Source: Bryopsis sp. KO-2023
Taxonomy: Eukaryota > Chlorophyta > Ulvophyceae > Bryopsidales > Bryopsidaceae
NCBI GenBank assembly: GCA_030272585.1
Contig: BSYQ01000010.1
Span: forward strand, 4,340,001-4,404,000
Reading direction: 5' to 3'
DNA: 64,000 nucleotides
Shown here: in pieces, positions 1 through 64,000 of the stretch
Layout: each line of letters starts with the position of its first letter
How positions within the stretch are numbered: position 1 is the first letter of the stretch
Notes under the pieces: generated by a model
What the model was told of the DNA's origin: nothing
Seen by the model: the letters and a program-made list of their open reading frames with translations, nothing else
Databases searched by the model: none
Translations under genes and position numbers: made by a program

Positions 1-482
1 CATGTCCACAAGAAAGCATGAGTTTGGAAGGATGACCAGGGACGAGGCAGAATCTGGCTACTATGGGGCCGACAGAGGCATGGTGTGTAACTTGAATTCA
101 CATAGAAAAGCACTATTTGTTCTCTTCTGAAGAAAATGGTAGCTGTTCAACATTAAGTTGAAAGGGTCATAATCAAGGCATATTTGAGTGAACAGGACTG
201 CTACCTCAATCTGCCGTGTGCGATATTCAACAGGGTGAAAATTCTTTAGACTTTTTGCAAGGGGGGTGTGTGGATTTTTTCATTTTTTTTCATCTTGTTG
301 ATATTGGTTGCTGATGAATTTGTTGGGTTTTTGCTTTCCAGCCCTCTGGCCCTTCATATGATTCCTACATGGATCAAGGAATGTCGAATCTTTATATCGG
401 TGGAGGCGGCGGTCAAGGGCAGTATGAAGACTACGACGGTGAAGAGAATTCCGACTCTGAAGAATCAGCCGACGAAGATTGA
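1..482 (+). CDS. 3' end of an unidentified protein with acidic C-terminal tail (partial)
   Basis: Two exons can be joined: 2-82 (open to the window edge, ending at a GTGTGT donor) and 342-482 (after a TTTCCAG acceptor, stop TGA at 480-482). Both junctions are in phase 0, which supports the join. The C-terminus is hydrophilic, with a run of five glycines followed by an acidic tail of the type DYDGEENSDSEESADED. I do not recognise the family; low-complexity acidic tails like this are common in nuclear and RNA-associated proteins, but that is only a guess. An ATG at position 2 is more likely internal than a start, since the 5' part lies outside the window. The gene converges on the minus-strand gene that ends at 1511. 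Confidence 0.5.
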
Positions 483-1510
483 CCGTCCCGATTGTTGCTT
501 TGTGGTGTTTGCAATATCTCAAATTTTCATCAATGCTCAAGGATTGGGGACTTTGGGGGAAACGGCTCGATTGAGACATGGGTTAGGTCCACTCCAATGA
601 AAGCGTGAATTTCTTTCTTTTTCTTGGTGGTTTTTGGGGATATTTGCCATCCACACCAACAGAATTGGATGTGGAGGTGACTTGAGGAAATTTTGGTTTT
701 TTTGGTGTAAGCAGAAAGGGGACAATATCCTGCCAACACGTTAGAACTTCCATAGTCATTTTGTTCTCCACCCAGCCAGGATCAGCCGGTTGATCAGCAG
801 AAATAATGAAATCCCTATTCATTTTATCAGGACTCTTCCTGATTCACAACAAAGGAAAATGCTGTAGTCCATACACCTTTTCCCCCTCCCCCAAAACTCC
901 CCCAATTCCCACTCAAAAAAACTCTGCCTACTCTTTGTCCATCCCACAGGGTGTCAATGCCCAAACACTTGACCAACCACACTCCCATTATTAACGGAAA
1001 AAAAAACCCTACTAGGGGGGAATTTACAGCACTACTCTTTGTTTTCAGAATGACAGAAAATAACACTACACTTTGAAACTTTCCATTTCATTCAATATCG
1101 AACCCACCCCAAATAGGCTGATATTGAGGCTCCCAACACATACAATCCAGTTTCTAAAACGGCAGACTTGAAACCCAAAAAGCAATTATTCTGGGGGGGA
1201 TAATTTGAAGCGACTTCTGAATGTCATAGCCAGGAATATGCTGATTCGAAAGGCAACCTGCCAATGTCTGCGGATGGCTTGTCCCCTCTCTTGCTTTGCA
1301 TGGACCTCATCGATTCAACAGCCAGTTTCTTGAAAGGGGCTGACATGTCTTCGGCGAAAACCTGACACAAAAGAAAACCCTCTCCTTACTAATAGAATCT
1401 CATATGTACAGAGAGAAAGAAGGATTCGACTCGAGCGGGGTTGACTTTTTGCATTTCTTCCAGGGGTAGGGTAGCCAGTCGCAGTTGCGAAGGGATGATA
1501 TTTGCTCGAT
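483..1510. other. Convergent intergenic spacer, no gene seen
   Basis: About 1 kb between two convergent 3' ends. It holds only short, low-complexity reading frames with no splice structure or family resemblance, and is presumed to contain the 3' UTRs of both flanking genes. Confidence 0.6.
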
Positions 1511-2373
1511 TTAATTGTACATATTGTCATTATTACTAATTGTGATGGACTGCCCTGGCCGCACCTCGACAGACTTATTCATCAAAGCCTTCATGAATAT
1601 ATCTTCTTCACTGGCTAGCTCCGATCCGAACGCTGAATTGAACATTCTTCTGTAGATATCCCTGAGAGCAACAGGAGCACATCACAATGACAAAATCAGT
1701 AACACCATAGCCAATGCATAATTTGAGCTATCAATTAGAAAAGGATATTGAGCCATTGTACTTGACAGGTCACCTTGGAGAAACTAAAAAAATGTAGGGG
1801 AAAAAATGGCGTTCAGAGAGTCGAAAATTCCAACCACAGATCGATCGTTTGACGCACGACTCACTTGAAGGTGGCATCATCGCCTCTTTCGCTGGTTTCT
1901 ATCCATTCGCTGAATTCATTTCCCTCGTCCGACTCAGGTTCGCTTGGCACCTGCTCCATTTCTTGATCGACGTCTTCCCCTGACGTCTCTCCAACGGCCG
2001 CCACCTTTTCCTTTTTCTTTCTTTTCTTCGATTCTTTCTTGGCTCCAGCCTTTTTCCCCTTCCCCGCGGCATCCGCGTCCTGGCCGTCGTCGTCGATGTT
2101 ATCGTCGCTCAGCCCGTCGTCTCTCTCGCCTTTGGTTCTCGACTCGATCTTTTTCCTTTTCTTTTCCTTTTTTAGATCTTTCCTCGCGACGCCGCTGCCA
2201 CCGGCTTCATCCTCGTCTTCAGCCACAACCAAGTCTTTCACTTTTTTCTTTTTTCTACTCTTGGATGGTTTCTCCTGGGCCGCGTCCGTCGCTGGGACGT
2301 TTTCCTGCTCCAGCGCACGAGCGACCTCCGCCAGCCCGTGCATATCTTGAAACTTTTCGTGCGTACCCCCCAT
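1511..2373 (-). CDS. Lysine/glutamate-rich, probably nuclear protein (2 exons, 219 aa)
   Basis: Exon 1 is 2373-1865 and exon 2 is 1661-1511. The apparent stop at 1861-1863 sits inside a GTGAGT donor (1864-1859). Splicing to the CTCTCAG acceptor restores a lysine codon and adds about 50 residues. The first 30 residues are ordinary (MGGTHEKFQDMHGLAEVARA). The middle is a run of basic KKKKK/KKRKK clusters alternating with acidic DEDEDE stretches, as in many nucleolar or chromatin proteins. The C-terminal exon is folded-looking (DIYRRMFNSAFGSELASEED) and unlike the rest. I do not recognise a family. Several basic clusters could serve as nuclear localisation signals (inference). The ATG at 2373 is the only good start. 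Confidence 0.62.
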
Positions 2374-3059
2374 CGAAACTGCTTATAAACTTGCCCAAAC
2401 GAAAACGCGGTATTTGAAACTCGACTGGAACAGGGCCACCCGCTACAAGACACCCGATTAACAACGCCTTACGAATGAACAGATGGAAACACCTCTAACG
2501 CCACACAGCGTATGCGTTTCGTTCCACAGCGAATGGATGTTGTTGATAACGGAAAATGATTACAAAACAACTGAGTTGCAGATTTTTCGAGCTGGAGCTT
2601 AGTTGGCCTAGATTTGGCTTTTCAAAGAGAACCCCACATTAAAAAATCCATAATACAAATTGTCAAGTGAAGTTGATTTTGACGATTATAACTATTCTGT
2701 GCCAACTTGACCCGCTTCCATTATGTTGAAAGGTGTGGCCCTAGCCCACCCTGCTAGCCACCATCTTCAAACAATCGATTTCACCATTCTCAGCGCTTCA
2801 CAAGTTTGACCTCCCAAATCCTTTTCCTTGTTGTGACACCCAAACATTATCTACACTATATATCCAGAGAGAAGCAAAACACTCCGGCAGCCCGAAAGTT
2901 TGGGCTAACCTATAATACTTGCATTCTCAAGCATTACTGATCAATTCTCTGTCGCAACAATTCCCCTACAGTCTCTACAACTTTTTTCACACCACACACA
3001 TGTATGATCATTCAAGTCCACTCCTCCTCCCTATTTTTTTCTTCTTTCCCCAACATGAC
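2374..3059. other. Spacer between two minus-strand genes
   Basis: Promoter region of the lysine/glutamate-rich gene plus the tRNA ligase 3' UTR. It holds AT-rich, non-coding-looking sequence with no repeat or gene that I can support. Confidence 0.5.
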
Positions 3060-6000
3060 TCATCCAACAGGGAGCACCTTTCCAACAAGATGTAAGGGTT
3101 CAGCCAATGGTATCCCTGTCGCCTCATCGCTTGGGTCTGCTATTCGAGCAGGTAAAAAATTACTGTCCACCGGCTTGAACCCTTCCCCAACAATCAGCGT
3201 GATGTGCAGATATTCTTGTTCGATGCCCAATGCCAAGGCATCCGGGATTTCCACCCGCATTGCTGAAACTTGCTGGCTGTAGTCCACATGAGTAACTTTG
3301 AATTCGATGGTTCTGTCGACGAACAGGTTGGTCAGCTTGTCCAAGCTCTCTCTGGATCCATTTGAAGAATGCCACAATGTCACATGGAGGTTCATTTTCA
3401 TGTTCGCTTCGATTCCCTGTGTGGAAAAAAAAAACACGATCAAAGGAAGAAAACATGCATCACATCGAGTTTGACTTGCCCATGATGGGGAAATCCGAAC
3501 ACGATTATCAAACAAGAAAAAAACACAATATATGCACACTCGTTGATACGATATCTACTTGAAACCCATGCGGAGCGGACGGGGCACTATTTTCACGGTG
3601 CTGGGACATATGTTGAGTTCGCATGAAACAGAAACACCACATTTTTTGTCCCCGATTGAGAATTCTTACCTCGGGCAATGCTTTGGCAGCTCCTTTTCGA
3701 ATAGACTCTTCATCAAAATCAGTCAATGCGATGTAAGTTGGCATGTTGGCAGCGCTGGAACTCTCCAGACCGACGCCCTCCACAGCTTGGTCAACGACAG
3801 CCACGAGCTTTTGCTTCAGATCAGTGGCAATTTCATCGAAAGGCAACTGGAGTGATTCAAGAGCATCTCGGACACCATCCCCATTCAATAACCTATAATC
3901 AAACAGCAATTTTCCTCAGCAATTGGAAAAACCCGACCAGGAAAAAGCACACATACACACATAAAACCGCCAAAAAACCAGGTGGCTTTGAGTTACCTTC
4001 GCATCTCTTCCTCCCATGATGGTAAAGCTGTGCTCAGACCCCCCTCTGAATTGTTGCTCTGCTTAGGCACCCTCAGTGCATGAGCCTCCCCCAGCCAGCT
4101 GGGTCGATCGGTGCCAAAGTTGCTGAATCCCTGACACAGCTTCAATGCCTTTGCTAGATGTGCAAGAATTGGCTCCAGGCAATCTGGGATGTTCCTTTCG
4201 CGAGGGTTTTTGATGACTGGCAATTCGATCACATGATCGAATGTCTTGGCGAGGGTTTTGAGAAGGCCTTCGTTGGAGATGTCGCAGAAACTGGAAGCAA
4301 ATTGAACCACGATTTCCATGGTGTTCTTGAGACGTGCGTCCAGACCACCGTCGTGATTTTTTCGCAGTAGAACCCTGCAAAGTGAATGGGACTTTCAGGC
4401 TTACACCTTGACCAAAAAAGTTGCAGAGAAAAAGAATCACTATATTATTGATTTTCAAGTTTCCTGAAACTCCCCCCCGCCAAAAAAAAAAAAGGAAAAA
4501 AAAAGCAAGGAAAAGACCATGCAGGAAAACGCAGCCTTTCTTTTGTTGTATGTTTTTTTGTTAAAAAAAGGTTGATTTTTTGGAAACGGGAAAAAAAACC
4601 CACCTCAGCATGCACAACGCCACCATCTCGAGTGGAAGGGCCATCACAAGGTCATCTTCAGCATCCATCAGATCTTTGCAGGACGATGGTTGGGAAATTT
4701 CATAAAATGTGGGTAGCACAGCAACGGACCTCACATCAGATTGACGGATGACGTTGGCCACTCTGTTGAAATTCCCGGAGGGAGAATTGACCAAATTCTG
4801 AAAAAATTAAAACAAAAAATTGAAAAAACACAGGAGAAAATGAATAAGCCTCATAGGATGGCTGGGCCATGAAAAAAAAAGGCTGAAATCATTCCAACAC
4901 ATATGCCTGTCAGATTTTCTCACATATCTATCTGCATGCAGTTTTTTTTTTTTGAGGGAGGTTCGTTTCCCTAACATTGGCTCAAAAACAATCTTTGGTC
5001 ATTGTTGATTCCAAGAAAATACGTTCTTCAAATTCAACGAGCTTGTTTCTTTTACGCATTCTCCTTTAGTTGATTGCATTATTTCAATTATTCCATTTTT
5101 AAAGAATTTTCTTTTTAAATCTCATGAGAAATCCTCACCTTGTCTGCAAGAACGAGATTAGCTGAACTGCCTCCAGTGAACGTCATCGACTGATCCCCAA
5201 CCACCGACCAGAAATTTGACTTTTTGTTTTTCATCGTGTCGCTGCGAAACAAATCCCAACCAAACTCTCATATTATTATTCAAGCAAAGCTTAATAAATC
5301 AGCCCCCCAATCCTTCTTTCAGAAAAAAAAAGAAAAACTGAAAAACACCAAAAAAAGATATAATTTTTCTTTAAAAGTATCGAAAGGGAAGAACTCCGAT
5401 ATATCAAAGTGAAAGAAAGGCAAATAGCACAGCCTCACAAAACATAGATCAATTTTCAGCCAGAGATTGCACCTCACCTAGATACCACATGCAAACGAAC
5501 ATCGGGCCGATCTTCCAAACTTAATTTCTGAGCTATGGCCGACTTCCCAACCCCTGGAATGCCGACAAACGCACACACCACCCCCGGATCTTGCTTTGGC
5601 AGCGGAGCCCCAACACCTATCCTATCTGCTATATCTTGAAAGCATGTGCCCTCCTCGATCTGAATCATTCTTGCTTCCACCAGGGATCCCCCATCCTGAT
5701 CTTTGATTGCATTGAAACAGCCCTTGTAGCACCCCTTCCATTTCCCCAACTGAGATTTGCGTTGAGGATCCAGAGATCTGGGGTTAACATCATACGCAAA
5801 TGGTTCATTGGGATTTGACCTCTCGACCCGGGGATGTTCAAGGGGTTGGTAAATGCAGAAGAGATTGGGACCAGCTGCCTTGGTGAATTTCTGATTGAGA
5901 GGAATGAGGTTGTCAAACGGGAGGTGGATCAGCGTGCCTTCCTTTACGAGTGATGGTGAGAAGTTCAGATTCTTGGGCACTGCACAAAATCCGGAAGAAA

Positions 6001-9000
6001 AAAAAAAACATCACTACCCTATTCACGACAATGAGGGAGATAATTAGCCATTTATCGCATTTATCACAGCGTCCCAATGTCTGTCAAAAACTCAACCAGT
6101 GCACAGAGAGCCAAAAGGGTCACCCTATCCCCTCATCTGATTCTGCATTTGTTCTCAGATTTACTTTTCGGTGGTGGTCTTTTGGACATGCCTCTCTCTC
6201 CCCCTGAACCGCATGCTTTGCTCAAACTATGGAAAGAAAATCAAGCCACCCCCACAGTCTTCCAAATATCTTGAGGCGGGGGGCAGGGGGGGGTGGACAG
6301 GATACAAGGCACAATAATCTATTACCAGCTTTTTTTGTCGGTCCAGAAACTTACCTCGAGCAGGTCCGATTCGCAAAGCCGATGTCAGACCTCCAGCGAA
6401 CTCCCTCGACCCACCAATCAACACAATCACTCCCTGGAAAGCATCAGGCTCCCTCAGACCTCCGCCTCCAGCACACCGTCCTGCCAGAAAATCATCCACA
6501 AATCTCTCGGCTGAATCCAGGTAATTGGAGTGATCAACATCATTGGAGTGCGTCCATCTGGCCCAAGCCATCCCAAACGAAAGCAATTTTTCCCTGTGCC
6601 TTGGCCCCAGCCCCCAGGTTCTTGCCAGTTGCTCTACGTAAGCAATGTAACTTTTTTCCCCACTTCGCAACGGCCCCAATCCATTTCGGATTCCAAAGGT
6701 CATCAAGCAATATCCAACCCCTTGGGGGCCCCACAACATCATTTTCTTCTTGTATCTGAGAGAAACACACCACAAAAATGAAAAAAAAACATTTAAATGC
6801 AATTCACCCCCTGCCGCTCATTATGGCAATCTGTAAACGTGTTGGTTGAATTAATCCCAGAGGAAGTAGGGAGAACCATTTCTTGCTGTACGATTGTCAT
6901 ATGTTCAAAAGGGAAAACAAAATGCTGGGGGACTGACTACCTCAGGGTCGTTGCGGTGCTGAGGTTGCCAGCCAGTGCTTGCATGACTCTGTTTTGCACC
7001 TCATCCGGAATAGGATCTTGGGCATGCAAACCCCCCACAATCTCGGCACACTCAGTATCGTCCAGAACAGGCAACACCCCACTTCGGGTCCGGCCGCTCA
7101 AGGCAGCTCTGGAGTAAACTGGGGGCCCCCCGTTCTCGCCTGACACATGCAATGATTCCATTGGCACGTTCAGAATTGCAGAGATCACCTTTTCTTTGGT
7201 CTCCTTAGTGACTGGGGAGAAGTTGCTGTTGGGTAGTGAAGGGTTGCATTTGGAAACTAGCTCATCCAGTGAACTGTGGAAATCCTGGTCGCCTGTTCGG
7301 GAACGGAAGAGCCTCGGGGTTGCCACCGATGTGATCGGAATCACAGTTTTGTTTAATTCCCCTTCCAGTTCCTGCATGTGACATCAAATTCGAAGATCTT
7401 GAATGCTTTCTTGGGGGGGAGGTTTCTGAACAGTGGATGCTAGTGCTGAAATTTTGAATTTCCAAAACATGGGACATCATGTCAAAACAAAGCCAAGTGC
7501 ATCCTCACATTCAGATCTCGAATCAGTTCTTTCGAGATTCTCTCCCCTTGGGCAACGACAAATCCTTCGATACGAGATCCTTGCCACTGTTCATGGGGGT
7601 AAGTTCCCCTCAAGCGAATGCTGTCCGGGGACGCATCCACCACGGAATCCAGCTGAGACAGAATGTCACTCGTTGGTGCTCCACTCATTGCCAAATCATC
7701 CAAAAGAACTCGTGCATGTTGGGCATGTTCCTTCCCAGATATCAGCCATGTGTCGTTCACTGGCAACCTGAGATCAATTTCCCATGCTCAATGACACTTA
7801 CTGCAAGCTGAACGGTGCCCAAATCTTCCAAAATCAATCAAACACGGAATCGAAGACTGGATCATGAAACCATTCCTCAGATGGTCGCATGTGATCAAAA
7901 ATAACGTGCCCTCAATCGACCCTACGATTTTCCAGCACTCGATTTTGGTCCTCCGAATTAGAAAATGAGAATGTTTTTTACCTGTGCTTGATGCAGAATC
8001 GCATGAACTCCAGCCAGGTCAGAAACTGAACTCGGCCATCTGCATCAGTGAAATTCGCACTGGTGGTGACGAGGTAGTCCCCAGCACAGACCTGACCATG
8101 ATGCCCCAGACAAGAAGTGCAACATTCGAAACTGAGTGCCAGCCCTCGCTCCTCCAACTCCCTTATCAACTCAGACATTTGATCATCTGCTTCGGCCCTG
8201 GAAAAAATTCGCAACTCGTTCACGTGAAACCTGCCATCAACTTATTTGATACAAATGTCAAACAGGCTGTTGGGTGTGAGAGAGATTGAACCGGGCAAAC
8301 GCGAAAAAAAAAAACAAAAAAAAAACACCACATTTGCGCAGTGAACAATGAGGAGTTTATGTTTAATGATGTGATATAACAGGGGGGGGCTTCGGCTCTG
8401 TCTTACCCACAAATTCTCTTGAAATGCTCGTTGAAAACTATCATTCCACATTTGGTGAACTCATTGTTGACAGAGTTTTTCCCACCAAATGCATCGGATG
8501 ACATCGTGACTAAAGATCCACTGTGCTTGATGGTCACCACCATGAAGTTTTCATTGGATTGACTGACTATTTTGTCAGCCATGTGAACGTCCTCCCCCTC
8601 ATTCTCGAATTTGGGTAGAAAAGCTTGCTGAACACGAGCTGCCAGTGGCCTTGAAAGATCACGAGTCAGAGTGGCCTGAATTTCCAAACCAAAGTGCAAA
8701 TATTGAGGGAAAAAAAAGAGAGGAAAAAAGAAAGGGGGCGATGGCAGATGCAAGGTGGCTGCATGACATTATTTTTGGACACTTTTTGTTTGAAAACCAA
8801 ACCGTGTTTTGGTAATCGAGCCTATTAAAAAATGTGCCACAAAAATAAAATGAAAAATCCAGCAAGCAAACTCATCAATATTAATGTTTATGCAGAAATT
8901 AAATCACAAAAACTATCGCCTACATATAACCCATCCACGATTTTCTTTTCAACAAAAAAAAAAATACGCACACATACAAACACAGGGCTGACCTTCAGAA

Positions 9001-9450
9001 ACATCCCTCGAAACAGGGGTAGATCACTAGCTGTCGCATTTTTGAAGTATTTCTTGAATACACCATCGTGTTGGGCGTGTAGGATGATTAGGAAATCTTT
9101 CGAATCCTGGCCCTCCTCATTTTCATCACCAAAGTTATACACCTGGAACGAACTTGCTCTTGAATTGCTTTTTACATATACTATTCAAACACACAGTGCA
9201 GTGCTCGAAAATGGCACAATTTTTTTTATTTATTTTTTGGATCATCTTCAGTCATGATGTCTAAGACTCATGAATCTTCATTTGAATGAGGATGAATATG
9301 AATAATGGAGCGTATTCTAGTCAACCGAAAAGTGAGTAAAATGTTCAGATCCTGGAAAATCATAATTCCACGCACCTTGTAGTTGACCCGCAGATTCAAT
9401 TGCCGGACGAGCCAAAACAAATTCTGCACATGCACCATCCCCGCCGCCAT
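3060..9450 (-). CDS. RNL: Plant-type tRNA ligase (ligase-kinase-cyclic phosphodiesterase), 1,196 aa
   Basis: Joins exon halves in tRNA splicing, and in plants also bZIP60 mRNA in the unfolded-protein response. Thirteen exons, all phase-consistent: 9450-9376, 9142-8993, 8675-8407, 8230-7982, 7767-7509, 7371-6941, 6755-6355, 5979-5478, 5241-5139, 4797-4604, 4374-3997, 3892-3670, 3416-3060. The ligase nucleotidyl lysine is in TIKHSGSL (about K125). The downstream stretches FECCTSCLGHHGQ, KHRLPVNDTWLIS and FGIRNGLGPL match the plant enzyme's conserved blocks. The kinase P-loop is GIPGVGKS (751-758), with LADKN further on. The phosphodiesterase has two H-x-T motifs, HVTL (1089) and HITL (1149). 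The length is near the roughly 1,100 aa of Arabidopsis RNL. An in-frame TGA lies just upstream of the ATG at 9450. The ligase start (9450) and the kinase start (9804) are divergent. Confidence 0.93.
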
Positions 9451-9803
9451 TTCGATTCAAATCCACTCGCGCGATCCCAACTTCGGCAATTCGCTCCCCG
9501 CACCACCACCTCTCAAGATTTCAAAACCAAAAGCCACCGCACGCTCCTTCTTCACGCTATAACCAATACGTTGGAGAAGTAAACCAGCGTTCGATCGCAA
9601 GAAAACACCACCCCTCCCTCCGAAATGAAACGTTACTTGTCCAATCGCCATCCGCTTCAGCCCCCCATCGCGACAACTTCCACCCAGCCCCTTGCTCCGC
9701 TTCCATTGCCGTACACGTCTCACTCGAGCCGAACCTCACCCCCACACTTTTTTTCCTGTTGTGCTGTTGAAAGCACCCAAAGGAAAAGAGCGTTCGTGTT
9801 AGA
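9451..9803. promoter_or_regulatory. Probable bidirectional promoter, tRNA ligase / STK16-like kinase
   Basis: Only 353 bp separate the two divergent start codons, so both 5' UTRs and both core promoters must fit here, unless untranslated exons lie inside one of the genes. The interval is C-rich on the + strand and shows no clear TATA box. It is less homopolymeric than the intergenic spacers. Confidence 0.55.
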
Positions 9804-12334
9804 ATGGAGGGAGTCTGGGATCTATTGACGACTTGCTGGTCATCCCTGCACTTGCCCTTCCTCTCCACTCTTCCAGCGCAAGACATATTTTTCAGCAACC
9901 GAAAGTTTCGAGTGATACAACAGGTGACCTAAAGGAGGATGGCGTGTCAAAAAATATCGTTCTCTGTGCATGGAGTGATCAACTCACGTAGACATGCAAT
10001 ACAAGATGCACTTTTTCGATGCTGCTTTTGGACCCCATGCAATGAACATTCAGAAAAGCGTCAAAATACTAACACTGGGGTGGAAAAAAAAATGAAGAAA
10101 TCCACCAGTCATGTGTATGAGGGGGATCTACAAAACCAGAAAGACAAAAAAAAAACTGTGCTTATCACAAATGCAACAGATTTCAGAGCTTTTTCAGTGG
10201 TTTTGCTCGTTTTTTGGGGGGGGTGAATTGATGTGTTTTGTTGGGTTTTTTTTGGGGGGGGGCAGCTGGGGGAAGGGGGGTATAGTTTCGTCTACTTGGT
10301 CAAGGAGCTTCCGACAGTGGATGCTCTGCATGTCCACTGTCAAAGATATGCACTCAAGAAGGTATGGCAGAAGATCAGACATTGGATAAATTGCTGGCCG
10401 TATTACTGATGGATTGCTTTTTGGATTAATTGAAAATGTGGTTCTACAGGATGAAAGATCACTGTTCTTTGTTTTGGAGCCAAAATCTGTCTGCTCGGCG
10501 CTCATGTCATTATCCTGATGATTCCATATATGTAGCTTTTTTTATTTGTGTGATTGCTCAGCCAAACAATCGCTGATGTGAGGTGGCTTGTGTGGATTTC
10601 CAGATGTTGGTGTCCACGGGGGAGCAGCTCATAAATGCCCAGCAAGAGATCGACGTTCTCCGTCAAAGTAGGCACCCCCACATAATTCCACTTCTAGAAG
10701 CCAGCATCGTTCCAGAGGGGTTTGGGGAAGGGGAAATTCACACTGTCTACATGCTTTTCCCGTGGTTCAGGGTGAGGTGCTGTTAAAGAAAGAGGTGATT
10801 GATCCATTGACCGATTTGAATTGTTCAAAGGAGGGGCTTCTTTTGGGTCAGCTCCACTGTATATGATTGAACAGCAATAAAGTGTGGCGAGCTAACTAGT
10901 ATCTGTTGGTAGGGAGGGGGTAGCATTAATTGCATCATTTTCAATTGGCTTCGACCAGGATTAGGGGAAAACTTGATATGTACGTTTATGAATACACTTG
11001 GTTGACTGATTGAAACAAAAAACGTAGCAAATGATCTTCCAGGCGGTCAAAACAGGGATATATAGTTTCCATTGCAATACTTTTCCAGGGAGGGTTTTGC
11101 TGTGGCCATTCGAAAAAATAAGAGTAATTTCAAGAAACTTTGAAAGCATTGAAATTTGCTTCTTTTGTTCTCATGCTTGTGTATCAGGAAGGCACCGCAG
11201 TGGATGTTGTTTCTCGGTTGTGTAATGCGCACAGCCGTCTTTCCCCGTTCAACGTTCTAGATATATTCCGGCAGGTGGGGCCGTTTTTCTTCGCTTTTCA
11301 TTATTTCTATTTCTTCCCTTTCTTAAAACGGATATCCTGAAAAATGATTTTTGAGTCGAGATTTTTGTTTCTCATTTCCCCCCCTCTTTTCTCCTGTTTG
11401 TTTTTCATTGGATTTCTCAAGAAAGAAATATATTTTCTTCAATATATAAGTAGTTCCCGGATTGATACCTCTTTCAATGACGGCCTGACTTCTTTTTTAT
11501 ATTTCTCAGTTTATCGTTAATTTTCCCCAGGTATGTGAAGGAGTTGCTGCTCTGCACAAAACTGGCTACACACACAGGGACATCAAGCCCCATAACATCT
11601 TGCTCGAGAAACGAATACAAGGGGAGGAGGGGGAGGGAACGCATGTGTCCAACAGCGCATCGGTGGCCATGCTCTCCACCATTCCAGAAGTCAGCGACGA
11701 AGAGCTGGACCCCGACGATTGCCAGAACGCTGTATCCTACAATGCAGTTCTGACGGATTTTGGCAGCGTGGGGCCAGCTGAAGTTAGCATTTCCACCAGG
11801 CAACAAGCCCTGATACTCCAAGAGGAAGCTCAAGCTCTGTGTTCAATGCCTTACCGGGCCCCGGAGCTGTATGATGTCCCATCGTCCTGCGTTATCGATG
11901 AAAAGATAGATGTGTGGTCGCTGGGGTGCACACTGTGAGTGCTTCTTTTTGTTGTTTTTATGGATTGGGCTGCTGGAACGCCAAATCTTTTTCACCAGGT
12001 TTCAACCACTGTTTTTTTTGAGGGGGGGCGTTCTTTGGGTATCAATTATTGTATCGCTCAGTTTCCATTTGTTTTTGTTTAATTTTACAGTTACTTTCTG
12101 ATGTATGGGGTTTCCCCATTCGAGGGAGTGCTGAACGAAGCTGGTGGGAGTCTTGCCCTGGCTGTGATGAACGGAAGAGTGACCTGGCCGAAACCACCCA
12201 CAGAACACTACCCTGAAGAGCTGCATTCCCTCGTCGTGTACTGCCTAGACACCAATTTAGAAACCAGGCCAGGTTTGCAGGATTTGATCGATCGAGTTAA
12301 AGATGCTTTGAAGGGGGGGCTTCCGGCGTCATGA
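9804..12334 (+). CDS. STK16: STK16/NAK-family serine/threonine kinase, 372 aa
   Basis: Six exons, all joined in consistent phase: 9804-9923, 10266-10361, 10604-10771, 11188-11274, 11531-11934, 12091-12334. The glycine loop is LGEGGYSFVYLV (from residue 41), the ATP lysine is in YALKK (K71), and the helix-C glutamate is about E87. The catalytic loop is HRDIKPHN (172-179) and the metal-binding motif is LTDFGS (D233). The stretch RAPELYD...CVIDEKIDVWSLGC is diagnostic of STK16. Human STK16 is about 305 aa, is membrane-anchored by acylation and acts at the Golgi. Here an acidic insert of about 45 residues separates HRD from DFG. The protein starts MEGVWD, so there is no glycine at position 2 for N-myristoylation; nearby cysteines leave palmitoylation possible. 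An AATAAA lies about 200 bp past the stop. Confidence 0.92.
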
Positions 12335-13186
12335 AATTCATCAAAGCAACCAAATGTGGCTCGGAGTAAATGCTCGAGCTTCTGATGTATACACATTTGG
12401 GGCACAGTGAGTTGTTGTATTGTGTGAGTATCGATAGGGAATTCGTCCAATAAGTCAGTTTTGAATGGTGGAATGTGTTTTGTTGCCAATGGGCATTTGG
12501 GTTCTGTTTGTTATGTGGGTTTGGGGGTGTTTGCCACCAGAAATAAAGCTCTGGTGTCTGTCAAGTGTTTTTCGCTCAGTGGTCGATGGTGTTTTTTTTT
12601 TCTTTTGGAAGTTTGGTGGCCACCGGATGTATTGTGATGATTGAAAAAGACCCTAACATTGAAAGTTATCAAAACTATTCCACCAAAGGAAGGGAATGTT
12701 GATAACGTTGTGTCAAGTAGGCGGGTGATTATTATTTTTTGGTTTGATGGTTTATCGTGGTGCAGCTGTTATTTTATTTGGTGAAATTCTACAACGGACA
12801 AATGGCAAGAAATGGTAATGGGAAGCATGGTGGTTGGTCATCCGACCCAAACTATTTTTGCTTGTTTGACAGTCCAGAGTTGCACAGGGGTGGAGAAAAC
12901 CTTGCAAAATGGACACATCATCATTCTAAATCGATTTGATGATTTTCTTCTGATGACTTGTTCACTGCATTTGGTGAATGATGGTTCCGTTCGTTTGTGA
13001 ATAACACCTCACCAAAAGCCATAGCAATCGAACAACAACCCGAGCATATCATGCACACAAAAGCATTCTTCTCAAATTTTACAGGATCAACCTCGCAATA
13101 CCAAGGAAAGAATTTCAAGAAATAACAGACGTCCGTCTGCAACAAAAAGAGCACTCCCCCGCCCCTTTCGAGCCAAGATCCTCAGC
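12335..13186. other. Convergent spacer, STK16-like kinase / hydroxypyruvate reductase
   Basis: Holds the two 3' UTRs. The short reading frames on both strands have no splice structure or recognisable domains. Confidence 0.55.
12542..12547 (+). terminator. Candidate poly(A) signal of the STK16-like gene
   Basis: AATAAA 208 bp after the kinase stop codon, followed by GT-rich sequence. The motif fits AATAAA-type 3' ends rather than the TGTAA signal usual in chlorophyte algae. Confidence 0.4.
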
Positions 13187-15899
13187 TCACATTTTTGGAA
13201 GCCCCAAATCTTTGGCATTCACGATACTGGGGGAAGCTTTCGGAATATCATCGAAGGGTCCATCCACGAATGCAGAAATGTCGGTGTCTCCCCAAACGGG
13301 ATAGCCAGACAATCTGGCGGCCACATTGCACCCCGCCAACGTCGCCATTCCACCACGCGTCCACAACGACGCAGATGCGATATGTGGAACGATGACAGCA
13401 TTCATGCACTCCGCCAGACCCGGTTTCATGAGAGGCTCGTCCTCAAAGACGTCAAGACCGGCGCGAAATTGGGGGTTGGCTTGAAGGTGGCTGACGAGGG
13501 CGACCTCGTCGATGACGGGCCCTCGCGCAGCGTTCACCAACACGGCATCCTTCTTCATGAGTGCGAGTCGCTCCTTGTTGATCAAGTGGGTGGTGTTCTC
13601 ATCCAAGTTGCAGTGGAGACTGACGACCTGAAACACACCTCACTACCACTGTTAATACATCCAAATCTGTGTATATCTTCACAAATTTCCAATCCCTTTC
13701 CAATCCTTCTTCACTTGTGCAAGGATAAATGAAAAATTCACAGCCCCTTCCATCTTGCCACAGAGCCACCCAGCCAAGCGAGAAAATTCAGACAAAAATT
13801 GGCCACCGTCAAAAGAATCAACTTGATGTTCATCACTTACATCAGCCTCCTTGAGAACATCCTCAGGGGTAGCCAAGCGAGTGCATGTGATTCGGCGCTC
13901 CCCGAACGATTCTTGCAGGTCCCCGTAAGCCTTCATGTACTTCTCAAGGTTTTTGTTGGGGTAAGGATCGTAGTACACCAAATCCATCTTGTGCCCCTCC
14001 ACCATCATTTTGGCATAAGCTGAACCAATTCGACCAGCCCCAATGATACCAACAGTCTTGTGCTGTAGGTGCAGCAAAAAACACACGCAAACGCTTAAAA
14101 AATGTCTTTACAGTTCCAGAAAAACATCTACCTAACACACCAAAGGAACACATGCTAGAAATGACTGTTTTCGTATGGCAGACCGGGAGCCATACCTGCA
14201 GCAAGCTTCCCACAAACAAATTTGGGAGCCAGCCCTCATACTTCCCGCCCCTCATGAAGTAGTCTGACTCGACCACTCTTCTTGCAGCAGCCAAAGTGAG
14301 TGCAGCTGCTAACTCAGCAGTTGTCTCAGTCAAGACGCCTGTGAAAAAAAGAAAAAAAAGAATTTCAAGCATGACCACTGGACTTCCTGGTGCGTTTCTT
14401 GCACTGTGTTGTCAGGTGTTGTCTTTGTCTTTATAACCAAGAAAGATTTAATTAATTTAAAAAGGATTTTTTTTTCCTCTGGTACAACTCTCCTCAATTC
14501 ATTATCGAGGCCTGAGTCAATTACCCATCCCCGAAAAGATTTGAGGAAAACACTAAATTCTTCGTATCAAATTACAGCTAAAGTCTTAGTTATAAAATGT
14601 GTTGCATCGAGGGAAAGCCCTGTTAAGAGTTGCATTTACTTTTCATCTTTGAGATTACCTGGAGTGTTCCCAACAGGAATTCCATGCTTTGTGGCTGCTG
14701 GGACATCCACATTGTTGTAGCCCACAGCATAATTGCTGTAAGCAGTTCCTCCGGCTGCTTTCAATGCCCCAAACAATTCATCGCCCCAATCCTACAGCAT
14801 CTACACACCATCGATCACGAATGTCCCCCTCCCACGACCACCGAAAAGAAGCTCCTCCCTCATCAACATATTGGTTCAAATTTCATTGTATTCGTCAAAC
14901 ATGAATGAGCCCATTCACCATGAAAATGAGGGATCCAACAAAACTTCCAGTGGTTTAATGTCTGTGAGCAACCTCCAGCTGTGCACTCATTCAAAAAGAT
15001 ACACCACCACCCCTGACCCAAACTCTCTTCTACTTTAGGCGCTCCCGCTTATCGATTGTGTATAGTCAATCTGTTGTTCACCCCCACCCGCATGTCTCAC
15101 TTTGATTTCATTATCAAGATCAAAATAATACAACCTAAATTGCATGCTTTTTCTTGCACCGAGGGGGTGCGTATGTACCACACAACTGACTTACCTCAGT
15201 GAGTTGACCGATGACCCCATCGCATTTCGAACCGATCAATGTCTTGATGGTCTCCACCGAAAGGATGTCTTTCGACTTGGAACAGACTTCCACTCGGCAG
15301 TCTGCTTTGACCAATGCTTTATGCCATCTATCGCCAGGGAGATCTTTGGTGACCACAACTCTTTTCGAACCACCAGGGTTGATGATCTACAACAAAGAGA
15401 TCAAGAAATTGAGATCTCCTGACCACTGAAAGGTTGCATTGATTGTATGAAAGAGAAAACTTCTTTTCTTTTTTTCCTTTTTTTTTTTTTCTTCAATGAA
15501 AAAATCGAGAGTTTTCGCAGTAAAATAGATTAAAAGATTATGGATTTGTGGGTTTGCATGTGAGAATTTTCTGAAAAGGAAAGTTCCTGGCGCTGAATTC
15601 CAGGGAGGGCTAAACAGCCTCAGCCGAACTACAGTCGCCCAATAGAAAGTGTTCTCCAGAGCCTGGCGCCGCCAGTAGGTGATCGACACGGGAAAAGAAC
15701 CAGATCCCCTCAAAAAACCACCAACCGACATTGAAGCTCTGATCTGAAGTAAACTGCTACTACTACCCCTGCAATTACATACCTCCAACTCAGGCAGCTG
15801 GGTGGCGAGTCCACGAGCGAGGTCCCCCGACGCACTCATGTTTCTCAACAGATTGCCTGCCGACTTGCCAGCGTGACGAGAAATTGTTCCAAAGACCAT
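13187..15899 (-). CDS. HPR1: NADH-dependent hydroxypyruvate reductase (plant HPR1 type), 415 aa
   Basis: Reduces hydroxypyruvate to glycerate in photorespiration. Six phase-consistent exons: 15899-15783, 15386-15195, 14791-14659, 14338-14196, 14062-13841, 13627-13187. Blocks match plant HPR1 throughout: KCDGVIGQLTE, AVGYNNVDV, GNTPGVLTETTAELAA, the Rossmann motif GIIGAGRIGSAYA, catalytic Arg in ARGPVIDE, Glu in GLDVFEDEP and His in VPHIASAS, then GYPVWGD and SPSIVNAKDLGLP. Two features differ from the land-plant enzyme. The C-terminus is LPKM rather than the peroxisomal SKL. An N-terminal extension of about 40 residues, rich in Arg, Ser, Gly and Ala with few acids, looks like an organelle leader. 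Mitochondrial or plastid location is therefore possible (inference). A GTGAGC donor-like site overlaps the stop, so another C-terminal exon cannot be excluded. Divergent from the FHIT-like gene. Confidence 0.93.
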
Positions 15900-16244
15900 A
15901 GCGGGACAAAGAATACAGGAGGGAGGTGTGAAGTGGCTGTTTACGAATTCGAAGTGGGTTTCAAAACGGAAAGACTCGTGCGCGAGTCTCAAAGTGCACT
16001 CTTGCGAAAGCTGCCCTCTGGTGCTCTTGTGGGTAGGTTTCGGTTTCTGGAATTGGTGTCGGTGGTCATTTGGGTCTGACATGCGACCTCTCTCCTTTAG
16101 CTTTGTCGTACATGCTCGACTCATATTGGAAATTGCGAAGGACGAGTGGTCGGTGTCTTCATGCACCGTTGCGTTTTGCGTGGTTTCCGGCAAATCGCGT
16201 ATTTTTCGTCCAGTAGATACGCGACAACACGGGCTCGTCCTTGC
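15900..16244. promoter_or_regulatory. Probable bidirectional promoter, HPR1 / FHIT-like gene
   Basis: 345 bp between divergent starts at 15899 (minus) and 16245 (plus). An in-frame ATG at 16161 could extend the FHIT-like protein into this interval and shorten the shared promoter to about 260 bp. Long antisense reading frames here look like shadows. Confidence 0.5.
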
Positions 16245-17363
16245 ATGGCCTCCGGCGAGGTGATTACCCCTCACCGGTTTCTGTTTTGCGAATATCTGTT
16301 GGCGGCGTCCGGCCCACTTCACGTTACTTGCTTGCATCTCTCTGCAGCAATATAAGTTTGGGCCACACGTCATCAGGGAAAGCGAAATCTTCCTTGCAAC
16401 TGATCTCAGCTTCGCGTTTGTGAACCTAAAGCCGGTGCTTCCAGGTAAAAGCCTGTTTAGAGCGCTTTTGATCTCTGCCAGTTTCATCGCGACTCTTTCG
16501 GTTTGGATCCCTTTCCCGTCTTGAACTCCTAGAATCGCTGTATCCGTCGCAGGTCACGTGTTGATCAGTCCGAAAAGGATTGTGCGGCGATTCAAGGATC
16601 TGTCTCCTGAAGAAGTTGGGGACGTCTGGAGTTTGGCGCAAAGAGTTGGTGCTGGTCTGGAAAGCCACCTGAAGGTGGATTCGTTGACGCTCGCTATTCA
16701 AGACGGCCCGGCGGCAGGCCAAACCGTTCCCCACGTCCATATTCATTGCCTTCCAAGGCGATTCGGCGATTTTGAAAACAACGACGACGTGTACGACGCG
16801 ATAGACGAGAGTTCGAAAGTCAGCAGGTGTGGTGTGGTGTCCGTCAATTTCTTTCCTTGATGGATATCTCCTTCTGCCTGTTTTTTTTGTTTTAATTTTC
16901 AACCATAAGAAAATCTGGAAAAAGAAAGAATTCCTCGTCATGCACACTGGGGTGACCAGTGCAGCATTTTTCCCCAGGTTTAGTTGTCTTGGGGGTGCAG
17001 CTGTAGTGTTAAGTTTAGTTTGCACAGTTATTTCAGATGCATGCAAAAAAACATGTTCTCCAGAAAGAAATCCTCTTTCCTCAGGCTGAATGATGAGAAA
17101 CCATCATCCAGAGGCACTCGATGCCTTTGACTGGTTATGTCATAGTTACTCTGACAGTCAGGGAAACAAGTTCTGGAGGGGGGGTGTTTGATTTATCGAT
17201 CATAAAAGAACCTCAATTTTTTTTGAAGTGTATATGATTTTTTTTTTGTCGCTGATGTTTCAGGGATCCACAGAAGCTCGACTTGGACAAACCAAGAGTT
17301 GTCAGAGGCCCAGAGGAAATGGCCGAGGAGGCAGCTGAATTCAGAAAGCTATTCGAACAGTGA
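16245..17363 (+). CDS. FHIT: FHIT-like diadenosine polyphosphate hydrolase (HIT family), 161 aa
   Basis: Cleaves Ap3A-type dinucleotides. Four exons: 16245-16259, 16348-16444, 16553-16826, 17264-17363, all in phase. The fold starts [33 protein letters not shown] and [15 protein letters not shown] follow, and the histidine triad is HVHIHCLPR, as in human FHIT (147 aa). The C-terminal [14 protein letters not shown] matches the FHIT tail. Exon 1 codes for only MASGE. The same frame stays open upstream to ATG 16161, giving a leader rich in Arg, Ser, Tyr and Phe that could be a mitochondrial presequence (inference). The start is therefore uncertain: 16245 gives the usual FHIT length, 16161 a 28-residue leader. 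Confidence 0.92.
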
Positions 17364-17433
17364 GGAAGTAATCCCCAGAGAATTCAAAGCGGCCAACTCT
17401 TTTTCTCTTCGAGACAACGACACATCAATCCCG

Positions 17434-18324
17434 ATGATCGCGTGTGCAGCAATCCACACACCATGTTCTGTTTTTCCTACAAAATGCCGCGTTGGTACCA
17501 GAATAACCAGCCAGTTATCGAAGTCCCGTCACCGAGCAAGGTCGGCGAGTGTATTTCGGAGTCGCCGGGCTCCCTCGCGGCCAATGCACGTCAGGGCATC
17601 TGCGAGGGACGACTCTGGCGGGTCATCAAAAGTCAAAATCGTCGAATACTTTGTCCTCTTTCGGGTCGCCGCCAACACTGAGCCCGATCGAGTTGAAAAG
17701 CTCTTGAGCGATTTGTGGTCTTTGAAATACATGGTGCCTAATGTGTTATGTGCATCCGCCGGACCGACCTGCGCTCTGGAAGGCGTGAGTGCCAACGGTG
17801 ACTTCGCGAAATACACCCACGCGGTGAAGTATCGTTTTGGCTCACCGAGCGGCGCGACCGAGTTTCAATCGCATCCGAAGTTTTTGGAAACCACTGCGGC
17901 CGTCCGGAGTGAGAAGTGTTGCGAAGACGTCGCCGAAATTGTGGCCCAAGTGGAGGTGCCCAACGAAATTCAAAATATTTTTAAGACCGGCGGCACTTGG
18001 GAAACCGGCGTCGAGCACGTGATGCTGTTCAGCGACGTTGGTTTTGATGAAACGTTGCCAGTTCTTTCTGAGTTGGCGACCAGTTCAGCGGGCGGGGCTT
18101 TGCAGAGTGGCGTGGGATCGGCGGTGGATTTGGTCGTGAAAGGTGGCGATGAGGAGGCAGTTCTGGTGACACACTTTCCATCTGAGGCGGCGGCGATCAA
18201 TTTCTCGACTTCGCAGGCCGTCAAAACTTTGTTGACGGCTGCCAAGGGTGTTCGCACGGTTTGTTTCGAGATAGCCCCCACGGACTCGAAAACACAGCCC
18301 AAGGGAAGCGGTGGATTGTTGTGA
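17434..18324 (+). CDS. Double stress-response A/B-barrel (Dabb) protein with plastid-like leader, 296 aa
   Basis: Single exon. Residues 1 to about 60 are rich in Arg, Ser, Ala and Thr and nearly free of acids, ending near VRASARDDSG: a typical chloroplast transit peptide. Two ferredoxin-like A/B-barrel domains follow. The first starts KIVEYFVLFRVAANT and includes HAVKYRFGS and FQSHPKF; the second starts VEHVMLFSDVGFDE. Plants have similar double-Dabb plastid-predicted proteins (UP3 type) whose biochemical role is not settled. The start at 17434 was chosen because it heads the leader; the frame is open 135 bp further upstream but runs through FHIT coding sequence there. The ATG is 70 bp after the FHIT stop, in another frame, so the promoter must lie within the FHIT 3' half, or the two are co-transcribed. 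Confidence 0.85.
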   Translation: MIACAAIHTPCSVFPTKCRVGTRITSQLSKSRHRARSASVFRSRRAPSRPMHVRASARDDSGGSSKVKIVEYFVLFRVAANTEPDRVEKLLSDLWSLKYMVPNVLCASAGPTCALEGVSANGDFAKYTHAVKYRFGSPSGATEFQSHPKFLETTAAVRSEKCCEDVAEIVAQVEVPNEIQNIFKTGGTWETGVEHVMLFSDVGFDETLPVLSELATSSAGGALQSGVGSAVDLVVKGGDEEAVLVTHFPSEAAAINFSTSQAVKTLLTAAKGVRTVCFEIAPTDSKTQPKGSGGLL

Positions 18325-20242
18325 ATGCTGATGAACACTCTGATCACCGTCGCCTCTCGTGGTTCATGCTGACGCAAATTTCTGTATGTTGTAACGTAGT
18401 TTTCTTATGGAGCTGCAAGACCTATGTTGCAAAATTGTTCTGGCATTTTCTTCTGACAATGCAAGACAATGATTAAATTCTTGAATCAATTACTGGTTAG
18501 TATCAGGCACAGCCACCTTTTCTTCAAGCTTTCCGTTGATACTCATACAAGAAGCCTTTCTTGGTAAGAAGGCTGTCGAGTTGCATACCACTTCAAACGT
18601 AAACATTCATTCTTTCCCTCCCAGTGCTGTCACCAGTCAAATGATCGAATTCTTTTGTTGTTACACTTTGTTCCGTTGAGCATACAAATCCTCCCACGTT
18701 CATGGAAGAAAAGAAGAAGAAGCACACTAGATTAAGGCAATGCTTCCCCTCAGAATCACAGAGTGTCTTCATCTTCTGGTTGCAAAGTCATTCTCAAGGA
18801 GAAAACTCGCATCTAAACAAAGCGCTTTTGTTTAATCCATCCGTCCTCGCTCCTTGTTATTGGTCTTCGTTTCGTTCCGGCTTTGGGCTTTGGTCTTTGG
18901 GCACCTGTGGGTGGGGGAAGGAAGCTCTCGCTCCCTTGTCCCAAGAGACATGTTAATCCTTCGCTTCTATCAGTCTATAGCATGAAAACTGGATGCACCC
19001 CCAAATGCTGTTGCACATGTCTATAGAGCCTGAGTTGTACTGGAACTTCTATTCTTCAAGTAATCATCGACATACTTCAGAAAAATAATTTTGTACCCAA
19101 AAGCTTCCTGGGTGTTGTTGGAACTTCCCCACCCCCCAAAATGAAACAAAAAAGGAAGAAAGGTGTTGGAAATGGAATTCGCTCAGTTTTGTTGTGGTGG
19201 GTTGAGGGCTGTTGTATATACGTGGTATGGAACAAAATGACCATTATTCACTTGAAACACCTTCCTGTTGTAGTTCTCTCAAGTTGTTTTCAAGCTGTCG
19301 TTTGCCTCATGGATGATTCGAAATATCCCAGACCCTTTTTCTGAGCTTCATATTGCTTACCCAAGAGCCCTTCCTCAGTTAACTGCATATTGGTCTTTAA
19401 AGACCAATCTGTAAATTTACAAATAGTTGGTGCAAAAAACTTAAGTGATTGCATCTTGAACACCTTGAGCCACTTTTGCACCATTATCACCATAAGAAAA
19501 CAAACGAATTTGAAGAATAATAATCTGCCTGCAGTTTTAAAAGCCACACACATGCAAACCGAGAAATTTGTTCATTTTAATGAACCAACGAAATTCAGTT
19601 GTCCATCAAAAATGTTGTGACTGACATCTAGAAAGGAGGGAAAGAAAAGAAAAGAAAAGAAAAGAAAAGGGTTGTGAGGATTTGAGTTAGAAGTCTGCAT
19701 ATGTGATTGGTCTGGGTTTGAGATTGTAACTTTTAGTGGTGTTCGAAGATGTCCTTCCTGAGTTCACTGTATCGAGGTCGCCCAGCAACTCAAATCGACA
19801 CAAATCCCAACTCCCATTTCTCACAATTGAGCCCAGCTGCAGAACGCAATCTTCCCATTATGTCTGAATTTGCTTCAAGCAAACTTCTGGCGGCTCTGTG
19901 AGTGGCCGAGTCTTTTTTATATTCTGAAATAGCATCGTAGTTCAACGAATGCATTTTTAGAGAAACATACAGTGCGCTGAAGGTATAGTTTCGTTGGTCC
20001 GACGCCAGAAACATGCTCGGAGCGAAACCATGTGGGATTCCAACACTTGACCTGACTTCCAGTCAACTTTCCTTGTCGTTTTCTGGCCGACTGTACACCC
20101 CGTCAATCTGGACGCGGGTGTGCTCGCATTTAGCTGTGGCTCGAAAAGCAAGCAAACGAGAATGAGGGTGTCTACCGGACCCCTCCCGGCTTGTTCATAA
20201 ACGCACATATCCGTATCACTGAACTTCAGTGAAGGCTTGGCC
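18325..20242. other. 1.9-kb spacer without a supported gene
   Basis: Short frames only. It contains an AAAAG microsatellite at 19641-19669 and AT-rich stretches, plus presumably the Dabb 3' UTR and the promoter of the first membrane-protein gene. A 74-codon minus-strand frame at 20014-19790 and a 113-codon one at 20298-19957 have no family resemblance. Confidence 0.5.
19641..19669. repeat. (AAAAG)n microsatellite
   Basis: About six uninterrupted copies of the pentanucleotide AAAGA/AAAAG in a non-coding spacer. Confidence 0.9.
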
Positions 20243-21061
20243 ATGTGGAATCCAGTGACTTTGAGGTTCGCCGACGCGGACGCGGAAAGGCAGTTCATTG
20301 TGGAATTTCTGGATTTTCAGATCAAGTTGGACGCTCTGGGATATTGTGCTGGAGCACTCCTGGGGTGTTTTGCAGCAGAGGAAGGTCCGCTTGGGTTGCG
20401 GCTGCTTTGGATAGCGATCACACTTTTGATGGCTCCTTGCTGGGGCATGATGGCGGTATTTCGGAAGGAAATCTACATCAAATATCGCACTGGCATGATT
20501 CTTGCGCTTCTTGGGACCGCCTCCGTCCATTGTTGCTTGAGGGAGGCATCCCTTCCGCCGCCAGAGTCGGTGCAGGACCTCATCTTCTTCAGATTTGTCA
20601 AATCGTCGGGCATGATCGTCTGCTTCGGGTTCTTGGCTTTTCGTTTCCTCTTTCGAAACCAATTGCTGATGAATGTCTACTGGATCGCGCAGTTCAGGAT
20701 ATGGTCCTGGATTTGTTGCGTGCACTGCGACGGCTCGAATGCTGCGTTCAATACCGTGGTGGATTTCTTGGCAAGGCTCGATTCAAGCATCGTTTTGGTT
20801 CTGTCGTTGGCTCCGAATCAACCCGTGGCAGCGCCGCATGAGAGTTGCTCGAGGGTGTTACTCTTCAACAAGGCTACGCTGGCGATTTTCATTCCCTCGT
20901 ATTTCTTGTACAACAGTGAACTCGCTTTCAGGGCGGAGTTTCTGGTGAGGGGGGCTGCGGCAGATGCAAGAGCCAGAATTCTGGATTTCAAAAACACATG
21001 CCAAGGATCGAGCCTGTGGGTTTTGATTTGCGTGTCGATTGTGGCATGGGCGATGTTTTGA
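20243..21061 (+). CDS. Six-pass membrane protein, paralogue A (272 aa)
   Basis: Intronless, first ATG at 20243 (MWNPVTLRFADADAERQF). Five or six hydrophobic segments can be drawn at roughly 30-48, 58-82, 90-110, 115-140, 205-220 and 255-272. The juxtamembrane stretch FLYNSELAFRAEFLVRGAA, then DFKNTC, is shared with the downstream gene. The N-terminal pattern, T-L-x-F followed by an acidic or E-R-x-F/Y helix before TM1, and a loop of R-x-x-F-L type after the fifth segment, resemble the membrane input modules of protist class III cyclases and histidine kinases. No catalytic domain follows; the protein ends with the last membrane segment. Function unknown. Alternative: an orphan transporter-like family. 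Confidence 0.72.
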   Translation: MWNPVTLRFADADAERQFIVEFLDFQIKLDALGYCAGALLGCFAAEEGPLGLRLLWIAITLLMAPCWGMMAVFRKEIYIKYRTGMILALLGTASVHCCLREASLPPPESVQDLIFFRFVKSSGMIVCFGFLAFRFLFRNQLLMNVYWIAQFRIWSWICCVHCDGSNAAFNTVVDFLARLDSSIVLVLSLAPNQPVAAPHESCSRVLLFNKATLAIFIPSYFLYNSELAFRAEFLVRGAAADARARILDFKNTCQGSSLWVLICVSIVAWAMF

Positions 21062-22024
21062 ATCTCATCACAAGGACGCAGGGGGCAATAAATAAAAAAA
21101 ATAGAGAAAATCTTTTGTCAACATTCAAATCTGCTGGGCCTCTCGCAAGAGGGAAACAGCGGTCATTGGAAACAGTTTTTTTGTTCTAGAAACAATGTAA
21201 ATCAATGGAAAGGGGTTGAGTGTTTTTTGTTGTTATAGAAAGTATGTAAATGATGGTGCAGTGGAAGGGTTTGAAGGATACATATTTGTGGAACAGGAAA
21301 AGCATGGATCGATATTTTGCCAGAAAAGTTTGCAGACTGGTGATGCTTAGAGAGGCTCGTGGAAAGGGGCAGTATCTGTGTAAGAGATCGTTGCCTCTTC
21401 TTTAAAGAAATTTCTATCGTCTTTGAATCAACAAAACAACAGCAAAGATGATGAGCAGTAGTTTTATTTTTTTTCTCCTTTTGCTGGCATGCTTTAACAC
21501 GTCATGTGATTCTATCTTGCTGGGGCTGTGATTATCTGAATGGCAAGAATAGTGTTAGTATCCAACAACAACAACAACTACTCCAATCAAAAATAAATCC
21601 TTTAATGTCAACACCCAGATGAACCAAACCCACTCGAATCTCTCAGACTTGCTGATATAGTCGTGCCAGTATCCACTTGTCAAATGGATGGGATCGACAG
21701 TGGTTTGAGACTGCCGGTCATGTTCTATGCTGTCCGTTCATTTACGGTATCTGAGTTGACGTGAAGAGACAAAATGATTACACCAAGTGAAGGAAAAAAC
21801 GGCCTTCTCAACCACAAAAGCACAACAACAAAACCACCCCAAGAGTAACGGTTAATCTGGAGCCAGCATAAAGCCCAAGGTAGCACAAAACAGTTGGGGA
21901 GGGCAAAATCCGGGTCCAACGGCAAGATTCGTCACTTGCGACGATTCGCAAATATTGAACGGTTGGCCGAAGAAAATCATGGCGTGGGTGTCTGAAGTTC
22001 CACTCGTTTCCAGCAGGTGGCGAG
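21062..22024. other. Spacer between the tandem membrane-protein genes
   Basis: 963 bp with a short CAA repeat near 21567 and AT-rich sequence. No coding exon is supported. Confidence 0.5.
21087..21096 (+). terminator. Candidate poly(A) signals, membrane protein A
   Basis: Two overlapping AATAAA motifs begin 26 bp after the stop codon. Confidence 0.45.
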
Positions 22025-22849
22025 ATGGCGCCATGGAATCCATTTACCCTGACATTCTCCAATCGGGAGTTGGAAAAGAGATACACGCAGGAGTCGGTCG
22101 CTGCTCGGGTGATGCTGGACTGGGTAGGGTATTGCGGTCTCATTGTTCTAGCGTTTATTCCGCTGGAGGGTGATGGGGTCGTTGCGGAAATCCTGAAGGG
22201 AATTCCGAGTCACCTGGTGGCGCCCTACCTGATTTACTTTTGGAGCACACGAAGGGCGGAGTATCTCCCGCAACGGGATTTTTGGTTTCACGTTATACCT
22301 TTGCTGGGTTTGATTTACATCATCGGAAAAGATTGGCTGCTTCCCCCCCCCTCCCCCAACCTGAGGGGTATCCTCTCCAGGTTTTCCAAATCCCCTATAC
22401 TTCCCTCTATTTTCAACATGGGCTCTTTCCCATTGAAATTTAGACAGCAGATGCTCGTGAGTATGTGTTATTTCTTTGGGTTGATATTTTGGTCGAATAC
22501 CTTTTGCAACTCCCTGTCATGTGGGGTGGCTGAGGAATTTTCACCGTTCATTCAAAATTTTGGTTCCTTCAAAGACAACATGGTGGCTGTTGTGTCGATG
22601 AACGGCATTGGGGTGCTTGGACCGAAGCGGGAATGCTTCTCGGTGTTTTTTTTTTTTCAAGTCATGATAGCGATCGTTGTTCCTCTCTTTTTCTTGTACA
22701 ACAGTGAAGTCTCCTGCAGGGAGGACTTTCTTTCCAGAAGTGCTGCTGAATCTGAGAAAGCTAGCATCCACAATTTTAGCAGGGAGTGTCGGGCATGGAG
22801 TGTGTGGGTCCTTTTTTTTATCGTGGTTTTGCTGTCGTTTGTGTCATAG
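22025..22849 (+). CDS. Six-pass membrane protein, paralogue B (274 aa)
   Basis: Intronless and nearly the same length as paralogue A, starting MAPWNPFTLTFSNRELEKRY at 22025. Shared blocks: WNPxTLxF at the N-terminus, the first helix following LD(A/W)xGYC, FLYNSE with a nearby R-x-x-FL-x-R-xAA, then a C-terminal SxWVL membrane helix. Sequence between these anchors has diverged strongly, so the duplication is not recent. A homopolymer-coded FFFF sits just before the fifth segment. An AATAAA lies at 22890-22895. Unknown function; see paralogue A for the resemblance to sensor input domains. Confidence 0.72.
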   Translation: MAPWNPFTLTFSNRELEKRYTQESVAARVMLDWVGYCGLIVLAFIPLEGDGVVAEILKGIPSHLVAPYLIYFWSTRRAEYLPQRDFWFHVIPLLGLIYIIGKDWLLPPPSPNLRGILSRFSKSPILPSIFNMGSFPLKFRQQMLVSMCYFFGLIFWSNTFCNSLSCGVAEEFSPFIQNFGSFKDNMVAVVSMNGIGVLGPKRECFSVFFFFQVMIAIVVPLFFLYNSEVSCREDFLSRSAAESEKASIHNFSRECRAWSVWVLFFIVVLLSFVS

Positions 22850-23634
22850 TGGGTTCTTGGGGAGTGTATATATATATATATAGTTTTGCAATAAAACCCG
22901 AATAAGGAAAAGACAGCATTTCCTGATTTGTATTCACATAGTATGATTCCAACGTGAGAAATTTTCATTCCACATGGTGAAGAAAAGTATTTATCGCCAG
23001 AGAGAAATCAAGGGGCTTTGTGGGGTTGAATTCTGCTTATATGCTGGTGGACATTTGGTCAATTGGATTTTTTCTTTTTCACAGAAATCAACAGGTTATT
23101 ATTATAAGTGTTGCACACAGTGCTAGTGAGAGAGGGATGTAAGATAGTTGTCAGTCAAGAGATAGTTGTTGCCTCTACGTTCGCTTTCGCAAACACTAGA
23201 TATTGTGAGGTATTATTGTGCTTTTGGAAGTTTTTGTTTCTTCCTCATGTTGCTCTGTTGTACTGATGTGCATAGAAACACAGAAAAGGGCCAACACTTC
23301 TTTCTGGAGCTGAAAAAATTCTCTGCTGCACTCCAGGTTTCATGTTCTATCCTTTATTGAAACCTTCATCTTTTTTTCAATGTTTTTTTTACATGGTCGT
23401 ATGCTACATATGTACAAAAATTATCCTTCAGGATTCAAAGCTCTAAAAGCACCCCCCCCAAAAAAATAAAAACAAAACCAAAACCAAAACAAAACAGTGC
23501 CATTCGAACTTTCTAGACACTGCAAGACGGTCTGTTGATAGGACAACAACTACAACTGCTGCTTGAGCAGCCTAGTGGATCACCTAATTTAAGATATCAA
23601 TTAATTCAAAACTAATTCAAAACTTGGTCCTATC
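22850..23634. other. Convergent spacer before the giant gene's 3' end
   Basis: Contains a (TA)n tract (22866-22881), A-rich and CAAAA-type repeats near 23455-23495, and the 3' UTRs of membrane protein B and the giant gene. No gene seen. Confidence 0.55.
22890..22895 (+). terminator. Candidate poly(A) signal, membrane protein B
   Basis: AATAAA 41 bp after the stop, just past a (TA)n run. Confidence 0.45.
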
Positions 23635-26600
23635 CTATTCGTCGTTCGTCTTCAAAACTTGGAGGAGAGCATAGCAGTGCCCCACAAGCAGTTCTCCCGG
23701 CAACAAATCCGAAACAACATCTTCAACATCGCCTGCGCCGTCAGCATCCACCACAGAGCCGCTGGGCCACACCACACACCGTGGATCGCACAAATATAAT
23801 GCCAAAGGCACATCTGCGTGCACGCTGTCCTCCCCAGCGGAAAGGAATCGGAAAATAAACTGCGACAGGACTTTCCGAAAAGCGGAGCTTCTCAACTTGG
23901 GATTGCTACTTGTACCCCTGCCACCCTCGACGATCGAAAGCACTGCAGTCTGGATGGATTCATCCATACTTTGACGATATTCTGGACGAATCTCATCGCA
24001 AGACCCGGCCCCCAACAATTCCTCCACGAGTTCATACCAACTAACTATGTTTTCCATCAGCACACGACCAAACAAGCCGCCACCACCACTAGATGAAAAC
24101 ATTCTTTTTATTCTCTGATCGTCGATCCACGCGTCCACAAACTCGACGATGCTTGATTTCGGCGCGCAGCCTGTCCGCTTCAGCACACACATGATGACTT
24201 CCAGGGCTGCGAAAAAATCTACCAAACCATATTCACTTTTGGTGAGCATCTCCTCCCGAAGCGCCGCCACTTGGTCAGGTTCCATCTCCACCTGATCGCA
24301 TTTCGAAGCGACGTCCGAAATCATCGTCACGTGCCGCAGGAAAGTTTCTCTCAGGAACACAACTTCTTCCATTTCCTCCATATCTATGAAACACGCCCCA
24401 CCCAGAACGTACTCGACAATCGATGTCTCAATACCATGCATGTCGATCTCCAACTGCAACCCACGACCGTACCCAGTTTCCCACTGAATAAAACCAGATC
24501 TGACGATCAACGCTTCCAACTGGTCCAAATTGATGCCCAAGATCCGCTGTTTCCCAACAGTGCAAATCGAACTCTCCTCGATGCTTTGAGAACGATATTT
24601 CCGGCTGGCAGACTGGGTGTCGGCAATGATCTGTGAGAAATCGCGCAGGAATGTGTTTTGGACATGCACCAGATGTGTGATCAGCGCAGCCAGAAACAAT
24701 CCTTGGTTGCGTTTCTCGTACAGACTCATTGCAATGCTCGATTGCCTGGTCATCTCCGGGATGCCCCCTTCCAGATCAGTGCACTCGAACCTGATTCAAC
24801 GAGAAGAATGATATTCACTCAAACATCTTGTCTCCAGTCGATTTCCCACAGTCTTAACACAAAAACTATGCACAATGCCGTTGAAAGAAATCAATTCAAA
24901 AGAAGAGGGTCTTTTGAATTGACCCTCTTCTTATTCTAATCGGTTAAACAATCTCAACAAACCTTGTGGTCACATGCCGACTGGAATTCCATGCAGCCTC
25001 AAAGTCTCGATACAGGTCTTCTAAGTCAGGATGCTTCGTGAGGAATTGCCGAACGCTCTCTCTCACAGCTTCCTCCCTCATGATCTTGCGATTGAGTCGA
25101 GAGTGAACAGCTCGCGTCCATTGCAAAATTCCCCACAGATGAGAAACCGCCAGCACATGTCCATCCCACGAGGATCCAAGCACATCCAACAAATAGGCTA
25201 CCATGGGATGCGCACCAGCAATCTCAACGCTCCCATGAAATTGTTGACGGAAGACCTCCATTGAGATTGCCTGCCTTGTTCGGAAAAGCTTTTGAAGTGG
25301 CCTGATGGATGCACACACACAGACTCAAATGCTACTCTCAAATAGGTAGGGTCATCACCCAATACATGCCAACACAGAACATCTGCAAAACGACAGGAAA
25401 TCTTTAACAACAGGAGCAGCAAAACGAGAAACATATCCCACCTTCCATCTTCCAATTCATCAATTCGCGCCTCCAAGCCATGCGCATGGCCCACACCGAT
25501 TCTTTCGGTGTAGTCCGCTATGGATGTCTGGACATCGTCGCAGATCGGCTTGACCACATCTTGCATGAACCGATCCTCCCACCTATCTCTGTCCTGAGAA
25601 GCACCCAGGACTGCCACCCTGAGGGCGCCATTTTCTCTGAGCATCAATCCAAATCTTGACACGAGCGCATTGAGCAGCAAAAACCCTCTCTCCTGCCCAA
25701 TACCAGGTGGGAGCAACTCTTGAAGTACCACCCAATCCCTGTCACACAACTCCTGCAATGCGGTGGTTGACCCGTTGAAAGTTTTCATCAACGCTCTAAC
25801 TTCATGTGCGTTGAAGAAAGATCCCCAACGCATCACAGTGTGAATCCAGAGCCTCAGCAAACGGAAACCAAATGGGGTCAGATTGCGAACAGATCCATGG
25901 GAGCTTTCATTGGCCATAGGAATGATGTAGCCAGGTCGAGCAGGTTGAGGTGCTGCGTGATCAATTCTCCTGTTCGATCCACCACCGCCAATCATATTTC
26001 CGCACTGAAGGCATCTATAGGACTGATTTGGTTGGCCACAGTTCCCAATTGCGAACATAAAGTCACAATGACCACACTGGTATCTTGCCCCCCCTTCCCT
26101 GGATTCCATTGCCTGGAAAGCTACCCTTCTCTCATCCTCAGGCATTGCAGGAAGAAAAGCTCTGGCCAGTCTGTCTCCAACCTGCCAAGCGATGCTCAGT
26201 GGTGAAACTCCTTCCCCGACAATCACACACAGGATCAAGTTGATCTGAAGAACTATGCTCTGCACATGGTGTGCATCGACTGATTGTGATGCCTCCAATG
26301 GGGTTCCAGCAAAATCGTTCGAAGCGAACTTCACTAGCATTGCTCTGTCTGATGCCGGCCACTCCAGCCGTATTCCCACCAACTGTTGAACAAAACTCTT
26401 CTCTTCTTTGTCAAGATCCCTCCAGAACCTGGGCAAGTAGAACAGAGCCACCGTCGCTGCAATCATCGCACGACGCTGATCCGGCCTTTGTGCAGCACTT
26501 CCGAGAGCTGCCGACAAGGCCTGCGTTTCTGTGGGCTTCTGTATTGCTGTTGCAATGAGGACCTGGGCCTCCTCAAACCCAGGAATGAGATTGAACCCGT

Positions 26601-29600
26601 GCGATTTCACCTTATCATTTCCTTCCAGTGGATTCCACACAAGGGGTCCCCCCAAAATGTCAGCCTGGCGTAAGTCTGCTGACAGCTCCCGAATCTGCTG
26701 TATCCCCAATCCATCCCTCCTAAGAACCTTGAGCAGGTGCTCATGCAAAGCTTGGACACAGTCCGATTGTGAACTCTCAAAAGCCTTGGAAAGGCTTTTG
26801 AGGATCACTTTTACAGTATCGCCTTGATGCTGGAAACCTTGCCGAAGGGCTCCCACCTTTTTGCCCCCCACCTCCTTCGACCCATTCCACCATCGCTGGA
26901 TACCGGACAAAAAGCCTGCCTTCCGAGTCGACGATCCTCCTCTGTCCATCCACCGACCAAAGAGACCAGGAAGGCTCTCCAGATTTGCTCGTAAAAATGC
27001 AGTCGCAATAACCACCATGAAAGTTCCATGTGAACCAGGGTCTGCCAATATACGAAGAGCATTGCTCATGTACGTCTCAACCCGGCCCGCATCCCGCGGA
27101 GTGTCAAGCATTGCATGCACGAAGCCATCCATGGCGAACACTTGCATACCATCTGCTACGAGTGCCACTGCATGCGAATCAACATGACATTGAGAGACTG
27201 CATCCCTCATCACGGCAAGGGATCCTCCTAAGAAATCTCGAGGCCCGTTTCTCATTGCATCCAACAAATGTAGTGCTAAAACAAACTGGCAAGATGGTGA
27301 AATCTCTTCTTGGTACTCCACACCCTGAAGATCTGCCCCAATCCCATGCAACATGGAAATCACGACACTCATCGAGCAGGGTGGCACAGGTTCCTGCATG
27401 ACATAGCCCCATGCGGCTTCGTAGCAATCCAACCGGCCTTGGGTTGATGTTCGACTTTCGAAACAGCTGGAAAGAAACTGTGACATCGCTCTGTTCAAAG
27501 AAGCAACCATGATTGGGTTGGGGACAGCATTCAGCAACTCCCCTAAAACTCGATCAAGAGAATGAATGCCACCGGCGCTCCTCAGCACCATCCTACTTTC
27601 GAAACCAAGGTGAACTCCCAGCTCTTTGACGATTCTGACACATCCGCACTCCTCATTCTCAGCCCCCGACACAGCCCCCATAAAGTTGACCACGCCGTGG
27701 TGATCTGCCAGAATCTCTCTCTCACCATGACTCATGCGATCCTCAAGGGCATGCAACTTACTAAGCACTGAGTCAGACTCTGTGACCCAGCTCCTTGCGT
27801 CCTCCATGTTTTCGATTGCCTCCATGTCAGACCTGATCTTGCGCAGCGTCAGTCTCAATATGTTGCTGTTGGTGACTTGATCCCCTTCTGACAACCCATC
27901 CAAATGTTGCAGTAAATCTGGGCAAATATGCATGAGCTGAACCAGTGAAGATATTTCCTCCCTCTGGCTCCACCAAACAATGTGTGCCAAAATGCAGTCC
28001 ATGGTGAAATCCCCCCTTTGCTCCATTGACACTCTCGCTTGATGCAAGGCCCTCATGAACACCGACCGGAACACCTCGACGGATGCAACGAAATGCTCAT
28101 AGGCCAGGGCGGTAACAAAATCAGAGACATATATCTCAGGGTGAAGACTGAATTGATCCTTCAAGACGGGGTGCAAGGTGGTCTCCAACCTTTCCACAAT
28201 CTTAATCCCGACATTGGAGGTGGTCCCGTCATGCTTCTCTTGGCGGTACAGCTCCTCCTGACTTTGGATTGCATCGATAATGCCATGAACAAAAGGCACC
28301 CCCAGTGGCGGCTGGAGGCCGACTGAAAAGTGCTCAAGCCCTGCAGGGTCTGCAACATTGTCGATCGAGACCAACCTATCATCCAGCAGCAAATCCCTCC
28401 AGATTTCCTTTCTCTCCGAGTCCATGTGGAAATAAGACTTCAGATTGCTGCCTTTTTCAAGCACAAAAATGAGTTTTGCCACCAGGTTCTTCACCCGCTC
28501 CTCCACAAACAACTCAGCCGCCCGAAGAATGCCACCACTGTTGGCAACCTTGGCTCGACTGCACGCCACCTCTTGCTGCCAAGCTCGTCTGAGATTGACA
28601 CCCTCCAGAGCTTTTTCAATCCTCAAGCAGAAACAATCCATCAACTTCGAATCCCCTCTCATCAGCGTCACCACCTCTCTAATGTGCCCCACCGAATCCA
28701 ACCGAGCATCATACTTCTGGCAAAGAAAGCAACGGAACAGCACCTTTCCAATAACCTCCCTCAACGGAAGCGTTTCGGTGGTCAGAATTTCAAGCAGACT
28801 GTCATTCAAGAGCCTTTCGGCCGAGACACCCTCTCCATCAGGATCGCAGACAAGGACCTGGTCCCAACCAGAGAGAAAATGGAACTGCCAAGACTTGCTC
28901 GCCCGTTGTGAAATCTGACCCCGGTCCATCTGAATCACCACACAGACATGCTTTTCGCCCTTATCCTCCCCGTTCCCTTCGGCCAAGTACTTGGTTCGTT
29001 GTTGGTCCACCAAAAACCGCAACAACTGGAATGCTCTGCCATCCTGCCGAGACGACGCCTCAAACATCAGCAGCTCGGGACCCCAGCGGCTTTCAGAAGT
29101 GAAAAAGCTCTTGATCACTTCCGAAATGGACCTCTCTGATGTCAAGGTGTGCAGCTGGTACCGCTGAACATCCACCACAGAAGCAAGCGATTCGATGGTT
29201 TGAGGCTTCACAGGCAATTCCGTCATAACCACCAGCCGGGACGATTTCCTTTCACCAGTGTTCTGACCGGAGCATGAACTGGAATCCCCCTGGTCCAGCT
29301 CCAGCTCTCTGGACAACAAGTCTTTCAGGCTGGTGGGTCTGGACAAGAAGTATTTCGCACACCATTCTCGAACATCACTGATGTCAGCCCTTGCTTTCAC
29401 GGACCATTTTGCACGTACTACGCCATCGAGGAATGCTACTTTGGACAGCATGGTTTTGCAAGCTTCCAACAACTGATCTTCCGAAGGTCGGGCCTCCCTC
29501 GACAGATCCCGGTTGCATCTGAGCACAAGAGATTTCAACGTGATGTCGTTCAATCCTGCAAACATATCCTTCGGTCCGAATGCCTGGCCGGGGTCCCCTG

Positions 29601-32600
29601 TGGCGGAGTCTGCCTGCGTTGAGATTTCCCCGACCCATTGCTCCAAAATCCTCAAGATGTTTCTCATCAATCTGTTGAAAAGGAAATCCAGGTCCAGATG
29701 CTGTTTTTCAAATCGATTCAAAAACGGGGGATCCGCGTTTTCAAGCTCGCTGTGGTCCATGAACACAATGCACCGGAAATCAGGATGCACATGGCACATG
29801 GGGTTGCTGTGCGCTCCCAGTGCTATTCTGCAGTATTTTCTTCCGCCCACTTCAGTGTAGTTCTGGTTGAGCATATCGTATAGGGCCCCATAAACCTTAT
29901 CAAGGTTCTTGAGCACGAGGACTCGGCCTTCACCCAAACAGAGCCTTATCTTGCTCAGCACCCTGTGGAAGCGCAGACACATTCACATGAAAATCAATGA
30001 AACTGAGAAGCACCCCAGACTGGGAAACCACATCAAGATGTAGTTCTTAAATGCATGCTTCCCCCCCCCCCCGAAACATATGTTTTTCTGTGCATAAGGT
30101 CAGGTTTTGCAACTGGAAGCACATTTTATCGGCCGAGGTGGCTGCCCTGTACCTGTATGTGTAGCTATCGGACTCATCCTCTGGGAAAGTGCTGCCATAC
30201 ATCACAACAGGCGATTTTTCCTTCAGGATGTCGTTTTTCAAAACATCCAAGACGAAATCTCCCTTCGTGATCAGCATGAGATTTCTGGACGTCTTGTCCC
30301 GAATGCTGTCTTTGATGAGCTCCTTCACAGACACAGAATCGCAGCGACCGCCTCCAATGTTTTCCATCACATTGTCGATGATTTGTCGAGTGGTCTGCGG
30401 GTCCAGCCCACCGAAGCTCCTAGCCAGTGCAACCCCGAATTCACGATCGCTCAGGTCTTCCTCGTTTGAAGTCACCGCCCTTTCGCACAGGGACTTGATG
30501 AGCGAGTAGAAATCCCTCAGCCCATGGAAATTCTCCACAGGTTGCTCGGAAATATATCTGTGGTACTCGCTGGCCAAGCTCTTGATCTTGTCAGACGTGG
30601 AGAAACTCATTCTCCTGCCAGCCATGATCGAACTCTTGATGGCATCCGCAGTCCTCTCTAGATCTTTCACCGCCGGGTCAGGTCGAGACAGGACAATGGC
30701 TCGATTCATTTTTGCTGCATCCAGGGCCCAATTGCTTATTCCCACAACAGCCACATCGGGGCGGTCTTTCGGATAGCCAGGTTCCAGCAAACTGTGGAGA
30801 ACCTTCAGAGGATTGTGGGGAGAGATCTCAGCCAAGCCAATCTCATCCAACAGCACCACAGGCATTGTCCTTCCATCAGGCTTCAGAAACCTAGCAGCAA
30901 TACAGCAGTCAGAATCTATGTCAGCCAGCCAATGAGGGTTTGTTTCAGGGGTATAGAGTGCAGTGACCTACACTGGAATTCTATGATGTCGAAAGCACGT
31001 GCATGCATTCTCTATTATAGATATTATTCATATATATATATACAAGCAACGCCCTTGTTCTTTTTCTATGCAAATGCCTTTCTTTTTCCCTGCAGATAGA
31101 AGCAAATTTCAATGGGTAGATTGAAACGCAACAAATGTTGAGGGAAAACCTAAAGCAGGGATACATTGACTCACTTTTTGGCTTTTTGGAATATCTTCAA
31201 GATGCCATCGGAGGTCGACGTTTCGGAGCCTTGAAAGGACACGAATATGATCTGGGGGAATGACCTGAACAGCTCCTCGCTGGAGTCCGGCCCTCTCAGG
31301 TTACTGTGAATGAGTTGCAGCGACAGAGACTTACTGCATCCAGGTTTCCCCACCATGAACAAGGGAAGCCGGTTCAAGATGCACACGATTCCAGCAAACA
31401 CATTCTCCAACAGAGCCCTGTTTTTCGCAATTCCACGAGGGAGGGTCATTCTTGCAATGTAATCCTCTTGTTCAGCTTGCAACACGTGGAGGAAATGTTG
31501 TGGGCTGATCCCTATGCGATGCTTTTCAAACGCAGCAGAAATCTAGACCCAAAAGCACAAGATTGTCACGATGCCAGGCCTGCACTGGATTAGGGTATTT
31601 CTAACTGAGAAGTCAAGGATTGAGACATGCTGCCTCGATGGCGCAATCGGCCAACCATCTTTCAGAGACAAAAATGTACAAAATCTCATTCAAAACCTAC
31701 TTGCTCCAGATAAGCTCTTCTCAGATCCGCCTCCCCCAAGCGCATGTAGTAGCAGATGGAGAGTGACAAGAGGATAGATCTTTTCTTGACTTCCTTTTCA
31801 TATTCTTTTTCTCTGCGAATGCGGCCCCCTCCATACAAAACATAGTCCAGGGCCTCAGTGAGCATCGCAGTGTCGTATCTCTCTGATTTTGGACTGGTCA
31901 GCAGCTTTTCTCGAAACCAGCCAAACAAAAGAATCCATCGCTTGAAATCTCGCAGGCTTGTGCTCCATGGTGTTTCCACAGACCGAATAAACTCCTGAAA
32001 AACCGTCCATGTCGTGTGAAATCATTGCACAGGGAAGAAAAAAATTCAAGAAAAGACAGCAAGGTGGAACTGGAGTGTTTGGACGTGGGAAGGAGCCATT
32101 GTCACTGACCTGAGATAAAAGTAAGACATCCGTGGTTGCTTTCAACAAGCCTGAGGCTTCCAGGCACCTTGCCTCGGAATCTTCGAGCATGCTGGTGAGA
32201 TACAGCCGCTGAGCTTCTTTGCTCAACTCTCCGTAATCCCAGACATATGCCATCATGGTTTCCGGAAGGGGATGCACACTACATCCCATTCACACGAAAA
32301 ATCGAGCAAGATCGATACAAATACGACCCACCAGCATTTCCAATATATGTAATGTCTCACTTCCAAGACCAGTGAGTGGCCGACAAATGCTTGTTGAAAT
32401 TAAGACTGTGGGATATTTCTGTGGGAAGAGGTACCCTTGGCTCGTTTCTTCTCCACAAATGTGTCAACACTTAATTACGGCCTAAAATTCCATTTTTCCC
32501 CATCCTGGTTATATTTCTCACCTGTAGACGAGCTCCGTCCTCCTATTTCGCCTCGACAGCTCATATCCTGCCGTAGGAAGAGACCTATCTTTGACCCTGT

Positions 32601-35600
32601 ACGGATTGCAAGCCACCAAAATCGTCACCCCTGGCATCAAATCCCTCCCATCGATTTGCTTGTGACACACCAGGTCGTTTATCATGCCCAGCTCGCTGCA
32701 AGTATTGATTTCATCCAGAAACGCCCACACTTCCTCCCCAGTGGCTTCACAATCAGCTTCGACACTGTCAATGAACTTCCTGATTGCTTTCCGGGATGTT
32801 CCTGCATGGATGTTGAGTGTCTTGAATTCGACTTGGCTCATCCCAGCAAGATACCTGATCAAGCTGGTCTTTCCACACCCGGTTTCACCCATAATGACGA
32901 CCGGCACATCCGCCCGGATACGAACGTGGAGCAACACCATCTTGAGGAAATTGTCCGGGGTCAATACGTAGTGACAACCATCGAATGGTACCATTTCGGG
33001 TAAACCCATTATTCTCAACAGATGCGTGCAGAGCTCCCAATGGCGGAGTTTAGAGAAATCGGGTAAGTTCCCCTCGTGTTGGCTTAGTATCAATTCCGTC
33101 ACGTTTTGAGGCACCCTTCGGATGGATCTATACACCGCTGTGATCGAATGCCCATCCCCTTGGTTGAACAAGATCATCAAATGGTTGTTGTCCTCCCAGC
33201 TGACCAGCCTTTTCACTCTCTGCGCCATTCGCTCTTCCATAGGGACTTCCAGCAAAGCAGCTTGCTGTTGCTGAGACAAAAACGCGGCCGAGCTGGACTC
33301 GATCGTGAAATGCCTGGAAACTTCGAGGAGGGACGTCAGCAAATCCAACCTAACAGCCGGATTCCTCCCAACCCATTGGAGCGTTTCCACCATGAAAAAG
33401 CAGCTCAGGGACAAACTTCTCAATTGCCATGCAAACACTCTCAGAAACGCCATGAGGACTGAAAATGATGGGGAAGAGACATGCTGGCAGAAAGCTGTTT
33501 GAAGAATGGTGCGACATTGCTCAGCATCCAGCGGTTGAACCCCAACCGCATCCAGGTTCAGATCTGCGTGTGCAAAGGTCGAATTTTCCAAAGCGGCCAG
33601 ATGGTGACAGACGATTTGCACATCCGAACTGAGGTCTTGGCTGACCTTCAATCGTGACAAATCCCACTCCAGGTGCTCCCTGGAAAAAGGTGGCAATTCT
33701 CCAGAACTGCTTCCTCCTCCAGTAACATCAACGACTGGTGCAAGCTGGCAAAAGTGCATCCCGATCCTGAGCTCCTCGCAGAGAGTGTTTGCCAGCTCAA
33801 TGGAAATCACTGTGTCTTGGTCCACGTCCAGCAACAAACAGCTCTCTTTGGAGGATGTATGGTTCAAAACTATCAGCTCGAACAGGAAATTGTCCAGCCC
33901 TGCGATCCAATTCACCCCCGACACATCCAGATGAATGTTGCTGGCCTCCCTACCAGCAAGGTGCCGCTTGGTTTCCTGGACGAGGTCATGATGCAACAGG
34001 GGCCCACCGATCGGAACAGTGATGGACTCTCCATTGTACAGCGATTGAATTTCTTTCACTCTGTCCGTTTTGCCCATTCCGGAAGCTTCAGATGTCAGAA
34101 TGACGACAGTGGGACCCTCCTTTTCAAACTGTTGTGCGAAAAGCTCCCCGACCTCCTCGTCTGACATTGCCTTGACGGGACGAATTGCTCCCTTGAATTG
34201 ATCAACAAGGTAGCAGTGCTTCGATCCGCTCAGAATGCCAAATTTCCAGTTTTGGTCTTCACATGGCCTGCTCATATTGGCAATATATTCCGCCACTTGG
34301 GTTTGAACCTCCACCAGGAGACTATCCACACCGGCCAAGCAAAAAAGCCTGCCATCCCTGCAAGTGCCTTCAGAGCGCTGGCATCTCAACAGGAGGAGCT
34401 CAATGTCCTCCCAGTCTGTCGATTCGTTGCAAATCAACAGTTCGCCTGGTTCCGGGAAGAATCCGCTTGCAGCGTACATCGATAAAATCACATTAAAGGC
34501 ATGGTCTCTGTCACAAATACCGACGAAGACCTCTCCGCTTTCCACACAAGCTGATGCATGAACAAAGTCAGTTGGAATCGGCCTCCTTCTGGGTGGTAGA
34601 TCCGCCAAATCCTCCAACCATTCCCCAAGTTGAAGAACTTTATCCTCCGGGACCTCCACGGGTGCCTCCACTTCACTGGGCATTTCCTTTCGCATCACTT
34701 CTGGAGAGAGTGCTGACAAAATCTCCCTCACATCAGCCCATCCATTCTGTTCGCAAAACACCTTGTTCCATACATAGGTGATTTGCCTCGAGCGGAGGAA
34801 ATTCAGCACGTAGTATCTCTGCCTGGACAGCCTCAAATGCTCTTTCCAGCCCTCCAAAGATTGCTCCAAATCATCCCTGAGTTGGGACAGCTCCAAAGCC
34901 AGTTCATCGACATTTGCATTGGATTCGTAAGTCCACCTCCAGTCGTACATGGTGAAATGGCCGACATCAGCCAATGCCTTCAGCAACGCTACAATTTCTG
35001 TCGACAAATCCACCACTTTGATGAACACCTGCATTTCTTTCTGATCATCCATGCCTTCCCCATCATCCGGCAGACCGGGTGCGTCGATCAAAAGCAAGGC
35101 CCTACTCCGATAATCCTGCAAATCGGCCATGCTATACTGTATTTTCTGGATACCCCGTGCATTTCTCAATTTCAGCACACGTTGTGTATTTGGGTAACCT
35201 GACTTATCGGTGTCGAAAGCAAAACGGCTACTGGTCATGGCATGCTTCACCACCACTTTCGTGAATTCCCCCCTGTCAGACACCCTTTCGTACAGAGACT
35301 TGATTGCGAATATGTTTTCGCTGACCAGCTTCAGCTGGGGGGCGATCGGGTTATCAGTCGTGCTGTGCCTGGCCAAGAGTTGTTTCAGGTTTTCCATAAA
35401 ACCCTCCAGCTCGATGCCTTCCAACATCACCAAACCACTCACGAAACCTTTCACGGCAATGAAACAAGCCACCGTGTCTTCCCGAATGAACGAGTCGGAA
35501 TCTTCTACAGAATCGCTCAGCATGCGGATGTCCTCATTGCCGATTTCCTTGACAAATTGCACCATGTGTCTGCCCGAGGACAGGTCACATAGCAAACCCA

Positions 35601-38600
35601 AGTAATCTCTTAAATGCCAGCCATTTGGGCATGTGTTCTCCAAAAGCAATCGAATCTAGAAGGCATAAATCCATACATCAGTTCACAACGCATCAACACA
35701 CATCCAACAAAAAATTCTAAGAAGGAAGTATCTCCGATTGAAAGGACATTACGACATCTGGAAAACCAAGTGCAGGATTACCTTTCTATAGTCTGACGCA
35801 AATTCCGACAGGATGCTTTCCCTGCTGTCCCATTGATGAAGCACAGAAGCGGTGGTAGCATGCATCTCGCCTTCCTTGACCAAGCTCCACACATTCTCTG
35901 TTTGCTGCAGAAGAACGGCCAGATTTCGCCCACACACCTCCCTATCCTCCAGAGCTTGTTTCGCCACCTCTAAATCCCTCACATGATCCCTCACATGAGT
36001 TGATGGACCCGATTTGCGCAAGTGGGTTTCAGCCAGCCTGAAAATTTGACAAAATGACAAAAAACACAATGAAGATTGAATTGCATAATCTTTGACTATG
36101 AAGGCTCCTCTTGGTGATCCCCCTTCTATTCATTTTGAAAAGGCTGCCGCTTGGCTGCATTGGTCGTTTACATTTTCTCAAGTCAAAATAAATAAATAAA
36201 TAAATCAAAATTTTTGCAGCTCGCAAAATCTGAAAAATCACCTGAACTCCTCCTGAATGGAGCCCCCCCTGTGACAAGCCAAAAGGAGTTTAAAAGCTTG
36301 GAACAACAGCACTTCGTCCTTTTCGACCAAAGGCTTCCACAAGTCTTGGTATCTTCCGAAAGCTGGGTCAATGAGGCGGATGCAGTCTGTCATTGTGTGT
36401 GGTGGGTCTTCCTGGTTGGCATCGCTATAAGACTGCAACGCTGAAATGAAAACCGCTGATTGACTGAACGGATGCATCTTTCTGGCAATGCCACTGATTT
36501 CGCTGAGTTTTTGCCAGCATTCGTTTTCATCACTATGCAGCTGATTCACACAGGTGCTGGGGAGCTCCCTTTCCCTTCGACGCAGCAGGTTTAGGTACTC
36601 CTGATCAGCACAAACTCTCTAGTCATCAAAAAGCATGCCCTTTTATCCAGAAATGACATGAAACATAGTTTTCCCAACCATAGAAAAAGAAGGAATATTC
36701 AGCACGCACTCAACATGCATGATTAGGCTTCCATCAGTGATTTGAATAAGAAGAATAATTATGGTGTGTCGAATCACCTCAGTAACGTTGTGGGCTCTGA
36801 ATGGTCTGCAAATTTTCTCCACAAAATCCTGCAAAGTACTCATTTCATTTTGAGTTTCTGCCAGGGCTCGTTCCATTCCGATCAGACTTCCATTGACATT
36901 CCTGAGATGCTCTGCATTCACTGCCACAGGGAACTTTTCGAAATTGCCCCTCCTGACAAGACTCGTGCAAAACTTCTTCAGTCCGTCAGACCTGGCGATC
37001 ACTTCCTTGGCATCTTCGACATTAATGTTGCCCTGCACCACAGCTGTCACGATCCCATCTACCCAAGCGAGCAATCTAGTCACACAATCATGTATGTTTT
37101 CTTCAGCCAAAACCTCGACCTGGACCTTCACAACCCGTTCCCAAAACTCTGCTCCATTTTCGGACAATGCCTGTAGTACAGAGATGAGAGTTTGTGCACC
37201 CAGGCCTCTCTCCAGTCCATCAAACGGCGACACTTGATCCAATATTATATTCATGAGCTGAAGAAGACTATGAGGAATTTCCTTGGCAAAGGGAGGCACC
37301 AGGGCATCAAAACACTCCTTCGCTCTGCTCCAATCCACTCCCCTGGTGGGTCGCCTCAGCCGATTCCTTTGCAAACATCTTTTCGCACTCGAAAAAAATG
37401 CATCCACGACGGCAGGGTTTTTCACGGAAGCCATGGAGTGACTGCCTTTCAGCAACGCGACGACATCCTCATTCTCAACCTTGTTCTGACACTTGATCAA
37501 GAGTTCGCCTCTTATCTCATCCACGAGGCCCTGACTTTCTTCAACACCTTCCAATGTGTGGAGCAACTCCTCCACAACCACAAACCCAACCCTCAAAGAT
37601 CTGTCATGACGGGCTTTCATCCGAAACCTCTGTTCAAACCACTGATCACACAGGCCCACCAATGCATCCCTGTCATTCATGGCTTGTGCGCAACTATCAA
37701 CTACTGCAGAAGGTAGCATATTGAGGAAAAAGGTCTCCACAAAAAAGTCTGGCCAGGGGGCGCCATAGTGCATCACTCTGCCATGTTGCAACCCGTTTGC
37801 AAAATCCAGTAGCCCACGCTTGAACACAGATCGATCTTGAACAAAGGATGTGTACATCCCCTGATCTTCCCTCGACCACATCCCGACATTCCCAACATTG
37901 TCTAACAAAATCGCCTTGACAGCAGAAACCAAAACATGGGATTCCTGGGCAGATGAACTGGAACTATCCTTTGCAGAACCCCATGCAATGGGGTTAACCT
38001 TTTCCACACCCTCCCCCTCCTTTCCAGGCGATTTGCCGTCGACACTGTTCTGTTGAGTTTCCCATTCCGCTCGCATTGTTTTCATCATATCCAGACGGCT
38101 GTCATGATGCTTCCTGAACAGCTCTTTCAATCGGGAACAAAGGACACTTTTTGACCGACGAAACACCGAGTGTGATGCCAGCATGAAGATGGACCGCACA
38201 CCAGGGGCCGCGGATATAATGAATCGAATCAAATCCATGCTTTGAGGGCTCTCCAGCAATTTTTCCACCTGAGAAACTCCAACAAGGCCTTCCACAGCGG
38301 AGATGAACTCTTGGTCGGTTCCTGGTGAGGGTACTGTTGTATTTCCTGGAAGGCTCCTGTAGCCCGTCTGAGATTCCCATGCATGTCCGAAAAACCCAAT
38401 GCTTCGGCAGGCAATTAAGAGGTTAGGAATCTGTTGAATCCACTCGTAAGAAACATGAGATGATAGCTTCACCATGAAAGCAACACACTCACAGCGATTT
38501 TCCCAAATGCCGTTCAAAGCCCATGGTGGGATGGATGAGATGTCAGGGTTTTCCTCTCTGACAAAAAATTGGAACCCATTAAAACAGGACAAGAACATGG

Positions 38601-39462
38601 AGCATGCTGTATTCAGTTGGGTATCATGAGTCAACGTCCTATCATGGTGCGCCAACACAAAGCATCCCACAACAGCCAGAAACACTCTCCTCAGGTCGCT
38701 CTTTTCGGTTTCTTGACAATCGCACAGCTCAGGGATTGCATTCCCCAATGACATAAGGAGCACTCTAGCTTCAACCTCAGGTTTCCCTGCCCCATTCAGC
38801 CTCCCTTTCCATGCAATCGTATCCACAAGGTTCAAAACATCCTCCAGGGTGTCCACGAGGCTTCCGACAGAATCCACAGCTCCAGTCAAGTACTGCAGGA
38901 AAATCGCCATTTGATGCCCTCGAGAGCTGTTCATTCTGAACTCTTTCGTGCCCCCCTTCTTCCCCTTTGGAAATATGAAATTGTGTCGACCTGGCCGGGC
39001 ACAGTGTGGTTCCCCGGAGTCTACGGTGACCTTTTGCTCATCCAAAAACTTCAGTGGGTTGAGTATCCCTCTTTTTTTAATCATCAGAATGTTGAACTGC
39101 AATCCTGGGCACTGCAAGTTTATGGGGGGGGACATCCAATGATTGGGACTCAACCCCTGGTGCATTTTCACTGCATTCTCATGCTCTCCATTCCCAAGGG
39201 AGGCCCCCTGTCCTGATATATACAAACCCCCATCGATCTTGTCTGGTACCAGAACATGGAAGATGGTTTCATAGCTCTCATCCTCTGGCGGACTCAGGTG
39301 GATGGGTGCACTCCCTTCCGAGATCGGAGGTGGTGTGGATTGTTCGAATGTTTCTGATGTCGACGGGGAATCGAGGAGCAGATGGACAGTCAGGGCGGCG
39401 CCGGCATTGTCCCCAGCATCGATCTCTATCTTGACTCGGACGTCTTCCTCTGGTTGTTCCAT
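23635..39462 (-). CDS. RNF213: RNF213/mysterin-like giant AAA+ RZ-finger protein, ~4,678 aa
   Basis: Eleven phase-consistent exons: 39462-36778, 36618-36242, 36037-35782, 35655-32522, 32278-32110, 31994-31701, 31542-31175, 30890-30153, 29962-25442, 25301-24963, 24790-23635. Human RNF213 is 5,207 aa, a dynein-like AAA+ ubiquitin ligase on lipid droplets and bacteria. Residues about 65-165 look like a CBM20-type carbohydrate-binding fold (FHVLVPD...LYISGQGASLG...NHWMSPPI). A degenerate P-loop SEASGMGKT is near 1633. AAA3 has MGETGCGKTS (about 2030) and Walker B FLDEINTC (about 2088). AAA4 has VGKPGCSKS (about 2370), Walker B LLDEIGLAEISP (about 2443) and sensor GISNWALDAAKMNR (about 2480). An RZ finger at about 3966-4000 (QCGHC...GNCGQP...RCLQCGNMIGG) precedes NLTPFGFRLLRLW. 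The start is the first ATG of exon 1 and could be preceded by an untranslated exon. No RING finger is visible. Confidence 0.87.
25302..25441 (-). other. Intron 9 of the giant gene, largely open in the upstream frame
   Basis: Donor GAAG|GTGGGA and acceptor CATCAG|GCC give a 140-nt intron. Removing it joins LEDGR to PLQKLFRTRQAIS in frame. If it is retained, the upstream frame stays open to 25198 and would end in a wrong 3' tail, losing about 497 C-terminal residues. The length fits the other introns of this gene (115-284 nt). Confidence 0.8.
36187..36206. repeat. (AAAT)n microsatellite in giant-gene intron
   Basis: About five copies of AAAT/AATA inside the 204-nt intron between exons 2 and 3. 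Confidence 0.85.
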
Positions 39463-42400
39463 GTTCCGTCCGACTGAGGTGCACAACTCGTATTAGTAAA
39501 CCGAGCGAGAATCTGTCACCTTCTTTATGGAAACTGCGGCCGAACCACAGCTTTGCCCCCTACGCCGACAGGCTGTGCTTCACTCGCAAGTCGGTGTCTA
39601 ATGTCAATAGTTGAGTGCGATCAACTTCAAAAACTACACAGACGAGCGGGTGGTGGAGCTCACAACTCTGCAATAACACATTTCCTCACTAGATCTCTTC
39701 GAAAGGGAAAGCAGATCAGGAGAGAGGGTCGGAAACAGCGTACGAAACGAAAGTCGCTTCGTCCTTTTCCCAGGGGCTAACCCGGATAAGAAACAGTACA
39801 TTGATTGAAAGTTCCGTTAGCGTGGAATAGTGACTCACCAGCGTTGTTCCTTCAGCGTTGCCTACCAACGAAACTACTCAAACTATTCGCGTCACTGAAG
39901 AGAGCAGCGACTATGTGTGAGTATACATGGTTCGTTCGTTTGTTTTTGATCGCCCGAAACCGCCGTGTTGCACACGGTAACTGATGGGAGGCGGTCGTGT
40001 ATACGGCGGCAACGTGGCTAGCATCACGGGCTATTGACGCTATGACGTAAGCCATCACCCACATGGTCATGTCTCATCTATTTGGGGAAAATCATGAAAC
40101 GCAAGATTTTCTCCACAGAACAAAAAGAACTTCGAGGGTTTGAGGACAAAGAGACGCAGTTTTGTTACTGTGTGTTTTGGAGCTTTTTACGCAAGTCCGC
40201 CTTTGTTTCCATAATCAATCAATCCAATGTTCAACCAATGTCTTTGTTTTAGAGGCTGGGCTTTTGTTTCAGAGGCCTTGTCTTCCCACGACTGAATGTA
40301 CCAACAGTCTAATGAACATTATTACAGACTGCTGTCTTGGAGGGAGGATACAGCTTCAGATTGGGTTGCACGTTTGTCGTCTTGTAACAAAATTCCGTGG
40401 ACAGCTGTACACATGTACCCATGTGGCGAATGAGAATGGCAATAGGTTTTCAGACGAGAGGAGGGTCTTTGAAAGTGTGTTACTGTATAATTCAACGTTT
40501 TGTTCCAAACCTTTTTTAACTTGAATCTCTGAATTTGTTCTCATTTCTTAAAAGATTTGAGTAAAACAATGGGCCACAACAAAACGAAACAGTATTCAAT
40601 CAACAAATTCGACTCTTTCAGCTACAGAACATCAATAACTCCTTTAAGAATTAAAAAAACGAGAAAAGACAAAAAAGCCGCTCAACCTGATGGGTCCGCA
40701 ATCCAGAATCTCATAACAATAACTCTCACATACTCACTCGTACCCCTTCACATAACATCAGAAACATGAGGAACTGGGACCACCCAGCCAAGCTACTATC
40801 AGTCAGTATGTGTAGATAAACTCATATCTCGTACTTTTTCCAAGAGTACAACTCTTCGACTCATGTCGTTTCCTAGGCAAGTCTGATCCTGGTTTATCAA
40901 CAAGAGGCAAATTCAGGGCCAGTCTTGGGCCAGCGAAATTGAGGCAAAAATACACTGGTGGCAAGCCTGAAAACAGAACGAGCGATAAAAAATGTTCTGC
41001 AAGGAGGGAAAATTTCCATGAACTCGAGGCTAAAATGAAGTTTGAGAGAGATGAGAGAGAGAGCAAAGAGCTTTTTGTTCGGGGCCAGTGGGTTCGAATG
41101 TTTGAACAAAAACAAACAAACGTTGCTTCCGAACGAGCGTGAACGTGGGCACCCCGCCCCCAACCATCTATGCACATCGTCAATGGAAGTACTGATCCCG
41201 TTAATCACTCATGGCCCGCCACAAGTCAATCTCCAGCAGAAAATGCACAGAGAACTCGCAGTGTTCCCAAGTGTCTACCTGTGCTTGTGTGTCCGCTGCT
41301 TCAAAAAATACACTCCGCACGCAGCACCTTAACCTGTTTTTTCCAAAAAAGCCTTCGCTTCGCTTAAGGCTAGGAAGCTTACCGGGCTGCACTTTTGAGC
41401 TAACTAGGTCGAAGCATTCGGAAACTGGTTCTGGGGAGATCGAGCACGTACCTGTAACTCGGCGAACTGAACTGAACAGAACTTGACCATTAAAAAGAAC
41501 GGTACGTCAAAAAAACATTTCTGTTGTGCCGTCAGGCGGCGTGCGCACTTCGCGGTTGGACCTCTCGTGGTTAGTTTTCGTTGTCGCAAATATTTGCCAC
41601 GTTTGATTTCGGTGTTTCCATTCTTTCTACGGAAAGGGACGTTACAGAGCGGGTTTTTAGCCCTCCAGGATGGTGGTTTTTGTATGCGAGTTCGACTGGG
41701 AGTATATTTTAGGTTTTCGAGGATCGAAAGAGTGCCTGCTTTTCAAGAGCATAGGAAATACATACACCAAGGCGCAAAAATGTACGCGACGATATGCGCG
41801 AGTCAGATCCCCCACTGCATGAAAACACTCCCTTTTGTTCGCAGTGGGGTGGGTTAATAAACTACACACACCGGAAAACAGAACGAAACCGCAAACTCTT
41901 CGCCCGTCTACCCTTGCTATTTTAGTACCCATTGTATTTTCCCTCTGATACTCCCGCCTGCATGGAAAGACAGAAAAAAAGCCCTTGGATGTTCTTCATG
42001 AAATTCCAGAGAAAACAATGATGTTTCATTTCATCCCTTGGTTTTCTGTTGTGCATTATCTCCCAGGCTCTTCTGTTGCTTCAGAGAAAACTACAGAAGT
42101 TTGGTCTGATTCCCCTACAAGGGGAGAATGCTTGATTGAGTTTGGGTGGATTGTTCCTTTGGTGAAGACAGCTCAGTGTTAGAGACAGGTGAGGCAATGT
42201 CTTTCTTCTTTTCAGTTCACTTGCCAAGATTTCAGAATTTTAACAGTTGCAAAGAAAACCATATAATTTTTTTTTGGGGGGGGGAAGAGCATGTTGCCTA
42301 ATTCCACCCTTTTCGACCAGCAAGAAAATCACAACATGAAAATCCTCATGGTGGAAGTTGTTTTCAAGGAGGGATATTTATGTTTGCTTAATTGCTGTTT

Positions 42401-42952
42401 TTTGGGGGTGGGAAGGGAGGAAAAGCTGGGGGAAGTTAATTTGGTTTACGTTGGTGGAGTCGAGCGTCAATGACGAACGAGGGATTTGCATGTCCCCATC
42501 CTCATAGTGAATTGCAACCTTTCAGCGGGGATCTAGACACAGGCAGTCGCGTCAACTCACAAATCCCAACTTTCCCCCCGCCACCCTTCACTGCGCGCTC
42601 CTTCCCCTTTCTATTGTCGCGAGGCGACTTCTTAAATCGTCCTCGAGTTCCCCAACCGCAACTAGGGTCTGAGCGTAAAAATTCTTGTCGGTTGGGCGAC
42701 GAATTGGAAAAGGGTTGATTGACGTTGGACAAGGTGCCCAGCTCCCTGAAGGCTGGTCGAAAGCAGGCGGGACGGTTTTCTGGGGAACACAAAGTAAAGA
42801 GGCAAAATTATTTTGAAGAAAAAAACATAGAGAAATATCGCGAAAAAGAACAGGAGTGGATTGTTGTACGGGAGGGGCGCGAATGCGAAGTTAATGTCGT
42901 TTTTTTTGCCTACCCAGTACGTTTGGAGAAAAGCAAATTGCCCGCAAGCGAA
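39463..42952. other. 3.5-kb divergent spacer between giant gene and PPR gene
   Basis: Should hold both promoters and possible untranslated first exons. On the minus strand a GTGCACCTCAG acceptor-like site (about 39475-39485) lies just upstream of the giant gene's ATG. Reading frames of 60-126 codons occur at 39553-39780, 40162-40524, 40803-41208 and 41483-41857. None has splice signals plus a plausible protein composition, and none is recognised. Just before 42953 the PPR frame is open for 78 codons but has no ATG. Confidence 0.5.
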
Positions 42953-45900
42953 ATGCAAGGCGCGCCGCAGCAACAACGGCACGGCCGTGGCGGAGGAGGC
43001 ATGTATTATAAATCCGGCGGGAGGAGGTCCGAGTTCATGGGTGGCGGCTTCAGAGGGAATGGCAACGGTTACCACAGGCCCATGGCGGATAATTACCACA
43101 GGGCGCCCGTTCGGGTGTACGATATGCGCAGGTTCGTTGCTCAGACGTCGAAATTGCGACCTGCTGCTTGCTACGATTCGCTGCGTCCCTGTCTGACCCA
43201 GGCGCAATGTTTTTCTTTCGGGCGAGGAAACAATTTCGAGTTCAATGGACGTTTTCCTTTTTTGGGAGTGCTGGATGGAGTGCTGTACTGGGAAATTTTG
43301 GAGGGAGTGTTTGACATGGTGAATTAATTGGTGGTGTGTTGTTTTTTGCCTGGCAGCTTGTCAGCAGCACTTGAGGCAGCAAAGCCCGGCTGTGGAGAAA
43401 TCCGAAAAATTCTTACCTCGTCAGCCTTTCGACCTCGTCTCCCTGGTGGGTGTACACAGAAAAAAATCTTTTTATTTCGTATTGTGGCTGCTTATTTCTT
43501 CCTCTTTGCCGATATATTTGAAAACATTGCATGTAGAATTTTTGTAAAATTTTCAGGTACGCTTTAGGAGGAGCTTTAATTCACTTTTTCCTTCTTTTTT
43601 TTTTGCTGTTGACAGGTCTTACCAAGTTAGTGAGCAGGTTAAGCCGGGAAGGGCATTGGCAGAAGGGCTTGGAGGTTTTCGAGGCGCTGCCCAACATGGG
43701 CCTCACCGCCGACACAACAATAACGAATGCAGCTATTTCTGCATGTGACAGAGGTGCTTGCTGTTTCAGTGTCTGCTAGCAGCACTTGCATTACTCAGCC
43801 CATTGTTTGGTGCCGTGCATTTTTGTTTTGCTGTGTTGGGTATTCTAACCGTGAATGCCATGCCATGTGTTTGGCTTATTTGTTTTTCACTGGTTGAGTG
43901 TCGAATGGGCCGATGTGTTAGGTGGTCAGTGGGAGAGGGCATTGCAAATTTTCCATGAAATGGATCAGCATGGATTATGCCGTGACACCATTACCTATTC
44001 TTCAGTAATCAGTGCCTTATCCAAGGGAAGGCAGTGCAATATTGCTATTGAGGTGGGAAGAAAATTCAGGAGGGGTTGCCAAAAACATGGTGTTTTTTCT
44101 TTACTTTATGTTATCGCAGTGATTGGATTACATGAGGCAACCTGCTTTGATAGAAGAGGCAGGTGGAAAATCTTAAAAATAGATATTGTGCCGTGTTGGT
44201 ACAGGAGGTTTCTTTGAAAAGGGATTTGACTGGGTTTTGTGGTTCCAGGTTTTCAACCACATGATGAAAGCAGGAGTGCAGCCAGATGCTGTTACTTGCT
44301 GCAGTCTCATCGCAGCTTTGGATAAGGGAGGAATGTGGCAACTTGCTGAACAGGTTGATAGTTGATTCCCCGTCTTTTGCACTGTGGCATCTCAACGCAA
44401 ATTCAATATGGGCCATGGCCTTACCAAATCAATTGATATTCATTGAAGCTTCGTGTGAATGCATAGAGGAGTGGCAGCCCTGATATTTTTCTTTTCAGCT
44501 CTGATTGGAATGCATGTTTTTGTGCTGTTGCAGGTCTTCATCTCAATGTATGCTGATCATCCGAAATTCAGGGTACTGTTATTGATGATGGACGACGACC
44601 AGCTTCCATCCGACCTTCAAGGTGCATTCTCAATGCCGATGCCCAAAGACACATCCAATGCTGTCAATTTCCTGAATTCCAACCCTCAGATCACAGCCAT
44701 GATTGGAATGGACCGCCAATTCAGCACACCTGTCGGTGGATTCGGAAAGCTGGAAACTCTGCATGAGGGTTTCGCTGGCTCCGGCCCTGCTCAAACTCCG
44801 CCAACATCTGGAAGGTTGAGCCCGTCCAAGGCCAGGAAAGGGTTCAGCAGGAGTCCACCCCCGATGCCAGCAAGGAGAGCAACCAGCGCACAAGGACCCA
44901 TGGTGTATGCAGGAATGAAGGGTCTGACTCCAATTCAGCAATATCAGAAAATGCAAGAGTTGCAGAAATTAGAGGCAGCTGCTGGTGGCTTGGGAGAAGG
45001 CTCCGCACCAGGGGCAACAGGGTTGCAAGCTGATGTTGGGTCGAGCAATGCTCCTGAAGCGACGGAGAGTGGAGGGGGAAGTGGTTTGCAGAAAATGGAT
45101 GTAATGAGCGGCATGGTGCTCCCAGGGATTGAGGACTTGCAGGCGGCTGATGGTGTCACTGACGTGTTGTCTCAGCTGTCACTTGGTCAAGGTGAGAGGG
45201 GATTGCAATTGTGCAACTGTGGACTGGCATCTTAACATTTGAATGGATCCGGTTACGTACAATGGCTAGCCCACAGCTGTTGGTTTGAAGCTCGTCTTGC
45301 TTCTTGGTGATGTGGAGGTTTCGATACAGCAATTAAGGGAAAAAAGTACTGAGGTAGTGTTTTTGACAGATCCAGGAGCCTCAATACCAGAAACGAGTGG
45401 GGTGGATGTGGCTGCCGCTGGAGCCGCTCCTAATGACAGTGCAACTCCAGCGTCATCAGCGTCTGCAGGTGAAAACACTTCAGCAACAACGGCTCGAACT
45501 GCCAGAACCCCACCCCTTGTCCCCCATGGAGCTGGAGGATCTGGCCTCCTGTCTCCTTCCGGTAAAATCCGATGGTCCTGGCATCTCCCAACACCACCTC
45601 CCTCCTTTTGACACCTATAATTAAGCAATTATTGAGCTTTTCGGCCCTTATTAAAAAGAGGGGGCGGAAAGAAGAGTGCTGCATATGGTTGACCTTCAGG
45701 AATTTTGGGTGGATGATAATGGATAGTTATTCTGCTGTAAACAGGGAGGATGTCACCAACGGGCAAACTTTCCCCGAGTGGGCGACCACCTGTCAGTCCG
45801 TTGTCGACGGCTTTTGCACCCCCAGCGGGCACTCCATCATTGACTTCAGCGTTTGCATCCCCTGCTGGATCACAAGTCTCGGCCTTTGCATCCCCTGCAG

Positions 45901-48900
45901 CCAGCACCCCAGCAACAGCATTTGCCTCCCCAGCAAGCCAGGTTTCTGCTTTCGCGTCTCCGGCCCCCACACCGCCATCCAGTGCATTTGCCTCCCCTGC
46001 TGACTCAGAGAATGCAGAGGCCGCAGATGCTTCTGGTGAAGGCAAGTCTAAGCAAATCAGTCCGTTCACGAACGCCACAGCCATCGGTGACAATATCTTC
46101 GGTGCTCCCACCACACCTGGTGCATCCCCACCAACACAAGCTCCACCCCCGCCTGCACCTGTTGCGACTGCACCACCGCCGCCTCCTGTTCAGTCAGCCT
46201 TCAAGCAAAGTGAACCAGCCCCAATGCAACCTCAGTTGTCTCAGGTAATGAGTGTACACAAATAAAGGCTGAAAACAAGAAAGAAGTTACTTTTAGGTTA
46301 AAGATTTTATCACCTCCAGTATAAAACCATTGATTCCAGAAGACTTCAACAGAGGCTCATAGTGTCAATATTTTCCATTTTTAAAAGCCTATTTTTATCA
46401 AAAGTGCAGTTGCAGAATATGCTCCCAGGACATAATGTGTAGAGACAACATTTTCCTGGTAAACAGACCTTTGGCACATCTGCTGTCTACTTATTCATTC
46501 CTACCAAAAATGATCTCATAACAAGGTGATGTCGGATATAGCCCTGATGCCAAGGTGACAATCAATTTTCAGGTGAATTTGGACATCCGCCGGGCACTCT
46601 CAGGCCTCTCTGGTCTTCCAGACATGCAGCAAGCGATGTCCGGACTCTCGAACATCGACATGCAGCGAGCAATGTCAGGCCTGGATATGCAACGTGCCAT
46701 GTCTGCCATGGCTGGAATGCCTGACATTCAAAAAGCGATGTCTGGGTTACCTAATGCTGGTCAGGATCAGAAGGCAGATGTGCTCCGCAGCTTGTCTATG
46801 AACCTGGACGGTTCTGGGTTGAGTTCTGCCCTTCAATCAGGGAATGTGCAGGGGTTGATGGGAACTCCCACAAGTGCATTCGGATCTGGCAATCCGAACA
46901 GGATGATTGGTGGGATTGGACCGGGCCAGTCTCCTTTTGGGCAACCCAACCTGCAACAGTCAGGTTTCCAGACTGCCATGTCAAGGGCTAGCTCATGCCC
47001 ATCGCCAGGGGTGCTTCTCAGGACAACAAGCATCAGCAACAGGAAAACTGCACCCAACAGGTGCATACAGCAATTCAATACAGAAAGTTCGGTGATTGAA
47101 CTTGATACAGCAATTGAATATACAGAATTCAGTGATTGAAATCAATATAGCAATTCAAAAAAGAAAATTCAGTGATTTAGAGTGTAACATGCCCTTAAGG
47201 GTAAGGGAGAGAATTCTCTCCATCTTAAAACATATTTTCATTTGTCCACGAAGGGTCTGCTGTAACGCTCTGTTGGCGGCTTATGCGAGAGCTAACCCAC
47301 CCCAGTGGTTGAAAGCATTGAAGCTGTTGGAGCTCATGTGGGAATGTGGTGGTGAAGTCTGCCCTGACATCGTGTCGTACAACACAGTCATGAAGGCTTG
47401 TGGCAATGCGCAGCAGCTTGATATCGCATTCCAGGTAAGGAGTGGAACACACTTTTCAACTAAAAGTGAAAATCTGGATAGAGTTGAGGAATTTTCCACG
47501 CAAAATGAATTAGACTGACCCTAATTTTCAGAGGATTGACAGTGCCTTATCGAAGGAGATTTTTGCATGAATGCTGCATTTTCTTGGTAATTTGAATAGG
47601 TGTACCAAAGCATGAGGATGCGTGGCCTTGAGCCATCAATTGCTACATTCGGAACTTTGATCACTGTGGCAAGCGATGCCCAGAGGTATGACCGGGTGAT
47701 CGAGGTCTGGGGATGGCTGCAGCATTCCGGTCTGGAGTTGAATATCACCTGTGCCAATGCTTTCCTGTCTGCTTTGGAAAAAGAGGTGAGACCAGCACAA
47801 TGAAACAAACTGGGAAAAAAAAAATGGAATTCCACATTATCGAACCACCCACGTTTTTGAAACTGGCACATTTGTGAAGTTGGCTCCTAATTTATTGGCA
47901 TTCTTGGACTACATGTGACTATTTTTGTCTTCTATATAATTAACCTTTTTGCTGGGTCATACACTTAAATAAATATATATTATCGATAGAGGATAATTTT
48001 GTTGCGGTATGTGAACCAGAAATATAACTGGAATGAGTTGTGTTTTTTTGGATTAATGCAGGGTCGCTGGAATGAGGCTTTGGAGTTCTTCCACTCAATC
48101 CTTTCGGTAGCCTCCAAGGTTCGGCCAAATGCTGTGACGTTCAACATTGTGATGTCAAGCTACCAAAAGCGAGGACAGCCCGAAAAGGTACAACGACAAA
48201 ACCCCTATTTCCAGTTGAATTGTGATTCCATCCAGAACGATGTAATTTTTTTTCCCAGAAAAGTATGCAACGGCCTCACCTGCTCTCTTGATCTTTCGTG
48301 GTGTAGGTGGTGTTCGTGTTTGAGGGCATGTTTTCCGCTGGAGTTGATCCTTCTATTGTGACGTACAATACTTTGATCAGTGCCTATGGGCAAATGGGAG
48401 ATTGGGTGAAGTCAATGGAGGTCCTGCAACATCTCATCCAAAATGACTCGGGCATCCAGCCAACTCTCGCCACTTTCAACCAGGTGTGACTTGGGGGAAA
48501 AAATACACAAGGAACGTGATATGCAAACATGTTATCGTTCTAGGTTCAGTGCCAGGGTTTCCTCTTTGAGAGAGTTTCCACAAGAATTCAACAGGATTAC
48601 TGAAAAAAACGAAAAATAAAAACAGTGCTTTGCGAATTTTCTTGGGAACGTGGTTCTTTTAGTCCTGACTTTGTATGTATTAAAAATGAAACTCGGTGGC
48701 ATGGATCCATGGGGGGGGAACCAAGAGAGTAAGGATAAAACTCCTGTTTTTGTTTTCAGGTGCAAGCCGCGTTGAGCGAGGGTGCCCTGCGTGCCACCAA
48801 CGATGACAGGCACAAGATTGCCGAATGCTCGTGGCGTGTTTTCCAGCACATGGTCACCAGCAGTGGTGTCCAGCCTGACATGGTGACGTACAACACCATC

Positions 48901-49017
48901 ATCACCACTCTGCAACGTGTCGGCAACACCCAGATGGTGCGAAAGCTGATCAATATCATGAACTCTGGAATCGTGGAAGGCCTAAGGAACAATGGGGAAG
49001 GGGTTGCTTCGACGTAG
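42953..49017 (+). CDS. PPR protein with a large low-complexity insert, 1,166 aa
   Basis: Pentatricopeptide proteins bind organelle RNA in a sequence-specific way. Fourteen phase-consistent exons: 42953-43131, 43357-43445, 43616-43753, 43922-44052, 44249-44353, 44534-45191, 45277-45561, 45745-46244, 46573-47060, 47254-47434, 47600-47785, 48062-48187, 48307-48483, 48760-49017. The N-terminus is Gly/Arg-rich (RHGRGGGGMYYKSGGRR), not a classical transit peptide. PPR units occupy about residues 95-215 (HWQKGLEVFEALPNMGLTAD, QWERALQIFHEM, VFNHMMKAGVQPDAVTCCSL) and about 860-1166 (VSYNTVMKACG, VTFNIVMSSYQKRG, IVTYNTLISAYGQMG, MVTYNTIITTLQRVG). Between them lie about 640 residues of low complexity, with SAFASPA repeats (about 45810-46010) and AMSGL repeats (about 46590-46755). 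Many introns fall at the same place in the repeat, just before V-F/Y. No SMR, E or DYW domain is seen. Confidence 0.88.
45805..46015 (+). repeat. Coding minisatellite, (S/T)AFASPA units
   Basis: At least five imperfect copies of the heptad (S/T)AFA(S/P)PA with variable Ser/Thr/Pro/Gln spacers, inside exon 8 of the PPR gene. The unit is 7 residues plus a spacer of 4-9, so copies are not in exact register. Confidence 0.8.
46588..46758 (+). repeat. Coding repeat, (D)MQ(R/Q)AMSGL units
   Basis: Five to six copies of a motif (I/M)(R/Q)(R/K)A(L/M)S(G/A)(L/M) with short Leu/Pro/Asp linkers in exon 9 of the PPR gene. The spacing suggests an amphipathic helical repeat of about 9-16 residues. Confidence 0.8.
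47068..47180 (+). repeat. 40-bp tandem repeat (about 2.8 copies) in PPR intron 9
   Basis: Units begin at 47068, 47108 and 47148. Each starts (C/T)AGCAATT(C/G)AA and contains TTC(G/A)GTGATT near its end. The period is exactly 40 bp, with about 75-80% identity between copies by eye. It begins 7 bp past the exon 9 donor. Confidence 0.85.
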
Positions 49018-52000
49018 GGAGGAAAAAAAAAGCAGACTGGAAAAACAAAGAAAAAAAAACAAAGAAAGAAAGAAAAAGAAAGAAATCCACAAATGTGATC
49101 ATGGTGATTTGAAAAGTGGGGGTGGATGGAGGTTTATTTTGGTTGCTCGGTTCGGTCAAGCGCCGTTTCGCTCAGAGTTGAAAAAAACGGAGTAGGTGCA
49201 GTGTATTGTTTGATCCTCAAGTATTGTGTCAAGCTAAGGTGTTGGGGAATGGACGACTGGTGCAGAGATTCTTATTTTCTGACAAAAAAATATAAGGGTT
49301 TTGGGGGCAAAAGGGGGGGGGGGACAAGGACCAAATGGGTTTTAAGAAGAAAAAAAAATCGTGGTTTCCGAAAATGTACTGCAAGAGATGGTGTTTTGAG
49401 CGAGTGTGTGGATCTTGGGTCATTCAGAGGCGGCGCTAAGGCATGTATATATATACTCGAAAGAAAAAAAAACAAAACAGATATACATATATATATATAT
49501 ATATTATTCCTGATATGTGGGTTGGTATGGTTGTCCCGCTGACGATCCGGGGTTTTTTTACACGACACGAAAAAAAAATATGTATAAATAAGGCATGAGG
49601 ATGTTCCCAGCCGAAACCGGGCCATAGTTTCCGCGTGGTGGTTCGGTGGATTTTTTTTTTAAATATAAATAGGATGAAAAAAAAGAAGGGGCAGGATTGT
49701 TTAAAAGAGTGATTTTTTCTACACAAGAGGGATAGATAATGAAAGAACGACGGTTTGTGGAATGGTAAAGAAGAAGTGCCTTTGTTGTTTCTTTTTTTTT
49801 TTTCGTCCTTTTGGGGTAGCAGTGATTTCTGGATAAGATGATTTGTTTGCAGCGGGTTTTGTTGGGTGAAAGGTTGCGGACATTTTTTTTTCCCCTTTAT
49901 TAAAAGATTTAAACAACCAAAAAAAAGTCTGAACAACAGAATATGAGTTGGAAGGGAGAGGGGGCTGGATGGGTGCGTTTGCAGCGTACATTTTGGGCTG
50001 CGACAAGTCCAGGAATTTGGAAAGTCGAAAAGAATGTGGTGGTTTGGGTTCATTTTTTTTTTTCCTCTTCTTTTTTTTTTAGGATTAGGGTGCCCCTGAA
50101 CCTGAGGGAAAAATTGCAGAAAAGGAGAGCAAAAAAAAATATGAAAATTCCAACAGAAAACCGACGACAAAAGAAGAGAGATTTGATAAAATATAAGGTG
50201 GTCGCGATTCTTTGTTGAACAAAACTGAATTTGGGGAAAAAAAATGTGAGGGAGCAATATTTGCACGGGTTGCTTGCCTTGTTTTCGGCTGTGGGGCTGT
50301 AATGCTTTTTTTACTTAACAAAACGGAGAAAGGGGGGGGATGGGATGGGGAAAAAGAGAGACTAAAAGAAAAAAAAATGGAAGTTAACAATATGTCTTCG
50401 GAGCTGATTGTTCCTATGGTGTGTGTTTTTTTGGGGGGCCTCTTTCCTCAGCCAAATATCAAAAAAAGAGGGAGGAGGGGAAAAAAAAATGGAACATCAG
50501 GTCTGCATAAATTGCATGATTTCTCGTGCCAATGGTTTTGCTTGATTGTATTTGGGGGTTTTATGTGTTTGTTTTTTTTTCTTCGGTCAACGTTGTCGAA
50601 CAGAGAGTGGGGTATATACACAGAAAGAAAAAGTAGTAGAGCTCTTCCCGTTTTTGCCACTTTTGGGGGGGGGGAAGAAAGAGAGGTAGGGGAGAGAAAA
50701 ATCGGAAACCTTTATATATTCTTGTTTTTTTTGGCACCCCTTTTTATTCTTGGTTCTTTTTTTTTTCTTTTGGGGGTGTTGGGAGGGGGGGAATTCGGAA
50801 AAACTTGGTAATTATTGATCAAGATTGGCCGATCCTTTGGTTCTTCAGTTCGTTTTTGAGGGTTAAAACGTGTTTTTCTTTGTTTTCTTTTTTTCTTTCC
50901 CTGGTTGCACTTCCCTGTCTAATCATTCTCAATGGTGTGTTTTTTTTCTCCTCCTCTTTTTTGGTGGTTGTCGGAAGGTGCATTTCTTTTTATGAAATAT
51001 GTATTTTTTTTTTCCTGTGATGGATGCTCTTGAAACTGAGACTCACAATTCAGCCCTGCCCTGGATGCGTTCGATCAATCGTGTTTGGAAACCCCAACAG
51101 CATTTGTTTTAGGTTCTGAGCAATACACTTTTTTTTTCCTATTGCAAAAGGGCTATTGCGGTGTTTTGTGGTCTTAATGATGAAAGTCAACAAATTCAAT
51201 TTGGATTTTTTTTTTCGGTCTGTTTTGGGTTTCGGAAGTCCAGGGGGGTTCCAAAAATCCAATGCTCTACGTAGGATCAAGAAAAAAAACCAAAAAACAA
51301 AAAATTGGAAAATTTTTCTTTCATTGTGAATGGTAAATTCTTGATATGGGGAACGATGCATTGCGTTCTTCTGCAAAAACTTAGGTTCGGCAATGGTTCG
51401 TTCCAAGGGGAAAAAGGGAGAGAGAGTGGCTTCGGCAAAAAAGCAAAAAGGAGGGGGGGGGGGGTTTGGAAAAGCTGGTTGACACCAGACCAGGTCTTCG
51501 GTATAAACCTTGTCCTCTTTTCAAAAGGAATCAAAGGTTTGGGTTTTGTTGGATTTTAGGTTGGCAAAACTGAAGAGCACATTTCAGACTGGGGTGCAAG
51601 CAGCCCACGCAAGAAAAGCTATAAATATATATACAAATTTGTTTCCAATAAATCAAGGGATGAGAGATGCGATGGTGGAACTGTGATCGGGGCGAAAGCA
51701 AAGCTGTGCTCGGCAGAGATTTCTTTTTTTTGGAGCGGTAGGGGATGTTACGGACATGGGGGGAAAAGTCTCGAAAGGATCATCAGGTCGTCGGTTGGAG
51801 GGGTTTCGAAATATCAGTTTTCTGCTGGGATGTTCAATCGAAATCCACAAGGGTTTTGCCCGCAGAGGGATAATTCGTCCAGTGGCAGTCCAGCGGCGAT
51901 CTGAATAAACAAAAAAGGAAAAAAAGAAAAAAAGAAAAAAAAATGGGTGCCAAGAAGAGAAAATTGTATTCGCTCCTTTCTGGAAGGAAGAGGGGTTTAC

Positions 52001-52578
52001 ACCATCCGACCAGGGAGAGGGAGTAATTCCGTTGATGGGGGAAGGGGGAAAAGAAAAGCTACGTTGTTGCGATTTTGCATGCCTGATCTGCGTGTGTGTG
52101 TATATCGAAGGCAGGATGTAGGGACGTTTTTGTTTGGCCGGGTTTGGTATCGTGATATGCCTTTTTTTTGAACTTTTCGGTTAACCCAGCCAGCAGAAAA
52201 GTCGAGTCGAGGGGTAAAAAAAGGGAAAAAAGGCTTGAGCGGGGTGGCACTTGACGAATGGATAATTCAACCTGTAGTCGGAATAATTATATGAAGGGAC
52301 TGGATGATTGATAGGCCATGTGGATTCATTGGATGATGTGTTCTTTGTGATATTTCTGACAAGATGGCGTGTGTATGCGTGTGTCTGAGGGTTAAGGTGC
52401 AATTTGAGTTCAATCCATTTTTTTTGGGAGTAGCATCCCAAGTCAGGGACTCAAACGATCAGTATATTACAGAGAAACTCATCCAAGCATCTACATTCTA
52501 TTCTGCCATTTTCTATCTATGTTTAAAGTTTGTTTTCTAAACCATCTCTGCCAACATCTTCTCGTCGCAAGCAATTGT
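49018..52578. other. 3.6-kb homopolymer-rich spacer, no gene supported
   Basis: A dense mosaic of A, G and T runs (for example G tracts near 49313, 50329, 50666 and 51450, and many T8-T10 tracts), plus an (AT)n tract at 49487-49504. Long frames here, such as 276 codons on the minus strand at 50266-49436, are Phe/Lys/Ser-rich translations of homopolymers without splice or domain evidence. The first part should be the PPR 3' UTR. Confidence 0.6.
49487..49504. repeat. (AT)n microsatellite
   Basis: About nine AT units in the spacer downstream of the PPR gene. Confidence 0.85.
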
Positions 52579-53725
52579 TTAGAGGCTGGTGATGTCAGGG
52601 GTGGACTCGATTCGGATCTCCACTTCCTATCAACAAGCCAACACCAATCAGTACATCATTTGGCAACTTGGTCAAATTTTAATCAAGAATAATAATAATA
52701 GACAAGAAGAATCATCAATGGGTGTGGGGACGGCTGTTCCCAACAGGAAATAAAGCTTTTGGCTTCACATACAGAATATTTGAACTGAACAACTCACCTC
52801 GTCTTCGTTGAAAGTTATCCGTTTGGGTGTTCTGGCTGATTTGGTGGGTTTCGTTTTCAATGTAACGGGCAGGTGCTGAGTTTGAACGCCTCTTCCGAAG
52901 CTTCCTTTCGTGAAGAGGAGAATGAGGAAAAATATAGCGTAGACGAACGCAGACACGTACGCCAGAATGAATGTGGCTGCAAATACCCCCGTTTCCAATT
53001 TCGTCCAGCTCTCTGCCAAACACAGCCCAATTATCAGCGACACCGCAACACAGCTTGCAACGAAGAAGGAAAATTAACTCCAGCAAAGCGAGCAGATCCG
53101 TGAACATGAAACATATTCTTACCCGTGTCGCTGTTTCCCTCGAAGCGCTCTTTCATTTCCTTTTCGAAACCGTGCAACACAACTCCACAGAGAGAGCACA
53201 GGATCGACATGTGGATAGAGGACGACGTAATAAGCCCATACCCAAAACCACCAGCTGATTTCGTAACAGTTTTTCTGCAATTTCAACACAACGCCACTCA
53301 AACGCTGAACTGGATCCACTGCACAAGTGAAAAACGAAGCCAATTCCCTTCCCTAAAATGCCTGCGAAGTTAATTTTCTGAAGGGTATATATACATATAT
53401 GACACTCAAGTCAGATTCCCCACCTTAGAATCACGCAGAAGCTCAGCAGGGAATAGATAAACACGATCGCGCTGCCAAAGAACGCCGCCGCCATGACAGA
53501 GAGCATTTCTCGAATCTCGTCGCTCCCTCTGTTCACTCTGTATGTGTTGCTGAAGGTAGCCAGAGAAAGACAACAGTAGGCGCCAGTGACAAACTGCAAA
53601 GGAGACACAAGCACGTCAGAGGCGAACAGGATGCCGTAGTTCAATTTGCTTCTCAGGTTGCTTCTGGTGGGTGTTCTTACCGCCATCAGAACCCATGCGA
53701 ACCAAGTGATTGTTCTCGCCGCCAT
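52579..53725 (-). CDS. Four-pass membrane protein of unknown function, 209 aa
   Basis: Five exons, phase-consistent: 53725-53681, 53593-53424, 53274-53123, 53012-52798, 52626-52579. Four hydrophobic segments fall at about 5-30, 44-72, 78-103 and 130-156. Between TM3 and TM4 is a charged loop FEKEMKERFEGNSDTESW. The C-terminal tail is cytosol-like and basic then acidic (KTKPTKSARTPKRITFNEDE), ending EIRIESTPDITSL. For exon 4, an acceptor at TTTGGCAG|AG was preferred because the nearer upstream AG sites give an immediate stop. The layout is of tetraspanner or MARVEL type, but I do not recognise the family. Exons upstream of the ATG cannot be excluded. Confidence 0.65.
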
Positions 53726-55782
53726 CAGAAGATCGATCGGTGGAGTGATTTGTTTCAGATAACTAAAGCGAGTCGAAGTGTAAGTGGGTAAGGTATTTTT
53801 CTCCCCGTCGATGCCGTCCCTGCCTTATATGCGTCGCTGAAGGTTCGTTTATCGGGATTTCCTAATGAACACAACCTTAAATTGTTGGCGGCGCCCATTA
53901 TCTCGGATCGTTCGTAAGCGCTCCCTATTTCCCCTCGTCCCAAAGAGAGTCTTTTGTTCAGTGTCCTTTTCCAACGTTGGGCGATTTAAGCTTCCGCTTG
54001 ATTGTGTTGTGTGTGGAGCACTTCCTTCTGACTTCTGCTGGCAATCGCGAGCTGCGATGAGTGGAATTTTGGGACTGTTTTTTTTGAAGATGCCTGGATC
54101 CATGCAGATTACTATGGAGTGGAACGATTTGTTACAACCAGACGGTGGTGGTCGTTGCTAGCCTTTCCCAGAAAAAAAAAAAAAAAAAACAAGTGGGGGG
54201 CAGGGGCAAGATCGAAAATGTAGCAAGAATAATGTAATATTACCCTTTATATTCAGCAAAACTCTTCTTTCTGTGGAGCTGGAGTGGTTACTGGAAGACA
54301 TGTTAGGAGGCATTCCTTGATGAACAAATGTACGCAGAACTAACATGTATACGGCCCTGGCAGTTCTCATAAATTTTGTTGCGCTCCTCGACAAGATATC
54401 CTCCAAACCTGTCGCCGAAAAAGCATTGAGTTTGTTCTTCATCTATGAGCTCCAAGCTCCGTTCAAAATTCAGTCCAAAATAGCCTGCAAACTATGAGGC
54501 CGGAGAAAAAAAACAAAAAACACCACAGTGAGGGAGAAAAAAACAACAGACAAAAGCATCCAGGATTTCTTGGGATTTACAAGTTGGAATAACAACAAGA
54601 GAAAAAAATATAGAAAAAAAAGCCACCCACAGACAACTGCAAGTGAAAACAAAACAAAACAAAAGGGTGAAAAACTGAAAGCAAATATTCGGACAAGAAA
54701 TCGCCATCCACAAAACTCTGAAATGCATCATGGTGCATCATGCACCATGTGGAAAAAAATATAAAATGAAACAAATAATATAAATTTGTAAATATAGAAG
54801 TATTCATACGAATTGAATTGAAATTTGTTTTAGAGATCAAAAGGCCGAGTGTGTAATCATATGTACGAATGAATTTTTAATTTACAATAGACAAACTTGC
54901 CTCAGACAGGCCGGAGAAAAACAAGGTGATTTATGTTAGGATAACACTACATTCCGTCCCCAAGGAAGTGGATTGTACCAAAACAATAAAACTAATCACG
55001 TGACCATTTGAGAAAAGACCTAGCTCAATAGTACTCACATATCATATACATAACATACATACAAACAGCTATTGCCATATCACCCTCGATCTCCCTAAAA
55101 ATAGCTTCAACGACACTACAAGCAGCACAGAAACGGAATTCAACTGTCTAGAGACCAATATTCTCTCAAAATTAAAAAAAAAAACTGAAAAATATTATTA
55201 TGGAAGACACTTTGGTGGGGTGATGCAATGGATGAGTGAACCTCGAAAAGAACAGAAAAAAAATATAAAATAAAATAAAATAAAATAAATCGTCGTTTCG
55301 AAAACCAAGATTTTTCAACACCTCAGCACCCCCAGCGAATAGAAGCAAATTCCAAGAAAAATGCAGCCGTTTCTGTCGGTGATTAACCGATCGATCGATT
55401 GCTATGGGAGCGAAACACTGCAACACTGCAAGGTGGGAATCTCGAATCACTCAATCAAATATCACCACTATCCAAAGAAGCTCTGCCGACCAATGTGGCA
55501 AACGACTCCACCCCCTTCCAACACATCTGACAGGTTTCTGCGCGACTGGGCGCGCGTTGCGAATATCCTTGCTGTTGAAGTTCTCATGCACACGTCGGAC
55601 TCTGTCTGGTGGCGGTTTGATTATGTTCGTCTATGTACATTCCCACCCCCTTTCGGCGTACGATATGTCCTCCTCCCACTCCTTTCAGCAATTTCTGTGA
55701 ACGCGTTTTTTCTGGTTTTCTCTGTTTGCAAACTTCCACCTTTTCTTTGGTTGCGTGGGAGTCGCGTGGAAGACTTTAGAGC
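53726..55782. other. 2.1-kb divergent spacer
   Basis: Between the minus-strand four-pass membrane gene and the plus-strand AF4-like gene. A stretch on the minus strand at about 54411-54244 is flanked by acceptor-like and donor-like sites but gives no recognisable peptide. The rest is AT-rich, with an (AAAAT)n tract at 55265-55289. Confidence 0.5.
55265..55289. repeat. (AAAAT)n microsatellite
   Basis: Four to five AAAAT/AAATA pentanucleotide copies in the spacer. Confidence 0.85.
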
Positions 55783-58700
55783 ATGGCTGGTGTGGTGAGT
55801 TTTTTTTTCTCCTTCCCTTCGAGCGTCGAAGTCTTTTTTCGTGGTTCTCTTCTCTTTTCTGTTTTCTTTTCCTGTAAGTCATTGCCTCAGCATTTCCTTG
55901 TTTGGCTTCGGTGTATTTTGAGATGCTGACGCTGTTTCCTTTCTGCCTTTCGTCTGCGTTGTATTCAGGACGTCGACACCGGCGTGTTGAAAACGGTGGT
56001 AAGTCTTTGGCCCTGTAGTAACCGTTAAATTGGTTACCAGGTTGCGCGTTGCGGTTGCGTTGTCGACGCTGTTGATATTCTTTCTGACTCGCGTTTTCCT
56101 CTCGTACTATTGTGCGACACGAGTGCCGAGCTGGAGCGAGTTCTTTTTGCAATCTGTTGCTGAGTGTGTGAGGGTGGCTACTGACAGATGGGGAAGAGCA
56201 AGGGGACTGGGAGGAAGGGCTTGTCGCTGAAGCTCCGACTGTCTAGCAATGGTGAGGTTTTATGTACCACTCACTTCGTATCACTTTTTTTTTTGGTCGT
56301 ATTCCCAGCTTCGCAGCACTTGACATACCTCGCTCCCCTCGCTATGTTGATCTTTTTTCCCCACGGCTGCGCCATTGAGCAGTAACACGTGGGTCCAAGG
56401 ACGCAGCTGGAAACCCTCTTGCCTCGAGTTGTTCGACTGATGCTGGTCGGGTTGGGGTTGGGGTCGCGGGAGATTGCCTTTTGCCTGGAGTTTGTTGCTG
56501 ACTTTGATGATGGGGTCCTGTGCAGGTTCGGAACAAGCCAAGGGAAAGGAGCCAAAGGCTCCTCCTCCTCCACCACCTCCACCACCATCACTATCGAAGT
56601 ACAAGGACCACAGTCTTCTCAGAGTTGTCGGTGAGTAATGGAATCCATTGCTCCCTCGATTGTAATATTAGAGAAACGTATATTTCTTTATTGGTGAAAT
56701 GTTGATTCTGTAAAGATGTTGATGCATCAGAACCCGACTGGGAGAATTGATTTGAATTCATTTGATGCCTGTTTCAGTAAGGATATGGATCCACATGCCA
56801 GCCGACCTGGATTTGCATTTTAAAAACCCATCTGTCCTTGCTTTTTTCATCTTGATTTTTAGAATGTGAAGTGCCTGTGAAGGATTTCTTTGGGGTACTC
56901 TTTGTTGTATTGATGTGAGTATCGAGTTTTCTGTGATTGGACAATGATTGGAAATTGGACCATGCAGATATGACATTGAAGGGGCAGGGAATGCCGAAGA
57001 GTGAGATGGTTACACCTTGGATTCTGGTTGATTTAAAAAAGAGGAAACGCCCAGCGGAGAAAGATGCTTCTGGTGGTGGAGGGTCATCGAAAAAGAAACA
57101 CAAATCGGGGTCAAAAGGAAAGAAATCCAAGGTGTCCTTCACGGTGAGAAGCACCCCCACCCTTGCCTGTGCATATCATCTGCAATTATTGAGAATGGCA
57201 AGCAAAGCGACCTTCTCGATCCATTTCAGGTGAAGTTCAAAACTGGAAAGGACCCTTCCCCTTCCTCGAAAACCGAATCGCTGCCGGTGAAACCAGAGGA
57301 GAAGTGCAAAAAAGAAGACAGCTGTGGTGCCTCCGGGTTGCAATCGACACGGCATCCTGCCACAGGGACATCCCCTGTCGACCCTCCAATCTTGCCTCGA
57401 GCTGAAATGGTGGATTCTGGGGTTGGAAGCTCGGATTGGAGAGTGTTGAACCAAGAAGTGCAAACGGATTTGAAACAGCGATGTTGCGAACAAGTCACAC
57501 GAGGGGTCCAATGTGATGGTGAGCAAAAAAATATTCACATACAAAAAGTGCTGTTAGATTTTTGGGGGTGTCAAATCGGAAGCAATAAATCAGAAGCTGA
57601 TCATGAGCACAGCCCTTCAATATGGGATAAATCGGCATCAACTCCACACACACACACGAAAAAGAAAAAAAAGAGGAAAAAATACCAAGGCAAAAACGTG
57701 GAATAAATCGATGAGTATTTCAATTTGTTGGGCTAAATCACCTCGTTGTGGACGGCTTTTGTTTGGGAAAGTTTGCTTAATGTAAATCAAACATTCCTTC
57801 ATTCTTATCGATTTGTTGCTCAGGTGGTGCTAATCCCAAAACGCCTACTTCGAGTGCTGCTGGTCCTTCGTCCTCTGCACCTTTCACACAACCCTCCCTG
57901 GAAGCCTCGCTGTCTCGGATGCACGAATGCTTAGTGGCTTCGGCTCAGGCGACTAATCGGGCGCCGGGTCATTACCGTAAGCTATGGAACGAGGGAAAAT
58001 CAATAAAGCGAATGGCAGAGAAGAAAAGGGACGAGGGTTCTGGGTTTTCGATGGAGATCGTTTCGTTGTTTTTGCACTCGGCCCTCAAGTTTATGGAGTC
58101 GGCAGGATTACAAGAAGCCAGGTGCTTGCTAGAAAGCATCAATAAATCAAAATGAGCAGTTTGAGGGAGCGTTCCAGCCCTCTGGATTTTCTTGCGGGGG
58201 TGAAAAGAAAAACAAAAAAAAAGGAAAACAGGAAAAATGCTTTTTTAAAATTTTCTGTAACATATGGATGAGAAACAAGACCATGAAACTGGTTCAAGGT
58301 TAACAAGGTTTTTTTGTTTGTTTGAAATCCTTTTTTTTTTCGTTTCTTTGATTGGCACCAGTTCGAATGTGATGCTGGAAACCGGAAAGCTGTTTTTCTC
58401 GGTCGCATCCTACTCCCGCAAGATGGTGGCTCATGATTTCGTCAAGCAGTGCATGCGAGTGCTGTCGGAACGACTCGGGGCCTCCGCTTACCTCCGCTAC
58501 TCCCATCAAGTGGGGAAGGACGAACAAAATGGTGAGTGTCCTCATTTTCTTATTTTATTTTTTCGGTTGGGATCCCCCTGAAATCACAACATGCACCTGC
58601 GGCACTTGAAATAAAAAAAAACAAAAAAAAACGCAACAAATCAAATTCAGAAGAACGGAGTAACCTGAGGAGAATGGTCCCTGAGCACCAGGAGAATGAC

Positions 58701-58995
58701 TGCCACTGGTTCACCAATGGACTGTTGATTGGATTTTTGATATGCTTTTTTCCCACTCAGAGCGACAGCTGTCTTGTCAGGTCCCACCGTGATCCATGAT
58801 GCGCTGAGAATCATAGGCTCCACCACTCAGGCGCTGACTGGCTTGAGGAAACAGGCCAGCAGCATTGGTTCTCGAGCGACATCAGCGGTGGCCCTCATCG
58901 AGGCGGTTCTCATGAACAGCGGAATGGGGCCCCTGGAGCAGCACCTTTACCTGGCCAAGAAGGCAATGGATGAACTCGAGAAGGTGCGGATCTAA
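55783..58995 (+). CDS. Nuclear-type protein with AF4/FMR2-like C-terminal region, ~458 aa
   Basis: Proposed exons: 55783-55794, 55969-55998, 56188-56251, 56526-56630, 56968-57143, 57230-57518, 57824-58121, 58362-58531, 58763-58995; all joins keep frame. The N-terminus is basic (MGKSKGTGRKGLSLKLRL), then comes a polyproline stretch, and later KKRKRPAEK and KKKHKSGSKGKKSK, consistent with nuclear import. The C-terminal ~230 residues are helical: YRKLWNEGKSIKRMAEKKR, ALKFMESAGLQEA, VMLETGKLFFSVASYSRKM, VIHDALRIIGSTTQ. The order and spacing recall the C-terminal homology region of AF4/FMR2 proteins and the C-terminus of plant CW-type zinc-finger proteins. No CW finger is visible. A possible 52-nt exon at 56863-56914 was left out because it breaks the frame. 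Family placement is tentative. Confidence 0.6.
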
Positions 58996-61900
58996 ACCAA
59001 GTAGCCCTTCGAAGGTTCGGTGTGGGGAAAAAACGAGCGCTGCTGTGGGGGGTGCTTTGAAGGGCGAACGGTTGGGTCTTGCACTGGAGGGAGTTCACGC
59101 TGGGGGGAGGTGTTTGCTGGGTGGGGGGTGGTTCTGAGAGGCCATCGTCTGGGGTAGTTTTGTAATTGTTTGCTTCGGGAGGTGAACAAGCTGTCTCAAG
59201 GGGAAAGGGGTCTTTAATTGTGGAGTTGCAGCTGTCACTGCATAGAGTGGGGAGGTGGTTGTATGTTAGATCCCTACGGGATTTCCACCACCCCCGCTCC
59301 CCTCTGAAAAAGAAGAAACCATTTTCTTGGGCGCCTTCCTCCCCTGTCAGGTTGGAAGCTGCGGGGTAGCTTATGTTCGATTCAGTCACCAAGGCATTGC
59401 AAGATTCGGTAGTAGAGCAAGGAGGGACAGCAATTTTTAGCACACGAAAAAAATGGCAAAAAAAGAATAAATTAATGTTGGTGTTTGGAAGACAGGGGGG
59501 GGTCGAGGGTGGGGTATTCAGAAAGAAACATGGATGAAAAAGAAAAATCCCCGGGAAAGAAGGAAAAAAACAAAACAAAAAACACGAAAAACAAACCAGG
59601 AAAACCCCAGAGGGGGAAAAGGGGACCGAAAAAAAAATGGGTACATGTCGACACAAAGAAACATAGAAAGTGAATTGCACTACTTGAGTTGTGATGAGCA
59701 CTGGGACAGTGTGCGTTGGAGTGTCAATCAAAATAGGAAGGCTCAGATGCCTGTCATACATAGGGGATTTTCAAACTCCTCCTCTTCCCCCCCCCCTCCC
59801 TTTTCTCCGAAAACAAAAGGTGACTTTTTACATAGATTAATGACAATTCAGTATTCGTTGGGATGTGGTGGATTGGAGAAGGGGAAGCTTGGGGACCGCA
59901 AACTTCTTATTCTTGTTTTCCTGGAATTGGGGCATGGCAGTTGTTGTTGCTTCAGAGGGCTTGTAGTTTTCTGTTCACAAACAGAAAAAAATCACCTTGG
60001 GGCTTATTGTGTGGGAAATTGAGGCAAAATCTGTATCGACTGAAACTTGAGTCAGCTGATATCAAAACACACGGCAGCGATTTCTTCCTAGGTGGAGTTC
60101 TTTCTGAGGTTTATCTTCGGGGGTCAGTGGTTTTGGATTTTGGCGGTTACGTAAGGATGGGCTGCCTAAGAATCTCGGGTGATTAGTCAACTTACAGGCT
60201 TGGGTGGTGGAGAGGGGTGTTCTTTGAAGGACAACGTTTTTTTTTGTTCTCTCTTTTTCCAAGGAGATGGTTAGAGACAGGGTGAAAAGGGATACCAATG
60301 GATGTCTGCTGATTTTGCACACAAAGACTTACCCCTGCCTTGTCGTGATTCGAAAAAAAACACAAAAAGAACAGCATGCTGATATTTTCCAGCCTCTTCT
60401 GCAGCTTTTTTTTTCTGATGGGGAAAGATACAGTTGAATTTTTCAGGGGTTTTGCTTTTGTGTGCTGTGGGGAAGGTAAAAGGTGGGGTGGGGGCAAATT
60501 GGAGTGGCAGTTGAGATTCAAGGGGAGAGTTTTGCATCGGGTGGGTTCACCCTTGCTTCGAAAAAGAAGAAAGTAGGGGAGGTTGGGGGAAGAAAAAAAT
60601 GGACAAAAGCCTTCAGAAAGAAAGGAGTTTTAATTTCAGTGTGGTCCATCGAGGGGGAATAATCTATTTGTAACAGTGCAAAAACATCCATTGTTTTGCT
60701 TGGAGAACGCGAGTGTTTCTCTGCATTATCTTTTCTTTTCTGATTTGGGGCGGAACAAGGGCATACCTTGGGTTTTAGGGAAGGGTGGGGTTGGGTAAAG
60801 GAAGGTGTTTATTCGAGTTGCTGAATGCCATGGGAGAAGAGTTCTAATTGTGATGTATCTCTAAATTGTAATGTAAAAAAAAAGAAAGCAAAAAAATTGT
60901 TGTTTTTAGCCTTATCGAGGTACTGCTGTAACATTGTGAAATCGAGCTAGCTTGATAAAATCGCGAAATTGTATGTAGGATTCGGGGTCGATTCTCATTA
61001 CTGTTGTGCTGTGTTGGAATTGGGTTGGTGGCTACTGTGTCAGATTTTGTTCTGTGATTTTTTGCCCCACCTTTCTGGTATTAGTATCATCAATTGCAAC
61101 TGATTGTAGGCATCTTGTGGGGTGACAGGAAACGGCTTTCTGCTTGAAACCTACTGCAAGAAGTCTTGTCATGCTTATTTTTCGTCCATCAGTATTTTTG
61201 CAGATAATTCGCTTGGGTCGGTTGCTGTAAGTTTCCAAAAATTGTAACACCATGGTGCAGCAAAATGCCTTCTAAGGAAAGGATCGATTCCAGCCAGTAC
61301 TGAACGGTGAACGGACTTGCTTAATTGTAGACTTGGAAATGGGGAAAAGTTTGGTTGTGTTTTTTTTCTTCTACTTGCTGGCTGGGATACCAAAGTGGCA
61401 ATGTTTTCGATTGGACTTAGAGCAGGGTGAGTCATCGCCTGGCTTTCTGGCTTTTCGCGGACAGGAGCTTCAGTGTTTTCTGTGCCCTTTGGTCGTTTCT
61501 GTTCGAAGGCGGCGAACCAAGTACTTATTGCGTTCCTGTATCACCTGAAACCGCCAGAGTTTTCTTTTGTGAGACGTAGTCTACCTCGCGGCGACCGCGC
61601 CAGTCTACCCCGCAATTTTCCGTTTGGAGGAAAAATCAGTCATTTGTTAGACAAAATTTAGTTTTAGCGAAACAAAGCGCTAAAACTGAATTCTGCGGGA
61701 ACTCTTAACAAAGTTTACCAAACCAGTTACCACCGCAAACAAAGTCACCAAACTGTCAGTCATATGGGCTTCTGGATGGTTTACTGGTGCTAGATATTCA
61801 AATCGCAACTCCGCGCACCGTGCTTCAAATCCCTAAAATAATATTTGAAAGATACCAGCCAACCCAAGGGCGGCGAGCGTGCAAAAGAACTAACGTTTCA

Positions 61901-62215
61901 AGGTACCTTGCTGAAGCGGGCGACTGCTTGTTGACCTTCAAAATACCTTTCTTAGAAACGAAAGCAGGAATACACCGTCGCTTCTTTGAAACCTCGTCTT
62001 TACAGCGACAGCTTGAGGTCTGATATTGGCAGGGTCGCTCAAACCTACAGCTGTTGCAAAAACATATCTACGCACACATATCTTCGCCGGCGCCTGTTCG
62101 GTGTTTTGTGTTGGGAACTCCTGAATCAGTTTTCATCGCTGACACAGAGTTTCTTCGCGATGTATACCAGGTGGGTGGTGATCAGGGCACGGCGTTGCTT
62201 AGGCTCGACGGTACA
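58996..62215. other. 3.2-kb spacer, no gene supported
   Basis: G- and A-homopolymer-rich in its first two thirds. The longest frame (283 codons, minus, 59761-58910) is Pro/Phe-rich, overlaps the previous gene's last exon antisense and lacks domain or splice evidence. From about 61.5 kb the base composition becomes more mixed, probably the cupin gene's promoter and 5' UTR. Confidence 0.5.
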
Positions 62216-62755
62216 ATGGCGGGAACGACCAAGGTGGACGAGATCATATCGGCCCTATCACTGGTGAAACACGTGGAGGGTGGGTGTTTCCGGGAGACTT
62301 ATCGTAGCAAGGGCAACGTCTCGACGGACCGAAAGGGAGGCGAGCGTTCGACGATGACTTCCATTTTTTACTTGCTTACGAAGGACTACCCCATTTGTCT
62401 GCCCACTATTAACAAATCGGATCACGTTCACTATTTCCACGATGGCTCCCCCCTCACATATTTTTTCATTGACGAGGAGGGCAAGATGCACACCGCCAAA
62501 CTTGGACGGGATGTCAGCAAAGGTGAGGTGCCTCAGTTTGTTGTACCTGGTGGATGTGTCAAAGCAGCTCTGCTGGAGTCTGGAGAATATGCACTGTTTG
62601 GTGAAGCAGTCGCACCGGGTTTTGATTACCAAGACATGAGGCAGCTGGGGGCAGATGAAGTTCAGGCTTTGTTTCCAGAAATGTGGAAGAAAGTGAGCGA
62701 GTATATGAGTGGACCTCATAAAAACAATGGGAGAATTCGACAAAATGGAGAGTAA
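62216..62755 (+). CDS. Cupin_5 (DUF985) family protein, 179 aa
   Basis: Intronless. The start MAGTTKVDEIISALSL at 62216 places the hallmark EGGCFRETYRS near residue 22-32, as in bacterial and plant DUF985 proteins. Further family blocks are SIFYLLT, HVHYFHDGSPLTYF (candidate metal-binding histidines in the beta-barrel), VVPGGCVKAALL, YALFGEAVAPGFDYQDM and the terminal helix LFPEMWKKV. The length is typical (160-180 aa). The family adopts an RmlC-like cupin barrel; a general function is not established. The frame is open 54 codons further upstream to ATG 62054, but that extension contains a donor-like CAG|GTGGGT and looks like 5' UTR. Confidence 0.86.
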   Translation: MAGTTKVDEIISALSLVKHVEGGCFRETYRSKGNVSTDRKGGERSTMTSIFYLLTKDYPICLPTINKSDHVHYFHDGSPLTYFFIDEEGKMHTAKLGRDVSKGEVPQFVVPGGCVKAALLESGEYALFGEAVAPGFDYQDMRQLGADEVQALFPEMWKKVSEYMSGPHKNNGRIRQNGE

Positions 62756-64000
62756 TCTCTCCAATAACTGACAGAACTCTGACAAGTGGAATGTTTGGCA
62801 TAATTTTTTTTTATTCCTGTTTATGAGTATCGGTTCATTTCTGGTGCCTAATTTAACAGTGTCAGATGCTGGGGATTGACAGAACGAAACATCATGAACC
62901 TTTTACCTTTTTTTTTTTTTGACCTTATCTCTACTCTTCTGATCAGTCGTGTATAGAAATATACACTTTTGGTTTCAAATTTGTTCATTGTTTGTAATTG
63001 GGAACAAGGAAAAGTGCACTTTTTTTTTCTAATTTTCAGTCCTCACATATCGGGCTGAGGAAAAACCAAGTGTCAAGATGGGGGATGATCATCCTTTAAT
63101 TCTTGCTGTTAAAAGAAAAATTTGTGTTCCTGTGATCTTCACAACAAGTTGTGAAAATGTTTTGTTCTTTTTCCTTGTGGGACATTGTGAATGGCCTGTT
63201 GTTATGATTGTTGATTGTTGTGCTCTTCAATTGATTTTGGCTCTCTTTCTAGCTTTCAGTCTCATTCTACCAAGAAATTGTAGGAATGAGTGAATCCCCT
63301 ACACCAAAACTTGTAGAAGCATCCAAGAGCAGAGCAAAGAATACTTCCTATTCAAAACAACTGCTCTACTTAGTTTTTTGATTTAAATAAATTAAAAAAT
63401 TGCAAAAAAAGATGTAGACCTGTTTGACAAAGCTAAAATAATAGTTGAACATGTTACAAACCAAAAATAAAAAATTGATTGTGCAATCGAACTTTGTCAG
63501 ACCCACAGGAGCACCTCAGAGCGGCAATTTTTTTATCTTTGGGCATCTTCCACTCACAGATAAATTGTACTGTTTCTTCAAGAAATAAAATCGTGGAAAT
63601 GCACTGAATGTTAGAATTCTCCCAAAGCCTTGGTAAACGGCACATTCAAGAAAGGTCACTAAAAGTGAAAAATCCCCCCCTCCTTCCCAAAAAATAGAGG
63701 AACCCCCCCTGATTCTTTTTCCAAAGTAATAATTGCTGTTTTCCAGGGTACTGTATTTGGGGTGAAGTGGGGCGGGGGGGTGTATTGCCAAGCAAAACTT
63801 CTTCTCCTTGAGAGGGATACTAAAGCCAATCAATGAAACTAATCGCAACTATCAGTGACCCTGTCGAGCAGCATTGTGACTCGAATGAAACATAACCATT
63901 GCTGCGACAGTGAGGACCTCCAAAGAGGTGGCAGTCAGATTGACGGCTCCCATGTTTTGACGGTGAACAGCAGATTGAATTGAATGGCATAAAGTGATTT
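62756..64000. other. Right-edge region, no supported gene
   Basis: AT-rich sequence with homopolymers. A minus-strand frame at about 63952-63856 could be a terminal exon of a gene beyond the window, but it has no convincing acceptor. Confidence 0.45.

Follow-up and report, generated by a model that had tools for sequence, protein, structure and literature searches.

We identified an RNF213-type gene on the minus strand (39462..23635) of the window, the 64,000-nucleotide stretch of DNA analysed here, encoding a predicted protein with a dynein-like AAA block and an RZ finger and with no recognisable RING finger. The reading we favour, at a probability of roughly three in four, is that the product is a genuine giant E3 ligase of the RNF213/mysterin family that would work without a RING, by ATP-gated, RZ-dependent transthiolation. 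Family membership was strongly supported by PDB sequence searches, in which the best-matched solved structures were RNF213 for the exon carrying AAA1-AAA3 (2.5e-32), for the AAA4-AAA5 segment (4.8e-68, with a query joined according to a 12-exon model since dropped, its insertions included) and for the E3 part (5.2e-8, with a query identical in both models). All matches to the AAA4-AAA5 piece (9 of 9) and to the E3 piece (5 of 5) were RNF213, and the former was 38.6% identical to human RNF213 over 459 aligned columns.

Gene model and genomic setting

Re-joining the exons returned the same 11 exons and the same in-phase product of about 4,678 residues given in the initial annotation. The 10 introns are all GT-AG, 115-284 nt long and consistent in phase, and the coding sequence of 14,037 nt yields 4,678 residues plus a stop, with no internal stops; the splice sites were placed from the sequence. 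Exon 1 (36778..39462; residues 1-895), delimited by its open frame and a GT donor, contains the N-terminus with a CBM20-like match and the start of the stalk, which continues through exons 2 (36242..36618) and 3 (35782..36037). An alternative start of exon 2 at 36600, 18 nt later, would give a protein of 4,672 residues. The end of the stalk and AAA1-AAA3 lie in exon 4 (32522..35655; residues 1107-2150), and the Walker motifs of AAA4 in exons 7 (31175..31542) and 8 (30153..30890). Exon 9 (25442..29962) encodes, from residue 2674, AAA5-AAA6, the E3 module without a RING and the RZ finger, and the stop-to-stop frame containing it matched RNF213 in the PDB at 2.5e-33. Exons 10 (24963..25301) and 11 (23635..24790, including the stop codon) form the C-terminal domain, and in exon 11 itself no stretch matched the PDB significantly. 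Splice phases supported exons 2, 3, 10 and 11 as well as exons 5 (32110..32278) and 6 (31701..31994). A 12-exon model with a 46-nt mini-exon was dropped, as two of its junctions put in stretches that human RNF213 lacks in the alignment; the 11-exon model has neither insertion.

The locus is not a product of chance, because exon 9 is a single open frame of 1,506 codons, compared with a maximum of 300 codons in 200 mononucleotide shuffles, and because its PDB matches are to RNF213, at values up to 4.8e-68. At the N-terminus, residues 68-118 (39109..39261, minus strand) resembled Pfam CBM_20 below the cut-off (E 0.02, 15.1 bits, cut-off 23.3). This was the only Pfam family reported there, and none of nine shuffles yielded any family; the stretch had no PDB sequence match at E<=10, and a single-sequence AlphaFold2 model of the N-terminus was uninformative (mean pLDDT 30). 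Scans of the window against Rfam and for tRNAs (bacterial code) were both empty.

A green-lineage host genome is plausible, based on domain matches and resemblances in the flanking genes. Exons with PPR repeats, HIT and 2-hydroxyacid dehydrogenase domains (Pfam) were observed on the same gap-free contig, together with a match to THD_CWZF, presumably a plant family, which remained below cut-off (E 1.2e-4 when frames were roughly joined and 0.11 for a single frame). Flanking frames also presumably resemble plant tRNA ligase and hydroxypyruvate reductase. It is fairly unlikely that the contig belongs instead to a different protist, such as one whose secondary plastid is green, or to a contaminant, an origin that would be compatible with a RING-less E3. 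It is left some room by the flanking gene names, which derive from Pfam and general resemblance, and by the matching tRNA-ligase domain, whose Pfam model is named fungal; the neighbouring exons on one gap-free contig and the even GC content (0.405-0.514 in 2-kb steps) argue against it. The tRNA-ligase piece gave no meaningful PDB match.

Scans of viral contigs, one of them using query pieces that carried the insertions of the dropped 12-exon model, found no relatives. Among prokaryotic genome contigs, a first scan gave no match and a second gave one contig (L001, CAMOWA010000103.1), which sits within a bacterial bin and matched the AAA3-4-5 block at 33% identity over 646 aligned positions in one frame of 1,413 codons, open at both ends. 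An RZ finger was not found on L001 or in its genome among the 25 top-ranked Pfam families out of 27, a weak negative, with the RZ family also found in 0 of 14 control genomes. Exon 9 matched that genome on the L001 contig only. One of the 291 genomes examined from the same family matched, this being L001's own, as did 9 of the 392 examined from its phylum, namely L001's own and eight at 19.4-25.9 bits, which we took as chance AAA similarity. L001 is probably protist DNA inside a bacterial bin.

An RZ finger without a RING

The RZ finger noted initially was recovered C-terminal of the AAA block as a Pfam profile match above cut-off (PF20173, residues 3962-4004, 25972..26100, minus strand; E 9.8e-9, 35.1 bits, cut-off 27). 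Residue roles at the active site (25957..26076, minus strand) were transferred from mouse RNF213 (PMC12075652), giving C3970, H3972, C3973, C3991 and C3994 as candidate zinc ligands, C3982 as the catalytic cysteine and H4009 as a candidate general base. That paper describes ubiquitin transfer by the RZ finger through a Cys/His dyad (PMC12075652). C3982 aligned with the catalytic cysteine of both mouse (phmmer) and human RNF213, and an RZ finger with this predicted catalytic residue is present in the protein. Its probable partner is H4009, which lies in an IDH triplet, as in human; MAFFT paired H4009 with the catalytic histidine of human RNF213 only across a six-residue gap, and in the ungapped phmmer alignment to mouse S4003 faces that histidine instead.

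The zinc site reads C-x-H-C...C-x2-C, compared with C-x3-H...C-x2-C in RNF213, with three cysteines kept. The mouse zinc-ligand histidine H4455 faces F (phmmer) or D (BLAST), with H3972 or C3973 nearby, and the probable zinc-binding residues are C3970, C3973 or H3972, C3991 and C3994. From the first zinc cysteine to the catalytic cysteine there is a net gain of one residue over reference RNF213. Conservation of the E3 module was weak, with about 220 residues around the RZ finger aligning significantly, and at E<=0.01 the E3 piece matched mouse RNF213 entries only and not human (34 bits). In the PDB search with this piece, no significant match was found for the 690 residues before that alignment or for the C-terminal domain. 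An AlphaFold model of the RZ region made with no alignment was uninformative (mean pLDDT 44).

These changes bear on an alternative that we consider unlikely, namely that the protein is an RNF213-derived AAA machine whose RZ finger, with its changed zinc site, lacks E3 activity and serves only as part of an ATP-driven scaffold or coat. The altered ligand pattern, the displaced partner histidine and the poorly conserved E3 module are in keeping with it, and in mouse RNF213 mutating any RZ zinc ligand abolishes activity and H4455 is required (PMC12075652). However, the catalytic cysteine, the first zinc cysteine, the second cysteine pair and the IGG turn, which should have decayed in an inactive domain, are all retained, and the spacing from the catalytic cysteine onward is that of mouse in a domain that still exceeds the Pfam cut-off.

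No RING is recognisable anywhere in the predicted protein. Within the 1,506 residues of exon 9, the RZ finger was the sole Pfam family listed at E<=10, whereas the same scan of a 543-residue human RNF213 fragment, run as a positive control, returned zf-C3HC4 at 3.9e-7. A loose RING pattern occurred once in the human fragment, nowhere in the 4,678 residues and nowhere in the six frames of 23001-40500, and two of the only three CxxC motifs in the whole protein lie inside the RZ finger. We think it very unlikely that this is an ordinary RING-bearing RNF213 with its RING in an unrecognised exon or lost in assembly. The predicted exon structure leaves some room for this; however, the expected site, which in the human fragment precedes the first RZ cysteine by about 508 residues, falls inside the uninterrupted 1,506-codon frame, and the window contains no N. 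The protein had been described as a conserved complete mysterin; because the RING finger is missing, the second adjective is wrong, and we class the predicted product as an RNF213-family variant without a RING, the family assignment itself standing on the PDB matches. No algal or naturally RING-less RNF213 was found among the literature matches listed. Mouse RNF213 with its RING deleted autoubiquitinates like wild type (PMC7311170), and RING-inactivated RNF213 still ubiquitylates Salmonella and Listeria while RZ mutants fail (PMC11549300).

AAA core

The order of motifs reported initially was borne out, with MGETGCGKT at residue 2028, FLDEIN at 2085, VGKPGCSKS at 2369, LLDEIGLAE at 2441, GISNWALD at 2478, the RZ cysteines at 3970-3994 and NLTPFGFRLL at 4034. 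AAA2 has a Walker A-like SEASGMGKT (residues 1628-1636; 34066..34092), seen in the sequence and aligned to mouse RNF213. Sequence and PDB alignment place Walker A (MGETGCGKT, K2035; 32866..32892) and Walker B (FLDEIN, E2088; 32704..32721) of AAA3, all of these on the minus strand. AAA4 has its Walker A (GKPGCSKS, K2376) in exon 7 and its Walker B (LDEIGLAE, E2444), along with GISNWALDAAKMNR, in exon 8. With the Walker A lysine and Walker B glutamate present in both, AAA3 and AAA4 are two sites that look competent for hydrolysis within a dynein-like block.

A better match of the core to midasin or dynein, which would have contradicted the first assignment, was checked for and not seen. There is next to no chance that the gene is a midasin or dynein paralogue: AAA3 matched midasin at 2.1e-14 and Pfam gave generic AAA families on exon 4, some dynein-related by name (AAA_5 4e-6, AAA_7 1.1e-5), as expected because the RNF213 core is dynein-like, whereas RNF213 was far stronger on the AAA1-AAA3 exon and was the only molecule listed for AAA4-AAA5 and E3, no dynein chain appeared among the PDB matches listed for the exon 9 frame or these three pieces, and, with the Pfam RZ finger also present, this origin was ruled out.

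Proposed mechanism and comparison with known systems

By analogy with mouse and human RNF213, ATP binding by the AAA ring would switch on the E3 module of a RING-less ligase, a cysteine-reactive E2 (UBE2L3-like) would pass ubiquitin to C3982, and the partner histidine would act as general base for transfer to substrate. More weakly, the CBM20-like N-terminal domain and the stalk may help to pick the surface to coat, whether a microbe, vacuole, lipid droplet or other organelle. Roles at lipid droplets and in defence would be an extrapolation from animals.

Human RNF213 is an infection-fighting enzyme named for its RING finger, and most work on RNF213 concerns its part in vertebrate disease and immunity. 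The ortholog alignment in the RNF213 structure paper comprises five vertebrates. The role of the RING is disputed, and the RZ finger does the work in mouse cells and in vitro. A distant RING-less member that keeps the RZ finger and its predicted catalytic cysteine would provide independent, evolutionary evidence for RZ-only catalysis, as well as a protein with which to test it. With a green alga as host, the family would be older than animals, and its oldest role, be it defence against microbes, lipid droplets or another, could be addressed in a simpler organism. We tentatively suggest, at somewhat under even odds, that RNF213 is an ancient eukaryotic protein in which the RZ finger alone was the original ligase, that the E3 module acquired its RING through a later insertion in the animal lineage, and that the RING-less, CBM20-tipped form is an ATP-sensing, surface-ubiquitylating coat in photosynthetic protists.

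Contig L001 shares the AAA3-4-5 block with this protein and differs in its AT-rich composition (about 22% GC) and in that an RZ finger was not found among the 25 Pfam families, of 27, that ranked highest. Midasin/Rea1 is likewise a giant with six AAA domains and similarity in AAA3, although its match is far weaker than that of RNF213. To our knowledge, midasin has no RZ finger and ZNFX1 has no dynein-like AAA block. ZNFX1 shares an RZ finger with a Cys/His dyad and differs in being an RNA helicase, as PMC12075652 describes it. The mouse delta-RING laboratory mutant, as described in PMC7311170, is likewise an RNF213 body without a RING and keeps autoubiquitination; in that mutant a short linker stands in for the RING and the rest is mouse, whereas here the absence is natural and the surrounding E3 module has diverged. 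Compared with RNF213/mysterin itself (human 8s24/9jw1, mouse 6tax/7oik), the predicted protein is shorter (4,678 residues against the 5,247-residue human chain), is without a RING and has the altered zinc site, while the order of its parts (a putative CBM20 at the N-terminus, then the stalk, the dynein-like AAA block and the RZ finger), the two competent-looking AAA sites, the RZ catalytic cysteine and a candidate partner histidine are the same.

Gene structure and genomic setting

When rebuilt from the sequence, the gene ran on the minus strand from 39462 to 23635 and comprised 11 exons in consistent phase, encoding 4,678 residues with a single stop at the end, in exact agreement with the exon count and protein length of the initial annotation. 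All ten introns were GT-AG and measured 115-284 nt, and their GC content was 40%, compared with 50.6% overall and 57% at third positions for the coding sequence. Exon 9 contained an open frame of 1,506 codons, while mononucleotide shuffles (n=200, six frames) gave frames of 300 codons or fewer. The model retains an 18-nt ambiguity at the start of exon 2. A 12-exon model was discarded because its two insertions relative to human RNF213 disappeared with better splice sites.

The gap-free contig also held PPR-repeat exons, a HIT-domain exon, a kinase exon and 2-hydroxyacid dehydrogenase exons (domain match; 13190-14107, minus strand), the last of which we take to resemble plant hydroxypyruvate reductase. 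Frames resembling a tRNA ligase, presumably of the plant type, were observed at 3063-6010 (minus strand); segment 3063-3554 matched the CPD domain (E 7.4e-6) through a model that bears a fungal name, and a P-loop-like stretch within 5477-6010 had only sub-threshold Pfam matches. A THD_CWZF match, which we assume to represent a plant family, fell short of its cut-off, with E 0.11 for a single frame and 1.2e-4 for a roughly joined query. The host is probably a green alga, and the flanking genes fit this; they had been described as looking green-algal, and their domain matches are consistent with that description while stopping short of proof of a green host.

Several other features were observed in the surrounding DNA. 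A Cupin_5/DUF985 protein was found at 62024-62755 (plus strand; Pfam 9.6e-41). Two adjoining single-frame hydrophobic proteins (20201-21061 and 21959-22849, plus strand), 28% identical over 272 aligned positions and with no Pfam family above cut-off, form a local tandem pair. A row of PPR-repeat exons with low-complexity frames in between occupied 43855-49014 (plus strand), and a tandem repeat (47065-47177; 40-bp unit, 2.8 copies) lay where one frame ends and a PPR-containing frame begins.

Assignment to the RNF213 family

By its sequence, the predicted protein is a real member of the RNF213 family and a new variant of it, with the RZ finger and catalytic cysteine kept, the RING absent and the zinc site altered. 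RNF213 was the top match for its main pieces in sequence searches of solved structures. Midasin was the competing assignment for the AAA core. Exon 4 (AAA1-AAA3) matched RNF213 best (2.5e-32), with midasin at 2.1e-14; its 15 distinct matching sequences included 9 RNF213, 5 midasin and one PPR protein (0.0068), and in Pfam it matched generic AAA families, some with dynein-related names. All nine matches of the AAA4-AAA5 piece, queried as joined in the discarded 12-exon model, were RNF213 (best 4.8e-68), so the RNF213 identity proposed by the initial annotation was upheld over midasin. This region was 38.6% identical to human RNF213 over 459 aligned columns. The stop-to-stop frame containing exon 9 likewise matched RNF213 in nine of nine cases (2.5e-33). 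The E3 module was far less conserved: significant alignment was confined to a stretch around the RZ finger, with none for the remainder of the module or the C-terminal domain. The five matches of the E3 piece were all mouse RNF213 sequences (5.2e-8), and human RNF213 did not reach E 0.01 in this search.

Scans of viral contigs found no relatives, and those of genome contigs found one, an AT-rich contig in a bin labelled Bacillales. It carries an RNF213 AAA3-4-5 core (CAMOWA010000103.1:3-4241) in an open frame of 1,413 codons that closes at neither end. The frame has about 22% GC and is 33% identical to AAA3-AAA4 of the predicted protein over 646 aligned positions. Because only 1 of the 291 genomes examined in its family (its own) has this core, it is probably contaminating protist DNA; with it, the RNF213 core is seen in a second microbial source that differs greatly from the first.

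Among the matches listed in the open full-text literature other than preprints, the portions available included no algal or naturally RING-less RNF213. In excerpts, the ortholog alignment of a structure paper covers mouse, human, chicken, frog and zebrafish (PMC7311170), a cnidarian study names RNF213 as one of the immune effectors switched on in activated cells (PMC13319465), and a coral study lists it among light-driven genes (PMC9481131). Public protein databases may well hold unstudied homologues.

Absence of a RING finger

Only three CxxC motifs were observed in the 4,678 residues, two of them within the RZ finger. Pfam listed RZ alone in the 1,506 residues of exon 9 at E<=10, a setting at which the program's filters still discard most matches above about 0.1, and no RING was found there. 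When a human fragment of 543 residues was scanned in this way, RZ was recovered together with several RING families, the best of them at 3.9e-7. A loose RING pattern matched once in the human fragment, and not at all in the predicted protein or in six frames of 23001-40500. A RING hidden by a missed splice is unlikely, since the RING of the human fragment begins some 508 residues ahead of its first RZ cysteine and the corresponding place here lies inside a single uninterrupted frame.

According to excerpts of the published work, the RING is dispensable for autoubiquitination of mouse RNF213 (PMC7311170). Salmonella and Listeria are likewise ubiquitylated without it, though its loss partly impairs action at the Toxoplasma vacuole (PMC11549300). 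Given the absence of the RING here and its dispensability for these two activities, the predicted protein resembles a naturally occurring version of the RING-less enzyme.

Domains, proposed working and comparison with animal RNF213

The N-terminus probably bears a CBM20. Residues 68-118 matched this family at E 0.02, below the curated cut-off. Of 24,736 families in the library it was the only one listed, and none of nine shuffles gave any family. PDB sequences did not match this stretch, and a single-sequence AlphaFold model of the N-terminus was uninformative. Human RNF213 has its CBM20 at 378-515, and the point mutants tested left recruitment unchanged (PMC11549300).

AAA3 (K2035, E2088) and AAA4 (K2376, E2444) each have their Walker A lysine and Walker B glutamate; these are the two kinds of site to which catalytic activity is ascribed in human RNF213 (PMC11549300). 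The RZ finger, also claimed initially, was borne out above the Pfam cut-off (35.1 bits, E 9.8e-9). From these parts, and by analogy with mouse and human RNF213, we infer that ATP binding within the AAA ring would switch on the E3 module, a cysteine-reactive E2 would hand ubiquitin to C3982, and a histidine, probably H4009, would aid onward transfer to substrates, whether these are proteins or not. Selection of the surface may fall to the stalk and the N-terminal region; bacteria, vacuoles and lipid droplets, the targets in animals, are candidates only.

In the mouse RZ finger, C4451, H4455, C4471 and C4474 are the zinc ligands, C4462 carries ubiquitin and H4483 is the base (PMC12075652). C3982 paired with the catalytic cysteine of mouse and of human RNF213 in separate alignments, and its spacing to the second cysteine pair (9 and 3 residues) was identical to that in mouse. 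H4009 lies within an IDH triplet, as in human; it is a probable but uncertain base, since it paired with the human histidine in MAFFT across a six-residue gap and was unpaired with the mouse histidine in the ungapped phmmer alignment. The zinc site differs, being C-x3-H in mouse and human RNF213 and C-x-H-C here, and the first zinc cysteine is separated from the catalytic cysteine by a net one residue more. The mouse zinc-ligand histidine faced F in the phmmer alignment and D in the BLAST alignment, and H3972 or C3973 therefore probably replaces it.
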